64,000 bases of DNA from NCBI RefSeq assembly GCF_964048965.1, contig NZ_OZ040189.1, positions 2,108,001-2,172,000 on the forward strand, in the 5' to 3' direction. The position numbers and the translations under genes were made by a program. The notes under the pieces are model-generated. The model saw nothing but the letters and a program-made list of their open reading frames with translations, was not told where the DNA came from and made no database searches. Position 1 is the first letter of the stretch. Every line of letters starts with the position of its first letter. The stretch is from Tenacibaculum sp. 190130A14a. GTDB lineage: Bacteria; Bacteroidota; Bacteroidia; Flavobacteriales; Flavobacteriaceae. This document shows positions 1 to 64,000 of this stretch, piece after piece.

Positions 1-1
1 T

Positions 2-310
2 TCAGTAGAATACACAGATGATAAAACTAAAAAAGTATATGATTTAATGGCTGGATATGGTAATCATAAGGAAGTTCACTTTGTAGATGGTGAAAAAGAC
101 GCATTTATTAGTTGGTTACGATTGCAGTTAAGAAATCCTGTAGCAACAAAACTTTCACATCCAACTTTAGAAGTTTTTTTCCAAGAACGAGCAGCAGCAC
201 CTGGTGGAAGACGCCCAATCAATAAGGTTAAAATTATTGGAACAACTTTTACAAATGCTGAGTTAGCAAAAATTAAAAATTTGAAGTTCAAGTTTAAAAT
301 TTTAAACTAA
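2..310 (+). CDS. Unknown protein, C-terminal part (5' end outside window)
   Basis: The reading frame is open from base 2, so this is the tail of a longer gene that begins before the window; the ATG at 47 is probably internal. About 102 residues are visible. The part starts with a short acidic/lysine stretch (VEYTDDKTKK), contains a basic, proline- and glycine-rich segment (AAAPGGRRPINKVK), and ends in a lysine-rich beta-like tail (KNLKFKFKILN). I recognise no domain. A small acidic protein gene follows about 150 bases later on the same strand; a large-protein tail followed by a small acidic gene could be a toxin/immunity arrangement, but nothing catalytic is visible, so this is only a possibility. 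Confidence 0.55.
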   Translation, partial: SVEYTDDKTKKVYDLMAGYGNHKEVHFVDGEKDAFISWLRLQLRNPVATKLSHPTLEVFFQERAAAPGGRRPINKVKIIGTTFTNAELAKIKNLKFKFKILN

Positions 311-462
311 AAAAAGGAGTCATTGAAACATTGTTATTTAAAGGAGGACGCTGTTTAAATAGAATACTAATAAAAGCACTATTAACTTTTCATTTTTAAC
401 AATTACGAAATTCCGTAAACTTCAATTTACAATACTTATTATTTTAATCAAAAAAAACAATC

Positions 463-975
463 ATGGAATTTATAACAGTAGAAGACTTAATCAATTGGCT
501 AAATAATAATGCAGGTCAAAGAGCAGGAGTAATGGCAAGAGACGGTGTTATTGGCGTTTTTGACGATGAATCTCAAGAGGTAATAGGCGACATTAATGTT
601 GAGACCTATTTGAGTAATACCATTCTTAATAAGGTATTAAATACAGATGTTTCTAATGTAACTATTAATTCAGAGGAATTTAGTATTGAAGAGTTTCCTA
701 ATAGAGAATTAATACAAGAAACTACAGAGAAAAGATTAATGCAAATTATACTTGCTAGAAAAACATTAGTAGAAAAATCAGGATACTTAGGTGATCAAAT
801 AAGAGATGGAGCCTATATGGAAGAAAACGATGGACATAGTAAGTGGCAAATATATAAACTCAATAATGGCACTGATCAAATAGCAGTTCATTGGTCACAT
901 ATAGATGATGATAGTTGGACAGTTTATTTTACAGGTGATAACTTAGAAATTGATTATATGTATTACGAAAATTAA
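463..975 (+). CDS. Hypothetical acidic protein, 170 aa
   Basis: The gene has a complete frame from an ATG after an A-rich leader. The protein is acidic, has no signal peptide and no membrane segment. The N-terminal part is helix-like (VEDLINWLNN) and the C-terminal part is rich in aromatic residues and aspartate (HWSHIDDDSWTVYF), suggesting a small soluble alpha/beta protein. No family recognised. It sits alone between the partial gene at the window start and the minus-strand LytTR pair, to which it is convergent. Size, acidity and position after a large-protein tail would fit an immunity protein, but that is inference only. A TTACG...CGTAA inverted repeat lies at about 403-418 in its leader. 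Confidence 0.6.
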   Translation: MEFITVEDLINWLNNNAGQRAGVMARDGVIGVFDDESQEVIGDINVETYLSNTILNKVLNTDVSNVTINSEEFSIEEFPNRELIQETTEKRLMQIILARKTLVEKSGYLGDQIRDGAYMEENDGHSKWQIYKLNNGTDQIAVHWSHIDDDSWTVYFTGDNLEIDYMYYEN

Positions 976-1014
976 CCGTGAGGTTGATGTATCGTTTAAA
1001 ATTATCTTATAGCT

Positions 1015-1713
1015 CTATAGCTTAGATAAACCCTCTAGTTTATCAAACACAACAACCTTATACATAGCACTTACGGGCACCTCTTTGTTATCAATTAACA
1101 AATGTGCTCGAGATGCTTTTGTAACCCTCTCTAAATTGGCTATATAGGATTTATGTGTGCGTTGAAAATTATCAGATAATACCGTCGTTATATTAACCAG
1201 TGTTTCGGTAATAAGATACATTCTTTCATCTGTAAACACCTTTAAGTAATTCCCAAAGCTCTGAATGTATAGAATAGAGGTAAACGGAATGTTTACAGGA
1301 ACACCATCGTGTTTTATTTGAAGTTCTTTAGTATCGCTATGCTCTTGTTTAGGTGCTATTATTGTTGAAGTCGCTACTTTGTTAATTGCTTTTAAAAAAC
1401 GCTCAATTTTTATGGGCTTCAACAAATAATCTACCACACCGTAATTATAACTTTCTAAGGCATATTCAGAATAGGCTGTGGTTAAAATAACCTTCGGAGG
1501 TTTTATAAGAGATCGTAAAACTTCCATACCATTCAGTTCTGGCATTTCTATGTCTAAAAAAATAAGGTCAACTTCATTTTGCTGAATGAAATTCACAAAC
1601 TCCAACGGATTACCGGTGCTTATGACCAATTCAAAGTTGTTAATCTTAGAACAATATTCTTCTAACACTTTACGTGCTAGTATTTCATCATCTATAATAC
1701 CAATTTTAATCAT
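1015..1713 (-). CDS. LytTR-family response regulator, 232 aa
   Basis: DNA-binding response regulator of the LytR/AlgR class, cytoplasmic. The receiver domain spans about residues 1-120, with the acidic pair in IIDDE near the N terminus and the phospho-acceptor D54 in FLDIEMPELNG. The LytTR DNA-binding domain covers about 130-230 (QSFGNYLKVFTDE, RTHKSYIANLERV). Length is normal for the family. The gene starts 10 bases after the stop of the histidine kinase gene, so the two form one operon and almost certainly a cognate pair. Such pairs in Bacteroidota usually control a nearby exported function; the divergent secreted hydrolase run at 2914-7736 is the obvious candidate target, but this is inferred. 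Confidence 0.93.
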   Translation of the reverse strand: MIKIGIIDDEILARKVLEEYCSKINNFELVISTGNPLEFVNFIQQNEVDLIFLDIEMPELNGMEVLRSLIKPPKVILTTAYSEYALESYNYGVVDYLLKPIKIERFLKAINKVATSTIIAPKQEHSDTKELQIKHDGVPVNIPFTSILYIQSFGNYLKVFTDERMYLITETLVNITTVLSDNFQRTHKSYIANLERVTKASRAHLLIDNKEVPVSAMYKVVVFDKLEGLSKL

Positions 1714-1723
1714 TTGCTGTTTG

Positions 1724-2710
1724 TTATTGCGTATTTAAATCAATAGATAAATTTACATAATATGCTTCTTCCGTATCGTTAATTTCTAAGGTATGAGAGT
1801 TAGGATATAATAATTTCAAACGTCTTCTTACATTTTCAAGACCAAAGCCTTCTCTTTTTGATACCGTATGACTATTAGGCTTAGAATTACATATTTTAAA
1901 ATGCAGCATCGAATCTTTTACGGTAGCACAGGCACTAATAGTACTTTGTTCGTTGGTACTCTGAGCACCATGTTTAATAGCATTTTCTACAAATGGAATC
2001 AGTAACATAGGTGAAATTCTTAACTTCGATACATCTCCTTCAATAGAAAATTCAATGGTACTACGATTGCTTAATCTTTTTTCTTCCAATAATAAGTAGT
2101 TTTCTATAAACTCGAGTTCTTCCTTTAATAAAACAGTGTCTTTTTTAGAACTTTCTAATTGATATCTCATTAACTCTGAAAGTTGCATAACAACATCAGG
2201 AGTTTCTGGAGATTGTTGTCTGGAAAGGGCATAAATACTATTTAATGAGTTAAATAAAAAATGAGGATTTACCTGTTCCTTTAAGTAATTCAATTCCATT
2301 TCTCTTTGTAACTTTTCTTTCTCACTGTTTCTTTTTTGGATCATAAGGTTTCTTCTAAACAAAAACGCCGCCATACCAGCTCCGGTAGTATAAAGTAGAA
2401 AGAAAAATACTTTAGAAACACCAGACCAAGAATTTGCTCTTATATAAGAAAAAGCCAAAAGGCCACCAATTAATAATATTACATATAGGAAATATCTTTT
2501 CTTATCTAAGAAATAGGGGATTAAAAGAAAATGATTCACCCAGATAATTCCCATGATCATAATAACATACTCTATTGTATGTGAGAAAAAGGCATAACTA
2601 GTTTCAAACTTATCTCTAAAGTATAGATTACTCAATAATTCAAGTGTAAATACCAAAACGAAGGCGCCTATGTTAATGAGTATTGTTTTTTTTAAAGATT
2701 TTTTTAGCAT
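1724..2710 (-). CDS. LytS-type sensor histidine kinase, 328 aa
   Basis: Membrane sensor kinase partner of the LytTR regulator. Four hydrophobic membrane segments lie in residues 10-120, with no large periplasmic sensor domain. A short coiled coil (residues 125-145) leads to the His_kinase motif QVNPHFLFNSLN with the phospho-acceptor H150. The ATP-binding part follows: LIPFVENAIKHG (N box) and GFGLENVRRRL (G box). Length is typical of the compact Bacteroidota kinases of this class. The sensed signal cannot be read from the sequence. It is the first gene of the minus-strand operon, and its start faces the divergent gene at 2914 across a 203-base intergenic region that holds an inverted repeat. 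Confidence 0.92.
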   Translation of the reverse strand: MLKKSLKKTILINIGAFVLVFTLELLSNLYFRDKFETSYAFFSHTIEYVIMIMGIIWVNHFLLIPYFLDKKRYFLYVILLIGGLLAFSYIRANSWSGVSKVFFFLLYTTGAGMAAFLFRRNLMIQKRNSEKEKLQREMELNYLKEQVNPHFLFNSLNSIYALSRQQSPETPDVVMQLSELMRYQLESSKKDTVLLKEELEFIENYLLLEEKRLSNRSTIEFSIEGDVSKLRISPMLLIPFVENAIKHGAQSTNEQSTISACATVKDSMLHFKICNSKPNSHTVSKREGFGLENVRRRLKLLYPNSHTLEINDTEEAYYVNLSIDLNTQ

Positions 2711-2787
2711 ACTTATTTCTTTAGAAAAAATAAAGATACTATCTATAAATACAAATCTCTATAATTTCTTACCAAAGCTTTATATCC

Positions 2788-2808
2788 ATGATGAAATTAC
2801 TTCATCAT
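2788..2808. promoter_or_regulatory. Inverted repeat in divergent promoter region
   Basis: The arms ATGATGAA and TTCATCAT are perfect reverse complements separated by ATTAC. The repeat lies in the 203-base gap between the histidine kinase start (minus) and the secreted hydrolase start (plus), so it could be an operator acting on either side. LytTR proteins normally bind direct repeats, so the binding protein may be something else. A chance AT-rich palindrome is not excluded. Confidence 0.4.
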
Positions 2809-2913
2809 TTAAATAGAGTAGTTGTCCTAATTAAAATATTTGGCAAGGATTATCCTATACTTTTATACAACCATAATCTTTATATCAATTATTTTAATTA
2901 AAAAATTTAACGA

Positions 2914-4755
2914 ATGAAAAAAAGTATTTCAGTCCTCCTTATTCTCTTTTTTTTTCAATCATGTATAAAAAAATCAACTCAAAAAAAAGAGAGTACTATT
3001 GCTAATAATGAACTAATTAAAAAGGTAGAAACAGGGCTTACCACTAGGGTACATATTAATGGAGACGCTACTTGGGCTATAGAAGAACGTATGAAACACT
3101 ATGGAATTCCTGGAGTTAGTATTGCAGTAATACACGATGGTAAAATTGCATGGGCAAAAGGTTATGGTATTATCAATAAGGAAAGTAAAACTCCTGTAAC
3201 AAAGAACACTCTTTTTCAAGCAGCAGCTACAAGTATGCCTGTATCCGCTTATGGAGCATTGCATCTTGTAGAACAAGATAAAGTAGACTTAGATGAAAAC
3301 ATTAACAATTATCTAAAATCTTGGAAAGTGCCAGAAAATGAGTTCACCAAAAAGAAGAAAGTTACACTAAGAAACCTATTGAATCACTCTGCTGGAATCT
3401 ATCCACGAGGAACGGGAAGGTACAACAGAGATGAAACAATTCCATCGTTGGTAGAGATACTCAATGGAGCTTATCCAGCGAAAAATGAACCTATCACCAC
3501 AAATAAAGTTCCTGAAGAAAGTGTACGTTTCGCTTATGCTAGTTATGTACCTGTACAACAATTGATGCTAGAAATTGAGAAAAAACCTTTCCCCGAAATT
3601 ATGAATGAATTTGTACTACAACCTTTAGAAATGAATAGTAGTACCTATAATCAAACTTTAACCACAGCCCAGCAATCCATTGCTGCAACAGGTTATTTAA
3701 AAGATGGATCTATGGTAGAGGGAAGGAGTAAAATATACCCTGCAATGGCTTCACATGGCCTATGGACAACTGCAGAAGATTATGCAAAATTTATTGCCAA
3801 TGTACAACAAACGCTCAAAGGAAATCCTACCAAAGCACTATCAAAAAAACTAACAAAATTAATGGGAACTCCTTATGGAGTAAGTGATTCTGATTGGTCA
3901 TTTACACTTGGATTAGGATTTCAACTTTTAAATAGAAGTAATGATATTTACTTAAGACATCATGGTTGGAATGAAGGCTTTTATGCTGAAATAATGGCGC
4001 ATAGAGATAAAGGCTATGGGGTAGTAGTGCTAACCAATTCTACTTTTCCAGAGTTCAATGCAGAAGTAATTCGATCTGTTGCACTTGCATATAACTGGGA
4101 TAATTTTGTTCCGAAGTATCAAAAAAAAGCAATTACTCCATCAGGAGTTACTCAACTTACAGGAAGATATCAGTTTAATAATACCATTTTAGAAGTCTTT
4201 CAAAAAGACAATCAATTGTATCTTAAAAACATTCTTAAAACAACTCCCAATGAATTAATCAAAATTTCTGATAGTCTATTTGTTAAAAGAAATTCTCCTT
4301 TGCACATCCAGTTTAAAACAGATGCTAAAAGTGGAAAAATGCAGATGCTTCAACTGTGGAATAACGGAACTATATATTCAACCTACGTCAAGGTAGACCA
4401 CCAGAAAAAAGAGCCTGTAGAATACATTCTTGAAGGCAATTATAAAAAAGCACTTTCTGTATACATGAATCTAAAGAAGCAAGATGCCAATCATCCTGCT
4501 GTTACTGAAGCCTACATAGATGACTTGGGATATGATTTTTACCATGAGGGCAGAATGGAACTATCATTAAACACCTTTAAAATAAATATAAACCTTTATC
4601 CAGATAGTTTTAAAGTGTACGAAAGTTATGCAGAAGCTTGTTTAAAAGCTCGTAAAAATGACTTGGCAATGATAAACTATGCCAAATCATTGGAGTTAAA
4701 TCCGCAAAATAACAAAGCAAAAGCGCGACTTAAAGAATTACAAAAGAATAAATAG
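2914..4755 (+). CDS. Beta-lactamase-fold lipoprotein without catalytic residues, with TPR tail, 613 aa
   Basis: N-terminal lipoprotein signal (lipobox LFFFQSC, Cys17), so probably attached to the envelope. Residues about 50-390 form a class C beta-lactamase/serine hydrolase domain: conserved blocks GIPGVSIAVIHDGK, LVEQDKVDLDENI, LLNHSAGI, and HHGWNEGF near the HxG position. The SxxK active site, expected in FQAA..S..P, reads A105-T-S-M108, so both serine and lysine are replaced. The second motif (YxN or YSG type) reads F206-A-Y. The fold is therefore retained while catalysis by the usual mechanism is excluded. Residues about 500-613 form TPR-like helices (AYIDDLGYDFYHEGRMELSL, YAKSLELNPQNNKAKARL). 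It starts a run with the PD40 and esterase-hydrolase genes. A binding, sensing or competitor role is inference. Confidence 0.88.
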   Translation: MKKSISVLLILFFFQSCIKKSTQKKESTIANNELIKKVETGLTTRVHINGDATWAIEERMKHYGIPGVSIAVIHDGKIAWAKGYGIINKESKTPVTKNTLFQAAATSMPVSAYGALHLVEQDKVDLDENINNYLKSWKVPENEFTKKKKVTLRNLLNHSAGIYPRGTGRYNRDETIPSLVEILNGAYPAKNEPITTNKVPEESVRFAYASYVPVQQLMLEIEKKPFPEIMNEFVLQPLEMNSSTYNQTLTTAQQSIAATGYLKDGSMVEGRSKIYPAMASHGLWTTAEDYAKFIANVQQTLKGNPTKALSKKLTKLMGTPYGVSDSDWSFTLGLGFQLLNRSNDIYLRHHGWNEGFYAEIMAHRDKGYGVVVLTNSTFPEFNAEVIRSVALAYNWDNFVPKYQKKAITPSGVTQLTGRYQFNNTILEVFQKDNQLYLKNILKTTPNELIKISDSLFVKRNSPLHIQFKTDAKSGKMQMLQLWNNGTIYSTYVKVDHQKKEPVEYILEGNYKKALSVYMNLKKQDANHPAVTEAYIDDLGYDFYHEGRMELSLNTFKININLYPDSFKVYESYAEACLKARKNDLAMINYAKSLELNPQNNKAKARLKELQKNK

Positions 4756-4803
4756 TACAAGATTCTATAGAGATAAGAATTCTAATAAAAACTATTCATA
4801 CAT

Positions 4804-5679
4804 ATGAAAAATTTGAAAATAATTAGTGTGCTATTAATTTACTTCGCATTCGTAGTATTTTGCATAGCACGTCAAAACAAAAAGCAGGAATCACAACGCA
4901 ATAATTTTCCACTTACCCAAAATATATATCTAGGACAAAAACCACCGGGTTTACTTCCAGAACTATTTGCTCCAGATGTTATTAAAACTGAACATAGGGA
5001 AGCTGAAGCGGCCTTTACACCAGATTTAAAAGAGTTTTATTTCCGTAGAAGAGGAGGGAAGTATAAAAGAAATACACTTGTGGTTGTTCAATACAAAAAC
5101 AATAAATGGGTTGAATCTGTTATTGCTCCCTTGGCAGGAGAACCATTTATTTCTCTTGACGGTAAGACGCTACATTTAGGAAATAAATATAGAAAACGAA
5201 TCAAGACTGGTTGGTCAGAAGTAAAGCGTCTTGACGCTCCTTTTAAAGATATTCGTATTATGCGCCTTACAGTTTCATCTAAAGGAACTTATTATTTTGA
5301 TGAAGCCAGTGAAACAGGTTCAATTCGCTATTCGCGATTGATAGATGGAAAACACGAAAAACCACAAAATTTAGGTATTCCACTTGGAGAATGGAATGCA
5401 CATCCTTTTATTGCTCCAGACGAATCTTATATAATCTGGGATGATCAAAGAGAAAAAGGCTATGGTAAGGCAGATCTTTATATTAGTTTCAAGAAGAAAA
5501 ATGGTTCATGGGGACCTGCTATTAATTTAGGAGATAAAATAAATACTGAATTCGGAGAAGCTTATGGAAGTGTGTCACCAGATGGAAAATATTTTTTCTT
5601 TCATAGAGGTTATGGTGGTGATACCGGAGATATTTTTTGGATGGATGCACAATTTATTGAAGACCTCAGACCTGAATAA
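4804..5679 (+). CDS. PD40/TolB-like beta-propeller protein, 291 aa
   Basis: An N-terminal hydrophobic segment (LLIYFAFVVFCIA) indicates export; Cys20 could be a lipobox cysteine, but the consensus is weak. The rest contains PD40-type blades, with recurring (A/S)PDxxxxYFxxR motifs: TPDLKEFYFRR, APDESYIIWDDQ, SPDGKYFFFHRG, and a GKADLYIS segment typical of WD40-like periplasmic proteins. These propellers usually bind peptides or partners and are not enzymes. The gene lies 48 bases after the degenerate serine hydrolase and 74 bases before the esterase-hydrolase fusion, same strand, so it probably shares a transcript. No substrate can be named. Confidence 0.85.
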   Translation: MKNLKIISVLLIYFAFVVFCIARQNKKQESQRNNFPLTQNIYLGQKPPGLLPELFAPDVIKTEHREAEAAFTPDLKEFYFRRRGGKYKRNTLVVVQYKNNKWVESVIAPLAGEPFISLDGKTLHLGNKYRKRIKTGWSEVKRLDAPFKDIRIMRLTVSSKGTYYFDEASETGSIRYSRLIDGKHEKPQNLGIPLGEWNAHPFIAPDESYIIWDDQREKGYGKADLYISFKKKNGSWGPAINLGDKINTEFGEAYGSVSPDGKYFFFHRGYGGDTGDIFWMDAQFIEDLRPE

Positions 5680-5753
5680 GAAAAGATTTAGTATGCCTTT
5701 TTATAGTAATGTCCTGTTAAGTAGCTCGAATTATACAAACACAATATCAAAAG

Positions 5754-7736
5754 ATGAAAACTAATAAATTATTACTATTAGCCAGCTTTATTTCTTTGAG
5801 CACCATATATGCTCAGGAAAATGTTGCGGCTACAATCGATTTAAAAACAAAAAGTAGCTCCTTGGTATCGCCACAAATTCAGGTGATTCCTATAAAAAAT
5901 ACAAGCACAGCTCAGGAATATGAACTTTATATTGAGTTGCCTGAAAACTATACTAAAAATAGTACTAAAAAGTATCCTGTATTGTATTATACAGATGCTG
6001 AATGGCATCGTGAAATGTTATCTGGGGCTTCAGAATATATGCTAGAAGATGTAATTCTAGTAGGAATTTCTTGGCAAAAAAACATCTCAGAAAAGCTAAT
6101 GAAAAAGTTTGGAGCCCATGCCAGCCGCTTTTTCGATTATTCATTCTGGAAGAGTACAAAATCCAATCATTTCTCAATAAAATTTGGTCAAGCCGAAAAC
6201 CATTTAAAATTTATTCGTGACGACGTAATGACCTATGTAGAACAAAACTATCGTACAGACCCTAATAGCAAAAGTTATTTCGGTTACTCGCTCAGTGGTG
6301 CTTTTGGAGCATATACTTTGATCACACAACCTGATACCTTTAATAATTACATTCTTGGTAGTCCTTTAAGTAAAAGATTAGTATCCTATTTAGCAGAGAT
6401 TAACACGAAACATACAACGAACAAATTAGCTGAAAATAAAAAGTTACATGCCAATGTATATATGGCATATGGTAGTTTAGAAAAAGATACGGAAGAACCT
6501 GCTAGAGAGTTTTTCGATTTGTTTAAAAATCGAACAGATATACGACTGTCTAAACAGCATGAAACTATTGAAGGTAATCATCAAACTGCATTTCCAAGAA
6601 TTACTATAGAAAGTGTGGCTTGGTTGTCATCTATAATGACACACATTTCAAAGGATAGTAAGGAGGTTTCATTCTGGAATACTCCACATTTAAACAATCC
6701 ATTCATTAGTACCACTCCTGAAGATAGAAAAGACGGAATAAGAGTTGATACTTTACAAGTAAGTAACAAGGATAAAAAGGCTATTTTAAACCTTTCTCAA
6801 GAAATATTTGAAAATAAACATGGAAACTATGATGCCTTACTTATTTCTCATAAAAACAAGCTTATTTTTGAATCTTACTATAAAAAAGGACGTATCAATG
6901 TGCCTCACGGACAAGCATCAGCCACCAAAGGATATACCAGTTTAATAATAGGTAGAGCTATTCAAATGGGGTATTTATCTATGGAAGATTTAGACACACC
7001 TTTAATCAGTTTTTTAAAAGATACTGATCCAAGTAAATTTACCAAAGGAGCAGAAAAAATTACGCTTCATAAGGCCTTGACCATGCAGGGAGGATTGAAT
7101 ATTGACAGAGAAAAATGGAAAGAATTTGAAAAAGATTCAGTGAGATTGAAAGGGCAGGGGCTTGTTCAAACACTTCTTGAGCAAAGCGCACCTATAACTT
7201 CAGCTTCTCAGAAGTATTTATATGGTAATTTTAATCCGATGTTGGTTATGACCGTGATTGATGCGGTAGTTCCCGGTACAGCGGAAGACTTTATCAAAAA
7301 AGAGTTACTAGACAAACTTGGTATTCATAAATATGACTGGTCAAATCATATCAGTGGTTTGCCTCAAGCAGGGTGGCGTGTAAAATTCTTATCACGTGAT
7401 ATGATCAAATTAGGAAATCTGGTACTCAATAAAGGAAAGTTACACGGAGAGCAACTCATTTCAGAAATGTATTTAGCAAAAGCTACAAGTGGAATTGTAA
7501 AACCTACGCAAGATTGGATGCCTAAAGACTATCGTTATGGATATTTTTGGTACCAAACACTTGTAAAGCTGGGGAGTAAAAATTATGATGTAAGATTTGC
7601 CTGGGGAGGTGGTGGACAACGTGTTATTGTAGTAGCAGAATTGGATTTAACCATTGTTATTTCTGGTCATGATAGAGATGATACGCTAATGACTCAAATT
7701 ACAGAAGTTGTAATACCTGCTTTTGTTAAGAAATAA
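5754..7736 (+). CDS. Secreted esterase fused to beta-lactamase-fold serine hydrolase, 660 aa
   Basis: A signal peptide ends near IYAQE (residue about 21). Residues about 40-290 are an alpha/beta-hydrolase of the IroE/putative esterase family: ENYTKNSTKKYPVLYYTDAE, nucleophile S179 in GYSLSG, and a late histidine in EGNHQTAFPR. Residues about 330-655 are a beta-lactamase-fold hydrolase with an intact active site: S389-A-T-K392, Y490-G-N492, and a GGGGQR motif near the KTG/HxG position. Two complete hydrolase domains in one exported protein suggest stepwise cleavage of an ester, peptide or siderophore-like substrate, which is inferred. It is the last gene of the run whose first member has lost the same active-site residues. 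Confidence 0.88.
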   Translation: MKTNKLLLLASFISLSTIYAQENVAATIDLKTKSSSLVSPQIQVIPIKNTSTAQEYELYIELPENYTKNSTKKYPVLYYTDAEWHREMLSGASEYMLEDVILVGISWQKNISEKLMKKFGAHASRFFDYSFWKSTKSNHFSIKFGQAENHLKFIRDDVMTYVEQNYRTDPNSKSYFGYSLSGAFGAYTLITQPDTFNNYILGSPLSKRLVSYLAEINTKHTTNKLAENKKLHANVYMAYGSLEKDTEEPAREFFDLFKNRTDIRLSKQHETIEGNHQTAFPRITIESVAWLSSIMTHISKDSKEVSFWNTPHLNNPFISTTPEDRKDGIRVDTLQVSNKDKKAILNLSQEIFENKHGNYDALLISHKNKLIFESYYKKGRINVPHGQASATKGYTSLIIGRAIQMGYLSMEDLDTPLISFLKDTDPSKFTKGAEKITLHKALTMQGGLNIDREKWKEFEKDSVRLKGQGLVQTLLEQSAPITSASQKYLYGNFNPMLVMTVIDAVVPGTAEDFIKKELLDKLGIHKYDWSNHISGLPQAGWRVKFLSRDMIKLGNLVLNKGKLHGEQLISEMYLAKATSGIVKPTQDWMPKDYRYGYFWYQTLVKLGSKNYDVRFAWGGGGQRVIVVAELDLTIVISGHDRDDTLMTQITEVVIPAFVKK

Positions 7737-7900
7737 ATTTAGAGTATCTTAAATTTATAATTTTATCTGAGCTAGGTATCGTATTTTAGTTTGAAAAAAC
7801 ACTTGAATTTCAGTGTGTTAACTATAGATATTCATTAGAATGAAAACATTAGAATTTTATATTCTTATGTTGTTATACTTCTAAACACTTTTAAATCTTA
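7737..7900. other. Intergenic spacer between convergent genes
   Basis: AT-rich spacer between the esterase-hydrolase end and the terminator. No open frame with a plausible start and no repeat of note seen. Confidence 0.5.
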
Positions 7901-7935
7901 AAACAAAAAGGTGAGCATCTGTTCACCTTTGTTTT
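7901..7935. terminator. Bidirectional rho-independent terminator
   Basis: Stem AAAGGTGA / TCACCTTT around a short loop, with T-rich flanks on both strands (TTTGTTTT on plus, TTTTTGTTT on minus). It lies between the convergent ends of the plus-strand hydrolase run and the minus-strand NO operon and can serve both. Confidence 0.8.
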
Positions 7936-8022
7936 AATTACTTTTTCATTAGTAAAGTGGCATGTAAAAACTTAAATACTAATAAATATTTCACTAATAT
8001 AATATCTTATTATTTAATATTT

Positions 8023-8427
8023 TCAATTAAAAATAATGTTCTTCTTTCTATTCTCAACAATTATCATTTGTTGAGAAGTAGCTATATTTTTAGCCATGTA
8101 TTTAGCTCTTTGCGCAACGGAGCAATTAAACAATGAATCTATAGTTGAATACCACAAAAAAAGCCATCTTCCAAAATGTTTTTGATCTAGTTCATTGTTA
8201 AACTTATTATCAATAATTAGATGTTTTTTGGTTGGATTACCTATAAATTGCGGTATTCCAAATAAGCATGTAACCCAAAAATCAGTTAATTTATTTATAT
8301 GTATACTCCAATCTTTGTAAGAAATATTATCTGCAAAAATTGGAGATAATAAAGGATCTTTTTTTATTTTTTGATAGAAGATGCTTACCAATAGGTAAAC
8401 ATCTTCTCTTGTTTTAATCATTTTCAT
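8023..8427 (-). CDS. Group III truncated haemoglobin, 134 aa
   Basis: Small globin of the group III (P) truncated class, cytoplasmic, haem-binding. Family signatures visible are TREDVYLLVSIFYQKIKKDP at the N terminus, the LTDFWVTCLFG helix, GNPTKKH, and the proximal-histidine helix KHFGRWLFLWYSTIDSLF. Length matches the family. It is the last gene of the NO operon, seven bases after the NO reductase stop, which supports a role in NO binding, dioxygenation or delivery. The start ATG follows the spacing of the operon. Function in this organism is inferred from context; the family itself is identified with confidence. Confidence 0.92.
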   Translation of the reverse strand: MKMIKTREDVYLLVSIFYQKIKKDPLLSPIFADNISYKDWSIHINKLTDFWVTCLFGIPQFIGNPTKKHLIIDNKFNNELDQKHFGRWLFLWYSTIDSLFNCSVAQRAKYMAKNIATSQQMIIVENRKKNIIFN

Positions 8428-8434
8428 TAATTAT

Positions 8435-10654
8435 TTAATTTTTTGATTTTATTAAGAAAACAGTCTCTTTAATAACAAACCAACAGAAATAGCCTATACC
8501 TACCGAGAAAACAATATCTCCTACAATACGCATCCATTTTATAATTTGTACGGTAGGTGTGTACAATAACTCAGCATCTCGTGCATAAGAATATCCTTTG
8601 GTAATTGAAGTATACGCTTGTATAATACCTAAAGGTAACAAGCTTAAAACAACCATTAACACAAGTCCAATATTAAGTAACCAAAAGGCATTTTTGATAA
8701 GCTTTTCGTTCCAAGTCCTCTTAGAATATAATCTTAAACAGATAATAATGAATCCCATTCCAAGCATACCATATACTCCAAATAAAGCGGTATGGGCATG
8801 CACTGATGTAGTGTTAAGACCTTGAATATAATACAACGCAATAGGAGGGTTTATTAAGAAACCAAATACACCAGCTCCTACCATATTCCAAAAGGCTACT
8901 GCCATAAAAAAGAAAATAGGCCATTTATAACGTTTAATCCAATCATTTTCTTTTAATAAATTCCAATTCTCTCTTATTTCAAAGCCCATCAAAGTAAGTG
9001 GAACCACTTCTAAAGCACTAAAAGTAGCACCTAAAGCTATTGCTTGCACGGGTGTTCCAGAATAATACAAATGATGCAAAGTACCAATAATTCCACCCGC
9101 AAGAAATATTGTAGCTGAAGCAATAGAGGTTTTTCCAGCAGTTTTAACTGAAACTATTTTCATTCTTGAAAACAAATAAGCGATGGTAACTGTTGCAAAT
9201 ACTTCAAAAAATCCTTCTACCCATAAATGTACTAACCACCATCTCCAATAATTGATTACTGGTAAACTGCTATTTTCACCATACATTAATCCAGAGAAAA
9301 AGAACATTCCTATAGCAATTACAGCAATTAATAAAATGGTTAATAAATGCTTCGAATCATCTTTTTTCTTAATTCCATATAAAATATGTCTTCCAACCAT
9401 GAACATCCATAGAATAAGTCCAATAGCTAAAAATATTTGCCAAAACCTACCTAAATCCATGTATTCATATCCTTGATGACCAAAGAAGAAATTAGTTGAT
9501 AGTTCTAGGAATTGATGAACTCCTAACCATTCTCCTAACATTGAACCTAATACTATAATTAAAGCAGCTACAAACAAGAAGTTAATTCCGAATATTTGAT
9601 ACTTCATTTCTTTACCGCTAATCATTGGAGCCAAGAATAATCCAGTAGCTAACCAAGTTACAGCAATCCAAAAAACGGCCAATTGTGTATGCCATGTCCT
9701 TGTAATAGAATAAGGGAAGTATTTAGATAACTCGAACCCAAAAAAGGCTTGTCCTTCAACGGTATAGTGCACCGTAATAATTCCCAATACAACCTGTAAA
9801 GCGATTAATAAAGAGACTACAAAAAAGTACTTTAAGACGGCTTTTTGTGATTTAAATAATGGCATTTTTAATAAGGGATCTTTACTTGGACTTGTAATTG
9901 CTTCTCCTTTTTCATGATTTCTAATGTAGTAGTATGTAAGAATTCCAATAAATAAGAGTAAAAGAATAATTGAAAACCCTGACCAAATTTGAGAATCAGG
10001 AGTAATGGTATTATTAATTAATGGCTCATGTGGCCAATTAGAAGTATAAGTGTAGTCTTGATTAGGCCTGTTGGTACTTGCCGCCCAAGAAGTCCAAAAT
10101 AAAAAAGCATTTAGTTGAGAAAGTTTTATCGTATCTGTCAAAGCTCCTTTTTGAATGGCATACTTCTCATGTCCATTTGCAAAAATATCACTGTAATGTT
10201 TGCTATTTCTTTTTATAGCTTCTAATCTATCTTTTGAAATTATAATAGTTTTATTAGAAGGATTAAAGGTATTTGTTCTTATTTCTTTGACCAATCTAGC
10301 TTTAAGAGCTCCCTGTTTCTCAACATCTAATGATTTAAATGTGGTTTTAAATTCTCTTTTAGCCCAAAAATCTAATAAATATTCTGCTTCCCTATGAATC
10401 CAATCAGCCGACCAATCTGGAGCAACATAACTTCCATGTCCCCAGATAGATCCAACTTCCATACCTCCAATAGATTCCCATACGTTCTGTCCTATTTGTA
10501 TATCAGATTTATTATATAATATTTCATTCGTTTCTTTAACTATTACTTTATCTGGTATAGGAGGTTGTGTTTGATATATTTCTGTTCCTACCCAAATTAG
10601 CGCAATAAAAGATGATACGACTACTAGGATAAATATTGTCCAAATTTTTTTCAT
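8435..10654 (-). CDS. norB: Quinol-dependent nitric oxide reductase (qNOR), 739 aa
   Basis: Integral membrane haem-copper-family enzyme that reduces two NO to N2O with electrons from quinol. The N-terminal cytochrome c-like periplasmic region, without a haem c motif, carries the qNOR signatures VWESIGGMEVGSIWGHG and DWSADWIHREA. About 12-14 transmembrane helices follow with the catalytic-core histidines in YWRWWLVHLWVEGFFEVF, LHHLYYSG and SVHAHTALFG. Length fits the single-subunit qNOR type (about 740-760) rather than the shorter cNOR NorB. The gene is 2 bases from ric and 7 from the haemoglobin gene in one operon. The substrate is well established for the family; a respiratory versus detoxifying role is not visible, but the context suggests detoxification. 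Confidence 0.96.
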   Translation of the reverse strand: MKKIWTIFILVVVSSFIALIWVGTEIYQTQPPIPDKVIVKETNEILYNKSDIQIGQNVWESIGGMEVGSIWGHGSYVAPDWSADWIHREAEYLLDFWAKREFKTTFKSLDVEKQGALKARLVKEIRTNTFNPSNKTIIISKDRLEAIKRNSKHYSDIFANGHEKYAIQKGALTDTIKLSQLNAFLFWTSWAASTNRPNQDYTYTSNWPHEPLINNTITPDSQIWSGFSIILLLLFIGILTYYYIRNHEKGEAITSPSKDPLLKMPLFKSQKAVLKYFFVVSLLIALQVVLGIITVHYTVEGQAFFGFELSKYFPYSITRTWHTQLAVFWIAVTWLATGLFLAPMISGKEMKYQIFGINFLFVAALIIVLGSMLGEWLGVHQFLELSTNFFFGHQGYEYMDLGRFWQIFLAIGLILWMFMVGRHILYGIKKKDDSKHLLTILLIAVIAIGMFFFSGLMYGENSSLPVINYWRWWLVHLWVEGFFEVFATVTIAYLFSRMKIVSVKTAGKTSIASATIFLAGGIIGTLHHLYYSGTPVQAIALGATFSALEVVPLTLMGFEIRENWNLLKENDWIKRYKWPIFFFMAVAFWNMVGAGVFGFLINPPIALYYIQGLNTTSVHAHTALFGVYGMLGMGFIIICLRLYSKRTWNEKLIKNAFWLLNIGLVLMVVLSLLPLGIIQAYTSITKGYSYARDAELLYTPTVQIIKWMRIVGDIVFSVGIGYFCWFVIKETVFLIKSKN

Positions 10655-10656
10655 TA

Positions 10657-11379
10657 TTACTTGTTTAGTTGGTTTTCTAACGTGATTGCTTTTTTAAATA
10701 AAATGTTGTTTTCTATGTGAATATGCTTATGTAAATCATCTTCAAACTCTTTTAGAAGTATAAAGGCTATTTTGTATGTATTACAGGCATCTTTTGGAGC
10801 TTCATAATTATTGGTTAATTCAGAAATTCTTCGAAAACGTTCTCCTTCATTATCATGCTCAGAGTGCATCATCCTAATAGGGTTTTCAATAGAACCAAAA
10901 GGAGGTATCTCAAATGTTTGCTCTTGCCTAGATGCTTTTGCTATTTTTTTTATATGAGGAAATAGAATAAGCTCTTCTTTTTTCATGTGCATTGCTAAAT
11001 CGCCTACAGCTTCTTTAAAGAGTTCTATAACTTCAAAGAGTTCTGGATGATTTTTTCCATGAACTTTGCATAGCTTTTCTAAGTAGGCAATTATTTCGGG
11101 TCCTCTTTTTTCGATGTACAAATGGTGATTTTGATAAATGTAATCGCTTAAAAAGTCTAGATCCCAATTTTGGTAACTTTGAGAAGCAATGGTGTTAATT
11201 TCTATTAGAGAGATTTCTTGAATTAGCTTTGCAACAGAAACATTCTTTGTATTTGCCACTTCGTTAATTGTTCGTTCTCCATTACAGCAAAAATCAATGC
11301 CATATTTTTTGAAAACAGTTGCTGTATCATAATTCTCTGCAACTATTTCTGAGATTAAAGTGTTGTTATTTATGTTCAT
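10657..11379 (-). CDS. ric: Iron-sulfur cluster repair di-iron protein Ric (ScdA/YtfE family), 240 aa
   Basis: Cytoplasmic di-iron protein that helps restore iron-sulfur clusters damaged by NO or oxidants. The N-terminal ScdA_N domain shows ENYDTATVFKKYGIDFCCNG, with the paired cysteines typical of the family. A hemerythrin-like helical bundle follows with spaced histidines and glutamates (NHHLYIEKRG, LAMHMKKEELILFPHI, MMHSEHDNEGE, LHKHIHIENNILF). Length fits. It overlaps the upstream membrane-protein gene by 14 bases and is 2 bases from norB. Clustering with NO reductase and an Rrf2 regulator matches the known NsrR-type regulons of other bacteria. Confidence 0.95.
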   Translation of the reverse strand: MNINNNTLISEIVAENYDTATVFKKYGIDFCCNGERTINEVANTKNVSVAKLIQEISLIEINTIASQSYQNWDLDFLSDYIYQNHHLYIEKRGPEIIAYLEKLCKVHGKNHPELFEVIELFKEAVGDLAMHMKKEELILFPHIKKIAKASRQEQTFEIPPFGSIENPIRMMHSEHDNEGERFRRISELTNNYEAPKDACNTYKIAFILLKEFEDDLHKHIHIENNILFKKAITLENQLNK

Positions 11380-11896
11380 ATCTATTTAAAATTTGAATTC
11401 CGATAAGTATTAATGTTGTGATTTTAATTACTTCCAATATCACATACCATAGGTGATCATAGCTTTTGTCAATAGGAAACCCCTGTTGTATTAATAAAAT
11501 CCTTTTATCTAAGACAGGTAACAAATAGAAACTCTGAAATAGGAGTATAGCATAGGGAAGTAGCATTATTTTTAATAGACCAATCTTAATGTTGTTTTTA
11601 GTTAATACAAACGTTATAAGAATACCAATTGCTAGGATTAGCTCTACTTTATTTAACGCATTAAAAACAAGGCTTCCAATTGATAACCCAATTTTTAGGG
11701 TAACACCTTCAGCTTGAAATTTTAACCAAGCTTCCATAAAGCTTATGGCTCCAATGAACCCTACCCAAGTAAAAATTGTAGAAGTTAATATGATGAATGT
11801 GGTTTTAGATTTGATCATTTTTTCAAAAAGGATATTTTTATCTTTTATTATAACGGATGTTTTTGTCTTTTTTAATTTTAAAATTATAGAGGACAT
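11366..11896 (-). CDS. Small membrane protein of the NO operon, 176 aa
   Basis: Four hydrophobic segments (FIILTSTIFTWVGFIGAI, LVFNALNKVELILAIGILI, LLKIMLLPYAILLFQSFY, ILEVIKITTLILIGIQIL) mark an integral membrane protein without a recognised enzyme motif. Comparable four-helix proteins accompany NO-related genes in other Bacteroidota; role unknown. A longer frame begins with TTG at 11911, but the first ATG is at 11896, preceded by AGAGGA at normal distance, so I chose that; an internal ATG at 11818, just before the first helix, is an alternative. It sits 26 bases after the Rrf2 stop and overlaps ric by 14 bases, so it is part of the operon. Confidence 0.78.
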   Translation of the reverse strand: MSSIILKLKKTKTSVIIKDKNILFEKMIKSKTTFIILTSTIFTWVGFIGAISFMEAWLKFQAEGVTLKIGLSIGSLVFNALNKVELILAIGILITFVLTKNNIKIGLLKIMLLPYAILLFQSFYLLPVLDKRILLIQQGFPIDKSYDHLWYVILEVIKITTLILIGIQILNRYEHK

Positions 11897-11922
11897 AATT
11901 CCTCTACTCAAAAATGGTTATT

Positions 11923-12363
11923 CTATCTTTTTAATTGTAGTATTTTATCTTCACCTGTTTCAGACTTTAATAAATCATATACAGTTGTAGTTTCTAACAT
12001 AGATTTGAGACTACTTCTAATATCAACAAATTTATCATGAATAGGGCAGGGGTTTTTAGCATTACACTCTTTCAGCCCAAGTCCACAACCAGTATATATT
12101 TTGTCTCCATCGATGACTTCGACAATTTGACTTAGTTTTACATTTTTTGTTTTCTCTTCATAAATCAAGAAGCCACCATATGGCCCCTTAATTGAGCTAA
12201 TTATATTATTCTTAGTCAATATTTGTAATATTTTTCCTGTAAACGCTTCTGGAGAATTAGTAGCACTAGCAATTTCCTTTACACTGGTTTTATTGCCTAA
12301 TGAGGTTTGCTTTGCCACATATATGACAGCTCTCATTCCATATTCACAAGATTTAGAAAACAT
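11923..12363 (-). CDS. Rrf2-family regulator, NsrR-like, 146 aa
   Basis: Winged-helix transcription factor. The N-terminal half is typical Rrf2 (CEYGMRAVIYVAKQ, SVKEIASATNSPEAFTGKIL, IKGPYGGFLI). Three cysteines, C93, C100 and C106 (CX6CX5C), sit where NsrR and IscR bind an iron-sulfur cluster. As the first gene of an operon with Ric, NO reductase and a haemoglobin, it is most simply an NO-sensing repressor of its own operon: NO would destroy the cluster and release the DNA. The upstream palindrome overlapping the promoter supports this. NsrR versus another Rrf2 type cannot be settled from sequence alone, so no gene symbol is given. Confidence 0.93.
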   Translation of the reverse strand: MFSKSCEYGMRAVIYVAKQTSLGNKTSVKEIASATNSPEAFTGKILQILTKNNIISSIKGPYGGFLIYEEKTKNVKLSQIVEVIDGDKIYTGCGLGLKECNAKNPCPIHDKFVDIRSSLKSMLETTTVYDLLKSETGEDKILQLKR

Positions 12364-12381
12364 ATTAAAAATTTATCTCTG

Positions 12382-12431
12382 CAAAGATATACCTAATTTT
12401 ATAAAAGACAAAAACATCTTTTATGTTTTTG
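12382..12431 (-). promoter_or_regulatory. Promoter and palindromic operator of the NO operon
   Basis: On the minus strand, a Bacteroidota -7 element TATCTTTG (12382-12389) is preceded after 19 bases by a TTTTTG -33 element. That -33 element is one arm of a perfect inverted repeat (12409-12431): arms CAAAAACAT and ATGTTTTTG around a CTTTT spacer. A repressor bound there would cover the -33 element. The arrangement fits autoregulation by the Rrf2 protein whose start lies at 12363. Motif identity as an NsrR site is inferred. Confidence 0.72.
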
Positions 12432-12466
12432 CTCTCATATTGAATATTATTTTAGTGGAAAGATTG

Positions 12467-12510
12467 AAAAAAACTATCGCTAAAAGTATAAAATATACTT
12501 TTAGCGATAG
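12467..12510 (-). terminator. Rho-independent terminator of the lipoprotein gene
   Basis: A perfect 17-base-pair inverted repeat (left arm 12474-12490, right arm 12494-12510, loop AAA) is followed on the minus strand by a run of seven T. It lies 21 bases after the stop of the lipoprotein gene ending at 12532 and isolates it from the NO operon promoter. Confidence 0.9.
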
Positions 12511-12531
12511 CGTAGGAGTTATAAAAACTGC

Positions 12532-13713
12532 TTAATCAATTATAGTTATTGTATTTGTCATGCTAGCATGAAACTCACAATTATAAAATAGTTTATCTGG
12601 GGCATTATTAGGAACAGTAAATGTTATAGTTCCTGAAGTAAGCCCATTGTTAGACATACCCTCATTATAAATATTTACTGTTCCAATACCTTGAATAGTT
12701 TTTATAATAAATGGGTGCCCTGGAGAATTTACTGTAAATGTGTAAGTATTCCCTCTTTTTAATGTTAATGCAGGATTACTTTCATTTGTAAAACCACCAT
12801 CATTAAAAATAAACGCAGAAGCACCATTGTTAGTGACATCATAATTTATAATGGTACTACTGGCTTCTGCTTGAGCAGTATTTGTATTTACAATAGGCCA
12901 TACACCTGGAGAAGGAACACTTACGCCTTTAGTATCTCCACGTTCTGTATCTTGTCCAAAATAATACAAAGGCCAACCTTTATAGGTTAACTGAGTTCTC
13001 CCAAAAACATCGATAGTTCCAAAATCATTACTGTTTAAAATACTTGGAATTATATCCGCAGAAAATTCGACTATTGGCCATACATTATTATTAGAAAAAT
13101 CTGACGCCGTATAATTGTTAGTATTTAACTTATCATTTGCAAATAAATACATTGTTCTTCCTGCAAAACTTACAATATAGCTTGTAGCTCCTATACCTAC
13201 AGTATAATCTTGAAGGTAATTCTTACCATCATTCCCAACTAACTGTGCATTTGCATACATGATAGAATAATCTGGTTTAGCAATAAACCAAACATCGCCA
13301 ATACCATCTCCATTAGTATCTCCTGGATTAGAATCGCTAGCATAATAGTAAAGTGGCCATCCCTTATATGTAGTTTGCATGGTACCATCTGTTCTTTTTA
13401 TAACAGAAAAATCACCAATGTCTAACCCCGTTCCAACAGTTAAGTTTTCTGCATAAAAAACTGGCCAAGTATTTAAACAATTTCCTAAACATTCAGAAGT
13501 AGCCTTTGTATCTTTAGAAAAGAAATACAAAGAATTTCCGTTACCATCTATTAAAATTTTTCCAAAACTTGTGTTAGTAGACAAGTTTATTGCTGATGAG
13601 TTTGGTTCTGGAGTATTAAGATAATCATTGTCATCGCTGCTACAACTTGTAGTGAATAATCCCACTAATATTAAACATAATAGAATTAGATTTTTGTTTG
13701 TTATTGTTTTCAT
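12532..13713 (-). CDS. Lipoprotein with secreted-repeat domains and C-terminal cupredoxin, 393 aa
   Basis: Lipoprotein signal with lipobox LVGLFTTSC (Cys24), then a Ser/Asp-rich linker. Residues about 45-290 contain repeats of the Lipoprotein_15 type (family of unknown function): GNSLYFFSKDT, ATSECLGNCLNTWPVF, TTYKGWPLYYYASD, and again GRTMYLFANDK and LTYKGWPLYYFGQD. The last about 90 residues look like a cupredoxin: H333 in GHPF, then C379, H382 and M385 in NCEFHASM, the exact ligand set of a type 1 copper site. It could therefore move electrons at the cell surface or periplasm; this is inferred from the ligands. It ends the minus-strand cluster with the catalase-like lipoprotein, 20 bases after the PEP mutase-like gene. 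Confidence 0.86.
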   Translation of the reverse strand: MKTITNKNLILLCLILVGLFTTSCSSDDNDYLNTPEPNSSAINLSTNTSFGKILIDGNGNSLYFFSKDTKATSECLGNCLNTWPVFYAENLTVGTGLDIGDFSVIKRTDGTMQTTYKGWPLYYYASDSNPGDTNGDGIGDVWFIAKPDYSIMYANAQLVGNDGKNYLQDYTVGIGATSYIVSFAGRTMYLFANDKLNTNNYTASDFSNNNVWPIVEFSADIIPSILNSNDFGTIDVFGRTQLTYKGWPLYYFGQDTERGDTKGVSVPSPGVWPIVNTNTAQAEASSTIINYDVTNNGASAFIFNDGGFTNESNPALTLKRGNTYTFTVNSPGHPFIIKTIQGIGTVNIYNEGMSNNGLTSGTITFTVPNNAPDKLFYNCEFHASMTNTITIID

Positions 13714-13733
13714 AATTAAAAATTTATTTGATA

Positions 13734-14522
13734 TTAATTTATATGCACTTTTTCTTCAACACAGTTTTTTGTTAAATTGTCACTGAATACTTTCATCAAA
13801 TTGATATAAGCAAAAGGACCATAACTTATGCGTTGTACACCAGCATTTATTAGTGCTTCATTAATAGGTGCTGTAGGGAGTTTAACTATATTTAGAGGTA
13901 TATTGAGTGTGCTCGTTAACTTTTTAATCAGATCTAAATCAACAAGACCAGGGGTAAAAAATCCATCAGCTCCAGCATTCGTATATGCTTTGGCTCTTGC
14001 TATAGCCTCGGGCATGAGTTTATAGTATTTAGAGGTATCTTTTTCTTCAAAAAAAATATCTGTCCTAGCATTTATAAAAAGTGGTACTCCTAAATCATCT
14101 GCTACTTCTCGTATGATTTTAATTCGTTTAGATTGTTTTTCAATACTATAAAGCCCATTTGCTCCGATAATTTTGTCCTCAAAATTTAATCCTATGATAC
14201 CTGTTTGCAGAAGTTTTTCCGTATTGATAGCGAGTAACTCATCATCATTACCTGCATAACCACTTTCAAAATCAACACTAACAGGTACATTTACATGAGA
14301 TACAATTTGTTCTATTGTTTGTAAAAATGTATCGAACGGAATCACTTCTCCGTCAGGATATCCTTGTGATAGTGCTAATGGTTTACTTCCCGTAGCCACT
14401 ATACTTGCGCCAGCATTAACAGCGGCCTTGGCAGATCCAGCACTCCAAATGTTATAAAGCATTATTGGGTTGCCTTTTTGATGTAAGTTTTTGAAATGGT
14501 CAAATTTCTCTTGTCTTGTCAT
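13734..14522 (-). CDS. Isocitrate lyase/PEP mutase family protein, 262 aa
   Basis: Cytoplasmic alpha/beta-barrel enzyme of the isocitrate lyase/phosphonomutase superfamily. Visible blocks are LYNIWSAGSAKAAVNAGA at the N terminus, VPVSVDFESGYAG with the metal-binding aspartate, GIIGLNFEDK, FINARTDIFF and GADGFFTPGL. The Cys motif of isocitrate and methylisocitrate lyases (KKCGH) is absent, as in the oxaloacetase-like and PEP mutase-like subgroup, so the substrate is an oxo-acid but cannot be named. It sits 11 bases after the YceI-catalase gene and 20 bases before the cupredoxin lipoprotein, clearly one operon, though a metabolic link with these exported redox proteins is not obvious. Confidence 0.88.
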   Translation of the reverse strand: MTRQEKFDHFKNLHQKGNPIMLYNIWSAGSAKAAVNAGASIVATGSKPLALSQGYPDGEVIPFDTFLQTIEQIVSHVNVPVSVDFESGYAGNDDELLAINTEKLLQTGIIGLNFEDKIIGANGLYSIEKQSKRIKIIREVADDLGVPLFINARTDIFFEEKDTSKYYKLMPEAIARAKAYTNAGADGFFTPGLVDLDLIKKLTSTLNIPLNIVKLPTAPINEALINAGVQRISYGPFAYINLMKVFSDNLTKNCVEEKVHIN

Positions 14523-14533
14523 GATTATAGCTT

Positions 14534-16198
14534 TTATTTTTGTTGTTTTTGTTCTTGTTTTCTCCTTACAAATGCGGTAGCATATGCTGGTGATCTAAAT
14601 TTTAAAATAGGATCTTCAGAAGGTAAAATTCCGCTTTGTAATTGTAAAGGATCAAAATTGATATTTTGGCAAGTACCATCTTCATTTACAGCATTAATGG
14701 TAAGTGTAGCTGCAGTAATTGTTTTATGATGTCCTGTCCATTGTTTTGCAGCATTATTAATTTCATCTTCAGGGTTTGCAATTGTTATTACCATATCCCA
14801 AAGAAGCTTTCCTTTTTTGTTCAATAATTCGGCTAAATCTTTATAGTAGCTTACATTTTCAGAGGTGTTAATAGAAATTGTTTCATTTCTAGGTATAAAA
14901 GACCAACGCACAGCTGTTTTCTTACCATTTTCATTTTTTAGATAAAAAGTATTTACACTATTAAATTGATGATTGGCATAGTTTTTTAAAACTTTTGGCT
15001 TTTTACCATAGTGAGCCTTGAAATTTTTGAATTCAGGATGCTCTTTTTTTAATTTGACAAAATCTTCTTCTTTACCACTTATTTTAGCAGTCATAAGCTG
15101 TAAAAATCCTTGTGGAGTACTTACAGGAAAAAAATCTAGTGTATTCATGCTAAAATTATGTGTCATACCATTTTCAAGAATTACTTGAAATGCCATACCA
15201 TATTCTCCATGTACTGCTTCATCCTTTTTAACACCACCTTTATGTGAGAATCTTCCAATAACTTTCAAGGGTGTTGTACTAAAAATTTTACTAGAACTCA
15301 GTCCTCGAATTCGTTCATTGTTAATTATAAAACTTCCAGTAAAGCAAATACCACTTATATGGTTTCTACGTTTCCCTTTATGAATACCAAACTTCTTTTC
15401 AAAAGCGTCTATTGTTCTTGGTGCAAGTGTATGAGCTGATAGTTTCTTATTTGATTTTAGAGCTTCTACATAAAAACCTAGGTTAACCGTGTTATAGATA
15501 AACTTATCCTTTAATTTATCTGTTATTGATGCTTCCTCTCCATAAGTAATACTCCAGTCTGTCCTATCTATATTTAATTTTCCTTCAATAATTATTTTAG
15601 AATTGGAAGAAGTTATTCTTATTGGAAATGATATAGACCTTTTAAATCCTCGTAATTCAAGACTTCCAGACATAATATGAGTCGGATTTCTTATGCTATT
15701 TTCTGTATTTGAAAGCGGTTGATTGATAGATTCAAACTCTGTTTTATCATCAATAGAATATTTGGTAGTTAGTTGTGTTACAGAAGTTATTTCGAACTTT
15801 CCTTTTGGGTAATTTTTAACATCAAAAAAATCATTAGATTTCAAGTGATTTATAAGAACTCTTTTACCTTGAGCATCTTCTTTGTCGTTTAAATCATCAA
15901 CAGTAATACTATTTAAATCTATTACAATATCTCCATTGACAATTGTTTGGTTATTAACATAAATATTACCTTTAGATAAGTAAAATTTGCCATTATGTTT
16001 TCCTGTTGGTTTGCTACCTATATAAGTAATATAACTAGTCTTAGTATCTATGGTATATTGAGTATAACCATCAACACTTTCTTTTAAATCAATAGTCTTT
16101 ACTGCCTCTTTTTTAACGGCTTCATTTTTTTCTTTACATCCTGTCATAGACAATACTGCAATGAAAAATAGAAGGAATATGAATTGTATTTGTTTCAT
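14534..16198 (-). CDS. Lipoprotein fusing YceI domain and catalase-like peroxidase, 554 aa
   Basis: Lipoprotein signal with Cys21 (AVLSMTGC). Residues about 45-245 are a YceI-like lipocalin-type domain (IDTKTSYITYIGSKPTGKH, LKSNDFFDVKNYPKGKFEI, MSGSLELRGFKRSI), a fold that binds polyisoprenoids or other lipids. Residues about 252-550 match the small catalase-like peroxidase family (SrpA type): distal histidine H280 in NHISGICFTGSF, RFSHKGG, GMAFQVILENG, FFPVSTPQGFLQL, and the C-terminal haem-ligand tyrosine Y539 in RSPAYATAFVRR. So a lipid-binding module and a haem peroxidase module are joined in one envelope-anchored protein. Start ATG follows a -7-like element at 16222. The reaction (peroxide or lipid peroxide removal) is inferred. 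Confidence 0.88.
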   Translation of the reverse strand: MKQIQFIFLLFFIAVLSMTGCKEKNEAVKKEAVKTIDLKESVDGYTQYTIDTKTSYITYIGSKPTGKHNGKFYLSKGNIYVNNQTIVNGDIVIDLNSITVDDLNDKEDAQGKRVLINHLKSNDFFDVKNYPKGKFEITSVTQLTTKYSIDDKTEFESINQPLSNTENSIRNPTHIMSGSLELRGFKRSISFPIRITSSNSKIIIEGKLNIDRTDWSITYGEEASITDKLKDKFIYNTVNLGFYVEALKSNKKLSAHTLAPRTIDAFEKKFGIHKGKRRNHISGICFTGSFIINNERIRGLSSSKIFSTTPLKVIGRFSHKGGVKKDEAVHGEYGMAFQVILENGMTHNFSMNTLDFFPVSTPQGFLQLMTAKISGKEEDFVKLKKEHPEFKNFKAHYGKKPKVLKNYANHQFNSVNTFYLKNENGKKTAVRWSFIPRNETISINTSENVSYYKDLAELLNKKGKLLWDMVITIANPEDEINNAAKQWTGHHKTITAATLTINAVNEDGTCQNINFDPLQLQSGILPSEDPILKFRSPAYATAFVRRKQEQKQQK

Positions 16199-16221
16199 AA
16201 CTTATTAATTAAAGTTTGAAA

Positions 16222-16229
16222 CAAAAGTA
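16222..16229 (-). promoter_or_regulatory. Putative -7 promoter element before the YceI-catalase gene
   Basis: On the minus strand the sequence reads TACTTTTG, matching the Bacteroidota TAnnTTTG element, 24 bases before the ATG. No -33 TTTG is found at the usual distance. Upstream is a short GGAT...ATCC and CTA...TAG inverted-repeat patch (about 16243-16266) where an activator such as the neighbouring AraC protein could bind. Confidence 0.45.
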
Positions 16230-16279
16230 GCTTTGAGAAAAGCCTAGATTTTAGGATTAATTATCCAAAACATGGACAA

Positions 16280-17122
16280 TTAAATCAATCGATTATCTTT
16301 TAGTTGTTTTCTAAATTCTTTAGGAGAAATACCACTATATTTTTTAAACACTCTAGTAAAGTATAAAGGATCATTAAAACCAATACCATAGGCAATGTTT
16401 TTAATAGACTCATTGGTCAAAAACAATTGGTTTTTTGCAGATGCAATTTTTTTTAAATTTATAATGGTTACGAAACTATTCTTAAAATATTTTTTGCATA
16501 AACGATTAAACGTTGTCATTGAAATATTTAACTCGTTACAATAAAATTCTGGAGAGGTTTCGTTGATATAATTTTTCTCTATCAATTTTTCTAATTGTAT
16601 ATGTATATTTTCTTTGTTTAGAATAGCATCATTTTGTTCCTTTCTTTTTATTCTAACTGCACAAATAAGCAACATTTTTAACTGACTTGAAACCATATCT
16701 AATTGTCCAACATCTTTATTCAACAATTCTTTTTTTAAGTTTAAAAAGGAATTAGACATGATTACAAAATCTTTATTAGAGCAACGTAAAACAGTGTCGT
16801 TTAAAAAATTATTAAATAACACACCTTGGCACCCAACATCTTTTGCATGAATATCAATACAAAAAAAATCAGGATGAAACTGTATATAAGACCCTTTGAA
16901 AGTCCCTTCAAATTCTAACTTCTGATAGGGATAATAAAATAAGATATTGTTGTCTTTTACCTGCATTTCGCTAGACTCCATGTTAATCACTCCATGAGCT
17001 TCTTCAAAGAAAAAAATTGCATAAAAGTTAGGTTTCTCAAAAAGAGTTGTAATGTTTTTTTCTGAAAAAGACTTGACTATAAGTACCTTTTCATTCTTAT
17101 TGTTAAAAAGGTTATAAAGCAT
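16280..17122 (-). CDS. AraC-family transcriptional regulator, 280 aa
   Basis: The C-terminal 100 residues form a double helix-turn-helix AraC domain (CNELNISMTTFNRLCKKYF, SIKNIAYGIGFNDPLYFTR, FKKYSGISPKEFRKQL). The N-terminal half is a sensory domain with aromatic-rich beta strands (NILFYYPYQKLEFEGTFKG) of the kind that binds small ligands; the ligand is unknown. It lies 81 bases upstream of the YceI-catalase gene on the same strand, and a -7 element lies between them, so it is likely the regulator of that three-gene unit. Confidence 0.92.
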   Translation of the reverse strand: MLYNLFNNKNEKVLIVKSFSEKNITTLFEKPNFYAIFFFEEAHGVINMESSEMQVKDNNILFYYPYQKLEFEGTFKGSYIQFHPDFFCIDIHAKDVGCQGVLFNNFLNDTVLRCSNKDFVIMSNSFLNLKKELLNKDVGQLDMVSSQLKMLLICAVRIKRKEQNDAILNKENIHIQLEKLIEKNYINETSPEFYCNELNISMTTFNRLCKKYFKNSFVTIINLKKIASAKNQLFLTNESIKNIAYGIGFNDPLYFTRVFKKYSGISPKEFRKQLKDNRLI

Positions 17123-17646
17123 TTCTATGATTTTTTGTTAAGATTTTCATGATATAACATATAACGATAAGTAATAGATTTTTAAAAACTTCCCCAAAAG
17201 TAAAGTCATAAACTCTTGATTTTTTGAAAAAATATTTGACTTAACTATTTTTTTATGAAGCACTTAAACATATATATGTCACAAATATATGATTATAAAT
17301 CAGTTGACTTTATGGATTATATGTTTAATATATAGACTATTTAGTCGTTTGTGAGCTACCATAAAATTGAAGCAAAGTAATAGGGGAGTGGTTTAGTTTT
17401 TTAATTAATCTTTTTGGGCTTTAACTTGCATCATACTATTGCCATAAAATTCTTTTAATGAAACCATAGTTGAGGAGGTATAGTTCATATAAAATGGTAA
17501 ACTAAATCAATTTTCCCATTTAACTAATAAATCAATTATAAGATTATTAGAAAGAGTTCAAAAAATGACTGTATAAAATTTAGTTGTTTTTTTTTAGTTT
17601 AAACATTTATAAATAAGTTTATACTGTTATAATAATCACAAGTATT
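17123..17646. other. Intergenic region between AraC gene and AsmA gene
   Basis: About 520 bases of AT-rich DNA between divergent genes. It must hold promoters for both, but I see no gene, no strong palindrome and no clear RNA structure. A TATATATG/ATATATGA-rich patch lies near 17270-17292. Confidence 0.5.
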
Positions 17647-20600
17647 ATGAAATTTAAAGCCTTTAAAAAAAGAAAAATCTGGTTGCGGTTTATTGCTTGC
17701 GTACTGCTTTTACCATTATTATTTCTCCTTGTTACGGTGTTATATATCAATACAAAACAAAATAGTATTATTAAAGATCATATAGCTCAGCTTAACAAAA
17801 CGCACAAAGGTTTTATTGATATAGGTGACACTCATCTATCACTCTTTAGTAATTTTCCAAATATTTCTTTTAAGGTAGACGATCTAAAAATAAATGAAAC
17901 TAAAAACGATAATTCACCAGTTATTCTTGACGTAAAAGATATCTACGTAGGTTTTAATTTTTGGGATATTTTAGATGGTGATTACACCATTAAATCATTA
18001 ATTGTAGAAGACGGTTTTTTTGATATTGTAATTCATGAAGATAAAAGTCTAAATCTTTTAAACGCATTAAAATCCATTGATGAAACAGAAAGTTCAGCCC
18101 CAATAGATTTTAAACTTCAAAAAATAAAATTACACAATTTAGATATCCACAAAAAAGATGAAGGTCAAAATACAGACTTAGAAACATTTATTTATGAGGC
18201 TGATGGTGGTTTCAATATTGATAATGAAGTTATTTCAGGGCATATTGATACTAAATTTGAAATGAATTTAATTAGTAACGGCGATACTACATATATAAAA
18301 CACAAACACTTTGATCTTCATACAGATATTAATCTTGATAAAGATACTGGATTGCTTACCATTGAACCTTCTGGAGTTACTATGGAACATGGTGATTTTG
18401 AATTAGAAGGATTAATAGACACAAAAAATGATTTTGATCTTGATCTTAAAATAAAAGGAGCAAAGCCAAATTTTGACATGCTTATAGCCTTTGCTCCAGA
18501 GGATCTTATACCTGTTTTAGAACGTTATAAAAATGCAGGGAAAATTTATTTTAACGCGGTAGTTCAAGGACCTACATTGAATCAACAAGTACCTTTTTTT
18601 GATGTAAACTTCGGTGTAAGTGAAGCTTTTTTAGAAAACACCAACAAAGGTAAGCGAGTCAAAAACATTGGATTTAAAGGTCATTTTACGAACGGAAAAG
18701 AACGAAGTTCTCGTACAACAACATTCTCACTAGAAGATATGACTGCCAAACTGGGAAAAGGAAAAATTCTAGGAAATGTCGTAATCAATAATTTTGATGA
18801 ACCAGAAATAGATATGCGATTAAATGCAGATTTCAATCTCGAATTTGTGACTGATTTTTTAAACTTAAGTGAAGTAGATATTGCATCAGGAAATGTTTCA
18901 TTAAAAATGAATTTTCATGATATTATAGATATTGATAACCCAGAACAAGCACTCAGTAAATTGAATCAGGCGTATTATAGTGAGTTAAAAATTGATAGTC
19001 TAAGTTTATCTTCCAAAGATCTGCCTGCGCCATTAAAAAAACTGAATGCACATATAGTAATGAATGGAAAAAAAGCGACAATCAATCAATTTGATATACT
19101 ATTAGGAACATCTGATATTTCAATAACTGGATATGTATCAGATTTACCTGCTATTGTACATCATACAGATACACTAGTCGTTACTCATTTAGATATTAAG
19201 TCCAAGCTATTAGATATTTCTGAACTCACGAAATTTTCTGCTACTGATAGTTTAAGGACAGGTATAGATGAGCAAATCAAAGATTTAACTGCTGGATTTT
19301 CATTTAAATCCTCTGCAAAAGCTTTTACTGAAAGTAAATATTTACCTAAAGGAGCGTTTTTTGTAGATAGTCTTAACGCGAAACTAAAGCATTATCCACA
19401 TAAATTCCACGATTTTCATGTAGATGTATTAATCGATGATAAAGATCTTAAAATCAAAGATTTTACTGGTTTTATTGATGATTCTGATTTTCATTTTAAC
19501 GGATTGGTACATAATTATGGTTTTTGGATGCAAAAAGAATTGAATGGCGATGTAGATTTAGACATTACCTTAACTTCAGATTTATTGCGTTTAGAAGATA
19601 TTTTCACGTATCAAGGTGAAAATTATGTTCCTGAAGAATATAGACATGAAGAATTTGAAAAACTGACATTGCATGTGAATTCTAGTATGCATTATAAAGC
19701 ATCCGCGTTACATTCTATAGATTTAGAGTTAGACAAGCTAAATACCAAAATGCATTTGCATCCCTTACGATTTGAACACTTTACAGGTGATTTTCATTAT
19801 GAAGATGACCATCTTACAGTAAAAGATTTTATAGGTAAAATAGGGAGAACTTCTTTTAACATTGACTTCAACTATTATTTGGGAGATAATTCAGCAATTA
19901 AAAAAAGAGATAATAATCTGAGTTTTAAAGCAAATTATATTGATTATGACCAACTATTTCCTCCTGATAAAACAACAGAGAAGGCAACAATAACCGTAAA
20001 ATCAAAAACTGCAGATGTTGCAGCACATGCAGATGCTTTTAATTTGTATGAGCTACCATTTACTGATATGAAAATTGATGTAGATGTAGATTATTTTATG
20101 TATCAACGAATTCATTTACAAGATATAAAAGCAAATTTACGTACAACTCAGAATCATTACATTTATGTAGATACACTACATATGAATGCAGCTGGAGGTA
20201 ATTTTAATATGTCTGGTTACTTTAATGGTAGTAATCCGAAGAAAATTTACCTGAAACCTACTATAAAAACCACTAAAATTGATTTGGATAAGTTCTTATT
20301 TAAGTTTGAAAATTTTGGACAAGATCATTTGGTTTCAGATAATTTAAAAGGACATGTTTCTACTACAATAGATGGAAAAATTAGAGTATATCCTGATTTA
20401 GTGCCAGATTTAGATCAATCTGAAATTCACATGGATGTCAAAGTTTTTAATGGGAAATTACAGAATTATGAACCCATGAAAATGTTATCTAGTTATATGG
20501 GTAATAAAAACTTGAACAATATCAAATTTGATACAATTCAAAATCATATAGATATCATTAACGGACGCATTAACATTCCTAATATGACGATTGAATCAAC

Positions 20601-20865
20601 ATTAGGACATATGGAATTATCTGGAACACAAGATTTGAATAATAATATTGAATATTACTTAAGAATTCCTTGGAAAACCGTTAGAAAAGCTGTTTGGCAT
20701 AAATTATTTAAGAATAAGAAAAATAGTGGAAATAAAGACGAAGAGGATGAAATTATAGAAGTTGATCCTAACAAGAAAGTAAAATACCTAAATTTAAAAT
20801 TACATGGAACAGTTGATGATTTTAAAGTTTCCCTAAAGAAAGCTAAAAAGAAGAAAGAGAAATAA
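17647..20865 (+). CDS. AsmA-family envelope protein, 1072 aa
   Basis: Large protein with one N-terminal membrane anchor (residues about 12-34, FIACVLLLPLLFLLVTVLYI) and a long periplasmic beta-rich part. The AsmA signature follows the anchor (GFIDIGDTHLSLFSNFPNISFKVDDLKI), and the C terminus carries the AsmA_2-type region (DLKGHVSTTIDGKIRVYPDL, GRINIPNMTIESTLGHMELS). It ends in a Lys/Glu-rich tail. AsmA proteins are bridge-like factors thought to move phospholipids or assist outer-membrane assembly. Length is usual for flavobacterial members. It stands alone, followed by the accessory region that starts at about 20866. Confidence 0.92.
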   Translation: MKFKAFKKRKIWLRFIACVLLLPLLFLLVTVLYINTKQNSIIKDHIAQLNKTHKGFIDIGDTHLSLFSNFPNISFKVDDLKINETKNDNSPVILDVKDIYVGFNFWDILDGDYTIKSLIVEDGFFDIVIHEDKSLNLLNALKSIDETESSAPIDFKLQKIKLHNLDIHKKDEGQNTDLETFIYEADGGFNIDNEVISGHIDTKFEMNLISNGDTTYIKHKHFDLHTDINLDKDTGLLTIEPSGVTMEHGDFELEGLIDTKNDFDLDLKIKGAKPNFDMLIAFAPEDLIPVLERYKNAGKIYFNAVVQGPTLNQQVPFFDVNFGVSEAFLENTNKGKRVKNIGFKGHFTNGKERSSRTTTFSLEDMTAKLGKGKILGNVVINNFDEPEIDMRLNADFNLEFVTDFLNLSEVDIASGNVSLKMNFHDIIDIDNPEQALSKLNQAYYSELKIDSLSLSSKDLPAPLKKLNAHIVMNGKKATINQFDILLGTSDISITGYVSDLPAIVHHTDTLVVTHLDIKSKLLDISELTKFSATDSLRTGIDEQIKDLTAGFSFKSSAKAFTESKYLPKGAFFVDSLNAKLKHYPHKFHDFHVDVLIDDKDLKIKDFTGFIDDSDFHFNGLVHNYGFWMQKELNGDVDLDITLTSDLLRLEDIFTYQGENYVPEEYRHEEFEKLTLHVNSSMHYKASALHSIDLELDKLNTKMHLHPLRFEHFTGDFHYEDDHLTVKDFIGKIGRTSFNIDFNYYLGDNSAIKKRDNNLSFKANYIDYDQLFPPDKTTEKATITVKSKTADVAAHADAFNLYELPFTDMKIDVDVDYFMYQRIHLQDIKANLRTTQNHYIYVDTLHMNAAGGNFNMSGYFNGSNPKKIYLKPTIKTTKIDLDKFLFKFENFGQDHLVSDNLKGHVSTTIDGKIRVYPDLVPDLDQSEIHMDVKVFNGKLQNYEPMKMLSSYMGNKNLNNIKFDTIQNHIDIINGRINIPNMTIESTLGHMELSGTQDLNNNIEYYLRIPWKTVRKAVWHKLFKNKKNSGNKDEEDEIIEVDPNKKVKYLNLKLHGTVDDFKVSLKKAKKKKEK

Positions 20866-21383
20866 ATAATAATATTCGAAGATGATAAAATGAGATACGA
20901 TAATCTACAATCTAAACTGTCAGATGCTATGTATTATGTAAAATAGAATCTTGAAATATAAACTAAACCTCAGATAACTTTAGCTAAAATCAATATCCCT
21001 GAAAATCGCGTATTTGAAATATTATTGACCCAAGTACGGAATATTAAAAAGAATTGCTACAATTTCTGGGATATTTTACATAGTATAGAATTATAGCTTA
21101 CAAATACTTTTGTACTATAATGTTCTGCGTTATGTAACTTTGCTTTGGTAAAAGCGAAGTTCTTTACCCCAATTTTCTTGGATTTTTTTCTTTCCAAAAG
21201 TTTCTTTAAAAATGTAATGGAATACTCTTTTTGCAGAAAGGGTAGAGGAGTGGAGGCAAAATATGTATGGAATGGGATTATTCTATATTAAATTTCAAAT
21301 AGTTGCGGGATTCCGTAAACAAATCCTCTTCCTAATATATTAAATTTATGAACTTTTTAATTAACCAAATGAAATAATCATTA
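20866..21383. other. Non-coding left flank of the PHP-ATPase gene
   Basis: About 520 bases without a supported gene. It contains the left copy of a direct repeat (20998-21019), a T-rich stretch with CTTTGCTTTGGTAAAAGCGAAG-like partial symmetry near 21140, and a TTCCGTAAAC motif at 21311-21320 that also occurs at 411-420. Probably recombination scar and promoter DNA. Confidence 0.55.
20998..21019 (+). repeat. Imperfect direct repeat, left copy
   Basis: CCTGAA followed by the 16-base core AATCGCGTATTTGAAA. The same core, preceded by CCTGGG, recurs at 24169-24190, so 20 of 22 bases agree and similarity continues weakly for about 10 more bases (both contain TT-TTG). The two copies enclose the PHP-ATPase gene with its own flanks, as expected of an insertion bounded by target duplications or attachment sites. 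Confidence 0.75.
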
Positions 21384-24101
21384 ATGACGAACAAAACTAG
21401 AGGTTCAGAATGGAAACAGTGGGATTTACATTTTCATACACCATCATCATATGACTACAAAGATAAAAGTGTTACTAACCAGGATATAGTAGATGGTTTA
21501 ATAAACAATAACATTAGTGTTGTAGCTATTACAGACCATAATCTAATTGATGTAAAAAGAATTAAAGAATTACAAAGTTTATGTAAAGATAAAGAATTAA
21601 CTATTCTGCCAGGCATCGAGTTTTTATCAGATGCAAGAGGTAGTGAACCAATTCATTTTATAGCAATATTTAGTGAGAATTGTAACTTAGAATATATATG
21701 GGGGCAATTAAAGAATAATACCGAGCTAAAAAAAATTGAAGGAGAAAATAAAAAGTATAATGAAGTTTACTGTGATTTAGCAGATACTATTAAGTTAATA
21801 AAAGAATTAGATGGAATTGTCAGTATTCATGCAGGTTCTAAAAGTAATGGTTTAGAAAAATTAACTCATTCACTTCCTCACTCTTTAGCACAAAAAGAGG
21901 ATATTGCCAAAATTGTTGATGTTTTTGAACTAGGTAAAGTATCAGATATTGAAGGATACAATTCAAAGGTAAATCCATATTTAAAAAGCAAAATAAATAA
22001 ATGGTTACCAACTGTAATTTGTTCTGATAATCATAATATAAAAGATTACAAGAGAAAGGAGAAACTTTGGATAAAAGCAGAACCAACATTTGAAGGATTA
22101 AGACAGATTATATTTGAGCCTATTCAACGCATAAGAATACAACCAAATGAGCCTGATTTTAAGGAAGAAAAGTTAATTATTGATGAAGTACAATATTTTT
22201 CATCTGATAATTTGTTTACACCAGAAAAGATTAGATTTAATAAGAACCTAAATGTTATAATCGGAGGAAAGTCATCTGGTAAATCAATATTACTTTATAA
22301 TATCGCATCAACTCTAGAAACGAACAAAGAAGTAACATCTATTATGGATAGAAAGTACGATTTTAGAAAAGATGATGAGAATTTTAATTTTGAAGTAAAA
22401 TCTTTATCTGGTGTTTCTCAAAAATTGTATGATGAAAAAGAAAGTTCTATCATACCTAAAATTAAATATATCCCCCAGAATTATCTTACCAAATTAGCTG
22501 AACCAGAAGCTAATAAAAAAGGAGAAGAACTTTTAAAATATGTAAGAGGTTTACTTTTAGAAGATGAAGCGTACAAAACTAATTATCAAGATTTCTTAAG
22601 TGTTGTTAAATCAAATGATAAAAAAAGGAATGATTTAATAGACAGTTATTTTGAAACGGAAGAAAGTATTAAGTCTAAAAATAAACAACTAAAAGAAAAA
22701 GGTAATGAAGAAGTTTTAAAAAAGAGTATTGAAACCAATTTATTAAAAATTGCTGAGTTAAAAAAAGGAATTGGATTAAACGAAAAACAAATAGCTGAAT
22801 ATAATACGGAGAAGTTAAAATTAGAAAAGGTTGAATCTGATAGAATAAAAATAAACAGTGATTATAGAAAGGTATCGGCTTTTAATAGAGATATTTTAAA
22901 CACTTTAAAGGAGTTGAAAAATAAGAAAGATTCAATACAGAACTCTTTAGAAATGGAATCTATCAAAGAATTGTTCACCCAAAATTTCAATTTCTTGGAG
23001 GTAGCAATTAGTGATCTAGAAGCATTTTCAGAGTCAATAAAAATCAAAGATAGCGTACTAGTCAATGATAACTTGTTTAGAACTCTTATCATTGCAAGTG
23101 AGGAAGAAAAAAGAAGGCTTGAGAAAATACTTGAACCATTAATAAAAAATGAAAAAGTTAAAAAGCACATTACGGATATTGATAAAATCATAACGGCAGA
23201 TAAACTAAAATTAGAAGCAATAAATCAACTAAAAGTTGAAATAAAAAATAGCAAAGAAGAATTAAACAAAAAGAGAGATAATTTATTTAAATTATATGTT
23301 GAGAATTCTAACGAATATCCCAAAATAATTTCAACTCTAAATGAAAGAACAAAATTACTTGAAGAGCAGAATCTAGATATCATAGGAACTCAAAAATTTA
23401 ATGTAAGAAAGTTTATAAAAACTCTATATGACATATGCGATGGAAGAAAATTTCCTGAAAAGGAATATGATATATTACAAAAGGAAGATGATTTAATAAG
23501 CTTTCAAAATAACACTGAATTTGAAGAAATAAAGAGAATATTTGATACTATCGTAAATGGAAGCTTTCCTTTAAATACTAAAACTAATAGAAAGTCTGCC
23601 ATTAAAGTTATACTTGATGACTATTTCGTAGATTTTTGGGAAACGGTTTATGATGGTGATAAGATGGAGGAAATGTCGACTGGTAAAGCAAGCTTTGTAA
23701 TACTAATGCTTATTGTTGGGTTGAGTAGTTCTAAAGCACCAATATTAATTGACCAGCCAGAAGATAATTTAGATAATAGATCCATAACAAAAGATTTAGT
23801 TAAATATTTAAGAGATAAAAAATCCGAAAGGCAAATAATTCTTGTAACTCATAATCCAAATGTAGTTGTAAATGCAGATGCAGAGAATATAATTGTGGCA
23901 AATCAAAAAGGGCAAAACGATAAAGAAACTTCTAGCCCATATAGATTTGATTACATAAATGGACCATTAGAAAATACTAAAGAATTAGATCCAAAAGAAA
24001 AAGATTTACTAAAAAGTATGGGAATTAGGGAACACATTGCAGATATAGTTGAAGGCGGCAAAGAAGCGTTTAAAAAAAGAGAAGTTAAATATAGATTTTA
24101 A
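21384..24101 (+). CDS. PHP-domain AAA/SMC-like ATPase of the TrlF/Ppl type, 905 aa
   Basis: Residues 1-260 form a PHP phosphoesterase domain: H16-F-H18 in DLHFHTPSS, D51-H52 in AITDHN, GIEFLS, IHAGSK, and ICSDNH, the usual metal ligands. An SMC/Rad50-like ATPase follows: Walker A G294-GKSSGK-S301, a long coiled coil (about residues 400-700, rich in Lys/Glu), the signature-like MSTGKASFVILML, Walker B D790 in ILIDQPEDNLDN with E793, and the H-loop VTHNPN. This architecture is the TrlF family, and the stand-alone phage-defence protein Ppl has the same PHP-plus-ATPase layout. A nucleic-acid or nucleotide-targeting defence role is inferred. The gene is alone, bounded by direct repeats and next to a recombinase element. 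Confidence 0.9.
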   Translation: MTNKTRGSEWKQWDLHFHTPSSYDYKDKSVTNQDIVDGLINNNISVVAITDHNLIDVKRIKELQSLCKDKELTILPGIEFLSDARGSEPIHFIAIFSENCNLEYIWGQLKNNTELKKIEGENKKYNEVYCDLADTIKLIKELDGIVSIHAGSKSNGLEKLTHSLPHSLAQKEDIAKIVDVFELGKVSDIEGYNSKVNPYLKSKINKWLPTVICSDNHNIKDYKRKEKLWIKAEPTFEGLRQIIFEPIQRIRIQPNEPDFKEEKLIIDEVQYFSSDNLFTPEKIRFNKNLNVIIGGKSSGKSILLYNIASTLETNKEVTSIMDRKYDFRKDDENFNFEVKSLSGVSQKLYDEKESSIIPKIKYIPQNYLTKLAEPEANKKGEELLKYVRGLLLEDEAYKTNYQDFLSVVKSNDKKRNDLIDSYFETEESIKSKNKQLKEKGNEEVLKKSIETNLLKIAELKKGIGLNEKQIAEYNTEKLKLEKVESDRIKINSDYRKVSAFNRDILNTLKELKNKKDSIQNSLEMESIKELFTQNFNFLEVAISDLEAFSESIKIKDSVLVNDNLFRTLIIASEEEKRRLEKILEPLIKNEKVKKHITDIDKIITADKLKLEAINQLKVEIKNSKEELNKKRDNLFKLYVENSNEYPKIISTLNERTKLLEEQNLDIIGTQKFNVRKFIKTLYDICDGRKFPEKEYDILQKEDDLISFQNNTEFEEIKRIFDTIVNGSFPLNTKTNRKSAIKVILDDYFVDFWETVYDGDKMEEMSTGKASFVILMLIVGLSSSKAPILIDQPEDNLDNRSITKDLVKYLRDKKSERQIILVTHNPNVVVNADAENIIVANQKGQNDKETSSPYRFDYINGPLENTKELDPKEKDLLKSMGIREHIADIVEGGKEAFKKREVKYRF

Positions 24102-24619
24102 TATGATTGTCTTTGTAAAAATGATATTCAAGGTCTTTAGTAACAATAATAGACATGATTTAACATTTCCTGGGAATCGCGTATTTGAAAATTTCTTGGA
24201 CTTAGTCATGAATATGGTGAAGAAATTAAGTGTGGTTTAATTAAAATTATATCAAACTATTTCGTTATTATGAACTATTGTACAGAATATGAATTTCTCA
24301 CGAAAGTCCAAAACAAATGCTAAAGGGCTCGAGTAATATACTTTATCTTTTACATAATACAGAGATAGAGATTACGAATATAAATTGGCAACAGGTCGCA
24401 AAAAGGCTGTAACATAATTGTTAGCTATATAAAACACTAGCGTGTGTTATATCTACAACTATGTTAAATACACACTATTGGGCTTTTTACTCATATATGA
24501 CATTTGTACTATAATTAATATTATGTTAAATAACATTGAATGTAATATATGTTCATAGTTGATTTACAGTTTGTTATATTAAGAAAAGATTTTATAAATT
24601 TATTATATAAAATAAATTT
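24102..24619. other. Non-coding region with right repeat copy and complex repeats before recombinases
   Basis: About 520 bases. The left half holds the right copy of the direct repeat. The right half (24410-24600) is dense in short repeats: TATGTTAAATA twice (24460-24470, 24522-24532), CAACTATG (24456) inverted to CATAGTTG (24554), and AACAC-TAGC-GTGTT near 24432. Such clustered direct and inverted repeats just upstream of the first recombinase fit the end of a Tn554/RIT-type element. No gene seen. Confidence 0.55.
24169..24190 (+). repeat. Imperfect direct repeat, right copy
   Basis: CCTGGG plus core AATCGCGTATTTGAAA, the partner of the copy at 20998-21019, same orientation, 3171 bases apart. 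It lies about 70 bases after the PHP-ATPase stop. Confidence 0.75.
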
Positions 24620-25714
24620 ATGATTACTATAACACCAATATACTTTATAAAATCAAAATCTAGATATCCAATTGTTTTCAGAAATGGCTCTGTAGAATAT
24701 CAATTTATTAAATACTTGGTAATTAATATTAGAAATAAATCCTACAGAACTTTATATAATCATGCTTTGGCTTATAAATATCTGGTACAGTATTTATATG
24801 AAATTAAGAAAGAAGATTTTGTTATGTTATTAAAAAATAATCCCGAATCAGTTTTAGAATGCCTAAAGTCTTTTGATCTTTGGCTCAATGATAAACTAAA
24901 ATCTAAAACTAATTTTAATATTATTATTGATAATGTTTGCTCATATCTCCAATGGTACTTCTATTATAACCGTTTTAACTTCAATCAAAATAGATTAAAT
25001 AATGTCATTCAAAATTTGAAATTTTCAAAATACAAGATTAAATATATACCAAGTTATAATAGTCTTAATACCAATGATATAACAAGAATCTTAAACTTAT
25101 GTAATCCAGATAATATAGAAAACCCTTTTAAACATAAAAATAGAGTTAGAAATTATTTAGTTTTTTTAATTTTAATAGAAACAGGCATACGATTAAGTGA
25201 GTTATTACTATTGAGAGCAATTGATTTTATAAGGAATGACAACCTTTTTTTTATTAAAATAGATAACAATATAAATGAAAAAGATATTAGAAGAAATACT
25301 CCTAGTTATAAGAATTCTTATAGTAAAAGAATAATTTCAATATCAGATAAAACCTACCTCCTATTTGAAGAATACTTGTTTTACTATAGAAAAAATAATG
25401 GAACAATACATTATTTATTTACTAGTGATCAAAATAAGCCATTATCCAAATCAAGTGTTCAGGGAATAATAAAAGAAATTTCAAAGAGGACAAGTATTAA
25501 ATTTTCTGCTCATACATTGAGACATTATTTTGCTGAGTCCATGTTAGAATTTTTAATAGACAAAAAAGACTTAGATATGGAGAGAGCAAAGGATGAATTA
25601 AGAGTAATTTGTGGATGGTCGTTTAATTCTAATATGCCAAGTTATTATGCAAGAAGAATGATATCGAAAATGGCAAATAAAACCAATATGCAAAGAATAC
25701 TTAATTATGAATAA
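24620..25714 (+). CDS. Tyrosine recombinase, first of trio (TnpA-like), 364 aa
   Basis: Site-specific recombinase. The N-terminal SAM-like core-binding domain (about residues 20-120) is followed by a catalytic domain with box I arginine in LIETGIRLSELLLL, the HxxR of AHTLRHYFAESM, and the nucleophile tyrosine in MPSYYARRM. Size matches Tn554 TnpA (about 360 residues) and RitA proteins. The stop overlaps the next recombinase by 8 bases, showing translational coupling. Codon use is strongly AT-biased, as in the other genes of this island. The three recombinases probably act together on the element ends; their target site is not known. Confidence 0.9.
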   Translation: MITITPIYFIKSKSRYPIVFRNGSVEYQFIKYLVINIRNKSYRTLYNHALAYKYLVQYLYEIKKEDFVMLLKNNPESVLECLKSFDLWLNDKLKSKTNFNIIIDNVCSYLQWYFYYNRFNFNQNRLNNVIQNLKFSKYKIKYIPSYNSLNTNDITRILNLCNPDNIENPFKHKNRVRNYLVFLILIETGIRLSELLLLRAIDFIRNDNLFFIKIDNNINEKDIRRNTPSYKNSYSKRIISISDKTYLLFEEYLFYYRKNNGTIHYLFTSDQNKPLSKSSVQGIIKEISKRTSIKFSAHTLRHYFAESMLEFLIDKKDLDMERAKDELRVICGWSFNSNMPSYYARRMISKMANKTNMQRILNYE

Positions 25715-27128
25715 CTTACCTAAATATGTGATATTCAAAGGGGATTTACCAAGTGAGATTTATAAAATAAAATTTGCAAGTAATAATTGGAAATGGAAAT
25801 CAGGCGGAAACAATCATAGTATTTCTTGGGATAGTTTTGATAATCGGACAAAGGAAATATTAAAACTATATTTAATATATCGACAACGTGAGTTATCAAT
25901 TGAATCTATTTCTAAAAGTGAAGTAGGGTTTATCAATGCTTTAAAAAAGCAAAAAATGTCCATACCTTTTATGCCTAAAGAAGTTTTTTATTTCTGTATT
26001 CATTGCAAATATGTTTGTCATATTTACTCTCTTAGAAAGTTATTTGAATTTGGTTTTTTAAAGTTTGAAAATTTATTCTTAAAATACGCTTATGATGAAA
26101 TAAAGGAGTATAATATACCAAAAAGAAAACCGTATGATAAAATTTTCTTAAATCAAGAAGTAGTTGACTCTAAAGGTATTGAAGAGGTAAAAAGAATCAC
26201 AAAGTCGGTTGACGAGAATGAATTAGATTTTGAAATTTTGAGGGATAATATAATTTTACAGTTTTGTCTTGAATTAGCCCCTAGACCATATCAATTTTAT
26301 TTGTTAAACAAATCAGATTTTGAAGTAATTAAAGGTTCGAGTAAAGACTATTATTCTTTGTCTCTCCCAATGTCTAAAAAAATCAAATCTAATAATATTG
26401 AAAAACGAAATAGAAGTATTTCAACGAATTTGGGACGAAAAGTTCTGAAACTTTTATTGTTTAAAAATTATAAAAAAAATAGTAATAATGCTTTATTTAT
26501 AGATAAAAAAGGAAAAAGATTGACTTCATCCAATTTTACTAAAATTGTAAAAAAAGAGACTTTAAAAAAAGGCATTATATTAAAACCCACAGATTTTAGA
26601 CATAGTTTAGGGCAAGCTCTTGCAGATCAAGGCGCATCTGCTGATATAATTGCTGAATTACTTGGACATAATTCTACAGTTCCTGCGAGAGCCTATATAT
26701 CTTCAACACCAAAAATTGCCGATATCAAAGCTAAAGCTTTAGCCAAAAATATAACATATCAAAAGTTGAATGAAATGTTGACAGGTAATTTTGTAGAAGA
26801 TAAAGATATAGAAGGTGAAAAAAGAATTAAAGGAATTATTGGAAATCAATACATTGGAGGTATAGGTATGTGTGGTTTACCTAATGATACCTCTTGTAAA
26901 AAAAATCCTGTATATTCTTGTTATACATGTATAACGTTTCATCCTTTTAGAAACAAGAAACAGCATATTGTAGTAAAAGAAGAACTTCAAAAACAAGCTC
27001 AATATTTTATAGATATTTCAGAGAAAGGCAATGATATTGAGTATAATAGACCCATAACTCAACTAAATGAAACGATTAGAGCCGTAGATGATATACTTAA
27101 TATCCTTAAAGAGAAGAATGAATACTAA
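25707..27128 (+). CDS. Tyrosine recombinase, second of trio, 473 aa
   Basis: Catalytic domain residues visible are the box I arginine in LELAPRPYQ, the R of box II in TDFRHSLGQALADQG, the LLGHNS motif, and the nucleophile tyrosine in PARAYISST. The first box II position, normally histidine in HxxR, reads threonine (T-D-F-R). A cysteine cluster follows the catalytic domain (GMCGLPNDTSCKKNPVYSCY), a putative zinc-binding tail like those of Tn554-family recombinases. Upstream overlap is 8 bases and downstream overlap 11 bases, so the three genes are one translationally coupled unit. Confidence 0.88.
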   Translation: MNNLPKYVIFKGDLPSEIYKIKFASNNWKWKSGGNNHSISWDSFDNRTKEILKLYLIYRQRELSIESISKSEVGFINALKKQKMSIPFMPKEVFYFCIHCKYVCHIYSLRKLFEFGFLKFENLFLKYAYDEIKEYNIPKRKPYDKIFLNQEVVDSKGIEEVKRITKSVDENELDFEILRDNIILQFCLELAPRPYQFYLLNKSDFEVIKGSSKDYYSLSLPMSKKIKSNNIEKRNRSISTNLGRKVLKLLLFKNYKKNSNNALFIDKKGKRLTSSNFTKIVKKETLKKGIILKPTDFRHSLGQALADQGASADIIAELLGHNSTVPARAYISSTPKIADIKAKALAKNITYQKLNEMLTGNFVEDKDIEGEKRIKGIIGNQYIGGIGMCGLPNDTSCKKNPVYSCYTCITFHPFRNKKQHIVVKEELQKQAQYFIDISEKGNDIEYNRPITQLNETIRAVDDILNILKEKNEY

Positions 27129-29199
27129 ATTACATATATTTTGTTTTGAGGAGCGAGAAATCTTTTCTGCATTAGATAATCAAATTGATTGGGATAATCA
27201 TGACTGGAATATTACTAAATGGACTCCTCATAGGGGGGCCATCAAAGTAATTTCTTTTCGTACTACTAAAAAATTTAGCAAGAAAGTTCCAAATACTTAT
27301 CTAAAAACTAATGGAGACCCCTTACCTACTTTATACATGGATTTTACTAAGTCTTGTCTTAGTTATTTTAAGAGAGTTAGAGGTTCAAAATTTGCTTCAG
27401 TAAACGCTTTTTTAATTGAGTTAAAGAGATTATACTTTATAATGTATCAGCGAGGTGAAAAAGATCCAACATTACTTACAAGATGGCATTTTGAAGAGTG
27501 TATTAATTATCTAAAAATTATTGAATATAAAAATATATATAACTCTGCTACAAATTTGAAAGTTATTTCAGATTTAATTGATGAAAAAAGACTTACCGAA
27601 AAGCCTATAAATTATACAATTAATATAAAAAACAATCATCGTTATTATTCTAAGAAAGACATTTCTTCTGATATAGACTTAAGAGAAAAAAGTAAGCTTC
27701 CTAGTTTTGAAGCTATGTCATCATATGCTATTTGTACCAACAATCCGATAAATGAAAACGAAGAGATATTATTGAGAACGATTGATTTACTAATAGTTAC
27801 TGGAATGAGAGCTAATGAAGTGTGTTATATTCCATATGATTGTTGGGTGGAAAAATTAAAGTTAGATAAGAAAGGGAGTCCAATTTTAGATATGAATGGA
27901 AATGAATTAAAAAGCTTTGGAATTAGATATTATGCGGAGAAAAAATTTAAAGATAGGGTTCATTGGTTAGCTCCTCAAGATGTTCCTTTTGCCAAACGAG
28001 CCATTGATAGATTAAAAATTTTAACAAAAGAGGCAAGAGAGACAAGTTTATGGCAAGAAAATAATCCTGGAAGATTATGGAAATATGATAAAAATAAAAG
28101 TGTTAGTGATTTCGAATTATTGAATACTTCATTAGGCTTTAACAAAATAATATACTTACAAGGATATTTAAGGAGAAAAGGTATTAAGAGTTTGGGAACA
28201 AATAAAAATTACTTTGAGTATAGATCGAAAAATAGTAAGGAAGTTTTTTATTCTAAATATTACAACGTCGGTGATATTGAAAAAGAGTTATTAAATACTA
28301 AACTGATGCAACGAGATGTACTAATAGATGATAATGGAAAAGTAATATTAAAATTAAGTGAAGTTTTAGCTTTAAGATTTGATGGCGCTTTTAGGTTTAA
28401 AAGAAGTTCCAATATTTTATGGGTATATCCAGGTTTAGTTTCAGTAAAGGAAATAAATGAAGCTTTAGGAGCCAATGATTCGATAGAGTCAATTTTTGAA
28501 AGAAGAAACTTGACTGAAGCTGATGGTAGTAAAATAAGACTAACAAGTCATAAACCTAGACACTGGAGAAATACTTTATATGAACTAGCAGGAATGTCAA
28601 ACGTTCAGCAGGCTCTTGCATTGGGAAGGCAAAATTTAACCCAAAACAAAGCATATCAGCACACTACAATAAGAGAAAAAACAAAACTTCATCAACAGTA
28701 TCTTAGTTTTAATTCAGTAACTGAAAAAATTAGGTTTCTTCAAGAAGGAATCAGAAATAAAAATATTTTAGGCGAAATGACTGAAACTTATCATCTTCTT
28801 AAAAATAATAAAAGTATCGAAGATGCTGAAACGTTTTTAAAAACTCATGGTCTAGCTTTACATCTTACACCATTTGGAGGATGCACTCATGATTTTAGTC
28901 AATCTCCATGTTTAAAACACCTTCAATGTTGGAACGGTTGCTCACATTTACATAGGACTAATACACCAGGTGAAACTGAACGATTGTTAGAGCAATTAGA
29001 ATTCGCTAAAAAAAATCTTAATAAAATACGCGGGGATAAACATAATAATAAAAGTAAATGGGAAAAAGATATTCTAAATAAAATTAAGAATATAAAAAAA
29101 GCTATCGACCTCTCTCCAACTACAAACCCAATCCAAATGTTTCCGGACGGAATTGAAATGACAAAACCGAATTATATAACTAGAAAAGAATCACTATAG
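27118..29199 (+). CDS. Tyrosine recombinase, third of trio (TnpB-like), 693 aa
   Basis: The longest member. Box I arginine lies in VTGMRANEVCYIPYD, box II is intact in TSHKPRHWRNTLYELAG, and the nucleophile tyrosine is in NKAYQHTT. A C-terminal cysteine/histidine cluster (GGCTHDFSQSPCLKHLQCW, then NGCSHLHRT) matches the zinc-binding tail of large Tn554-type recombinases. A longer frame starts at 27088, but the ATG at 27118 gives the compact 11-base overlap with the preceding gene and was chosen. A helical Lys-rich tail (ERLLEQLEFAKKNLNKI) precedes the stop, one base before the next gene. Confidence 0.9.
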   Translation: MNTKLHIFCFEEREIFSALDNQIDWDNHDWNITKWTPHRGAIKVISFRTTKKFSKKVPNTYLKTNGDPLPTLYMDFTKSCLSYFKRVRGSKFASVNAFLIELKRLYFIMYQRGEKDPTLLTRWHFEECINYLKIIEYKNIYNSATNLKVISDLIDEKRLTEKPINYTINIKNNHRYYSKKDISSDIDLREKSKLPSFEAMSSYAICTNNPINENEEILLRTIDLLIVTGMRANEVCYIPYDCWVEKLKLDKKGSPILDMNGNELKSFGIRYYAEKKFKDRVHWLAPQDVPFAKRAIDRLKILTKEARETSLWQENNPGRLWKYDKNKSVSDFELLNTSLGFNKIIYLQGYLRRKGIKSLGTNKNYFEYRSKNSKEVFYSKYYNVGDIEKELLNTKLMQRDVLIDDNGKVILKLSEVLALRFDGAFRFKRSSNILWVYPGLVSVKEINEALGANDSIESIFERRNLTEADGSKIRLTSHKPRHWRNTLYELAGMSNVQQALALGRQNLTQNKAYQHTTIREKTKLHQQYLSFNSVTEKIRFLQEGIRNKNILGEMTETYHLLKNNKSIEDAETFLKTHGLALHLTPFGGCTHDFSQSPCLKHLQCWNGCSHLHRTNTPGETERLLEQLEFAKKNLNKIRGDKHNNKSKWEKDILNKIKNIKKAIDLSPTTNPIQMFPDGIEMTKPNYITRKESL

Positions 29200-29200
29200 C

Positions 29201-29596
29201 ATGAAGAATTTAAGAGGAAAAGCCCTGGACTTAAGTCTTAAGAAAGAGTTAGACAAAATGATAGATACGGGATATAAGCTTGCTCCAATAACTAGGTCTA
29301 ACTTACAAAGACGATTAGGGCTTAACAGCAGAGGAACATTAGCTGTTAAGCATAGAGCAGAAATGATTAGAAAGGCGAAAGAGGTTCAACTTAATAATGC
29401 AGGGTTAGATATTAGAGGTAAAAAAAAGAGAAACACTTTAAAGCAACAAAATGAATTACTAAAGAAAAAAATAATTCAATTAGAAAGTCAAAGAGATCAA
29501 TTAGTAGAGCAAATAGCTATGATTATTAATGGGGCTCAAGCTAGAGGATATAATGTAGATGAAATAATGATGCCAATAATTAAAATCGATTCATAA
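29201..29596 (+). CDS. TnpC-like coiled-coil accessory protein, 131 aa
   Basis: Small basic protein starting one base after the third recombinase stop. An N-terminal helix-turn-helix-like part (APITRSNLQRRLGLNSRGT) is followed by a basic region and a coiled coil (QNELLKKKIIQLESQRDQL). The size and layout match TnpC of Tn554 (about 125 residues) and the DUF6262-type proteins found after recombinase pairs. TnpC influences transposition frequency and orientation in Tn554; the same role here is inferred from position and shape. Confidence 0.8.
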   Translation: MKNLRGKALDLSLKKELDKMIDTGYKLAPITRSNLQRRLGLNSRGTLAVKHRAEMIRKAKEVQLNNAGLDIRGKKKRNTLKQQNELLKKKIIQLESQRDQLVEQIAMIINGAQARGYNVDEIMMPIIKIDS

Positions 29597-29891
29597 TCTT
29601 AATAAATATTTTCGTATCAATTTAAGAAAATTGTCAATTTTAAAAGTAAATGTAAATTTACATTAGTTGATGATAAAATAGTAAAGTCTATTTTATTAAC
29701 AAAACACCTTAAAATAAGCCATTAACAGAAACTAAACAACAAGAAATATATTTTAATGAACTATATAAAATACTAACCTTATAAAATTCAACTTGTCTAT
29801 ATTAAATGGTAAGAAAATAACTATCTTTATTATATATTCCTTATTAAAACAATTATTTAGATAATATTCTTGATAAATAAACTTATGGAAA
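29597..29891. other. Palindrome-containing region after the recombinase genes
   Basis: Non-coding AT-rich DNA. A perfect 16-base palindrome (AATGTAAA/TTTACATT, 29649-29664) and a 9-base inverted repeat (ATAAAATAG/CTATTTTAT, 29673-29696, 6-base spacer) lie here. They may be a terminator-like or recombinase-binding structure at the right side of the element. Confidence 0.55.
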
Positions 29892-30182
29892 ATGGAAATG
29901 ATTATTAAAGCAAAGAAATTGATTAATTCTGGAATAATCAAAGATGAATTAACATTCCAGAGAGCAAATATTATTAGTAGAAATCTACGTTTATTAAGTA
30001 AAGAAAATATAGAGGCTAAAGAAACTCGTAAAGCTTTAAATGAGTTACTTTATAAATATGAGCAAGCTAATTGGGAAGATTTAAATTCAATTACTGAAGA
30101 ACAAATTATAGAGAGTGATAAAGCTTTAAATCAAGCAGAACAAGAACGTTTGTTTTATAAGAAACGTAAAGAACTTTTATAA
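29892..30182 (+). CDS. Hypothetical small helical protein, 96 aa
   Basis: Soluble, charged, apparently all-helical protein (ERLFYKKRKELL at the C terminus, ETRKALNELLYKYEQANWED in the middle). No recognised domain. The gene is isolated, downstream of the recombinase unit and upstream of the chromosomal M14/ATP-grasp pair, so it is either the only cargo of the element or a residual chromosomal gene. Proteins of this size and charge near recombinases are often antitoxins or directionality factors, but nothing specific supports either. An ATG six bases later is an equally possible start. Confidence 0.6.
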   Translation: MEMIIKAKKLINSGIIKDELTFQRANIISRNLRLLSKENIEAKETRKALNELLYKYEQANWEDLNSITEEQIIESDKALNQAEQERLFYKKRKELL

Positions 30183-30321
30183 AAAAGTAAATCAGGAGAT
30201 ATAGTCAAGTATAAGGTTATTACGATTAAATTAATCATTGATGAGACAAAATAAAATAGGAGTTAATGACATATTTAATTTAGATTTTTCTGCAATTTTA
30301 TATATGTTTTTATACCTAACG

Positions 30322-31290
30322 TTACAATATTCCTAAATGTATTATTCGACTACCAGTTTGCCCTACTGGATTAATACTTTTCCCTATAACTATTCCATCT
30401 TCTGGAGCATAATACTCCTTTAAAACCCTACCAAACACATCACGAACTGTTGCTATTAATTCTCCTTTTTTAAGTTTTTGAGTTAGTTGAGAATGTACTT
30501 GAAGAACTCCTCCTACGTGGCTATAAATCCAATATGATTTTTTACATATAATAGCAGGGGTTTCAGCTTCTTCCATCTCGGTATCATACATATTTAAAAA
30601 AGATAATGTATTATAAACCCCTGTTAAACCAGACCGAATCATTCCCTTCTGAAACTTATCTGGATCACCTACTTCAACAGTTATTGAATCAATACCTAAA
30701 TCTGCCGCCGCTCCTCGAAGAGTTCCATCTTTCGGAGGTGCATTTAAAATAATTTGAGGATTTTGAATCATCGCTAACTGCTTAGCTACTTTAGAAGATA
30801 AATCTGCTCTAATATAATAGGAATTAATTCTTCCAAAACTTGCAGTATGTAGGTCTAATAAAAAATCAAAATTTTTAACTATTCTATTCACAACCCTACT
30901 AGCATAAACTTGACTCCTATTCCCTTCTTTATTTCCAGGCATAATTCTATTTAAGTCTTCTCCATCAATAAAACGTCGTTCATTAACTAAAATAGAAGGC
31001 ACATTAACTACAGGAACACCAATAATAGTTCCTGATAGTTTCTCCAAATCAATTGAGTTAAATAGACGCTGAATAACTGGCATTCCATTTAATTCATTAC
31101 CATGGACTACAGCCGTTATTCCAAGTGTTGGCCCATCCTCTACTCCTCTTCCAACAATTATCGGAACATAAACAGGCTGACCAATACCATTCGATACTAT
31201 ATGTAACCATCTATATGATAATGTGTTTTTCTCATATGAATCTATCTTGATTCTTTTGATGACAGGTATTTTCTTAAACTTTTTTGCCAT
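30322..31290 (-). CDS. Succinylglutamate desuccinylase/aspartoacylase-family zinc hydrolase, 322 aa
   Basis: Cytoplasmic M14-like zinc hydrolase of the AstE/AspA family. Zinc ligands are visible in VVHGNELNG (H..E) and LLDLHTASFG (H), and the catalytic glutamate probably lies in TVEVGDPD. The C-terminal part is a beta-rich biotinyl-like domain (GGVLQVHSQLTQKLKKGELI). The ATG overlaps the stop of the ATP-grasp gene by one base, so the products are translationally coupled. Pairing of a ligase and a hydrolase is a known theme of ATP-grasp amidoligase systems, in which the hydrolase removes or edits the amide bond. The substrate is not visible. Confidence 0.88.
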   Translation of the reverse strand: MAKKFKKIPVIKRIKIDSYEKNTLSYRWLHIVSNGIGQPVYVPIIVGRGVEDGPTLGITAVVHGNELNGMPVIQRLFNSIDLEKLSGTIIGVPVVNVPSILVNERRFIDGEDLNRIMPGNKEGNRSQVYASRVVNRIVKNFDFLLDLHTASFGRINSYYIRADLSSKVAKQLAMIQNPQIILNAPPKDGTLRGAAADLGIDSITVEVGDPDKFQKGMIRSGLTGVYNTLSFLNMYDTEMEEAETPAIICKKSYWIYSHVGGVLQVHSQLTQKLKKGELIATVRDVFGRVLKEYYAPEDGIVIGKSINPVGQTGSRIIHLGIL

Positions 31291-32714
31291 TATAGAATTT
31301 CCTTAATTAATAGCTCATCATCATTTAACGACTTAAATAACTTTCTCTTAAAACCTCCTTTTGTATTAATCAACCTTATAGCCATTTTATCAATTGCTAT
31401 GGACGTTAATACTGTTTGAATATAGGCTTCAACCAAATCATCTAAACCTATCCCTAAATTGTTAAACTCTTTTCTTTCCATTAGTAACAATCTATTAGTA
31501 TCTGACCCCCAATCTCCATTCTCTTTCCTAAAAGATAAATTAGTTCCTAATATATCCCATGACGCTTTCCCATCTTCTAACACATCTTTTAATGGGGATT
31601 TTGCTCGTCTAGAATAAATAGATAGTGGTTTATAGCCTTCTTTTGTGCCATGAATCATCATTCTAAAATCTAGTACATAAGACTGCCCTTTTTGGTTTGG
31701 AACAGTTCCAACATGATAAAACTTTCCTTCAGAAGTAACAGAACTCCAATTATAATTCCCAACTAAACTTTGGACTATAAATTTATCATAATCAAAATCA
31801 AGTTCCATAAAGTCTGTTAATTCCTTCTCATTAACGATAGTATATACCCCTTGTCCTGCATTGCTATAAGGATTTTTTACAACTGCCTTTCCTCCCATAT
31901 TATTAACCCACAGTGGAATTTCATTTTTATTCACATCCCAAATGGTATGCGGAGTCAAAATTTTAAGATTTTTGTTTAACAGCTCAGCATTGAAGAATGA
32001 ATAAGCTTTTGATGCTATCATTTTATTTCTACCTCCTGCTAGACAAACTATTGTCGGGTTTATAATTTTTGTTTTCGAACTAATAGGTAATCTATTCCAT
32101 GGTTTTTGAGTTAAATATCTAAAAACCAACCCTAACTTTATCCAACTACCATCTATTTTTAATTGGATATAGTCTCCACTTGTGTCAATATGGGATTTAT
32201 CTAATTGGTTGTAAAAAGGAACTAGAAAAACTTCTTTTTTTAATACATCGGCCATTGCATGAGCATAACCAGAGGCTTCCATAAAATTTTTATCATAAAT
32301 AACTGCCACAGCATCATTAACCTTCTTTTTCAATAAAGGTTTAATCGTTTGTTCCATAAACTTTTTATATCCTCCCTGCTCATCAAACTCATTAAGTAAT
32401 GGCATAGATTTTTGACCTGACGGACAAGAGTTATTTTCAATAATCACCATTTGTCTTTTTCCTTTCTCTGTAGTTACATGCAATAAATCAGCTCCAGATA
32501 AATGATAATGTCTTGGTTTATATCTTAAGATTTCATTTAAATCATCAGGGTTAACTTTTGGGTTTAAATGACAATATCTTTTTACAATTCGATCCGTTGA
32601 AAGATTTAAAAAATAGCTTACCATTGGATGTATAGTTGCATTAAGCGACTTTTCATACCAGTGATTCTCAGGTTCAAAAGTACCTGGTAATATAACTTTA
32701 ATTTCTTCTCTCAT
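31290..32714 (-). CDS. ATP-grasp ligase-like protein, 474 aa
   Basis: The C-terminal half has ATP-grasp features: lysine and glycine-rich loop in KAVVKNPYSNAGQGVY, then FIVQSLVGNYNWSS and a basic/acidic stretch LDFRMMIHGT. The N-terminal part (SCPSGQKSMPLLNEF) is family-specific and I do not know its role. It is first in a two-gene operon with the M14 hydrolase. An amidoligase forming a peptide-like bond on a small molecule or protein is the usual function of such pairs, so this is a class-level call. It is divergent from the ECF-type promoter and small secreted gene at 33051. Confidence 0.78.
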   Translation of the reverse strand: MREEIKVILPGTFEPENHWYEKSLNATIHPMVSYFLNLSTDRIVKRYCHLNPKVNPDDLNEILRYKPRHYHLSGADLLHVTTEKGKRQMVIIENNSCPSGQKSMPLLNEFDEQGGYKKFMEQTIKPLLKKKVNDAVAVIYDKNFMEASGYAHAMADVLKKEVFLVPFYNQLDKSHIDTSGDYIQLKIDGSWIKLGLVFRYLTQKPWNRLPISSKTKIINPTIVCLAGGRNKMIASKAYSFFNAELLNKNLKILTPHTIWDVNKNEIPLWVNNMGGKAVVKNPYSNAGQGVYTIVNEKELTDFMELDFDYDKFIVQSLVGNYNWSSVTSEGKFYHVGTVPNQKGQSYVLDFRMMIHGTKEGYKPLSIYSRRAKSPLKDVLEDGKASWDILGTNLSFRKENGDWGSDTNRLLLMERKEFNNLGIGLDDLVEAYIQTVLTSIAIDKMAIRLINTKGGFKRKLFKSLNDDELLIKEIL

Positions 32715-33050
32715 TTTGTTTTATTTAATTATTTTATCTTTCCAATAATACGCCAAAAAACAATTAGTTGTATATAAAATCCAAAAACATTTAAACACAC
32801 TTCAAACCCTTAATAACCAACAAATTAAACACGTATTGAAAAATATTATTTTCATAAAAAAAAATTAAATATTTTTTTTTAATTATATTAAAATTAAAGA
32901 GTATTTTTGATTATATAAAATTGAAGCTTATGTAACATCATTTCCTTTGAACCACGAGCATAATTATCGTTTAATTTTTGCTAAAAGCAACTTGGACTTG
33001 TTGTGGTTAATTTCCAAGATTTATTATTATTAATTAAAAACTAAAAGGAA
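32715..33050. other. Divergent intergenic region with an ECF-type promoter
   Basis: About 340 bases, very AT-rich, with a long A/T run near 32850-32890. It contains the plus-strand ECF-like site at 32948-32974. No gene seen. The minus-strand ATP-grasp operon promoter must lie here but no clear TAnnTTTG was assigned. Confidence 0.55.
32948..32974 (+). promoter_or_regulatory. ECF-sigma-type promoter, site 1
   Basis: TGAACC followed exactly 20 bases (T to C) later by CGTTTAA. The geometry equals the three sites at 42229, 42401 and 42915, though the sequence is the most divergent of the four. It lies about 75 bases before the small secreted protein gene. Identity as a site for the sigma factor encoded at 42964 is inferred. 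Confidence 0.55.
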
Positions 33051-33392
33051 ATGAATATTAAATTTTTAAAGTTTACGCTTATAGCTGTTTTATCTTCAAT
33101 ATTAATGGCAAGTTCTGTCTTAACTTATTATAATACACTTGATCCTATTAAAATAATTGGAAAATATGAAGGATTTGATGAAATGGGATACAGTTTTTCT
33201 TTTGACACCAATGGAGAGGTAGAAACTATCACTTTCGAAAAAGTTAAAAAGGAGTTTATAATAGAATTTAAATTAGATGAAGAAATCACAATAGGTAAAA
33301 AATTCGAAATCATTTATTCAATAGTCGAATCTGAAGATGATGAAGATTACTCCATGGAGTTAATCTTAGAATCTTTAAAACTAGTTGAATAA
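33051..33392 (+). CDS. Small secreted protein, paralogue A, 113 aa
   Basis: An N-terminal signal or anchor segment (LKFTLIAVLSSILMASSVL) is followed by an acidic beta-rich domain of about 80 residues. Its pattern G-Y-x-G-F ... ETITFEKV ... GKKFEIIYS ... ILESLKL recurs in the products at 38717 and 44559, so this is one of three paralogues. An AAAGGAA ribosome-binding-like stretch precedes the ATG. Function unknown. An ECF-type site lies upstream and a terminator directly downstream, so it is expressed as a single gene or with leaky read-through into the MscS gene. Confidence 0.72.
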   Translation: MNIKFLKFTLIAVLSSILMASSVLTYYNTLDPIKIIGKYEGFDEMGYSFSFDTNGEVETITFEKVKKEFIIEFKLDEEITIGKKFEIIYSIVESEDDEDYSMELILESLKLVE

Positions 33393-33406
33393 TTTTTATA
33401 AACAGA

Positions 33407-33433
33407 CCTCATTCAAATTGAATGAGGTTTTTT
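33407..33433 (+). terminator. Rho-independent terminator
   Basis: Stem CCTCATTC / GAATGAGG with a five-base loop, followed by TTTTTT, 14 bases after the small secreted gene. The MscS gene begins 15 bases later, so its expression depends on read-through or on a promoter not recognised. Confidence 0.82.
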
Positions 33434-33447
33434 AAGCATACAAAAAA

Positions 33448-33939
33448 ATGTACACTATAGTTATTCAAATTTCCATACTATTATTAGCTTTATTTACGGT
33501 AATAAGCCTAACAAAAAGATTAACAAAATCCTATATTGTTAAAAATTCAATAGAACCACATAGAAGAAAATTAATTCTTAATTTGTTTTATCTCTTTTAT
33601 CTTATTACTTCATTTTTTCTACTCTTGTTAATTTTAGGAATTGAGTTTAAACAATTTGGTGTATTTGCTACATCAATATTAGCTGTTTTAGGGGTAGGTT
33701 TTTTTGCTCAATGGTCAATGTTATCAAACCTAACTGCAAGTATTATTCTATTCTTTTATCATCCTATGCGTATTGGAAATACAATAAAAATTCTGGATAA
33801 AGATTATGATTTAACAGGTGAAGTAAAAGATATTACAGGTTTTTATACTCTACTCTTTCTACCTGAAGACAATAAACATATTACTATTCCTAATATTATC
33901 ATCTTATATAAAGGAATAGAATTAATAACTCCCAAATAA
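33448..33939 (+). CDS. Short MscS-family mechanosensitive channel, 163 aa
   Basis: Membrane protein with two to three helices (ISILLLALFTVISL, LILNLFYLFYLITSFFLLLL, pore helix FFAQWSMLSNLTASIILFFY) followed by a short beta domain (HPMRIGNTIKILDKDYDL, PEDNKHITIPNIIILYKG). The pore helix and the beta start match MscS. It is shorter than E. coli MscS (286) and lacks the lower vestibule, so it resembles the minimal MscS-like proteins. It presumably relieves hypo-osmotic stress. A second MscS-type gene lies at 43706 in the same block. Confidence 0.85.
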   Translation: MYTIVIQISILLLALFTVISLTKRLTKSYIVKNSIEPHRRKLILNLFYLFYLITSFFLLLLILGIEFKQFGVFATSILAVLGVGFFAQWSMLSNLTASIILFFYHPMRIGNTIKILDKDYDLTGEVKDITGFYTLLFLPEDNKHITIPNIIILYKGIELITPK

Positions 33940-34065
33940 CCAATTAGTTATTTTTTTTAAAAAAAATATTAAAAAAGTTTTTTGTATTAAAAAATAGTTT
34001 ACATTTACCGCAATCTTATTAGATAAGTTAAATGTTACGTTTTGCTTATTTCGTAAACAACTTTT

Positions 34066-34095
34066 ATGAGAAGACAAAAGGTTGTTTTGTATTAG
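34066..34095 (+). CDS. Possible 9-codon leader peptide MRRQKVVLY
   Basis: Within the first leader hairpin lies ATG-AGA-AGA-CAA-AAG-GTT-GTT-TTG-TAT-TAG. The peptide MRRQKVVLY has two adjacent arginine codons at positions 2-3. It precedes speA, whose substrate is arginine, and the hairpin loop holds the start codon. An arginine-sensing leader peptide is a tempting reading, but chance short frames are common, so confidence is low. Confidence 0.25.
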   Translation: MRRQKVVLY

Positions 34096-34272
34096 GAAAA
34101 TACAACGAAAAAATTAAGGTGTCTTCATCTTCAAAAAAATACTCTTTACCACTGAATTTTGACATTCAGTGCGGTGGTTGTTTAGCACTACGAGTCTAAG
34201 TATCATTTTATTTTTTTATAACAAACTCGCTACAAGGTAGCAGTAACGTTTGTTTCCAATGCATTTAAAAAA

Positions 34273-34301
34273 GTTTCAGCAATATGCCGAAACCATTTTT
34301 T
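34273..34301 (+). terminator. Possible attenuator hairpin before speA
   Basis: Arms GTTTC-GC and GC-GAAAC with one A-C mismatch, five-base loop, then a T-run (34296-34301). It could stop transcription before speA when folded. Confidence 0.4.
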
Positions 34302-34347
34302 GAATTATCTGTCCGTACAGGAAATTCAAGCAAAATAAACCTAAAAA

Positions 34348-35739
34348 ATGAATACTAGATATAAAGATTTAATAGAGCAAACATTTGATTTTCCTCAAGC
34401 GGAATTTCATACAGAAAAAAACAATTTATTTTTTCACAACATTGATATTATGGAATTAGTAAACCAGTATGGGGCTCCTTTAAAGTTTACCTACCTTCCT
34501 AAAATATCAGAAAACATTAACCGTGCAAAACAATGGTTTTCAAATGCTATTGAAAAACACAATTATAAAGGAACATATAATTACAGTTACTGTACTAAAA
34601 GTTCACATTTTAAATACGTGTTAGACGAAGCACTAAAAAATGACATTCATATTGAAACATCATCTGCTTTTGATATCGATATTGTTAAAGCACTAAAAAA
34701 TGAAGGAAAACTTAAAGACAACGCGTATGTGCTATGCAATGGTTTTAAACGAGATCAATATATAGCAAACATTATCAGTTTAATTGACGGAGGACATTCA
34801 AATTGTATTCCAATTATTGATAATTATGAAGAACTTAACTTGCTATTAGATGAGACAAAAAGCAAGTTCAAAGTTGGTATTCGTATCGCTTCAGAGGAAG
34901 AACCAAAATTTGAGTTTTATACAAGCAGACTGGGTATTGGCTATAAAAACATTGTATCATTTTATGAACGTGAAATAGCTAATAACCCACAGGTAGAACT
35001 AAAAATGCTACACTTTTTTATCAATACAGGTATTAAAGACAACGCATATTATTGGAATGAGTTATTAAAATGTCTAAAAGTATACATCAACTTAAAAAAA
35101 GTATGTCCATCCTTAGACAGCTTAAATATTGGAGGAGGGTTTCCAATTAAAAACTCATTAGCTTTTGACTATGATTATGAATATATGGTAGATGAAATCA
35201 TTAACCAAATAAACAAAGCTTGTGAAGAAGCAAAAGTTGATGTTCCTCATATTTTCACAGAGTTTGGAAGCTTTACAGTAGGCGAAGCAAGTGGAGCAAT
35301 TTATGAAGTATTGTATCAAAAAAAGCAAAACGACCGTGAAAGATGGAACATGATCAATTCATCTTTTATTACCACAATGCCAGATACTTGGGCTATTAAT
35401 AAACGATTTATTATGCTTCCTGTGAACAAATGGAATGATAAATATGAACGAGTTTTACTAGGTGGATTAACATGTGATAGTGATGATTATTACAATTCAG
35501 AGCAGCACACTAACGCAATTTACCTTCCTGTTTACGAGAAAGAAAAACCACTATATGTGGGCTTTTTTAACACGGGAGCCTATCAGGAAACTATTGGAGG
35601 TTTTGGCGGATTACAACACTGTTTAATTCCACACCCAAAACATGTGTTAATAGACATAAACGAAAATGGAAAGCTCACAACCAAACTGTTTAAAGATCAA
35701 CAAAAAAGTGAAGAATTTTTATCAATTCTTGGGTATTAA
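34348..35739 (+). CDS. speA: Biosynthetic arginine decarboxylase, 463 aa
   Basis: PLP-dependent fold III decarboxylase forming agmatine from arginine. The PLP lysine is K84 in YNYSYCTKSSHFKYV. Other family blocks are HIETSSAFDIDIVKAL, RIASEEEPKFEFYTSRLGIG, LNIGGGFPIKNSL and TCDSDDYYN near the C-terminal active-site cysteine. It is shorter than E. coli SpeA (about 660) and matches the compact flavobacterial form. It starts the polyamine operon, 55 bases before the agmatinase gene, so it makes the precursor for putrescine. Confidence 0.93.
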   Translation: MNTRYKDLIEQTFDFPQAEFHTEKNNLFFHNIDIMELVNQYGAPLKFTYLPKISENINRAKQWFSNAIEKHNYKGTYNYSYCTKSSHFKYVLDEALKNDIHIETSSAFDIDIVKALKNEGKLKDNAYVLCNGFKRDQYIANIISLIDGGHSNCIPIIDNYEELNLLLDETKSKFKVGIRIASEEEPKFEFYTSRLGIGYKNIVSFYEREIANNPQVELKMLHFFINTGIKDNAYYWNELLKCLKVYINLKKVCPSLDSLNIGGGFPIKNSLAFDYDYEYMVDEIINQINKACEEAKVDVPHIFTEFGSFTVGEASGAIYEVLYQKKQNDRERWNMINSSFITTMPDTWAINKRFIMLPVNKWNDKYERVLLGGLTCDSDDYYNSEQHTNAIYLPVYEKEKPLYVGFFNTGAYQETIGGFGGLQHCLIPHPKHVLIDINENGKLTTKLFKDQQKSEEFLSILGY

Positions 35740-35794
35740 AACGTTTAGTTATTCTGAAAATTTTAAGAGTAATAACACAACAATTAAAACTAAA

Positions 35795-36727
35795 ATGAAC
35801 ACGAAAAATTACGCTGGTATACCAGACCAATACGCAAAGTTAGAAAAAGCAAATATTGTACTTATTCCTGTGCCTTATGACGGTACTAGTACTTGGCAAA
35901 AAGGTGCAGATAAAGGGCCTGATGCATTCTTACAAGCATCAGAAAATATGGAATTATACGATATCGAAACCAATAGCGAAGTATATAAAGAAGGAGTGTA
36001 TTTAACGGAAGCTATAACTGAAAATTCTTCACCAGAAGCGATGGTAGAGGCAGTACATTCGGAAGTAAAAAAATACATTAATAAAAAGAAGTTTGTAACT
36101 ATTGTTGGTGGAGAACATTCTATATCTATAGGTACTATCCGTGCCTTTGACGAATGTTTTAATAACATCTCTGTTTTACATATTGATGCTCATGCCGATT
36201 TACGAAAAGAATACGAAGGTTCGACTTGTAATCATGCTTGTGCAGTTTATGAAGCAAGTCAAAACACCAATTTAGTACAAGTAGGTATTCGTAGTATGGA
36301 CGTCTCTGAAAAATCCTCAATGAACATGGAAAAAGTTTTCTTTGCACATGACATGGCTGTAAATGAAGATTGGGTTGACGATGTACTAGATCAATTAACT
36401 GATAATATCTTTATAACATTTGATTTAGATGCTTTAGACCCATCAATTATGCCTAGTACTGGAACACCAGAGCCAGGAGGATTACTTTGGTATGAAACAT
36501 TAGATTTTTTACGTCGCGTTTTTGAAGAAAGAAACGTTGTAGGATTTGATATTGTAGAGCTATGTCCCAATGAACTTGATAAATCATCAGATTTTTTAAT
36601 GGCCAAATTATACTACAAGATGTTAAGCTATAAGTTTTACTTAAACGAAGAAGATGAAGATGAAGAAGACAAAAAGGAACATAAAGCTATCTCTAAGTTT
36701 AGAGAAGACGAATACGAAGAATATTAA
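35795..36727 (+). CDS. speB: Agmatinase/arginase-family ureohydrolase, 310 aa
   Basis: Manganese-dependent ureohydrolase converting agmatine to putrescine. Metal-binding motifs are intact: VGGEHSISIG, HIDAHADLR and TFDLDALDPSIMP. A longer frame opens at 35666 inside speA, but the ATG at 35795 with an A-rich leader is the better start. The C terminus is highly acidic (EDEDEEDKKEH). Arginase and agmatinase are hard to tell apart by eye; placement directly after arginine decarboxylase makes agmatinase the sensible call. Confidence 0.92.
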   Translation: MNTKNYAGIPDQYAKLEKANIVLIPVPYDGTSTWQKGADKGPDAFLQASENMELYDIETNSEVYKEGVYLTEAITENSSPEAMVEAVHSEVKKYINKKKFVTIVGGEHSISIGTIRAFDECFNNISVLHIDAHADLRKEYEGSTCNHACAVYEASQNTNLVQVGIRSMDVSEKSSMNMEKVFFAHDMAVNEDWVDDVLDQLTDNIFITFDLDALDPSIMPSTGTPEPGGLLWYETLDFLRRVFEERNVVGFDIVELCPNELDKSSDFLMAKLYYKMLSYKFYLNEEDEDEEDKKEHKAISKFREDEYEEY

Positions 36728-36729
36728 AA

Positions 36730-37500
36730 ATGTTAGTCAAAGCATATCATTTAGAAGTTCAAATAGATCTGAGTAGAATCCGAAATTGGTTTTCCAAGTA
36801 TCAATTGTTAAAAAGGGAGCATACTTTTATTCTATATAAAACAAATAAGGAATCTTACATCTACTTAAAAAACTATGGCAGTGTAGTGTTTTTAAATTGT
36901 GAGAATTTTGAAATAGTAACTGTTTTAGAGTATTTAAATGGAACTAAAAACAATATGGAAACAATGCTTTCTGAAGAGTATGAAATAACCATAAATGACG
37001 ATATAGAAGTTGATTTTGGAAGTATACAAATTAAAGAGCTCCATGATGATATAGCGCATATTATTATGTTGAATTTGGCACAATCAGTAGCGCTAATGAA
37101 TTATGTGAACAAGGCTTCTGATTTGCATGAGAAAACCATGGTGTATTCTCGACAGCTTGAGCACACAGGAAACTTTAAACTATCAAAAACAAAAATGCGC
37201 AAGTTTATAGGCAGAACTTTAAATCTAAAAAACAACATAGCCGAAAACTTGTTTGTATTTGACTCACCAGAAGTAGCTTGGAGTGACAAAGAACTGTCAG
37301 TTTTAGATTACAAGTTAAAAGATGAGCTGGATGTTGCAAAAAGACATCAGGGTATTGAAAATAGTCTAAACGTAATAAAAGAAAATTTAGACCTATTTAG
37401 TGATATCATCCATCATAAATATAGTAGCATGCTAGAATGGATAATCATCCTTCTTATCTTATTTGAAATCGTACAAGTTTTAATCGAAAAAATATTATAA
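36730..37500 (+). CDS. RMD1/DUF155 family protein, 256 aa
   Basis: Protein of the RMD1/YagE family (DUF155). A soluble alpha/beta part is followed by a helical region (QSVALMNYVNKASDLHEKT, LKDELDVAKRHQGIENSLN) and a C-terminal membrane anchor (LEWIIILLILFEIVQVLI), the characteristic end of the family. Biochemical function unknown. It is 2 bases after speB and 2 bases before the deoxyhypusine synthase-like gene, so it is cotranscribed with polyamine enzymes. Confidence 0.85.
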   Translation: MLVKAYHLEVQIDLSRIRNWFSKYQLLKREHTFILYKTNKESYIYLKNYGSVVFLNCENFEIVTVLEYLNGTKNNMETMLSEEYEITINDDIEVDFGSIQIKELHDDIAHIIMLNLAQSVALMNYVNKASDLHEKTMVYSRQLEHTGNFKLSKTKMRKFIGRTLNLKNNIAENLFVFDSPEVAWSDKELSVLDYKLKDELDVAKRHQGIENSLNVIKENLDLFSDIIHHKYSSMLEWIIILLILFEIVQVLIEKIL

Positions 37501-37502
37501 AA

Positions 37503-38471
37503 ATGAACAAACCAATTACAAATTTTATAGAAAAATACTTTTTACACTTTAATGCAGCATCGTTAGTAGATGCTGCCAAAGGTTACGAAACTCAATTAGA
37601 ACAAGGAGCTAAAATGTTAATTTCTTTAGCTGGTGCTATGAGTACTGCGGAATTAGGAAAAATTTTTGCTGAAATGATTCGTCAAGACAAAGTGCACATT
37701 ATTTCATGCACAGGAGCCAATTTGGAGGAAGATATCATGAATTTAGTGGCACATTCTCATTATAAAAGAGTTCCAAACTATCGTGATTTAACGCCTCAAG
37801 ATGAATGGGATTTATTATTAAAAGGCTTAAACCGAGTAACAGACACTTGCATACCAGAGGAAGAAGCTTTTCGAAGATTACAAAAGCATATTTTAAAGAT
37901 TTGGAAGGATGCTGAAAAAAATGGAGAACGCTATTTTCCGCATGAATTTATGTACAAATTATTATTATCAGGAGTATTAGAAGAATATTATGAAATAGAT
38001 ATTAAAGATTCTTGGATGTACGCTGCAGCTGAAAAGAATTTACCAATGGTAGTTCCAGGATGGGAAGATTCTACTATGGGAAATATTTTTGCTTCCTATG
38101 TTTTAAAAGGAGAATTGAAAGCTTCTACGATGAAAAGTGGAATTGAATACATGACCTTTTTAGCAGATTGGTATACTAATAATTCGAACAATGGAATTGG
38201 CTTTTTCCAAATTGGAGGAGGAATTGCTGGCGATTTTCCTATTTGTGTAGTACCAATGCTTTATCAAGATATGGAACAAGAAAACACTCCTTTTTGGAGC
38301 TATTTCTGTCAAATTTCAGATTCGACAACAAGTTATGGTTCTTATTCTGGAGCAGTTCCTAATGAAAAAATCACTTGGGGTAAACTAGACATAGATACTC
38401 CAAAATTCATTATTGAAAGTGATGCCACTATTGTTGCTCCATTAATTTTTGCGTATCTTTTAAACATGTAA
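37503..38471 (+). CDS. Deoxyhypusine synthase-family protein, 322 aa
   Basis: NAD-dependent aminobutyl transferase family. Features are the NAD-binding VHIISCTGANLEEDIMN, FFQIGGGIAGDFP, and the region around the essential lysine, K294 in ITWGKLD, equivalent to the lysine of eukaryotic deoxyhypusine synthase. Bacteria have no eIF5A, so the substrate is more likely a polyamine (homospermidine-type reaction) or unknown. It follows speA, speB and RMD1 with 2-base gaps, which supports a polyamine substrate made by SpeB. Confidence 0.88.
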   Translation: MNKPITNFIEKYFLHFNAASLVDAAKGYETQLEQGAKMLISLAGAMSTAELGKIFAEMIRQDKVHIISCTGANLEEDIMNLVAHSHYKRVPNYRDLTPQDEWDLLLKGLNRVTDTCIPEEEAFRRLQKHILKIWKDAEKNGERYFPHEFMYKLLLSGVLEEYYEIDIKDSWMYAAAEKNLPMVVPGWEDSTMGNIFASYVLKGELKASTMKSGIEYMTFLADWYTNNSNNGIGFFQIGGGIAGDFPICVVPMLYQDMEQENTPFWSYFCQISDSTTSYGSYSGAVPNEKITWGKLDIDTPKFIIESDATIVAPLIFAYLLNM

Positions 38472-38472
38472 A

Positions 38473-38730
38473 ATGAAAAGAGTTATTGTTGAATATAGTA
38501 AGCTAACAACTAATATATTAGATTTATTAGTAGCAAAATATCCAGATGGATATGAGTATGAAGATATTATTTCCTTTCAAAACTCTCAAGGACAAACCAC
38601 AAAAGCTGTAGAGGTTAAAACAGAGGATACAATTTACTTAGTCAAGATTAACAAACAACTTAATCAAACTATAGAAGATTATTCCGAAGACAGAGAATCG
38701 TTTAACGATTTTGATAATGAATATTTTTAA
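38473..38730 (+). CDS. Hypothetical acidic protein, 85 aa
   Basis: Starts one base after the deoxyhypusine synthase-like stop. Small and acidic with helix (SKLTTNILDLLVAKYP), two beta-like segments (TKAVEVKTEDTIYLVKINK) and an acidic tail. No family recognised. The end overlaps the next gene by 14 bases, so it is certainly translated as part of the operon. Confidence 0.72.
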   Translation: MKRVIVEYSKLTTNILDLLVAKYPDGYEYEDIISFQNSQGQTTKAVEVKTEDTIYLVKINKQLNQTIEDYSEDRESFNDFDNEYF

Positions 38731-39010
38731 ACCATTACGGATGGGATATTACAGTTCTTTTCAAGATGCAAATACTCAAGGAGTGTTTTTACGTCACGAG
38801 AGTGGGTACTATTATTTCAGAAATACTCAAAATGATGAACATGATGAAATTGTTTTTGAAGAAGTAAATAAAAAAGTTTTAGAAAAATACGATTTAAGAA
38901 CATTAGAATTCAAAGGAAAAAAATTTCAATTGTACTATACTGAAATTATGGAGGATTTAGACGATGAAGATTTTATCGTTTTAAGATTAGATGATTTAGA
39001 ATTAACTTAA
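38717..39010 (+). CDS. Small cytoplasmic protein, paralogue B, 97 aa
   Basis: A TTG at 38711 would give two more residues, but the ATG at 38717 is preferred. No signal peptide. The C-terminal 70 residues resemble the secreted proteins at 33051 and 44559: GYYSSFQ, a DEIVFEEVNKKVLEKYDL segment, and GKKFQLYYTE followed by LRLDDLEL. It has lost or never had the export signal of the others. Overlaps the preceding gene by 14 bases. Function unknown. Confidence 0.7.
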   Translation: MNIFKPLRMGYYSSFQDANTQGVFLRHESGYYYFRNTQNDEHDEIVFEEVNKKVLEKYDLRTLEFKGKKFQLYYTEIMEDLDDEDFIVLRLDDLELT

Positions 39011-39012
39011 TT

Positions 39013-39423
39013 ATGGAATTAAACTTTCACATATCCCTTCCTTGTAAGGATCTAAATGAGACCTTACAGTATTATACGGAAGAATTAGGACTAGAAATAG
39101 GTAGATCTACTAGTAAATGGGTAGATTTTAATCTATACGGAACGCAATTAACTTTTGTTAAAGTAGAGGAATATACTTTCCAATACCCATTTTATGTTTT
39201 AGAAGATAATCAATTACCGACATTTCATTTTGGTATTATACTAAACTATGAAAACTGGGAAAGTATTTATGATAGAATAAATAGATGGTCTACTGACACA
39301 ATTATTAAAACAACGTTTTTTGAAGATCAAAATGGAGAACAAAGTTCGTTTTTCGTTCAGGATCCAAACAACTATCATATTGAATTTAAAACCTTTAAAG
39401 AGAAAGGTGAAATTTTTATGTAA
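39013..39423 (+). CDS. VOC-family (glyoxalase-like) protein, 136 aa
   Basis: Small cytoplasmic metalloenzyme fold with two beta-alpha-beta-beta-beta modules: FHISLPCKDLNETLQYYTE at the N terminus, WVDFNLYGTQLTF, and the C-terminal QDPNNYHIEFKTF, with a glutamate in the usual metal position. Family members include glyoxalase I, dioxygenases and antibiotic-resistance proteins; the substrate cannot be assigned. Two bases separate it from the previous gene. Confidence 0.85.
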   Translation: MELNFHISLPCKDLNETLQYYTEELGLEIGRSTSKWVDFNLYGTQLTFVKVEEYTFQYPFYVLEDNQLPTFHFGIILNYENWESIYDRINRWSTDTIIKTTFFEDQNGEQSSFFVQDPNNYHIEFKTFKEKGEIFM

Positions 39424-39441
39424 ATAACTAAAAAATAAACA

Positions 39442-39867
39442 ATGGGAATAATAGATCTTTTTGAATCAAGTATTCATAGAAACAATATGGCACACTTTTC
39501 TGCAATATTAAATATAGCATTAGTAGATGGTGAATTGAACTCGGATGAACAATTAATCATTAATCGGTTTGTTAAAAAATTGGATATAACTGAGGAAGAA
39601 TATAAAGAAGTCCTAAAAGCTCCAAACAAATATCCAATTATACCTCAAAACAATATAGATGATAGACTTGAGCGTTTGTTAGATTTGTTTAAAATCATTC
39701 TTTCTGATCATAGAATTGATAAAGAAGAAAGTGATTTAGTCCTACGATACGCAATTCAATTAGGATTTAGTGAAGACTCTGCTAAATCTATTATAAAAAA
39801 ATCATTGAATATATTTAATGCAGATATAGATTTTGATGATTACAAAAAAATATTAAGTATTATTTAA
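39442..39867 (+). CDS. TerB-like protein, 141 aa
   Basis: All-helical protein of the TerB/tellurite-resistance superfamily, seen in the two similar halves: ALVDGELNSDEQLIINRFV and IILSDHRIDKEESDLVLRYA, each with an acidic pair in the D-G-x-x-x-x-x-E pattern. Often membrane-associated metal-stress or envelope-stress proteins. Eighteen bases after the VOC gene and 12 before the universal stress protein, so part of the stress operon. Confidence 0.83.
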   Translation: MGIIDLFESSIHRNNMAHFSAILNIALVDGELNSDEQLIINRFVKKLDITEEEYKEVLKAPNKYPIIPQNNIDDRLERLLDLFKIILSDHRIDKEESDLVLRYAIQLGFSEDSAKSIIKKSLNIFNADIDFDDYKKILSII

Positions 39868-39879
39868 TAAATAAATCAA

Positions 39880-40713
39880 ATGAAAAATATTTTAATTCCT
39901 TATGATTTCTCAGAAACAGCAATTAATGCATTAAATTATACTAAAAAACTTTTTGCAGAACAGAATATAAATATCTTTTTATTGGATGTTTATATAGGCG
40001 AAAGATCTTACTTATTAAGTGAGGAATATAATGAGAAATGGTTTAGTCAAATGGACGATGAAATTGAAGATGAATTGAAATATTTGGTTGATATTCTCAA
40101 TAGAGAAAATAAAGGTTTTTCATATCATGCTATTGCCGATTCTAACTCTTTAACAAATGCCATAAAGGAAACTATTAAAGAAGAGAAAATTGATTTGGTG
40201 ATATGTGGTACAAAAGGCGCCAAAAGTTTGGCGCAAACCTTTATTGGAACGAATACAGTTAAAATAATCAGAGCAATTGACTATACACCTATATTGGTAG
40301 TTCCTACAGAATATAAGTATAAAAATATAGACAGGATTATCCTTTCTACAAACTATAAAAGACCTTTTAATAAAACAGAACTTCATCCATTAATTAGATT
40401 GAGTAATATGAAACGCTGCAATGTGGAAATTGTAAATCTTTCTATCGAAGAGGCTTTAACAAATAAGCAAAGAACTCATAAAGTAAATCTAAGAGAATTA
40501 TTACAAGATTTACAAACTCATTATAAAAAGCTTAGCTGGGAAGAATCTGAATCATACACTCTTCAAAAATATGTGGAAGAATCTAACGGACAATTACTAG
40601 TTCTCATCAATCATCATTATAATTTCTTTAATAAATTATTAAACGAAGATGTTATTAAAAAAGTTACTTTTAGTAGTAAAATACCTTTACTAATTTTACC
40701 AGAAATGTCATGA
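39880..40713 (+). CDS. Universal stress protein, 277 aa
   Basis: Cytoplasmic protein with an intact UspA domain in the first half: ILIPYDFSETAINAL (strand and first helix), LLDVYIG, and the nucleotide-binding-type loop ICGTKGAKSLAQTFIGTNT. The second half (from about residue 150) is a more divergent UspA-like domain (RIILSTNYKRPFNKTELHP). It ends with an ATGA overlap with the next gene. Two-domain USPs accumulate under stress; a specific partner is not visible. Confidence 0.9.
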   Translation: MKNILIPYDFSETAINALNYTKKLFAEQNINIFLLDVYIGERSYLLSEEYNEKWFSQMDDEIEDELKYLVDILNRENKGFSYHAIADSNSLTNAIKETIKEEKIDLVICGTKGAKSLAQTFIGTNTVKIIRAIDYTPILVVPTEYKYKNIDRIILSTNYKRPFNKTELHPLIRLSNMKRCNVEIVNLSIEEALTNKQRTHKVNLRELLQDLQTHYKKLSWEESESYTLQKYVEESNGQLLVLINHHYNFFNKLLNEDVIKKVTFSSKIPLLILPEMS

Positions 40714-41111
40714 AAAGTTTAAATTTTAATGAAGATTTTTATATCGCAATCACCCACCTTTTTTATTCTTTCTCTATGATTGACAAAACCATAACTATTC
40801 AAGAAAAAAAGGAAATAGTTTGGGCTATAAAAGAAGAATGGGCTACAAATGAATATGGATTTAATAGTGAAGAGTTAATTTATGAAACTATGAGAAATTT
40901 AATTAATGGTAATTTATCAGCAGAAAAAGCTTATGATTTTTTTAAAAGTTTTTTCTTAACTAATAACAGCTTTTTTAATAATGAAGTTAATATTGAACTC
41001 TTGGATACCTGTTATAAAATTTGTAATGCAAATAATAGTAAAAACAAATCTGAATTAATTCTATTGGCTAAATTGCAGAAACTAATAGAAGATAGAAAAA
41101 TTATAAATTAA
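40710..41111 (+). CDS. TerB-like or unknown helical protein, 133 aa
   Basis: ATGA overlap with the universal stress protein. All-helical, with a TerB-like pattern in SMIDKTITIQEKKEIVWAI and a second region NNSKNKSELILLAKLQKLI; the acidic metal-site residues are weaker than in the neighbour at 39442. It might be a second TerB-type protein. Not sure of the family. It is directly followed by the CorA-like transporter gene. Confidence 0.6.
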   Translation: MKSLNFNEDFYIAITHLFYSFSMIDKTITIQEKKEIVWAIKEEWATNEYGFNSEELIYETMRNLINGNLSAEKAYDFFKSFFLTNNSFFNNEVNIELLDTCYKICNANNSKNKSELILLAKLQKLIEDRKIIN

Positions 41112-42167
41112 ATGAGATTTACTACCCGTCAAAAGAATAAAAGTGAAATCCCTGGCAAACCAATATTTATAGGTACGCAAAAACAGGATAATATTTATAT
41201 TACTCTAATTGCTTTTGATGATAACCAATTTATAGAAATTGAAATATTAGAAATTGAAGAAATTTTTAGTTACCTATCCCAATATAAAAATGCATGGATT
41301 AATATAGACGGTATTCATGATGTAGAATTGATTAAGATGATATGTGAACGCTTTGATATACATTCTTTATTGATTGAAGATATTGTTAACACTGGAGTAC
41401 GATCAAAGTCTGATATAGAGGATGATTTTATTTTTACAGTCATAAAAATGATGTTCTTAGGTAAAGATCAAACATTACACTCTGAACAGCTATCTATGTT
41501 TTTAACCAAAAATGTATTACTAACTTTTCAAGAAAAAAAAGGAGATGTTTTTGATCCAATTAGAGAAAGGATTAGGAATAAAAAGGGTAGAATTAGAAGT
41601 TATAACCTCAGTTACTTAAAATACTGCTTATTAGATGTTATTATCGATAACTATAATTACTTAATAGAAATATTCGGTGAAAATGTAGAAGAACTAGAAG
41701 ATCGAATTTTATCTAATCCTAGCAAAAATGTCCTAGAAGACATTAATAAAAATAAAATAGAACTTAATTATTTTAAAAAAAATATTAGACCTGCTCGTGA
41801 AACAATTAATAACTTTAAGAATTATAAAACACCCTTAATTACAAAACGTGAACAACCATTTTATAATGACCTTAATGAGTTGATAAATAGAATATATGAA
41901 ACATTGGAAAATTATAAGATGATGTTAAGTGAACAATTAACCGTCTATTCTACAAATGTTAACTATAAACTCAATGAAATTATGAAACTTCTTACTATTT
42001 TCTCTGTAGTCTTTATACCAATAACATTTATAGCAGGTATATATGGTACTAACTTTAACAATGTTCCTGAATTGAAACTAGAATATGGATATTTTTATAT
42101 GTGGGGAATTATAATTATTGTGACAATTTCAATGCTTGTATTTTTTAAAAAAAAGAAATGGTTTTAA
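41112..42167 (+). CDS. CorA-family divalent cation transporter with GTN motif, 351 aa
   Basis: Large cytoplasmic funnel domain (residues 1-285) followed by two C-terminal membrane helices: LLTIFSVVFIPITFIAGIY and WGIIIIVTISMLVFF. The inter-helix signature, GMN in CorA, reads G312-T313-N314 (IYGTNFNNVPEL). GMN is almost invariant in CorA; ZntB uses GIN. Selectivity is therefore uncertain: Mg, Zn or another ion. The WININIDG-like N-terminal patch reads AWINIDGIHD. It is the last gene of the long stress operon. Confidence 0.9.
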   Translation: MRFTTRQKNKSEIPGKPIFIGTQKQDNIYITLIAFDDNQFIEIEILEIEEIFSYLSQYKNAWINIDGIHDVELIKMICERFDIHSLLIEDIVNTGVRSKSDIEDDFIFTVIKMMFLGKDQTLHSEQLSMFLTKNVLLTFQEKKGDVFDPIRERIRNKKGRIRSYNLSYLKYCLLDVIIDNYNYLIEIFGENVEELEDRILSNPSKNVLEDINKNKIELNYFKKNIRPARETINNFKNYKTPLITKREQPFYNDLNELINRIYETLENYKMMLSEQLTVYSTNVNYKLNEIMKLLTIFSVVFIPITFIAGIYGTNFNNVPELKLEYGYFYMWGIIIIVTISMLVFFKKKKWF

Positions 42168-42228
42168 ATAATAAATTAGGTTTAATTCCAAATTTTAATA
42201 ATAGCTCACAATATTTAAAATTAAAGTG

Positions 42229-42255
42229 TGACCAAATAATAATTTAATCGTCTAA
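42229..42255 (+). promoter_or_regulatory. ECF-sigma-type promoter, site 2 (sRNA)
   Basis: TGACCAAA, then CGTCTAA starting 20 bases after the T of TGACC. Preceded by GTG as in the site at 42401 and A-G-TGACC at 42915. No gene starts downstream before the terminator at 42343-42367, so it should drive a short transcript. Confidence 0.68.
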
Positions 42256-42259
42256 AAAG

Positions 42260-42367
42260 AGATTCCCCTGCTTTTTAAAAAAAGGCAACCATTTTTCTCT
42301 ATTTGAAAATAGAGAATATTTTCTTTTTCATTACAATTCCCTACCCACTCCTTGGAGTGGGTTTTTT
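42260..42367 (+). ncRNA. Predicted small RNA driven by ECF-type promoter
   Basis: About 108 nt between the expected transcription start, just after site 2, and a strong terminator. No ATG occurs in it. A perfect hairpin (TTCTCTATT/AATAGAGAA, TGAA loop, 42295-42316) and the terminator hairpin (42343-42362) are visible, with single-stranded A/T-rich stretches between. This is the architecture of sigma-dependent small RNAs that repress envelope mRNAs. Targets are unknown. Confidence 0.55.
42343..42367 (+). terminator. Rho-independent terminator
   Basis: Stem ACCCACTCC/GGAGTGGGT with loop TT, then TTTTT. It is GC-richer than any other stem nearby. It ends the predicted small RNA and isolates the next ECF-type promoter 34 bases later. 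Confidence 0.88.
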
Positions 42368-42400
42368 AAAAAACAACAATATCTCTTAATGAATTTTATG

Positions 42401-42427
42401 TGACCAAACAATTCAATTATCGTCCTT
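42401..42427 (+). promoter_or_regulatory. ECF-sigma-type promoter, site 3
   Basis: TGACCAAA with CGTCC starting 20 bases later, the same geometry and almost the same sequence as site 2. The following gene starts at 42453, giving a short leader of about 20-25 bases. Confidence 0.68.
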
Positions 42428-42452
42428 ATAATAACATCTTTTTACTCATATT

Positions 42453-42896
42453 ATGGCGAAAATAAATTCTGTTCAATTAACAAATATTCCTAAAGAAATA
42501 ATAGTAGGAAATAAATTATTTAACCTCAATGTCCAAATCGAAATTGAATGTCATAAAATAGACTTACAATTAGAAATGGAATATTATCTACATGCTTTTA
42601 TTTATGATGTAAAAGGAAAACTAGATACACCTGTATTAGTTCCTAACTGGAACAATAGTTTTGTTTTCCCCATAGCATTTGAAAATTCGGATGAATATTT
42701 AGGAAAAACCCAATGTCTTTTTACTACAAATAAAAAAAGTATTTCAATTTCACTCAATATTGATCTCATGCTAGGCAAATTAAAAGAATCTAGTTTTCCT
42801 ATTACAAAAAGATTAGAAGCTTATGTCGCTATAATACCCGCAATTGGGGTTGCTGGAAAACATTCATCAATTCACAGCGTAAATATGCTTCATTGA
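42453..42896 (+). CDS. Hypothetical beta-rich protein, 147 aa, ECF-controlled
   Basis: Soluble protein without signal peptide or membrane helix, predicted mainly beta (VQIEIECHKIDLQLEMEYYL, SISISLNIDL). No family recognised. It lies alone between two ECF-type promoter sites, with its own site 26 bases upstream of the ATG and the sigma gene's site 18 bases after its stop, so it is likely a direct target of the sigma factor. A role in the stress response is inferred from this only. Confidence 0.65.
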   Translation: MAKINSVQLTNIPKEIIVGNKLFNLNVQIEIECHKIDLQLEMEYYLHAFIYDVKGKLDTPVLVPNWNNSFVFPIAFENSDEYLGKTQCLFTTNKKSISISLNIDLMLGKLKESSFPITKRLEAYVAIIPAIGVAGKHSSIHSVNMLH

Positions 42897-42914
42897 AAAA
42901 AATAGAATATAAAG

Positions 42915-42941
42915 TGACCAATACAGTTTTTGCCCGTCTAA
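42915..42941 (+). promoter_or_regulatory. ECF-sigma-type promoter, site 4, before the sigma gene
   Basis: TGACCA with CGTCTAA starting 20 bases later, 23 bases before the sigma factor ATG. Same geometry as sites 2 and 3, and the strongest hint of sigma-factor autoregulation. Confidence 0.68.
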
Positions 42942-42963
42942 AGAATAAATTAATCAACCTCTT

Positions 42964-43521
42964 ATGTTCGCTCGAAAAAAATCAGATATCTACTTAATTA
43001 AAAAGTTTTTAAGTAAAAAAGATGTCAGCGCTTTTGGTGAATTGTATGACAGATATACTGATCGTGTTTATGCTAAATGCCTTCGCTTTTTTCAGGATGA
43101 AAATAGAGCTAAAGATGCAACACAAGATATTTTTATTAAAATTTTATATGAGTTGCACTCAATTAAGGAGACGGAATACTTTTCTTCTTGGCTATATACT
43201 GTTACGTACAGATATTGTATAGATGAATATAGGAAAGAGAAAAAGAATTTCTTTAAAGATTCAGATATACCGTTAAAAGTTTATTATGAAGAAGATGAAA
43301 ATGTTTTTAATAATTTCTATTCTGAAATTCTTGAGAAAGGATTAGAAAAACTAAACATAGAAGAAAGAACAATTATCATGATGAAATATATTGACGAAAT
43401 GAACATCAGAACAATTTCAGAAATATTAGGTATTGGCGAATCTGCTGTAAAAATGAGGTTAAAACGAACCAGAGAAAAATTAATTAATATCTGTAATATA
43501 CTTATAAACAAAGAATATTAG
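42964..43521 (+). CDS. ECF-type RNA polymerase sigma factor, 185 aa
   Basis: Sigma-70 family, extracytoplasmic-function class: region 2 (FGELYDRYTDRVYAKCLRF, DATQDIFIKILYEL, SWLYTVTYRYCIDEYRKEK) and region 4 (ERTIIMMKYIDEMNIRTIS, GIGESAVKMRLKRTREKL). Region 3 is absent, as usual for ECF. No classic zinc-binding anti-sigma gene follows; instead a 56-residue frame starts 2 bases after the stop. An ECF-type promoter lies 23 bases upstream and matching sites occur before two neighbouring units, so it probably regulates itself and this block. The signal is unknown; the company of channels and a bactofilin suggests envelope or osmotic stress. Confidence 0.94.
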   Translation: MFARKKSDIYLIKKFLSKKDVSAFGELYDRYTDRVYAKCLRFFQDENRAKDATQDIFIKILYELHSIKETEYFSSWLYTVTYRYCIDEYRKEKKNFFKDSDIPLKVYYEEDENVFNNFYSEILEKGLEKLNIEERTIIMMKYIDEMNIRTISEILGIGESAVKMRLKRTREKLINICNILINKEY

Positions 43522-43523
43522 TT

Positions 43524-43694
43524 ATGGACAAAGGATTTAAAAATATAAATACCAAAATAAAGACGCCTAAATCTGTAAAAGATGATGTTATGTGGCATGT
43601 TGAAAAAGTCTTTTTAGTTGAAGCTATTTTTAAACATTTTACGATAACCTTTGGAAAATCGCTGATATCACTATTTAATAACAAACAAAAATAA
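43524..43694 (+). CDS. Small ORF after the sigma gene, candidate anti-sigma, 56 aa
   Basis: ATG two bases after the sigma stop, ends before the MscS gene. Sequence begins MDKGFKNINTKIKTPKSVK, then a helix-like part DDVMWHVEKVFLVEAIF and an amphipathic end FGKSLISLFNNKQK. It is too short for a membrane anti-sigma domain; no cysteine/histidine zinc motif. Small genes directly after ECF genes are often anti-sigma factors or their partners, so this is a candidate by position only. Confidence 0.45.
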   Translation: MDKGFKNINTKIKTPKSVKDDVMWHVEKVFLVEAIFKHFTITFGKSLISLFNNKQK

Positions 43695-43705
43695 ACGGAA
43701 ATAAA

Positions 43706-44539
43706 ATGAAAAATGAACTAACAAACTGGCCTGAAGTTTTCAAAAGCTCTTTTTATAGCCTTTGGGAGAAAATTACACAATCTCTACCAAATATAGCCGC
43801 AGCACTCCTAGTAATTTGTATAGGTATTATTGTTGCTAGAATAATAAGTAAAATTATATCAGCTTTATTGACAAAATTTGGTAATACTAAAATGGGTAGT
43901 GTATTATCTATAGATGATAATAAATATGAAGAAAAAAGTAAAACAGAAATAATAGCATTGTTTTCTAAATTTTCTTACTGGATCGTTGTCTTATTCTTCT
44001 TAGTAGTATCATCTAACGTCCTTGGATGGACAATAGTATCACAAGAAATTGGTGAGCTATTTAGATATATACCTAAGCTTTTGAGTGGAATAATCATTGT
44101 TATTATTGGGTTATATATTGCTCGTTTTATTAAACATACTATTCTAAAAGCTATGAGTTCATTAGAAATGTCTGGATCAAAAGCATTAAGCTCAATGGCC
44201 TTTTATATAGTCTTAATATTTGTTGTAATAACCGCTTTGAATCAAATTGGTGTAGATACATTAATAATCAATCAAAACCTTACCATAATTATAGCATCCA
44301 CTATTCTATCATTTGCAATAGCCTTTGGATTTGCATCAAGAAATATATTAGAAAGCTTTATTTCTGGTTCATACAGCAGAAAAAATCTCGAAATAGGTAC
44401 AGAAATTATCATAGATGGATTTCAGGGTGAAATAGTGAAAGTTGATGCTGTAACTTTTAATGTTGATAATGGTAAGACAATTAAAGTTTTTCCTTTAAAG
44501 ATATTAACTAATATAAACTATGAAATTATTAAGAAATAA
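43706..44539 (+). CDS. MscS-type channel with conserved TM helix repeats, 277 aa
   Basis: Membrane protein with four to five helices: N-terminal TM-helix repeat (LPNIAAALLVICIGIIVARII), a middle pair, and LTIIIASTILSFAIAFGFASR as the pore-like helix, then a short beta domain (IGTEIIIDGFQGEIVKVDA, NGKTIKVFPLKIL). The N-terminal repeat is typical of the conserved TM helix family found with MscS proteins. The C-terminal part lacks the larger MscS vestibule. It belongs to the sigma transcript by spacing. Confidence 0.84.
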   Translation: MKNELTNWPEVFKSSFYSLWEKITQSLPNIAAALLVICIGIIVARIISKIISALLTKFGNTKMGSVLSIDDNKYEEKSKTEIIALFSKFSYWIVVLFFLVVSSNVLGWTIVSQEIGELFRYIPKLLSGIIIVIIGLYIARFIKHTILKAMSSLEMSGSKALSSMAFYIVLIFVVITALNQIGVDTLIINQNLTIIIASTILSFAIAFGFASRNILESFISGSYSRKNLEIGTEIIIDGFQGEIVKVDAVTFNVDNGKTIKVFPLKILTNINYEIIKK

Positions 44540-44558
44540 ATTCACCATTATTATTCAT

Positions 44559-44900
44559 ATGAAAAACAAGCTAATTCAAATGCTTTTTTTATCTGTTTTA
44601 CTACTTAATTCGATAATTACAAAAGCTCAAGAGAATCAAGAGAACAAAGATCAGTTAACAGGATACTATTTAGGTTTTGAAGACGATAAATATAAGTTTT
44701 TATTTACCGAAGAAGCAACTGGAGAAAAAGAAACTATATTTTTCAATCAAGTAACAAACGAAGTTTTAAGTAAAATAGATTTAAGTAAAGAATATTATCA
44801 CGGAGTTAAATTTATAATTACCTATAAAATAATTGAGAATTCTATAAGTAATCAGAAGAAAATTTATCGAATAATTAATCTCAAGGAAATTGATGAATAA
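44559..44900 (+). CDS. Small secreted protein, paralogue C, 113 aa
   Basis: A longer frame begins inside the MscS gene at 44520, but the ATG at 44559 gives a clean signal peptide (IQMLFLSVLLLNSIITKAQ). The mature part has the pattern seen at 33051 and 38717: GYYLGFEDDKYKFLF, ETIFFNQVTNEVLSKIDLSK, GVKFIITYK. The signal is intact, unlike in the 38717 paralogue. Function unknown. Follows the MscS gene after 20 bases. Confidence 0.72.
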   Translation: MKNKLIQMLFLSVLLLNSIITKAQENQENKDQLTGYYLGFEDDKYKFLFTEEATGEKETIFFNQVTNEVLSKIDLSKEYYHGVKFIITYKIIENSISNQKKIYRIINLKEIDE

Positions 44901-44934
44901 TAAAAGGTTTAACTACTATTTATAAGAAAACACA

Positions 44935-45102
44935 ATGAGAGTTCCCACAAACAAGATAGAAGATCCCCCTATAAAAAAATCGACTGATTCAAAAATTAAT
45001 GGAACGAATGAAGAGTCATTATTAAAGTTAATAGGAGAAATAACTTTACTCTTTACCGAATGTTTAGGAGAAGTAGCTGTAAGCTTCTTTAAAAAAAAAT
45101 GA
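44935..45102 (+). CDS. Small ORF, 55 aa, overlapping bactofilin
   Basis: ATG-started frame of 55 residues (MRVPTNKIEDPPIKKSTDSK at the start, then an amphipathic helix with LIGEITLLFTECLGEVAV). The stop overlaps the bactofilin start as ATGA, a sign of translational coupling, so it is probably real. No family recognised. Confidence 0.5.
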   Translation: MRVPTNKIEDPPIKKSTDSKINGTNEESLLKLIGEITLLFTECLGEVAVSFFKKK

Positions 45103-45437
45103 AACCGCACAAAAACGAATACAGTTATTCTCTTTTTAGTAGAAATACCTTAATTAATGGAAAAATTAAAAGTGATTTTGATTCGATAAGATTTGAAGGT
45201 AAAATGAAAGGAGAAATTATATCCTGTAAGAAAATAGTTACTGCTGCTTCTGCAGAAATTATTGGTAACCTAAAAGGAAAGTCAATAGTTCACAATGGAT
45301 TATTGGAAGGTACAATTAAATCTGAAGAGTTATATTTGAAGGAAAATAGTATTACAAATGGAGAAGTCGTATCTAAAGTTATATCCATAGAAAACGCTAT
45401 TTTTAACGGAGATTTAATAATTTCAACAAAAAAATAA
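45099..45437 (+). CDS. Bactofilin-like cytoskeletal protein, 112 aa
   Basis: Polymer-forming right-handed beta-helix protein. The recurring G-x-(I/L)-x-G pattern is visible: LINGKIKSDFDSIRFEGKMK, EIIGNLKGKSIVHNGLLEG, ITNGEVVSKV, NAIFNGDLIIS. Length is typical of short bactofilins. They form filaments near the membrane and scaffold cell-wall or envelope enzymes. It ends the ECF-linked block. Stress linkage is inferred from context. Confidence 0.9.
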   Translation: MKPHKNEYSYSLFSRNTLINGKIKSDFDSIRFEGKMKGEIISCKKIVTAASAEIIGNLKGKSIVHNGLLEGTIKSEELYLKENSITNGEVVSKVISIENAIFNGDLIISTKK

Positions 45438-45799
45438 CAAATATTAAAGAGAGTATTAGGTTTTAAATCAGTAGTTCCAATAATCTAAACATTTCTGAAT
45501 TTTAAAATTAAAACGTAAGTAAAGTTTTCTCAACCGATTTTAAGATAAGAATCATTAATTAATGTTTTTTCATGGCTCCTGTATTAAAATCAATATAACA
45601 GGAGCTAAAACGTTATGAACATTAAATATGAACTATTTTTTTAGTAAATTTCGCTTAGCTATTCATTTTTCTTAGCTTACCACTTCTTATGAACAAACTA
45701 CATTCTGTACTTGTTAAATAGAGTATAAATGAACTCAAATTGTTTTCCTCTCATAAAACATTTCTTCAGCCCCATGTCCAGAAACAAAATTCTAAATAA
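45438..45799. other. Intergenic region with inverted repeat
   Basis: About 360 bases without a gene between bactofilin and the minus-strand GNAT gene. An inverted repeat (GCTCCTGT/ACAGGAGC, 45575-45605, 15-base loop) is present, without a T-run after it in either direction, so it is not a typical terminator. Confidence 0.55.
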
Positions 45800-46288
45800 T
45801 TAAGTAATTAATGATCGATGCATGATATACGTATCTACAAAACCAAGTTGTACATGTCTAAATCCATTTGGTGTAGTTCCAATAATCTTAAAACCAAAAC
45901 GTTCCCATAATTTTACAGCACCAATGTTTGTGCTAACTACAATATTAAATTGCATAGCTTTAAATCCGGAATTCCTAGCCGTTTCCAAAGAATGTTCACA
46001 TAATTGTTTTCCAATTCCTTTTCCTTGAGCCTCTGGATGTATCATATAACTTGCATTGGCTACATGATTTCCTAAATCTAATTGATTCGCTTTAATTATA
46101 TAGGTTCCTAATACACGAACACCTTCCTCATATACAAAGGTTTCCATATAATTCGCAAACCAATGTTTTGCTAAGTCTCTTTTAGGTGTATTCGGATTAA
46201 AAACATAGGTATCTCCTGTTTGAATCACCCTTGAAAAAATGTTCCAAACGGCATCATAATCGGCTAAAGTAGCCTTTCTTATCCCCAT
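45800..46288 (-). CDS. GNAT-family N-acetyltransferase, 162 aa
   Basis: Acetyl-CoA-dependent acyltransferase fold. The motif A pattern lies in GYMIHPEAQ-like SYMIHPEAQGKGIGKQLCEH, and the C-terminal part has NIGAVKLWERFGFKIIGTTP. Substrate cannot be assigned. Three bases separate it from the PlsC-like gene upstream on the minus strand, so it is the second gene of a two-gene unit. Confidence 0.88.
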   Translation of the reverse strand: MGIRKATLADYDAVWNIFSRVIQTGDTYVFNPNTPKRDLAKHWFANYMETFVYEEGVRVLGTYIIKANQLDLGNHVANASYMIHPEAQGKGIGKQLCEHSLETARNSGFKAMQFNIVVSTNIGAVKLWERFGFKIIGTTPNGFRHVQLGFVDTYIMHRSLIT

Positions 46289-46291
46289 AAC

Positions 46292-46825
46292 TTATTGTAA
46301 TTCAGGGGTTGCTCCCACAACATCTTTATAGTAGTCTTTTAAAAAAGCCAAATCTTTGTCAAAATCATCTGTCAAATAATACGGTTCAGATACCGCTATT
46401 TGTTTTCTACCAAAGTCTAAGGTAAACATGATAATTGGTACATTCGCCCCTTTGGCTATATAGTAAAAACCTGTCTTCCACTCCTCTACTTTCTGGCGGG
46501 TTCCTTCTGGTGATAATGCCAAACGAAACTCTTCTCTACTATTAAAAATAGCGACTATAGAATCAACTAAGTTGGTGCTTTTACTTCTATCTACCGGTGC
46601 TCCACCTAACCATCTAAAAATAAAGCCAAATGGTGGTTTAAATAACGACTTTTTACCAATAAAGTTAATTTTGGTACCCCATGAGTTTCTGGCTAAAATA
46701 GCCATAGGAAAATCCTTCCAACTGGTATGTGGCGCTCCAATAACGACGTATTTTTTTAAATCTTTCGGAAATTCACCTACCAACTTCCATCCTAATACTT
46801 TCGAAAAGATAAATTTAGATAACAT
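46292..46825 (-). CDS. Lysophospholipid acyltransferase-like (PlsC family) protein, 177 aa
   Basis: PlsC-type acyltransferase signatures: HX4D motif in APHTSWKDFPM, FIGKKSLFKPPFGFIFRWLG, and the glycine/proline block LSPEGTRQKVEEWKTGFYY. No clear membrane anchor beyond the N-terminal hydrophobic patch. It is short compared with true PlsC (about 240), as in the compact flavobacterial form. Substrate is unknown. Confidence 0.85.
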   Translation of the reverse strand: MLSKFIFSKVLGWKLVGEFPKDLKKYVVIGAPHTSWKDFPMAILARNSWGTKINFIGKKSLFKPPFGFIFRWLGGAPVDRSKSTNLVDSIVAIFNSREEFRLALSPEGTRQKVEEWKTGFYYIAKGANVPIIMFTLDFGRKQIAVSEPYYLTDDFDKDLAFLKDYYKDVVGATPELQ

Positions 46826-46911
46826 GCGTATTCATATTTAGTCTCAATGATACGGTTTTCAGTATAAACATCAAAAAAAATCAGATATATTTGTCTAAAA
46901 GAACTCAACGA

Positions 46912-48288
46912 ATGCAAGACCTTGTTATCTATCTTATTATCGGTATTATAGCGATTATCATTGGAATCATTATTGGTAACTTATTAGGTAAGCTGGCTTT
47001 AAAAAAGGCTACTACTACCCTAGAAAGTGAAAATAATGGCTTAAAAGCTTCTGTAAGCAACCTAGAAATTCAAAAACAAGAAAAAGACAAGGCTTTATTA
47101 CAGTTTCGTGAAGATGTTGCCAAACAATTGGAAGAAAAAACCAAGGAAAACAACGAGTTACGTCGCGAAAAAGAGTTTTCTTCGATAGAATTGGCTAGAA
47201 AAAACGAAGAATTAAAGAATTTACAGCTAAAACTCAACGAAAACAAAGAAGAAGTTGGCAAATTACAAGAAAAATTCACCAAAGAGTTTGAAAATTTGGC
47301 CAATAAAATCTTAGATGAAAAATCCAATAAGTTCACAGAGCAGAACAAAAAGAATATCAAAGAGATTTTGAATCCGCTTCAAGAGAAGATTCAAACCTTT
47401 GAAAAAAAGGTAGAAGACACCCAAAAAGAAAGTATTTCTATGCACTCTGCTTTAAAAGAGCAATTGCTAGGTTTAAAAGAGTTAAATGCTCAAATGAGCA
47501 AGGAAACCATCAATTTAACGAAAGCTTTAAAAGGAGACTCTAAAACTCAAGGAAATTGGGGTGAATTGGTGTTAGAGCGTGTGTTAGAAAAATCTGGATT
47601 GGAAAAAGATCGTGAATATTTTGTACAACAGTCTTTTGTAAATGATGATGGTAAACGTATCATGCCCGATGTGGTGATTCATTTACCAGATAACAAAAAG
47701 ATGATTGTTGATGCTAAGGTATCGTTAACGGCTTATGAGCAATTTGTAAACTCCGATGACGATTTAGAGAAAGAACGCTTCTTAAAAGAGCATATTGGTT
47801 CTTTAAAACGACATGTAGAACAACTTTCTGAAAAGAAATACGAAGATATTTACAAAATTGAATCGCCAGACTTTGTATTGCTATTTGTTCCTATAGAACC
47901 GGCATTTGCTGTTGCATTAGCAGAAGACAATACTTTGTATAACAAAGCTTTTGAAAAGAATATTGTAATTGTAACCCCTACTACGCTACTGGCTACCTTA
48001 CGTACCATAGATACGATGTGGAATAACGAAAAGCAACAACGAAATGCCTTAGAAATTGCACGTCAAGCAGGAGCTTTATACGACAAATTTGAAGGATTGT
48101 TAAAGGATTTAATCAATATTGGTAAGAAAATAGACGGAACAAAAGCTGATTACTCAGCGGCAATGAATAAATTAGTTGAAGGACGTGGAAATTTAATTAC
48201 CAGTGTAGAAAAACTAAAGAAAATGGGTGCAAAAGCAAAAAAAGCCTTGCCACCAACCATTATAGAAAGAGCCAACGAAGCAGAATAA
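46912..48288 (+). CDS. rmuC: RmuC-like DNA recombination protein, 458 aa
   Basis: N-terminal membrane anchor (VIYLIIGIIAIIIGIIIGN), long coiled coil (residues about 35-190), then the RmuC nuclease-like core: QGNWGELVLERVLEKSGLEK, MPDVVIHLPDNKKMIVDAKV, ESPDFVLLFVPIEPAF, MWNNEKQQRNA. A frame with a TTG seven codons earlier exists, but ATG at 46912 is preferred. RmuC limits inversion-type recombination and has been linked to DNA end protection. Length is usual. Confidence 0.93.
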   Translation: MQDLVIYLIIGIIAIIIGIIIGNLLGKLALKKATTTLESENNGLKASVSNLEIQKQEKDKALLQFREDVAKQLEEKTKENNELRREKEFSSIELARKNEELKNLQLKLNENKEEVGKLQEKFTKEFENLANKILDEKSNKFTEQNKKNIKEILNPLQEKIQTFEKKVEDTQKESISMHSALKEQLLGLKELNAQMSKETINLTKALKGDSKTQGNWGELVLERVLEKSGLEKDREYFVQQSFVNDDGKRIMPDVVIHLPDNKKMIVDAKVSLTAYEQFVNSDDDLEKERFLKEHIGSLKRHVEQLSEKKYEDIYKIESPDFVLLFVPIEPAFAVALAEDNTLYNKAFEKNIVIVTPTTLLATLRTIDTMWNNEKQQRNALEIARQAGALYDKFEGLLKDLINIGKKIDGTKADYSAAMNKLVEGRGNLITSVEKLKKMGAKAKKALPPTIIERANEAE

Positions 48289-48315
48289 ATAATAGTACGC
48301 TATATAAAACCCAAA

Positions 48316-48348
48316 AGCCTGACCACTTGATTGTGTCAGGCTTTTTTT
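48316..48348 (+). terminator. Rho-independent terminator of rmuC
   Basis: Stem AGCCTGAC/GTCAGGCT, 11-base loop, followed by TTTTTT, 27 bases after the rmuC stop. Confidence 0.9.
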
Positions 48349-48352
48349 GATA

Positions 48353-48451
48353 TGAAAAATGAACGAATTTCTTATTTAATTTATAAGAAAATACTCTATT
48401 CCGGCTACGATGAGCGCGATATACATCTTTTTCAAAAGCAATTTTTCTAAG
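48353..48451 (+). other. Short open frame, possible gene remnant
   Basis: ATG-started frame of 32 codons beginning MKNERISYLIYKKILYSGYD. It looks protein-like but is tiny, has no partner and lies in the gap between two terminators, so it is more likely a decayed gene start than a functional gene. Confidence 0.25.
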
Positions 48452-48537
48452 TTATGTACTCAAATTTATGCCTTTACTCAACATAAAGAGTTATAAAGTT
48501 TCCCAACGGAGAGAATTACTTGCCGAATGGCATCAAT

Positions 48538-48568
48538 AAAAAAGGCTACCATAACGGTAGCCTTTTTT
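48538..48568 (-). terminator. Bidirectional-type terminator after glyA
   Basis: Stem GGCTACC/GGTAGCC with loop ATAAC, flanked by A-run and T-run, so it works for the minus-strand glyA gene and on plus. Confidence 0.88.
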
Positions 48569-48590
48569 ATAATATATCAAATGCTTGTTG

Positions 48591-49862
48591 TTATACAAAC
48601 AATTTTCTAAAGCTCATCATATCAAATACCTTCTCTCCTATTTGCTCTAATACTTCGTCATTGTTGGCATTGGTAATAGCTTCATCAATTAAATCAACAA
48701 TTTGTACCATATCTTCCTCTACTAAACCACGTGTTGTAACCGCCGCAGTACCTACACGGATACCTGAAGTTACAAATGGCGATTGTGTATCGAAAGGAAC
48801 CATGTTCTTGTTAACGGTAATTTCAGCCTTTCCTAAAGCCTCTTCAGCCTCTTTACCAGTAATATCTTTATTACGTAAATCAATTAACATACAGTGGTTG
48901 TCTGTACCTCCAGAAATAATATCATATCCTTTTGCTACAAATGCATCTGCCATTGCTTTAGCATTTTCACGTACTTGAATAATATATTCTAAGAAATTAT
49001 CAGATAAAGCTTCACCAAAAGCAACTGCTTTTGCTGCAATTACATGCTCTAAAGGTCCTCCTTGGTTTCCTGGGAATACTGCCGAATTAATTAAGGTAGA
49101 CATCTTCTTTAATTTTCCAGACTTTAACTTTAATCCAAATGGATTTTCAAAGTCCTTTCCAATCATAATCATTCCTCCTCTTGGTCCACGTAACGTTTTG
49201 TGTGTTGTAGTGGTAACAATATGACAATGTGGTAACGGATCAGATAAAATTCCTTTGGCAATTAAACCAGCAGGGTGAGAAATATCGGCCATTAAAATAG
49301 CTCCAACGCTATCTGCTACTTCTCTAAAACGTTTAAAGTCCATATCACGAGAATAAGCAGATGCTCCCGCAATAATTAACTTTGGTTTATGTTCTTGAGC
49401 TTGTTTTTCTAAATGATCGTAATCAATTAATCCCGTTTCTTTATCTACACCATAAAACACCGGATTGTATAATTTTCCTGAGAAGTTTACAGGTGATCCG
49501 TGCGTTAAATGTCCACCATGAGATAAATCAAAACCTAAAATAGTATCACCTGGTTGTAAACATGCTGCAAACACTGCTGTATTTGCTTGAGAACCTGAAT
49601 GTGGTTGTACATTTACGTATTCTGCACCAAATAATTCTTTAGCTCTATCAATAGCTATTTGCTCAACGATATCTACTACCTCACATCCACCATAATAACG
49701 TTTGTTTGGATATCCTTCAGCATATTTATTCGTTAAAACCGAACCTTGTGCTTGCATTACTTGCTCACTTACAAAGTTTTCAGAGGCAATTAACTCCAAA
49801 CCATTAGTTTGGCGCTCTTTTTCAGCTCTTATCAATTCAAAAATTTGACTGTCGTGTTGCAT
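48591..49862 (-). CDS. glyA: Serine hydroxymethyltransferase, 423 aa
   Basis: PLP enzyme interconverting serine and glycine with tetrahydrofolate. Signatures: [37 protein letters not shown], the PLP lysine in [17 protein letters not shown], and the C-terminal [11 protein letters not shown]. Full length. A promoter with -33 and -7 elements lies upstream and a terminator follows, so it is monocistronic. One-carbon metabolism. Confidence 0.97.
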
Positions 49863-49887
49863 TGTTGTCTAATTAATAATAAAACCT

Positions 49888-49917
49888 CAAAAGTAACAAA
49901 TTCATTTCATGTTCAAA
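49888..49917 (-). promoter_or_regulatory. Promoter of glyA
   Basis: On the minus strand: TTTG (-33) and TACTTTTG (-7) separated by 18 bases, a good match to the Bacteroidota housekeeping consensus, about 25 bases before the ATG. Confidence 0.65.
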
Positions 49918-50007
49918 CAAGATTCTTCTTATAAAATTATACCAAAATTTACGATTATTTTACCTTGATTTTTTTCAGAATTTACAAATTAAATGCAAAA
50001 AATTATG

Positions 50008-50015
50008 TAGGTTTG
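50008..50015 (+). promoter_or_regulatory. -7 element of the fumarylacetoacetase gene
   Basis: TAGGTTTG, matching TAnnTTTG, 25 bases before the ATG. No -33 element at the expected distance was found. Confidence 0.45.
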
Positions 50016-50040
50016 ATGAAAATAAAAACTACACGATTAA

Positions 50041-51321
50041 ATGGAAATAACTGCAAATAATCCGAATAGAAAGTCATGGATTAAAGTTGATGAAAATTCA
50101 GATTTCCCTATTCAAAATATTCCCTTCGGCGTTTTTTTAACAAAAGACGACATTATTACTATTGGTACAAGAATTGGTGATTACGCTATTGATTTAGGTG
50201 CATTACACCAATTAGGATACTTCGAAGGAATCCCGTTAACGGATGATATCTTCTTACAAGATACTTTAAACGATTTTATTGCCGATGGAAGAAAAACATG
50301 GCGCTTAGTACGTAATAGAATCGCAGATATCTTTGATGTTACTAACAGTGCTTTACGTGACAATGCAGAGCACAAAGACAAAATAATTTTTAGAATGGAA
50401 GACGTAGAAATGCAATTACCAGTGGCTGTTGGTGATTATACAGATTTCTACGCTAGTAAAGAACACGCTACCAATGTAGGTTCTTTATTTAGAGATCCAG
50501 AAAATGCTTTACTACCAAACTGGTTACACATTCCTATTGGATACCACGGAAGAAGTTCTTCTATTGTTCCTTCAGGAACTCCAATTCGTCGTCCATTAGG
50601 ACAACAAAGACCTAGTGAAGGTGAAGTTACTCCTAATTTCGGACCATCTAAACTATTAGATTTCGAATTAGAAATGGCTTTTATTACCACTGTAGCGAAT
50701 GATTTAGGAGAAAGAATTCCTATTGAAGAAGCAGAAGATTATATTTTCGGATTGGTATTATTTAACGACTGGTCAGCACGTGATATTCAAGCTTGGGAAT
50801 ATGTACCATTAGGGCCTTTCTTAGGAAAGAACTTTGCGTCTACAATTTCACCTTGGATTGTTACTTTAGATGCTTTAGAGCCTTTTAGAGTAGAAAATCC
50901 AAAGCAGGTACATGAACCATTACCTTACTTACGTAAAGAAGGTAAAGATAGTTATGATATCAATTTACAAATGGCTATCAAACCAGAGAATACCGAAGAA
51001 ACTGTAGTTTGTAATTCAAACTTTAAGTATATGTATTGGACTATGGTACAACAATTAACACATCATACTGTAAATGGATGCCCAGTAAACTCAGGAGATA
51101 TGATGGGTAGTGGTACTATTTCTGGACCAACAAAGGATAGCTTCGGTTCTATGTTAGAATTAACTTGGAGAGGACAAAATCCTTTAAAAATGAATGATGG
51201 TACGGAGCGTAAATTTATCAATGACCACGATACTGTAATTATGCGTGGATATTGTAAAAACGACAAAATACGTATTGGTTTTGGAGAATGTACAGGTAAA
51301 ATATTACCAGCTGAAGAGTAA
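50041..51321 (+). CDS. fahA: Fumarylacetoacetase, 426 aa
   Basis: Last enzyme of tyrosine degradation, giving fumarate and acetoacetate. Signatures: YTDFYASKEHATNVG with metal ligands, PIGYHGRSSSIVPSGTPIRR, LDFELEMAFI, FNDWSARDIQAWEYVPLGPF and SGTISGPTKDSFGSMLELTW. Full length matches the family. A terminator follows at 51343. The gene stands alone between glyA and the S41 peptidase gene. Confidence 0.96.
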   Translation: MEITANNPNRKSWIKVDENSDFPIQNIPFGVFLTKDDIITIGTRIGDYAIDLGALHQLGYFEGIPLTDDIFLQDTLNDFIADGRKTWRLVRNRIADIFDVTNSALRDNAEHKDKIIFRMEDVEMQLPVAVGDYTDFYASKEHATNVGSLFRDPENALLPNWLHIPIGYHGRSSSIVPSGTPIRRPLGQQRPSEGEVTPNFGPSKLLDFELEMAFITTVANDLGERIPIEEAEDYIFGLVLFNDWSARDIQAWEYVPLGPFLGKNFASTISPWIVTLDALEPFRVENPKQVHEPLPYLRKEGKDSYDINLQMAIKPENTEETVVCNSNFKYMYWTMVQQLTHHTVNGCPVNSGDMMGSGTISGPTKDSFGSMLELTWRGQNPLKMNDGTERKFINDHDTVIMRGYCKNDKIRIGFGECTGKILPAEE

Positions 51322-51342
51322 GGTTAACTACATTTAAAATAT

Positions 51343-51374
51343 AAAAACTCGCTATTATCTAGCGAGTTTTTCTT
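51343..51374 (+). terminator. Rho-independent terminator
   Basis: Stem AAAAACTCGCT/AGCGAGTTTTT with a 7-base loop, followed by T-rich sequence; it lies between convergent genes and can act in both directions. Confidence 0.88.
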
Positions 51375-51391
51375 TTATAACCACTTACCTC

Positions 51392-53116
51392 CTATTTTAA
51401 AGTAGCTATAAGTTCTAATATGGTTTTTAATGCTTTGTCTTTACCTTCAAAATAATCTTTCCCTTTTACAGCTATAGGAACATGTGGAGCAATCCAATGT
51501 CGATGATCTTCTGCACTAGAAGTTTGATGAAACTGAGAAGAAACTAGTCCCATTAATCCAGAATATGGCAATTTAAACCAATTTGCTTCTCCAATATGGT
51601 TTGGACTTGAACCACTGGGTTCTCCCACTAAAATAGCATTTGTATACTTTGTTATTTCCGTTAATAAGTTTTGAGCAGCTGAAAAAGTTTCTCTTCCCAT
51701 TATTATAAATATTTTTCCTTTTGGATGTGTAATCTCAAAATTCAAAATCATTTTTATTAAAGGTTTTAATAAAGAACCATTCCCTCCATGATTAAACCTT
51801 ATATCTAAAATTAAATGTTCTATTGCTTTTTTTTCAATTTCTAAAGAAACTCGAGCAGCATAATCTTTTATACTTTCTTCTTTTTTATTAGCTACAGCAT
51901 TAAACTGGAGATAAAGTACTTTTTGCTTTGCAAATGAAGTATGCCAATATATGTCTTTTTGCCTCGATAAATATAGAGGTTGTACTTCTTCATTTAATTC
52001 AGGAAGCTTAGGAAAGTCATAAAAGTTCCATGCTCTTGGTTTCAATTTTAGTTCTTTCGTAATTCCTGCCCTGTTTTTTAAAAGTAGCGTAACCTCTTTG
52101 CTTGATTTGACAAGGTTTAATTCTTTTAAAACATCTGGTAAACTTAAATAATACGGTCCCAACCACGAAATTTGCATATCATTGTCTCTAGCGTTCACAA
52201 GGTTTGTTCTTGATAAAGCTTCTTTTACGGGAGTTCCTTCTATTGATACAACTTTATGACCAATCCATTCTTTATATTCCTTTTTAGCATTTACAACGAA
52301 CATACCATCTTCAAAAACATAAAATTGCATTGGCAATTGCTTTAAGGCATTTTGTTTTAGTGTTGTAGGGATTATTAAATTATGTCCATTTCCTAAATAT
52401 CCCAATACTTTCATCAACTTTGCAACGATTTGTTGATCTGTTAATTGATCAATATTTGATTTCATTTGATCTGCCAATTCATCAATCAACTTAATTGTAG
52501 TAGTTCCTGTAATCTTATAATGAGTTTGTTTTATATTCTTTATAAAGTAATTGATGTCTTCAATCCAAGCCGCTTTTCTATCAAATTTTTCGTTTTTATA
52601 AGTTCCTATAAGCTTCTTAAAATCATCATCATTTTCATAAGCCTTAAACGCCGAAATACTGCTTAAGAATGGTTTTTCATCATAACGAGATTCAAAGGCC
52701 ATTTTGAGCCATTTCAACATGTTTGGTTTATCCTTGTTTAAGGCATAGGCTTTTGATATTTTAATCATAATATCATTCGAAGGTGAAGAACCTGTTAGAA
52801 TTTCTTTTAACACAGTTCCTCCTTTGTCTAAACATGCTTTAAAGGCAATGATAGACTTGGAATAGGCTTTCGTTTGAAATAAAGCTGTACCTAACAAATA
52901 ATACAAATCTCCGTCATTTTGATACTGAGAAGTTAAGTTTTCTAACAATTGAACTGCTTTTAACCATTGCTTATTTTTTACCAATTGAACCGCACGTTCC
53001 CTTTCTTTAAAATATTCAATAGGATTTACTACTTTATTATTCAGTATTTGTGAATTCAAGGCCCTTATGTTTAATAACATTATGAATAGAATTCCGATGA
53101 TTTTTAATAATTTCAT
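51392..53116 (-). CDS. S41-family peptidase with TPR N terminus, 574 aa
   Basis: Exported protein: a signal peptide (IIGILFIMLLNIRALNSQ) precedes TPR-type repeats (residues about 40-170, YYLLGTALFQTKAYSKSIIA) and a C-terminal S41/tail-specific peptidase fold: DLRFNHGG-like ILDIRFNHGGNGSLLKPL, and the catalytic serine in GRETFSAAQNLL with GEPSGSSPNHIGE after it. A PDZ-like part lies around residue 290 (GHKVVSIEGTPVKEAL). Substrate unknown. Monocistronic by its surroundings. Confidence 0.86.
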   Translation of the reverse strand: MKLLKIIGILFIMLLNIRALNSQILNNKVVNPIEYFKERERAVQLVKNKQWLKAVQLLENLTSQYQNDGDLYYLLGTALFQTKAYSKSIIAFKACLDKGGTVLKEILTGSSPSNDIMIKISKAYALNKDKPNMLKWLKMAFESRYDEKPFLSSISAFKAYENDDDFKKLIGTYKNEKFDRKAAWIEDINYFIKNIKQTHYKITGTTTIKLIDELADQMKSNIDQLTDQQIVAKLMKVLGYLGNGHNLIIPTTLKQNALKQLPMQFYVFEDGMFVVNAKKEYKEWIGHKVVSIEGTPVKEALSRTNLVNARDNDMQISWLGPYYLSLPDVLKELNLVKSSKEVTLLLKNRAGITKELKLKPRAWNFYDFPKLPELNEEVQPLYLSRQKDIYWHTSFAKQKVLYLQFNAVANKKEESIKDYAARVSLEIEKKAIEHLILDIRFNHGGNGSLLKPLIKMILNFEITHPKGKIFIIMGRETFSAAQNLLTEITKYTNAILVGEPSGSSPNHIGEANWFKLPYSGLMGLVSSQFHQTSSAEDHRHWIAPHVPIAVKGKDYFEGKDKALKTILELIATLK

Positions 53117-53267
53117 TCTAAGATTTTATAATTTATATAATAGACAATACTTGTATGTAAATAGTTGCCTACAGCTGAAAGTTTATTGGAAATAACAAGT
53201 TTATTCTAGTCTCTTTATTGTATTTTATAGTTGTTAATCATGACGATACCCCTATAGTTTTGTTACA

Positions 53268-53300
53268 AAAAAAAATCCACTTCAAACGAAATGGATTTTT
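53268..53300. terminator. Terminator-like hairpin after the helicase gene
   Basis: AAAAATCCA/TGGATTTTT around a loop, with A-run before and T-run after, between the helicase end (53319, minus) and the 200-base gap before the S41 gene start. It serves the minus-strand helicase gene. Confidence 0.8.
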
Positions 53301-53318
53301 ATAATTTATACTAGTATT

Positions 53319-54911
53319 TTATTCTTCTTCAGGTGGTGGATGTCCGTGAATTTGCTCATAAACTTCATCAAAGTTGTTACGTAAATACGCATTTAACTTC
53401 TTTCTATAATCATCACGTAACCAATCAATAAAATTGTGTGTACTCTTAGAAATACATTTTGAATAACGGTGAATTCTATCATCAATATCTCCACCTAATA
53501 ATTTCGCTAAAATCAACGCATCAAAAACATCTTCACTATTTTCAATACACATCTTTGCATGATGCTCAATTGACTTTTCTAATACACGCTTTGAAGATTC
53601 TCCTCCTTGTATAGTATCTCTATATACTTTTTTAACATCGAAATACAAGTCTTTAGAATTCGCAAACTCCGCTTTTACATCTGCAGGAAGCTCATATTTA
53701 AAGCTACTTTCTATTTCCTCATCAGTTAATAAGTTATCTAAGTAGAAACCAGGAGCTCTAAACATCTTTTGCCAGTCTAAATCTGCTCCCCAAGGTCCAA
53801 AACGATGGAAATTGTTCCCTAAATCAATAACATTAAAAGTTCTCTTGTTTTCTAAAATACGAGAACCACGTCCTATCATCTGATAGTATAAGGTTAATGA
53901 TTTGGTTGCTCTGTTTAAGATAATTGATTCAACCGTTGGCTCATCAAATCCGGTGGTTAAAATACTTACTGAGGTTAAAATAGCATTCGGTGTCTCTTTA
54001 AACCATTTTAAGATAGCTGCACGCTCTTTTTTTGAATTTGTGTTGTCTAAGTGTGCAATTGGGTATCCGGCTCTTCTAAACGTATCGTATACGTATAATG
54101 AAGTATTAATACCATTGTTAAAAATTAAGGTTTTGGTTCCTTTAGCTCTTTCTTCATATGCTTTTACAAGCTTTCCTAACATATCGGTATTCGTATATAA
54201 ATCTTCAGAAGATTTAACCGTATAATCTCCGTTAGCTCCTACTTCTAAAGAAGTCAATCCAACGTTATAAGAAAATACTTCCGACTTAGCCAAATACGTC
54301 TTTTCAATTAAAGAAGAAATTGATTCACCAACAATCAATTGATCATAGTTTTGATTCATTGGCAACTTAATATTTGAACTTAAAGGAGTTGCCGTAACTC
54401 CTAAAATAAACGATTTATCAAAGTATTTAAATAGCTTTGTAAACGAGTTATAGTGCGCCTCATCAATAATAACCAATCCAACATCAGAAATGTCTAACAT
54501 ATCGTCATTCAAACGGTTATTTAACGTTTCTACCATAGCTACAAAACAATCGTAATTCCCTTGGTCGTCTAAACTAGCTTTACTATCAATTATTTTGTTT
54601 TCTACATTAAATTCTCCTAGCATTCTAGCCGTTTGTTTACATAACTCAATACGGTGAGTCATGATCAACACTTTCTTTTGATAGTGCTTTAAAAACTGAC
54701 GTGCTATTTCAGAAAATATAACTGTTTTCCCTCCTCCTGTAGGGAGCTGGTACAACAAATGATAATTTTGGGGAGCGTCTTCAAAAGCCTTAAAAATCTT
54801 GTGAAGAGCCTCCTTCTGATAATCATATAATTGTTTCCCTACTTTCTTATTTACGGTAGTGTTTTCGCTCAATGTATACTTAGTTTTTGAAGCGTACAAA
54901 AATACGAGCAT
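53319..54911 (-). CDS. DEAD/DEAH-box superfamily 2 helicase, 530 aa
   Basis: Superfamily 2 helicase: Walker A in QLPTGGGKTVIF, DEAH in VIIDEAHYNS, motif III VTATPLS, and the second RecA domain with LTTGFDEPTVE and QMIGRGSRI. An N-terminal patch (LYDYQKEALHKIF) is the Q-type site. The C-terminal about 150 residues are helical and family-specific. Resembles the Ssl2/RadD-like DEAH helicases involved in DNA repair. No partner gene in an operon. Confidence 0.9.
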   Translation of the reverse strand: MLVFLYASKTKYTLSENTTVNKKVGKQLYDYQKEALHKIFKAFEDAPQNYHLLYQLPTGGGKTVIFSEIARQFLKHYQKKVLIMTHRIELCKQTARMLGEFNVENKIIDSKASLDDQGNYDCFVAMVETLNNRLNDDMLDISDVGLVIIDEAHYNSFTKLFKYFDKSFILGVTATPLSSNIKLPMNQNYDQLIVGESISSLIEKTYLAKSEVFSYNVGLTSLEVGANGDYTVKSSEDLYTNTDMLGKLVKAYEERAKGTKTLIFNNGINTSLYVYDTFRRAGYPIAHLDNTNSKKERAAILKWFKETPNAILTSVSILTTGFDEPTVESIILNRATKSLTLYYQMIGRGSRILENKRTFNVIDLGNNFHRFGPWGADLDWQKMFRAPGFYLDNLLTDEEIESSFKYELPADVKAEFANSKDLYFDVKKVYRDTIQGGESSKRVLEKSIEHHAKMCIENSEDVFDALILAKLLGGDIDDRIHRYSKCISKSTHNFIDWLRDDYRKKLNAYLRNNFDEVYEQIHGHPPPEEE

Positions 54912-54939
54912 TGATTAGAAAATCGAAGAAAAACCTGAT

Positions 54940-55335
54940 TTATTTTACAAATCTTTCCATTGGAATCTCCGTAATCCCATAATGTGAAGCATGCGCTACG
55001 GCCTTTCCATTTTTAATTATCAGCAACTGAGGTGATTGATGTAAAACCTGAAACTTATACCCTACTTCATCAGAAATTTGGCGATAATTCAATAAGTCTA
55101 AATAGTATACTTTTATCTCATTCATGTCTTCTGTAAAAGACTCCTGAAAACGATTAATTACCATTCTACTAATCCCACATCTAGTGGAATGTTTAAATAT
55201 AGCAATCGGTTCTTTTTTAGATTGTGCAACTATTTGATCTAACTGTTGCAAAGAGCTTAGAGGAATCCAATTTACATGATACTTTTTTTCCTCTTTCTTT
55301 TCTTTATTATTTTTAAATATGTTAAATAATCCCAT
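54940..55335 (-). CDS. ytxJ: YtxJ-like bacillithiol-system protein, 131 aa
   Basis: Small thioredoxin-fold protein of the YtxJ family (bacillithiol-linked redox). The active-site cysteine is in IFKHSTRCGISRMV, the monothiol position, followed by a typical thioredoxin-like helix and VLHQSPQLLIIKNGKAV (cis-proline). Length is normal. It lies between helicase and clpB, minus strand, monocistronic. Role in de-bacillithiolation is established only for relatives. Confidence 0.88.
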   Translation of the reverse strand: MGLFNIFKNNKEKKEEKKYHVNWIPLSSLQQLDQIVAQSKKEPIAIFKHSTRCGISRMVINRFQESFTEDMNEIKVYYLDLLNYRQISDEVGYKFQVLHQSPQLLIIKNGKAVAHASHYGITEIPMERFVK

Positions 55336-55499
55336 GTATAAAATCTTTTTAGTGTGGTCGAATCAAATTCATAAAACTTTCACGGTCAAAACGTCAGTAA
55401 AAACAAGGTTTTAAACGACAAAATGTCTGCTATTTTAAAAATCTCATGATTGGTATCGAATTTGACTCTTCAATTACCGATAGTGAAAAAGGCAATATT

Positions 55500-58103
55500 A
55501 TGAATTTTAACAATTATACAATAAAATCTCAAGAGACTATACAACAAGCACAACAATTAGCGCAGAGTTATAGTCATAATCAACTGGAAAATGAACATAT
55601 ATTCAAAGCTATTTCTATAGTAGATGAAAATGTGTTACCATTTATATTAAAAAAGCTGAATATTAACCTAGATATTATTCAGCAAATTGTAGACAAACAA
55701 TTAGAAAGTTTTTCTAAAGTATCTGGAGCAGATTTAATGCTTTCTCGTGAAGGAGGAAAAACGCTGAATGAAGCTGCAATCATTGCTAAAAAGATGAATG
55801 ATGAATATGTTTCTATTGAGCATTTAATTTTAGCCATTGTAAAGTCTAAAAGTGGTATTGGTCAGGCATTACGTGATCAAGGAGCAACAGAAAAGCTAGT
55901 AACAGCAGCTGTTGAAGAATTACGTAAAGGTGGTCGTGTTACCTCTCAAAGTGCCGAAGAAACCTACAATTCTTTAAACAAGTATGCAAAAAACTTAAAT
56001 CAGTTAGCACAAGACGGAAAATTAGACCCTGTTATTGGGCGCGATGAAGAAATAAGACGTCTGCTACAAATTCTTTCACGTAGAACGAAAAATAATCCAA
56101 TTTTAGTAGGAGAACCTGGTACAGGTAAAACCGCAATTGCTGAAGGATTGGCGCATCGAATTATTCGAGGCGATGTTCCTGAAAACCTTAAGGATAAAGT
56201 TATTTATTCTTTGGATATGGGAGCGTTAATTGCCGGTGCAAAATATAAAGGAGAATTTGAAGAACGTTTAAAATCGGTCGTAAAAGAAGTAACCACTTCA
56301 GAAGGTGATATCGTATTATTTATAGATGAAATTCACACTTTAGTAGGTGCTGGAGGCGGACAAGGAGCCATGGATGCTGCTAATATTTTAAAACCAGCTT
56401 TAGCTCGTGGAGAGCTAAGAGCTATTGGAGCCACTACCCTGGACGAATATCAAAAGTATTTTGAAAAAGACAAAGCTTTAGAACGTCGTTTTCAGAAAGT
56501 TTTGGTAGATGAGCCTGATACAGAAAGTGCTATTTCCATATTACGTGGTATCAAAGACAAATACGAAACACATCATAAAGTACGTATCAAAGACGAAGCT
56601 ATTATTGGTGCTGTAGAGTTATCGCAACGTTATATTACCGATCGTTTCTTACCAGATAAAGCTATTGATTTAATGGACGAAGCAGCTTCTAAATTACGTA
56701 TGGAGATCAATTCAAAACCAGAAGAATTGGATGTGTTAGATCGTAAAATAATGCAATTAGAAATTGAAATAGAAGCAATTAAACGTGAAAACGATGAAAC
56801 AAAGTTAAAATCGTTGAATGCTGACCTAGCCAATTTAAAAGAAGAACGAAATGAAATCAATGCCAAATGGCAATCAGAAAAAAGTGTGGTGGATGCCATT
56901 CAACAACTAAAAACTGATATTGAAAACTTTAAATTAGAGGCTGAAAAAGCAGAAAGGCAAGGAGAATATGGTAAAGTGGCGGAATTACGCTATGGTAAAA
57001 TTAAAGAAGCACAAGAACAATTAGAAGAAAAGCAAAAAGAACTAGCTTCTCAAAGTGAAAATGCATTGATCAAAGAAGAAGTTACCTATGATGATATTGC
57101 AGAAGTGGTAGCAAAATGGACAGGTATTCCAGTTACTAAAATGCTACAATCTGAACGTGAGAAATTATTAAACTTAGAAGATGAATTACACAAACGTGTT
57201 GTTGGACAAGAAGAGGGAATTGAGGCTGTATCTGATGCTGTAAGACGTTCAAGAGCTGGATTACAAAATCCTAACAAACCTATTGGTTCTTTCTTATTCT
57301 TAGGAACTACAGGAGTTGGTAAAACAGAATTGGCCAAAGCCCTAGCATCTTATTTATTTGATGATGAAAATGCCATGACTCGTATTGATATGAGTGAATA
57401 TCAAGAACGCCATTCTGTGAGTAGATTGGTTGGAGCACCTCCAGGATACGTTGGATACGATGAAGGTGGACAATTGACGGAAGCAGTTCGTAGAAAACCA
57501 TATTCTGTAGTGTTATTAGACGAAATCGAAAAAGCACATCCAGATACATTTAACATCTTGTTACAAGTATTAGATGAAGGAAGATTGACCGATAATAAAG
57601 GACGTGTAGCTGATTTTAAAAACACCATCATAATTATGACTTCAAATATGGGAAGTCATATTATACAAGAGAAGTTTGAAAACTTTAAAGGAGATATTCA
57701 TACTTCTATGGAAGTAGCTAAAGGAGAAGTTTTAAGTTTGTTAAAACAAACAGTTAGACCTGAGTTTTTAAACAGAATTGATGATATTATTATGTTTACA
57801 CCGCTTACAGAAGCGAATATAAAAGACATTGTAAAAATTCAATTAAATAGTATTAAAAAAATGGTGGCACAACAGAATATTACCTTAGATGCTACAGAGC
57901 AAGCTATAAAATATTTAGCTAAAAAAGGATACCAACCAGAATTTGGTGCAAGACCTGTAAAAAGAGTAATTCAAAAGGAAGTATTAAATCAACTTTCAAA
58001 GGAAATCTTAGCAGGTAAAATAACGACAGACAGTATTATTCTATTGGATGAGTTTGATGATACTCTAGTATTTAGAAATCCAACAAATTCAGAAGAAGAA
58101 TAG
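55500..58103 (+). CDS. clpB: ATP-dependent chaperone ClpB, 867 aa
   Basis: Protein disaggregase: N domain (residues 1-150), first AAA domain with [18 protein letters not shown] and [16 protein letters not shown], middle coiled coil (about 400-520), second AAA domain with [15 protein letters not shown] and [14 protein letters not shown]-terminal small domain with [16 protein letters not shown] frame from 55446 would add 18 residues; the ATG at 55500 matches the canonical ClpB start ([11 protein letters not shown]). Full length. A terminator follows. Confidence 0.97.
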
Positions 58104-58128
58104 TTTTTCATAATGGTTAGTTTGGAAG

Positions 58129-58160
58129 AAGCAAGATGTAAACTTTACATCTTGCTTTTT
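58129..58160 (+). terminator. Rho-independent terminator of clpB
   Basis: Perfect 14-base-pair stem AAGCAAGATGTAAA/TTTACATCTTGCTT, minimal loop, followed by T-run, 25 bases after the stop. Confidence 0.9.
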
Positions 58161-58208
58161 TGCTTTTGGCAAAGAATGTTCATAAATTAGTAGCAAACAG
58201 CTAACTAA

Positions 58209-58778
58209 ATGATTGAATTTATATCAAAACTACTGTTCAACCTACTAATTACTTTGTTCATTGTACGATTTATTTATTATAAATCTACAAAAGACAATGC
58301 CTATTTTTTTACATATTTAGTTATTGGGCAAGTCGTATTTTTATTGTGTTATTTACTTAAAAACATTGAACTTGAACTTGGGTTTGTGTTAGGACTTTTT
58401 GCTATTTTCGGAATTATTAGATACCGAACCAATTCTATTAATATTAAGGAAATGACCTACCTTTTTTCAATTATTGGTTTGGCCATGATAAATTCTTTAA
58501 GTGGTACAAACTTTTATATTGAATTAATAGCTTCAAATATTATTATTTTAGTACTTATTTGGTGTTTGGAGTATTACTTAGGAAAATATAAAAAATACAG
58601 TGCTACCCTAGTAACACTAACGAATTTAGAAGAATTGAGTTTGACCAATAGAACAAAATTGATGGATGAATTGGAGGGAAAGTTAAATATGAAAATTGAA
58701 AAAATAAATGTTAAAAAAATCAATTACTTAACCGACTCTGTCGAAATACTGATTTATCATGTAAATAATGAAAACTAA
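58209..58778 (+). CDS. DUF4956 family membrane protein, 189 aa
   Basis: Three to four membrane helices (LLFNLLITLFIVRFIYY, TYLVIGQVVFLLCYLL, GFVLGLFAIFGIIRYR, YLFSIIGLAMINSLS) followed by a cytoplasmic alpha/beta domain (TLTNLEELSLTNRTKLMDEL). DUF4956 is common in Bacteroidota, often beside polyphosphate-polymerase- or CotH-related genes. Here it overlaps the exported dikinase-like gene by 11 bases, indicating translational coupling. Confidence 0.88.
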   Translation: MIEFISKLLFNLLITLFIVRFIYYKSTKDNAYFFTYLVIGQVVFLLCYLLKNIELELGFVLGLFAIFGIIRYRTNSINIKEMTYLFSIIGLAMINSLSGTNFYIELIASNIIILVLIWCLEYYLGKYKKYSATLVTLTNLEELSLTNRTKLMDELEGKLNMKIEKINVKKINYLTDSVEILIYHVNNEN

Positions 58779-60672
58779 AGCGCTCATATTATGCTTATTA
58801 CTGTTTCTTTTAGAATCTGTTGCTCAGAATTATAAAACTGAACTATCCAATTCAGATGATTTTATTTTACTAGCACACAAACCTTTATCTAACAAATATG
58901 GCTTCGTAAAATCACTTAAAATTTTATATGATTTAAAGACCAAAAAACTATACTATACCAATAGTAAACGTTTTAAATACCATTTTGAATTCGTTATTAA
59001 TTATTTAGAACTAGATGAAAGCTTAGATAATTTTAATAAGCATAACTACGCAGCAACTCATAAAAAGAAACGTTTTTTACTAGCAAATATCAACTTTTAT
59101 GAAAGTTTAGACACCTATACGCTAGAACTCTCTCCTGCGGATCGTATGACGCTAAAAGACATTCGGTTTTTATATGATTTAGTAAAAAAGAGCTCGTATT
59201 TTAAAGAATTAAAGTTCTTTTTAAACACCGAGAGACTTATTGAGCAGAAATCAACCATTGCATTACCTACAATAGAAGCGGGTGCTATTTATAAAAATCA
59301 GCAATACCAAGCTATTTCCACTGAGAAATCTTATGGAAGACTTCGTTTTATTGATATGGATAGTTTAAATTCAGCTAAAATTCAACGAACTGATATTATT
59401 ATAGTTAACAAACCTGTTTTGAATTTACCCATTGTAAATGGCGTGATTACTACCAGAATGCAAACTCCATTAAGTCATATTTCTGTATTGGGTATCAATC
59501 GAAAAATCCCTGTAGCTACTTATAAAAATGCTTATAAAACAGCATATATCAAAAACTTGAATGAGCAATACGTGTCTTTTGAAGTAGCACTCGACACTTT
59601 TTATCTAAAACCCATTTCTAAAGAGAAGTTTGAACGAAAAACAAAACGTAGAAAAAATAAAATAAAAACCTTAAAGCTTGACTTAACAACTAATACATTG
59701 ATTTCGGGAACTAATCTACATCATAAACGTATTCAAACTGTAGGTGGCAAAGCTGCCAATTTTGGCGAATTATTTAAAATTGCTCAATCTTCTAATTTTA
59801 AAGTTCCTGAATGTTCCTTTGCAATTCCTTTTTACTTCTACAATCAACATATTAAAACACATAAAATAGAACCACTGATTGCTAAAACAATAAACAACTA
59901 TGCACTACAAAAAAATGATAGTTTGTTAAAGATAGGCTTAAAAAAAATAAGAAATCAGATTAAGAACACTCCCATAGATTCCTCGTTAATTAATCAAGTT
60001 CATGAATACCTGAATAACAGCAAATGTCCTTATGATAGGATTCGGTTCAGAAGTTCTACAAACGCAGAAGATATTGTTGGTTTTAGTGGTGCTGGTTTAT
60101 ACACTTCTAAAACAGGAATTCGAAATGATTCAAAAAAGAATTTTGAAAAAGCCATCAAAACAGTATGGGCTAGTTTATGGAAAAAACGTGCCTTTTTAGA
60201 AAGAGATTTGTACAATATCAATCAAAACTCAATTGCAATGGGTGTTTTAGCTCATCGCTCTTTTCCTAATGAATATGCTAATGGTGTAGCTATTACAAAA
60301 AATTTATATCGTAAGAACTTTTACGGAAATGTAATTAACTTACAATTAGGAGAAGAGCCCGTGGTTAATCCAAAACCCAACATAGTAAGCGAACAAATTA
60401 TATGTTATGAAGGCGCTGAAGTAGATTTATACAAAGACAAAAAAGTAATTGAGGTTATTAGTTATTCTAGCCTAAACAACAATCAATTAATCTTGTCTCA
60501 AAAGGAAATTTTAAATTTATCTCAACAATTGTACAAACTAAAAAGACACTTTCATAAAAAAGTTTATAAAAGACGAAAAAGCTTTCTTAATTTTGGCTTG
60601 GACGTTGAGTTTAAAATTGATGGTCCAAACAAAGATTTATACATTAAACAAGCCCGTTATTTTAACGATTAA
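58768..60672 (+). CDS. Exported protein with swivelling His domain then PPDK-type ATP-grasp, 634 aa
   Basis: N-terminal signal (LILCLLLFLLESVAQ). A 160-residue region without recognised domain is followed by a phosphohistidine domain, H237 in MQTPLSHISVLGI, then a PPDK/PEP-synthase-type ATP-grasp region (VGGKAANFGELFKIA, FRSSTNAEDIVGFSGAGLY, VWASLWKKRAFLERD). In PEP synthase the His domain comes after the ATP-grasp; here it precedes, as in plant glucan water dikinase. An export signal on an ATP-using enzyme is odd, so a periplasmic or surface kinase-like function, or an inactive scaffold, must be considered. Coupled to DUF4956 by 11-base overlap. Confidence 0.82.
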   Translation: MKTKALILCLLLFLLESVAQNYKTELSNSDDFILLAHKPLSNKYGFVKSLKILYDLKTKKLYYTNSKRFKYHFEFVINYLELDESLDNFNKHNYAATHKKKRFLLANINFYESLDTYTLELSPADRMTLKDIRFLYDLVKKSSYFKELKFFLNTERLIEQKSTIALPTIEAGAIYKNQQYQAISTEKSYGRLRFIDMDSLNSAKIQRTDIIIVNKPVLNLPIVNGVITTRMQTPLSHISVLGINRKIPVATYKNAYKTAYIKNLNEQYVSFEVALDTFYLKPISKEKFERKTKRRKNKIKTLKLDLTTNTLISGTNLHHKRIQTVGGKAANFGELFKIAQSSNFKVPECSFAIPFYFYNQHIKTHKIEPLIAKTINNYALQKNDSLLKIGLKKIRNQIKNTPIDSSLINQVHEYLNNSKCPYDRIRFRSSTNAEDIVGFSGAGLYTSKTGIRNDSKKNFEKAIKTVWASLWKKRAFLERDLYNINQNSIAMGVLAHRSFPNEYANGVAITKNLYRKNFYGNVINLQLGEEPVVNPKPNIVSEQIICYEGAEVDLYKDKKVIEVISYSSLNNNQLILSQKEILNLSQQLYKLKRHFHKKVYKRRKSFLNFGLDVEFKIDGPNKDLYIKQARYFND

Positions 60673-60675
60673 CCT

Positions 60676-61173
60676 ATGAGATATTTTAAGCTATTTATAA
60701 TACTATTTGCTATCAATGCGTGTACACCGGAGAAATTAGAAACCACTACCTATTACTTGATTCGCCATGCTGAAAAAGATAGAACTAACAAAGAGAATAA
60801 GAATCCTGACTTAAATACTAAGGGCTTAGAAAGAGCAGAAAATTGGGCAAAAGTGTTTCAAAACATTGATTTTGATATGGTATATAGTACCAATTACAAC
60901 CGCACAAAACAAACAGCTTCACCTACTGCTAAAAGTAAGAATTTAGAAGTAGAAATGTACGATCCAAGAAACATGTATTCTGACGACTTTCAAAAAGATA
61001 CAAAAGGAAAAACGGTATTAATTGTTGGACATAGCAATACCACTCCTCAATTTGTAAATAAGATTTTAGAAGAAGAAAAATATACCGATATAAACGATCT
61101 TAACAATGCTAACTTATATATGGTAACTATTATAAATGATATTAAAAACAGTAGTTTACTAAAGATTGATTAA
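60676..61173 (+). CDS. SixA-like histidine phosphatase lipoprotein, 165 aa
   Basis: Lipoprotein signal (LFAINAC, Cys16). Histidine phosphatase signature with the RHG-type motif reading LIRHAEKDRT, the middle VYSTNYNRTKQTA arginine, and the second histidine in LIVGHSNTTPQ. Length fits SixA-like members. It follows the dikinase-like gene after 3 bases. Phosphohistidine as substrate is an attractive link with the phosphohistidine domain next door, but not shown. Confidence 0.86.
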   Translation: MRYFKLFIILFAINACTPEKLETTTYYLIRHAEKDRTNKENKNPDLNTKGLERAENWAKVFQNIDFDMVYSTNYNRTKQTASPTAKSKNLEVEMYDPRNMYSDDFQKDTKGKTVLIVGHSNTTPQFVNKILEEEKYTDINDLNNANLYMVTIINDIKNSSLLKID

Positions 61174-61176
61174 TAA

Positions 61177-61902
61177 TTAATTTACTTTAATATCTTCTAA
61201 AACAATTTCAGATACCTTTTGTAATGCTCCAGCTTCATATAAGGCATCAATACTAAAAAAATCAATGTCTTTGGTTGTCGGTTTGTAGTTATTATAATCA
61301 ACTAAACGGATACCTTTTACTGTATGCTCTTTTAAAACATCTCTAAAGCGTACTCCTCCTCCATTGGTATGATATTTATAGGCCATATAATCTAACGTAA
61401 AGCTGTCTTTTGCAAACCAATAAATAAAGACATCGTCAAAATCATCACCTCCACCTTCTTCTGAAAACGTAACTTGAATTTTAAAATACTCTTTTCCTTT
61501 TATAGTTACAGGTGCTAAAAGTTTCTTTTGAACTGCGCTATCATTTAAACCTAATGGTAAAATTGAAAAATAATGTACCGAATTTACAGCGTTCCCAAAC
61601 CTACCTTTGTCCTTTTCAGAAAGTGAAACTAAACTGTCATTTACAAATCGTTCAAAACCATTATTAGACAACACATCTTTAATGTGTACTGAATCTTTTT
61701 GGTATTCTTTGGTAAAAGTAAATATACCTTTATTTCTGACTGCTTTATATGCTTTGTTTCTAAAGTTAAAAGCTAAAGTAGCTTCATTTAAAACATCTAG
61801 TTTAGCTGCTTTAATAGAATGATCTACTACTTCTTGAGCAGTGTACTCTTTGGTACAAGATTGTAAAATTAAAGCAATAACTACAAGGACTGTATAACGC
61901 AT
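61177..61902 (-). CDS. DUF6503-like lipoprotein, 241 aa
   Basis: Lipoprotein signal (VVIALILQSC). A longer frame opens at 61923 with TTG, but the ATG at 61902 is preferred. The mature part is beta-rich with conserved blocks TLAFNFRNKAYKAVRNKG, IYWFAKDSFTLDYMAYKYH, YHTNGGGVRFRDVLKEH, as in the flavobacterial DUF6503 proteins. No catalytic motif. Convergent to the phosphatase gene. Confidence 0.8.
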   Translation of the reverse strand: MRYTVLVVIALILQSCTKEYTAQEVVDHSIKAAKLDVLNEATLAFNFRNKAYKAVRNKGIFTFTKEYQKDSVHIKDVLSNNGFERFVNDSLVSLSEKDKGRFGNAVNSVHYFSILPLGLNDSAVQKKLLAPVTIKGKEYFKIQVTFSEEGGGDDFDDVFIYWFAKDSFTLDYMAYKYHTNGGGVRFRDVLKEHTVKGIRLVDYNNYKPTTKDIDFFSIDALYEAGALQKVSEIVLEDIKVN

Positions 61903-61966
61903 ATTTGAAAATTTAAAGCTCAAAATTACAAGAATATTTTATCCTTTCTATTTAAAGTTTCGTTAA

Positions 61967-61998
61967 TAAAAAAAAGGATAGTTAAAAACTACCCTTTT
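61967..61998 (-). terminator. Terminator of the OmpW gene
   Basis: Arms AAAAGGATAGTT and AACTACCCTTTT with one mismatch, loop AAA, and a T-run on the minus strand after the stem. Confidence 0.75.
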
Positions 61999-62019
61999 AA
62001 ATTTTATATTGTTTGTCTA

Positions 62020-62655
62020 TTAGAATCGCATTCCAATACCAAAACCAATTAATAACGGATTGATATCTACTTCTGCAGGTACAGTTGCTATTCCAGCATT
62101 TACAGTTACATCGGTACTTAATCCAACATACTTTGCGTCTAAATTTAAAAACCAGGTATCATCTAAATCGTAATCAAAACCAACTTGAAAAGCATATCCA
62201 AATGAGTTTTTATAGTCTACATCAACAACCGCTCCTGGATCAGCATTATAAAAAATAGTATAGTTACCCCCTGCTCCAACGTATGGTCTAAAATTATTGA
62301 AATTAAAGTGATATTGAATCGTAAGTGTTGGTGGTAATAACCAAACATGACCTAAATCTACATCACCTAAGGCTGTCTTTACAGCGTTTACATCATGTTT
62401 CGATGTTCCTAAAATTAATTCTGCTGCGATATTTTCTGTAAAGAAATAAGTAAAATCTAATTCTGGAATCATTGATTTACTAATCTCAACATCTCCTCCT
62501 ATTGTACCAATAGTAGCGGACTCATTAGGAAGTACGGTTACCCATCTAAATCTTGCTTGCCATTTTTTAAAATCATCATTTTTTGAAGTCTCTTGCGCAT
62601 TTATAGAGCTAAAAAATAACATCCCTAAAACAACACTTAATACAATTTTTCTCAT
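62020..62655 (-). CDS. OmpW-family outer-membrane beta-barrel, 211 aa
   Basis: Signal peptide (VVLGMLFFSSINAQ) and an eight-stranded barrel pattern: FRWVTVLPNES, DFTYFFTENIAAELILGTSKH, LGHVWLLPPTLTIQYHFN, FRPYVGAGGNYTIFY, and the C-terminal GFGIGMRF ending in phenylalanine. OmpW barrels carry hydrophobic molecules across the outer membrane. Length matches. Upstream, a TAATTTTG -7-like element lies at 62690-62697. Confidence 0.92.
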   Translation of the reverse strand: MRKIVLSVVLGMLFFSSINAQETSKNDDFKKWQARFRWVTVLPNESATIGTIGGDVEISKSMIPELDFTYFFTENIAAELILGTSKHDVNAVKTALGDVDLGHVWLLPPTLTIQYHFNFNNFRPYVGAGGNYTIFYNADPGAVVDVDYKNSFGYAFQVGFDYDLDDTWFLNLDAKYVGLSTDVTVNAGIATVPAEVDINPLLIGFGIGMRF

Positions 62656-62772
62656 AATCTTATAATTTATAACTTGTTTAATGTTAGCGCAAAATTATTG
62701 CCTAAGATTGCTTTAAAAGATGACTAAAATCATAGTTTATTATTTATTATAAATAAGCTTAACAATTATATT

Positions 62773-62780
62773 TATCTTTG
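62773..62780 (+). promoter_or_regulatory. -7 element of smpB
   Basis: TATCTTTG, matching TAnnTTTG, 9 bases before the ATG at 62790. The transcript would therefore be nearly leaderless. No clear -33 was assigned. Confidence 0.45.
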
Positions 62781-62789
62781 CTTTTACTT

Positions 62790-63248
62790 ATGCAAAAAAA
62801 TATCAATATACAAAATAAGAAAGCTCGTTTTGAATACGAGATTTTAGATAAATACACGGCTGGAATTCAGTTAACTGGTACCGAAATAAAATCTATTCGT
62901 CAAAGTAAAGCTAGAATTACTGAAAGCTTCTGTGAGTTTAATGATAAAGGCGAACTTTTTGTCGTGAATATGTATATTGAAGAATATGCTTTTGGTCATC
63001 ATTACAACCATAAACCTAAAAGCGAACGTAGGTTATTACTCAATAAAAGAGAACTTAAAAAATTAGCTCGAGAAGTTGAAGCTAAAGGAAATACGATAGT
63101 ACCTTTACGACTTTTTATCAATGAAAATGGTTGGGCTAAATTAGATATTGCTTTAGCAAAAGGTAAAAAGACGCACGATAAAAGAGAAAGTATAAAAGAT
63201 AGAGATAATAAAAGAGATTTAGCTAGATTGAAGAAAAGTTTTAACTAA
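62790..63248 (+). CDS. smpB: SsrA-binding protein SmpB, 152 aa
   Basis: Small basic RNA-binding protein needed for trans-translation with tmRNA. Blocks visible: NKKARFEYEILDKYTAGIQL, GTEIKSIRQSKARI, KPKSERRLLLNKREL, and the C-terminal basic tail GKKTHDKRESIKDRDNKRD. A TTG four codons earlier is in frame; ATG at 62790 is the normal start. The next gene starts 1 base later. Confidence 0.96.
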   Translation: MQKNINIQNKKARFEYEILDKYTAGIQLTGTEIKSIRQSKARITESFCEFNDKGELFVVNMYIEEYAFGHHYNHKPKSERRLLLNKRELKKLAREVEAKGNTIVPLRLFINENGWAKLDIALAKGKKTHDKRESIKDRDNKRDLARLKKSFN

Positions 63249-63249
63249 T

Positions 63250-64000
63250 ATGTTAACTCACTTTTTAAATATAATTAAGTGGAAAAACTTGCTACATATT
63301 ACTGTAGTACAGTTTATGTTGAAATACTGCTTTTTATATGGCTACAATTTTGAAACGAAATTAAGCTTCGTAGACCTTATTTTACTATCTATAACTACAA
63401 CAAGTATATTAGCTTCCGGTTATTTATACAGCTACTATATTGATAACAAGAAAAGATACATGGAAATATTTTCTAAAGATCATGCAGTAAATATTGCAAT
63501 GATATTTGGAATTGTAGGCGTCTTTTTAGGCACCTATCTCTCTTTTTTTGTTGGAAAACCTTATTACAGTTTTATTTTTATTATTGCCTTGTTTGCACTA
63601 ATCAGTTACTATAAAACTGTTCGAACCAAAACCTTCTTTTCTAATATTGTTAATAGCTTCATTCGTATTTTTTCGGCTTTACTAGTTTGGTGGTTCGATT
63701 ATCCAGTAAGTTTAGACTCTCTTCAACTCGATTTATTTTTTCAAGTAGAAGTGATTGCTATGTCCTTTATTGCATACTCATTCTTTGCCAATATAATTCG
63801 TGGTATTTTATATAATATCAAATATATTGATAAAGACCATCAAAAAAAGCAACAAACACTACCTGTATTATTAGGAAGAAAAAGAGCAAAAAATATTGCC
63901 AATGCTATTTTGATTGGGTTACTTATTCTTACTGTAGTTATTTTGGTATTATTTATAAAAGATAAATTCATTAAAGCCATCATATTCATAACGGTAATTG
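63250..64000 (+). CDS. UbiA-family prenyltransferase-like membrane protein, 3' end outside window
   Basis: Frame open to the window edge (about 250 residues). Multiple hydrophobic helices, with the UbiA-like end pattern QQTLPVLLGRKRAKNIAN. The two aspartate-rich motifs are degenerate: the first, usually NDxxD, reads YLYSYYIDNKKR, and the second reads YNIKYIDKDHQ, keeping only one of the usual aspartates. So this is a divergent or catalytically altered member. It starts 1 base after smpB. Substrate unknown. Confidence 0.72.
   Translation, partial: MLTHFLNIIKWKNLLHITVVQFMLKYCFLYGYNFETKLSFVDLILLSITTTSILASGYLYSYYIDNKKRYMEIFSKDHAVNIAMIFGIVGVFLGTYLSFFVGKPYYSFIFIIALFALISYYKTVRTKTFFSNIVNSFIRIFSALLVWWFDYPVSLDSLQLDLFFQVEVIAMSFIAYSFFANIIRGILYNIKYIDKDHQKKQQTLPVLLGRKRAKNIANAILIGLLILTVVILVLFIKDKFIKAIIFITVI

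Follow-up and report, generated by a model that had tools for sequence, protein, structure and literature searches.

A genomic island of Tenacibaculum carries a putative ECF sigma factor–MscS circuit with its own promoter class and a predicted small RNA

A stretch of 64,000 nucleotides from Tenacibaculum sp. 190130A14a (contig NZ_OZ040189.1; hereafter, the window) contains a genomic island in which genes for an ECF sigma factor, a small protein, and an MscS-type mechanosensitive channel follow one another behind the promoter-like sequence GTGAC-N17-GTC, which occurs twice more immediately upstream. We consider it likely that the island carries, complete in itself, one copy of an envelope-tension response spread across the family, in which the sigma factor reads GTGAC-N17-GTC and drives its operon, the gene of a beta-rich protein, and a small RNA (sRNA).

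Results

Three Predicted Promoters of One Class in the Window

The first-pass annotation had proposed four ECF-type promoters, and each of the four matches the window sequence exactly. Judged by sequence, there is good support for those at 42229, 42401, and 42915 being promoters of a single class, but not for the one at 32948:

42228..42252, + strand: predicted ECF promoter 1 (GTGACC...CGTC), driving the sRNA; pattern and matrix rank
42400..42424, + strand: predicted ECF promoter 2, driving the beta-rich protein gene; pattern and matrix rank
42914..42938, + strand: predicted ECF promoter 3, autoregulation of the sigma gene; pattern, footprint in relatives, and matrix rank
32947..32971, + strand: fourth proposed site, unsupported as a class member; matrix rank and sigma-A box at 32902

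TGAMC-N15-CGTY occurs four times in the window versus 0.47 expected, and GTGAC-N17-GTC three times versus 0.35 expected; none of 100 shuffles reached these counts (at least four and at least three, respectively). A further TGAxC-N15-CGTY site, absent from the original list, lies at 49414. The loose TGAMC/CGTY motif, suggested as a genome-wide marker, failed in that role (39 matches versus 55 for the reversed control, no enrichment), and the finding therefore holds only for the stricter GTGAC form. Strict TGACC-N15-CGTC has four copies in 3.94 Mb, three of which are the window sites, with starts within 690 bp. All 127,944 window positions were ranked with a scoring matrix from 43 relatives (window excluded), in which GTGAC and GTC are fixed because its sites were chosen by the pattern. 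The site at 42229 ranked 1, that at 42915 ranked 7, that at 42401 ranked 50, and that at 32948 ranked 1,548. The last also departs from the eight letters of GTGAC/GTC at three positions, and a sigma-A box, TATTTTTG, is found at 32902; TAnnTTTG was absent from the 180 nt before the units of the other three sites. That chance alone produced these matches in AT-rich DNA, a reading to which the unenriched loose motif lends some color, is scarcely credible: it is already refuted for three of them by the matrix ranks and by the footprint and co-occurrence described below, although it does hold for 32948.

The Sigma Factor Operon and Its Surroundings

The third promoter precedes a run of six genes:

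42964..43521, + strand: ECF sigma factor, region 2.4 of C[IV]D type; Sigma70_r2, r4_2, TIGR02937, and alignments
43524..43694, + strand: small protein of 56 aa, judged soluble by eye, possible anti-sigma factor or adaptor; position and similarity in relatives
43706..44539, + strand: MscS-type mechanosensitive channel; PF05552 (70.8 bits), behind the ECF gene in relatives
44559..44900, + strand: small exported protein, OB-like fold model, paralogue of the protein at 33051; BLASTP 35%, E 3e-10
44935..45102, + strand: small protein, 55 aa, no assigned function; read from sequence
45099..45437, + strand: bactofilin; PF04519

The identification of the ECF sigma factor was borne out by PF04542 (Sigma70_r2) and PF08281 (r4_2), both above cut-off, and by TIGR02937 (86.3 bits, cut-off 42.9). 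The protein has regions 2 and 4, no region 3, and a length of about 185 aa, as expected of ECF sigma factors (sigma-70 group 4). A search of genome contigs gave no confirmed relatives of the sigma protein. No Pfam family was found for the 56-aa or the 55-aa protein. The exported protein and the bactofilin behind MscS probably belong to the same sigma operon; the model of the former (mean pLDDT 73.5, residues 1–28 poor) gave OB folds as top Foldseek matches (E 0.014, none at 0.001).

Three further features of the block lie upstream:

33051..33939, + strand: second small exported protein and short MscS-domain protein; Pfam and BLASTP
41112..42167, + strand: CorA-type transporter, directly upstream; PF01544
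42453..42896, + strand: beta-rich protein, no assigned function; homologues in relatives

Among the original gene calls, MscS, TerB (39442), and bactofilin hold in Pfam, as does CorA; for the second "TerB-like" protein (40710), no Pfam family exceeded the cut-off. BLASTP gave no similarity between the block's two MscS-domain proteins. The beta-rich protein matched no family in Pfam or NCBIfam, and its model (mean pLDDT 50.2) was too poor to use. Homologues occur in 13 of 397 family genomes, its own included, and ECF and MscS genes lie near the homologue at 6 of the 12 other loci.

The Promoter Class Accompanies the Sigma Factor in Relatives

We compared the locus with the 57 best-scoring other sigma loci found, the window locus being left out. 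In 48 of them GTGAC-N17-GTC precedes the same ECF sigma gene, whereas the reversed motif does so in 0/57 and the motif on the other strand in 1/57. In 43 of 43 footprints there is a G two bases before GTC, a position that the search pattern did not fix. The small protein was found in 52/57 of these loci and an MscS gene within 1.5 kb downstream of the sigma gene in 54/57; an MscS gene adjoining the sigma gene, as in SigX-type systems, is likewise present in the window (PF05552). As far as sequence can tell, related versions of the switch beside a putative tension-sensing channel are common in Flavobacteriaceae.

At the genome scale, GTGAC-N17-GTC gave 23 matches versus 10 for the control in the window's own genome and 27 versus 10 in a second Tenacibaculum species (G300). 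In family genomes the core form, GTGACY-N14-GTGTCWWA, gave 439 matches versus 18 for the reversed control (summed from the table). When the 299 family genomes were divided by a sigma match at E 1e-25, the core motif was present in 93/98 carriers versus 10/201 non-carriers (Fisher 8e-59). The five carriers lacking the strict core motif and the ten non-carriers having it speak against the proposed circuit. For sigma factors of this kind, the footprint in relatives and the co-occurrence across genomes lend strong support to the autoregulation suggested by the first-pass annotation. Its suggestion of an envelope or osmotic regulon is also supported: in relatives and in the host core the same promoters precede genes for OmpA, MscS, aquaporin, LysM, DUF2807, and TerB proteins. 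OmpA genes lie behind the core promoter in the window's own genome and two relatives, and behind none of the island promoters.

The Island and the Host Paralogue

Comparison with G300 delimited the island:

30324..45452, no strand: recently transferred genomic island, 15.1 kb; blastn versus G300

The island is 99.65% identical in G300, with no blastn similarity to G300 in the fetched flanks, and the one core region compared is 74–83% identical; the island is a recent transfer.

The host core encodes a paralogue of the sigma factor (C1:3539550, 39% identical). The island promoters have CGTC at −10 and the promoters of the paralogue TGTC (GTGTC), and region 2.4 carries D in the island sigma factor and N in that of the host. 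Among the matches in both genomes, C before GTC occurs solely at the three island sites. D was found in 7/7 sigma genes with C or A before GTC and in 0/56 distinct ones with T or G, a pattern that is confounded by clade and so rests on few lineages. Outside the family, D is present in 17 of the 18 sigma genes examined, a promoter having been found for only 4. The island sigma factor sits on a very long branch (5.78), and its position in the tree is uncertain; a grouping with L178/L181 in a reduced tree of 25 had support of 33/64 and was set aside.

Since sigma factor (D) and promoters (CGTC) differ together from the host pair (N, TGTC), the island circuit probably runs partly insulated from that of the host. 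The host paralogue might instead read the island promoters as well, in which case the island would extend the host regulon and not form a circuit of its own; the −35 element GTGAC is shared, the recognition helix SAVKMRLKR is near-identical, and the spacing is equal. We think this rather unlikely given the −10 difference of CGTC versus GTGTC, the G of the latter being the one invariant in the footprints, and given that C-before-GTC copies at such spacing occur nowhere else in either genome.

A Predicted Small RNA

The first promoter was described earlier as driving a transcript without a gene. Promoter, fold, and terminator now point to a terminated, sRNA-like unit:

42258..42370, + strand: predicted sRNA, about 110 nt; start placed by the promoter; fold, terminator, and family match

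The unit has its own ECF-class promoter and an intrinsic terminator (stem 42343–42362) and lacks an ORF. It consists of a 5′ domain with CCCC, a hairpin, a linker, CUUUUUCAUUACAAUU, and the terminator, and its fold has a z of −4.07 (42258–42372). The 3′ part matches a multi-copy sRNA family of terminated units. Rfam gave no credible family for the island sRNA and, at the loci searched for related copies, only adjacent RNase P and sub-threshold matches; a plasmid search with the island sRNA gave no match.

The segment 42229–42370 could also be the leader of the beta-rich gene, ending in an attenuating terminator; that gene lies on the same strand and starts 83 nt after the end of the unit. This is improbable, as a second promoter of the class lies beyond the terminator, at 42400, and the 3′ part comes from a family in which 43 of 47 inspected units have their own sigma-A box.

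Two candidate modes of action were considered. As a sponge of core hairpin sRNA copy 1, the island sRNA forms a duplex whose energy was equalled by 263/1,000 shuffles, and the longest pairing was equalled by 508/2,000 shuffles and 128/1,112 window segments. Copy 3 gave an 11-pair match (equalled by 42/2,000 shuffles and 3/1,112 segments), which is only a lead, because both G300 units seen have the copy 1 loop type. Start-codon antisense pairing of linker CUUUUUCAU with AUGAAAAAG was unsupported (22 complementary places versus 14 for the control); eight of the 22 are sRNA copies, the island's own included, and outside such copies only two begin an ORF of at least 100 aa.

Discussion

In the proposed circuit, the ECF sigma factor would bind GTGAC-N17-GTC and switch on its own operon of sigma factor, small protein, and MscS, as well as the adjacent beta-rich protein gene and the terminated sRNA. 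The small protein would most likely hold the sigma factor while MscS senses membrane tension, as proposed for CfrX-CmpX-SigX of P. aeruginosa; we infer this sensing step from gene order only. The sites, gene order, footprint, co-occurrence, island, and terminator can be read in the sequence, and binding, signal, insulation, and sRNA function are deduced from them.

The first-pass annotation knew no description of such a regulon, but Pseudomonas SigX provides a known case of a related grouping of ECF, small-protein, and MscS genes. In the available text of two papers, P. aeruginosa cmaX(CorA)-cfrX-cmpX(MscS)-sigX is a "mechanosensing complex" ECF system, ECF102 (PMC7641640, PMC8999054). One calls SigX the only studied case of this route to ECF activation, release of sigma by the complex under membrane tension being itself a proposal (PMC8999054); cmaX is under AlgU, not SigX (PMC7641640). 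As far as these texts describe the Pseudomonas locus, ours shares with it an MscS-type channel and a small protein beside the ECF gene and a CorA gene upstream, here in the island. It differs in phylum, gene order (sigma-small-MscS), promoter (GTGAC-N17-GTC), and the mobile copy, and in the additional OB-like exported protein, bactofilin, beta-rich protein, and sRNA. The small protein is likened to CfrX by gene context, not by sequence.

OprF is a member of the OmpA family. The OmpA-family gene that lies behind this promoter class, here in the core regulon, is a possible further likeness to SigX.

E. coli RybB and MicA are sigma-E-dependent sRNAs. FoxJ of Fusobacterium, in the description available, is a sigma-E-type envelope-stress sRNA. 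The island sRNA resembles all three, by regulation rather than sequence, in that an envelope-stress ECF sigma factor is here predicted to drive a short RNA; like theirs, its action on envelope genes is probably post-transcriptional. The SM6 promoters of F. psychrophilum are likewise flavobacterial and have an ECF-type CGT box at −10, and one of them precedes a putative regulatory RNA (Rfp11). The SM6 genes differ, including T9SS and Band-7 genes and an ECF sigma factor with an anti-sigma gene (PMC9723704). The main text of that paper contains no word starting GTGAC and, in this text-based comparison, the promoter class may be the same.

More tentatively, Bacteroidota may possess a widespread tension-sensing ECF module (sigma factor, small anti-sigma factor, MscS) running an sRNA-rich envelope regulon, with tandem ECF-driven hairpin sRNAs in the Tenacibaculum core, and a mobile island placing an otherwise sigma-A-driven sRNA scaffold under an ECF promoter, its D/CGTC pair orthogonal to the N/TGTC pair of the host. 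If this is true, the matched D/CGTC pair lets a stress circuit move between species without cross-talk. With an ECF/small-protein/MscS operon conserved behind a clean promoter in many Flavobacteriaceae, and the trio present in some other Bacteroidota families, the single SigX case would become part of a comparative family whose regulon is defined and whose residues can be tested. The joint change of a region 2.4 residue and one −10 base would allow promoter orthogonality to be tested directly, as the sRNA units would for control of the envelope by sRNAs, about which little is known in this phylum.

Promoter Sites around the ECF Sigma Gene

The first-pass annotation had proposed four ECF promoter sites around the sigma gene, and all four are present in the sequence as described. 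The features concerned are as follows.

30324-45452: island carrying the sigma / small protein / MscS operon
32948: proposed site, not retained here
42229: site preceding a predicted small RNA (sRNA) unit
42401: site preceding the gene of a beta-rich protein
42915: site preceding the sigma gene
42964: ECF sigma gene
44559: small exported protein

The loose motif given for these sites, TGAMC-N15-CGTY, occurs four times in the window, compared with 0.47 in shuffles. Genome-wide it is rarer than its reversed control (39 versus 55), so that on its own it would fall to the refutation test put forward with it. The strict form TGACC-N15-CGTC has four occurrences in 3.94 Mb, three of which have their starts in a single 690-bp stretch around the sigma gene.

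The sigma protein was searched in 299 family genomes, with 98 matching at E 1e-25 (own genome included), and in 97 genus genomes, with 61 matching at E 1e-20. Upstream regions were surveyed at the 57 best-scoring loci, besides the window locus and its near-identical copy in a second Tenacibaculum species (G300). A GTGAC-N16/18-GTC footprint lies no more than 260 bp upstream of the sigma match at 48 of these 57; at the same loci the reversed motif gave 0, the other strand 1, and searches in the downstream flank and at the start of the gene 0. The spacing between GTGAC and GTC is 17 in 45/50 footprint matches. When a matrix built from 43 relatives' loci with spacing 17 (GTGAC and GTC being fixed by the search pattern) was applied to 127,944 window positions, 42229 ranked first, 42915 seventh, and 42401 fiftieth. 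The site at 32948 came 1,548th, and upstream of it, at 32902, lies a sigma-A box; no such box lies within 180 nt upstream of the units at the other three sites. We therefore dropped 32948.

Across the 299 family genomes, the core form GTGACY-N14-GTGTCWWA yields 439 matches versus 18 for the reversed form (hand-summed table), and at least one match is present in 93/98 sigma carriers versus 10/201 non-carriers (Fisher 8e-59). The own genome contains 23 matches to GTGAC-N17-GTC versus 10 to the reversed form; four of the 23 lie inside ORFs of at least 100 aa, and one precedes the core paralogue, the host's other copy of the sigma gene.

Genes behind the Promoter Class

The first match from each of 30 family genomes was taken as a sample of the 439. 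Six lie upstream of the sigma gene itself and two within ORFs. The others precede genes for MscS channels (two), OmpA (two), DUF2807 proteins (two, one of them Pfam-tested), LysM, dodecin and DUF2853 (one each), and two further proteins without assignment; for 11/30, no ORF of 60 aa begins in the next 300 nt. Of these 11, three have ORFs of 43-59 aa and some others resemble terminated RNAs. Matches also occur upstream of aquaporin and M48 peptidase genes in the own genome, of TerB at one relative locus (L185), and, at another (L174), of a small exported protein whose likeness to the 44559 family was judged by eye only. The gene set in relatives and the own genome is one of envelope and osmotic functions, in line with the earlier guess of an envelope or osmotic regulon.

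The Sigma / Small Protein / MscS Operon

At 55/58 loci an MscS gene lies within 1.5 kb downstream of the sigma gene, and at 53/58 the two are separated by a small protein bearing the pattern NPFK...VP..LK.KVM.DIA; since the window proteins belonged to the query set, we also give the counts without the window locus (54/57 and 52/57). Across the phylum, the core sigma matches in 21/395 genomes at E 1e-28. At 18 loci outside the family (one same-genus locus removed), MscS is found within 1.5 kb in 11, the promoter motif in four, and a small-protein match in ten, at a lax threshold and with at least one doubtful. Inside the island there are three paralogues of one small protein family (window 33051, 38711 and 44559); the predicted model of the 44559 protein has an OB-like fold.

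The closest described system is the SigX locus of P. aeruginosa, which consists of cmaX (CorA), cfrX (84 aa), cmpX (MscS) and sigX (PMC7641640); the island, too, has a CorA gene directly upstream. A review calls SigX the sole studied ECF factor under regulation by a mechanosensing complex (PMC8999054). Purely by analogy with SigX, the small protein would restrain the sigma factor and the MscS channel would sense tension.

Predicted Small RNAs of the Island and Core Loci

The "transcript without a gene" of the first-pass annotation corresponds to a predicted sRNA unit. It holds no ORF of 80 aa; its promoter is at 42228 and its terminator at 42343-42362, and its fold z is -4.07. Among the 97 genus genomes, the whole unit is matched only in the own genome and G300, and some match at E 0.001 is found in 81; most matches listed fall on bases 95-143, at about 75-83% identity, with a few elsewhere. 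These bases 95-143 matches are members of a family of terminated RNAs that share the linker CUUUUUCAUAGCAAUUUU, a pattern present in 51/299 family genomes, from 39 genera (reversed control zero) and not recognised by Rfam 15 at eight loci searched. A TAnnTTTG box, whose background on the window + strand is 0.6 per kb, lies 15-100 nt upstream of the linker in 43/47 distinct copies inspected, the island's included; an ECF motif is found upstream of the linker in one of the 47, the island's. The family is multi-copy across Flavobacteriaceae with variable flanking hairpins, and three tandem copies adjoin rnpB in the own genome (C1:2390094-2390438). Two pairing ideas for the island sRNA (with the core hairpin sRNA and with start codons) were tried and failed or were weak.

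At the Tenacibaculum core locus, one to three hairpin units are seen by eye 3' of the ECF-small-MscS operon, each of the form GATAGA-UUUCGGGGGACU-UCUAUC plus terminator and several with their own GTGAC-GTGTC promoter (also by eye). The hairpin was matched in 26 contigs, 25 from Tenacibaculum and one from a Flavobacteriaceae bacterium. Two-sided changes affect 8/17 predicted pairs, all within the terminator (25 copies aligned of 41 found). Tandem units with a G-rich loop, some with ECF promoters, occur at L090:8030-8413 (-), L093:11315-11560 (+) and L146-L171 (fetched relative loci).

Closely spaced ECF-type sites also occur elsewhere: four at C1:2466804-2467922 in G300, and two at C1:3270450-3270762 in the own genome. 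The two in the own genome lie upstream of ORF-less units with a terminator-like hairpin (by eye), possibly a second ECF-driven sRNA array.

No description of the regulon, promoter or sRNA module was found among the open-licence papers searched. The nearest counterparts there are the SM6 promoters of F. psychrophilum, one of them upstream of the putative RNA Rfp11 (PMC9723704).

Island and Core Circuits

The island and a block in G300 share 99.65% identity, and the flanks fetched beside that block (12.2 kb and 7.7 kb) gave no blastn match to the window; the single core region compared between the two genomes is 74-83% identical. To the left of the G300 block is an integrase-like ORF (by eye), and to the left of the island are recombinase-like genes.

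24620-25714: NCBIfam tyrosine recombinase likeness, below curated cut-off
25707-27128: NCBIfam tyrosine recombinase likeness, below curated cut-off

For 27088-29199 nothing matched in NCBIfam. The row of recombinase-like genes adjoining the island (24620-29596) resembles a Tn554-type trio. Two other genera (L172 and L173) share the order of genes in the island, with the polyamine genes and VOC protein first, followed by sigma, MscS and the beta-rich protein; the polyamine-type genes (34348-38471 in the window, labels from reading) accompany stress genes, at these two loci included.

Two bases before GTC, all 43 aligned footprints have G, and 41/43 have T at the following base; the island sites have TC, TC and CC at these positions. 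Region 2.4 of the sigma factor carries N after C-x in 70/73 aligned rows and D in the remaining three, which are the island sigma and those of relative loci L178 and L181. Where a promoter was found, the sigma factor has D in 7/7 cases with C or A preceding GTC, four of them from other families of the phylum and located after the pattern was noticed; with T or G in that place, D occurs in 0/56 distinct loci (a place fetched twice counted once). D is present in 17/18 sigma factors outside the family whether a promoter was found or not, so the N/D pattern depends on a small number of lineages. Both GTGAC and the -35 helix (SAVKMRLKR) are conserved. In the own genome and G300, copies of GTGAC-N17-GTC in which C precedes GTC occur only on the island. 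The simplest reading of these sequence patterns is that the island circuit would be partly insulated from the core circuit.
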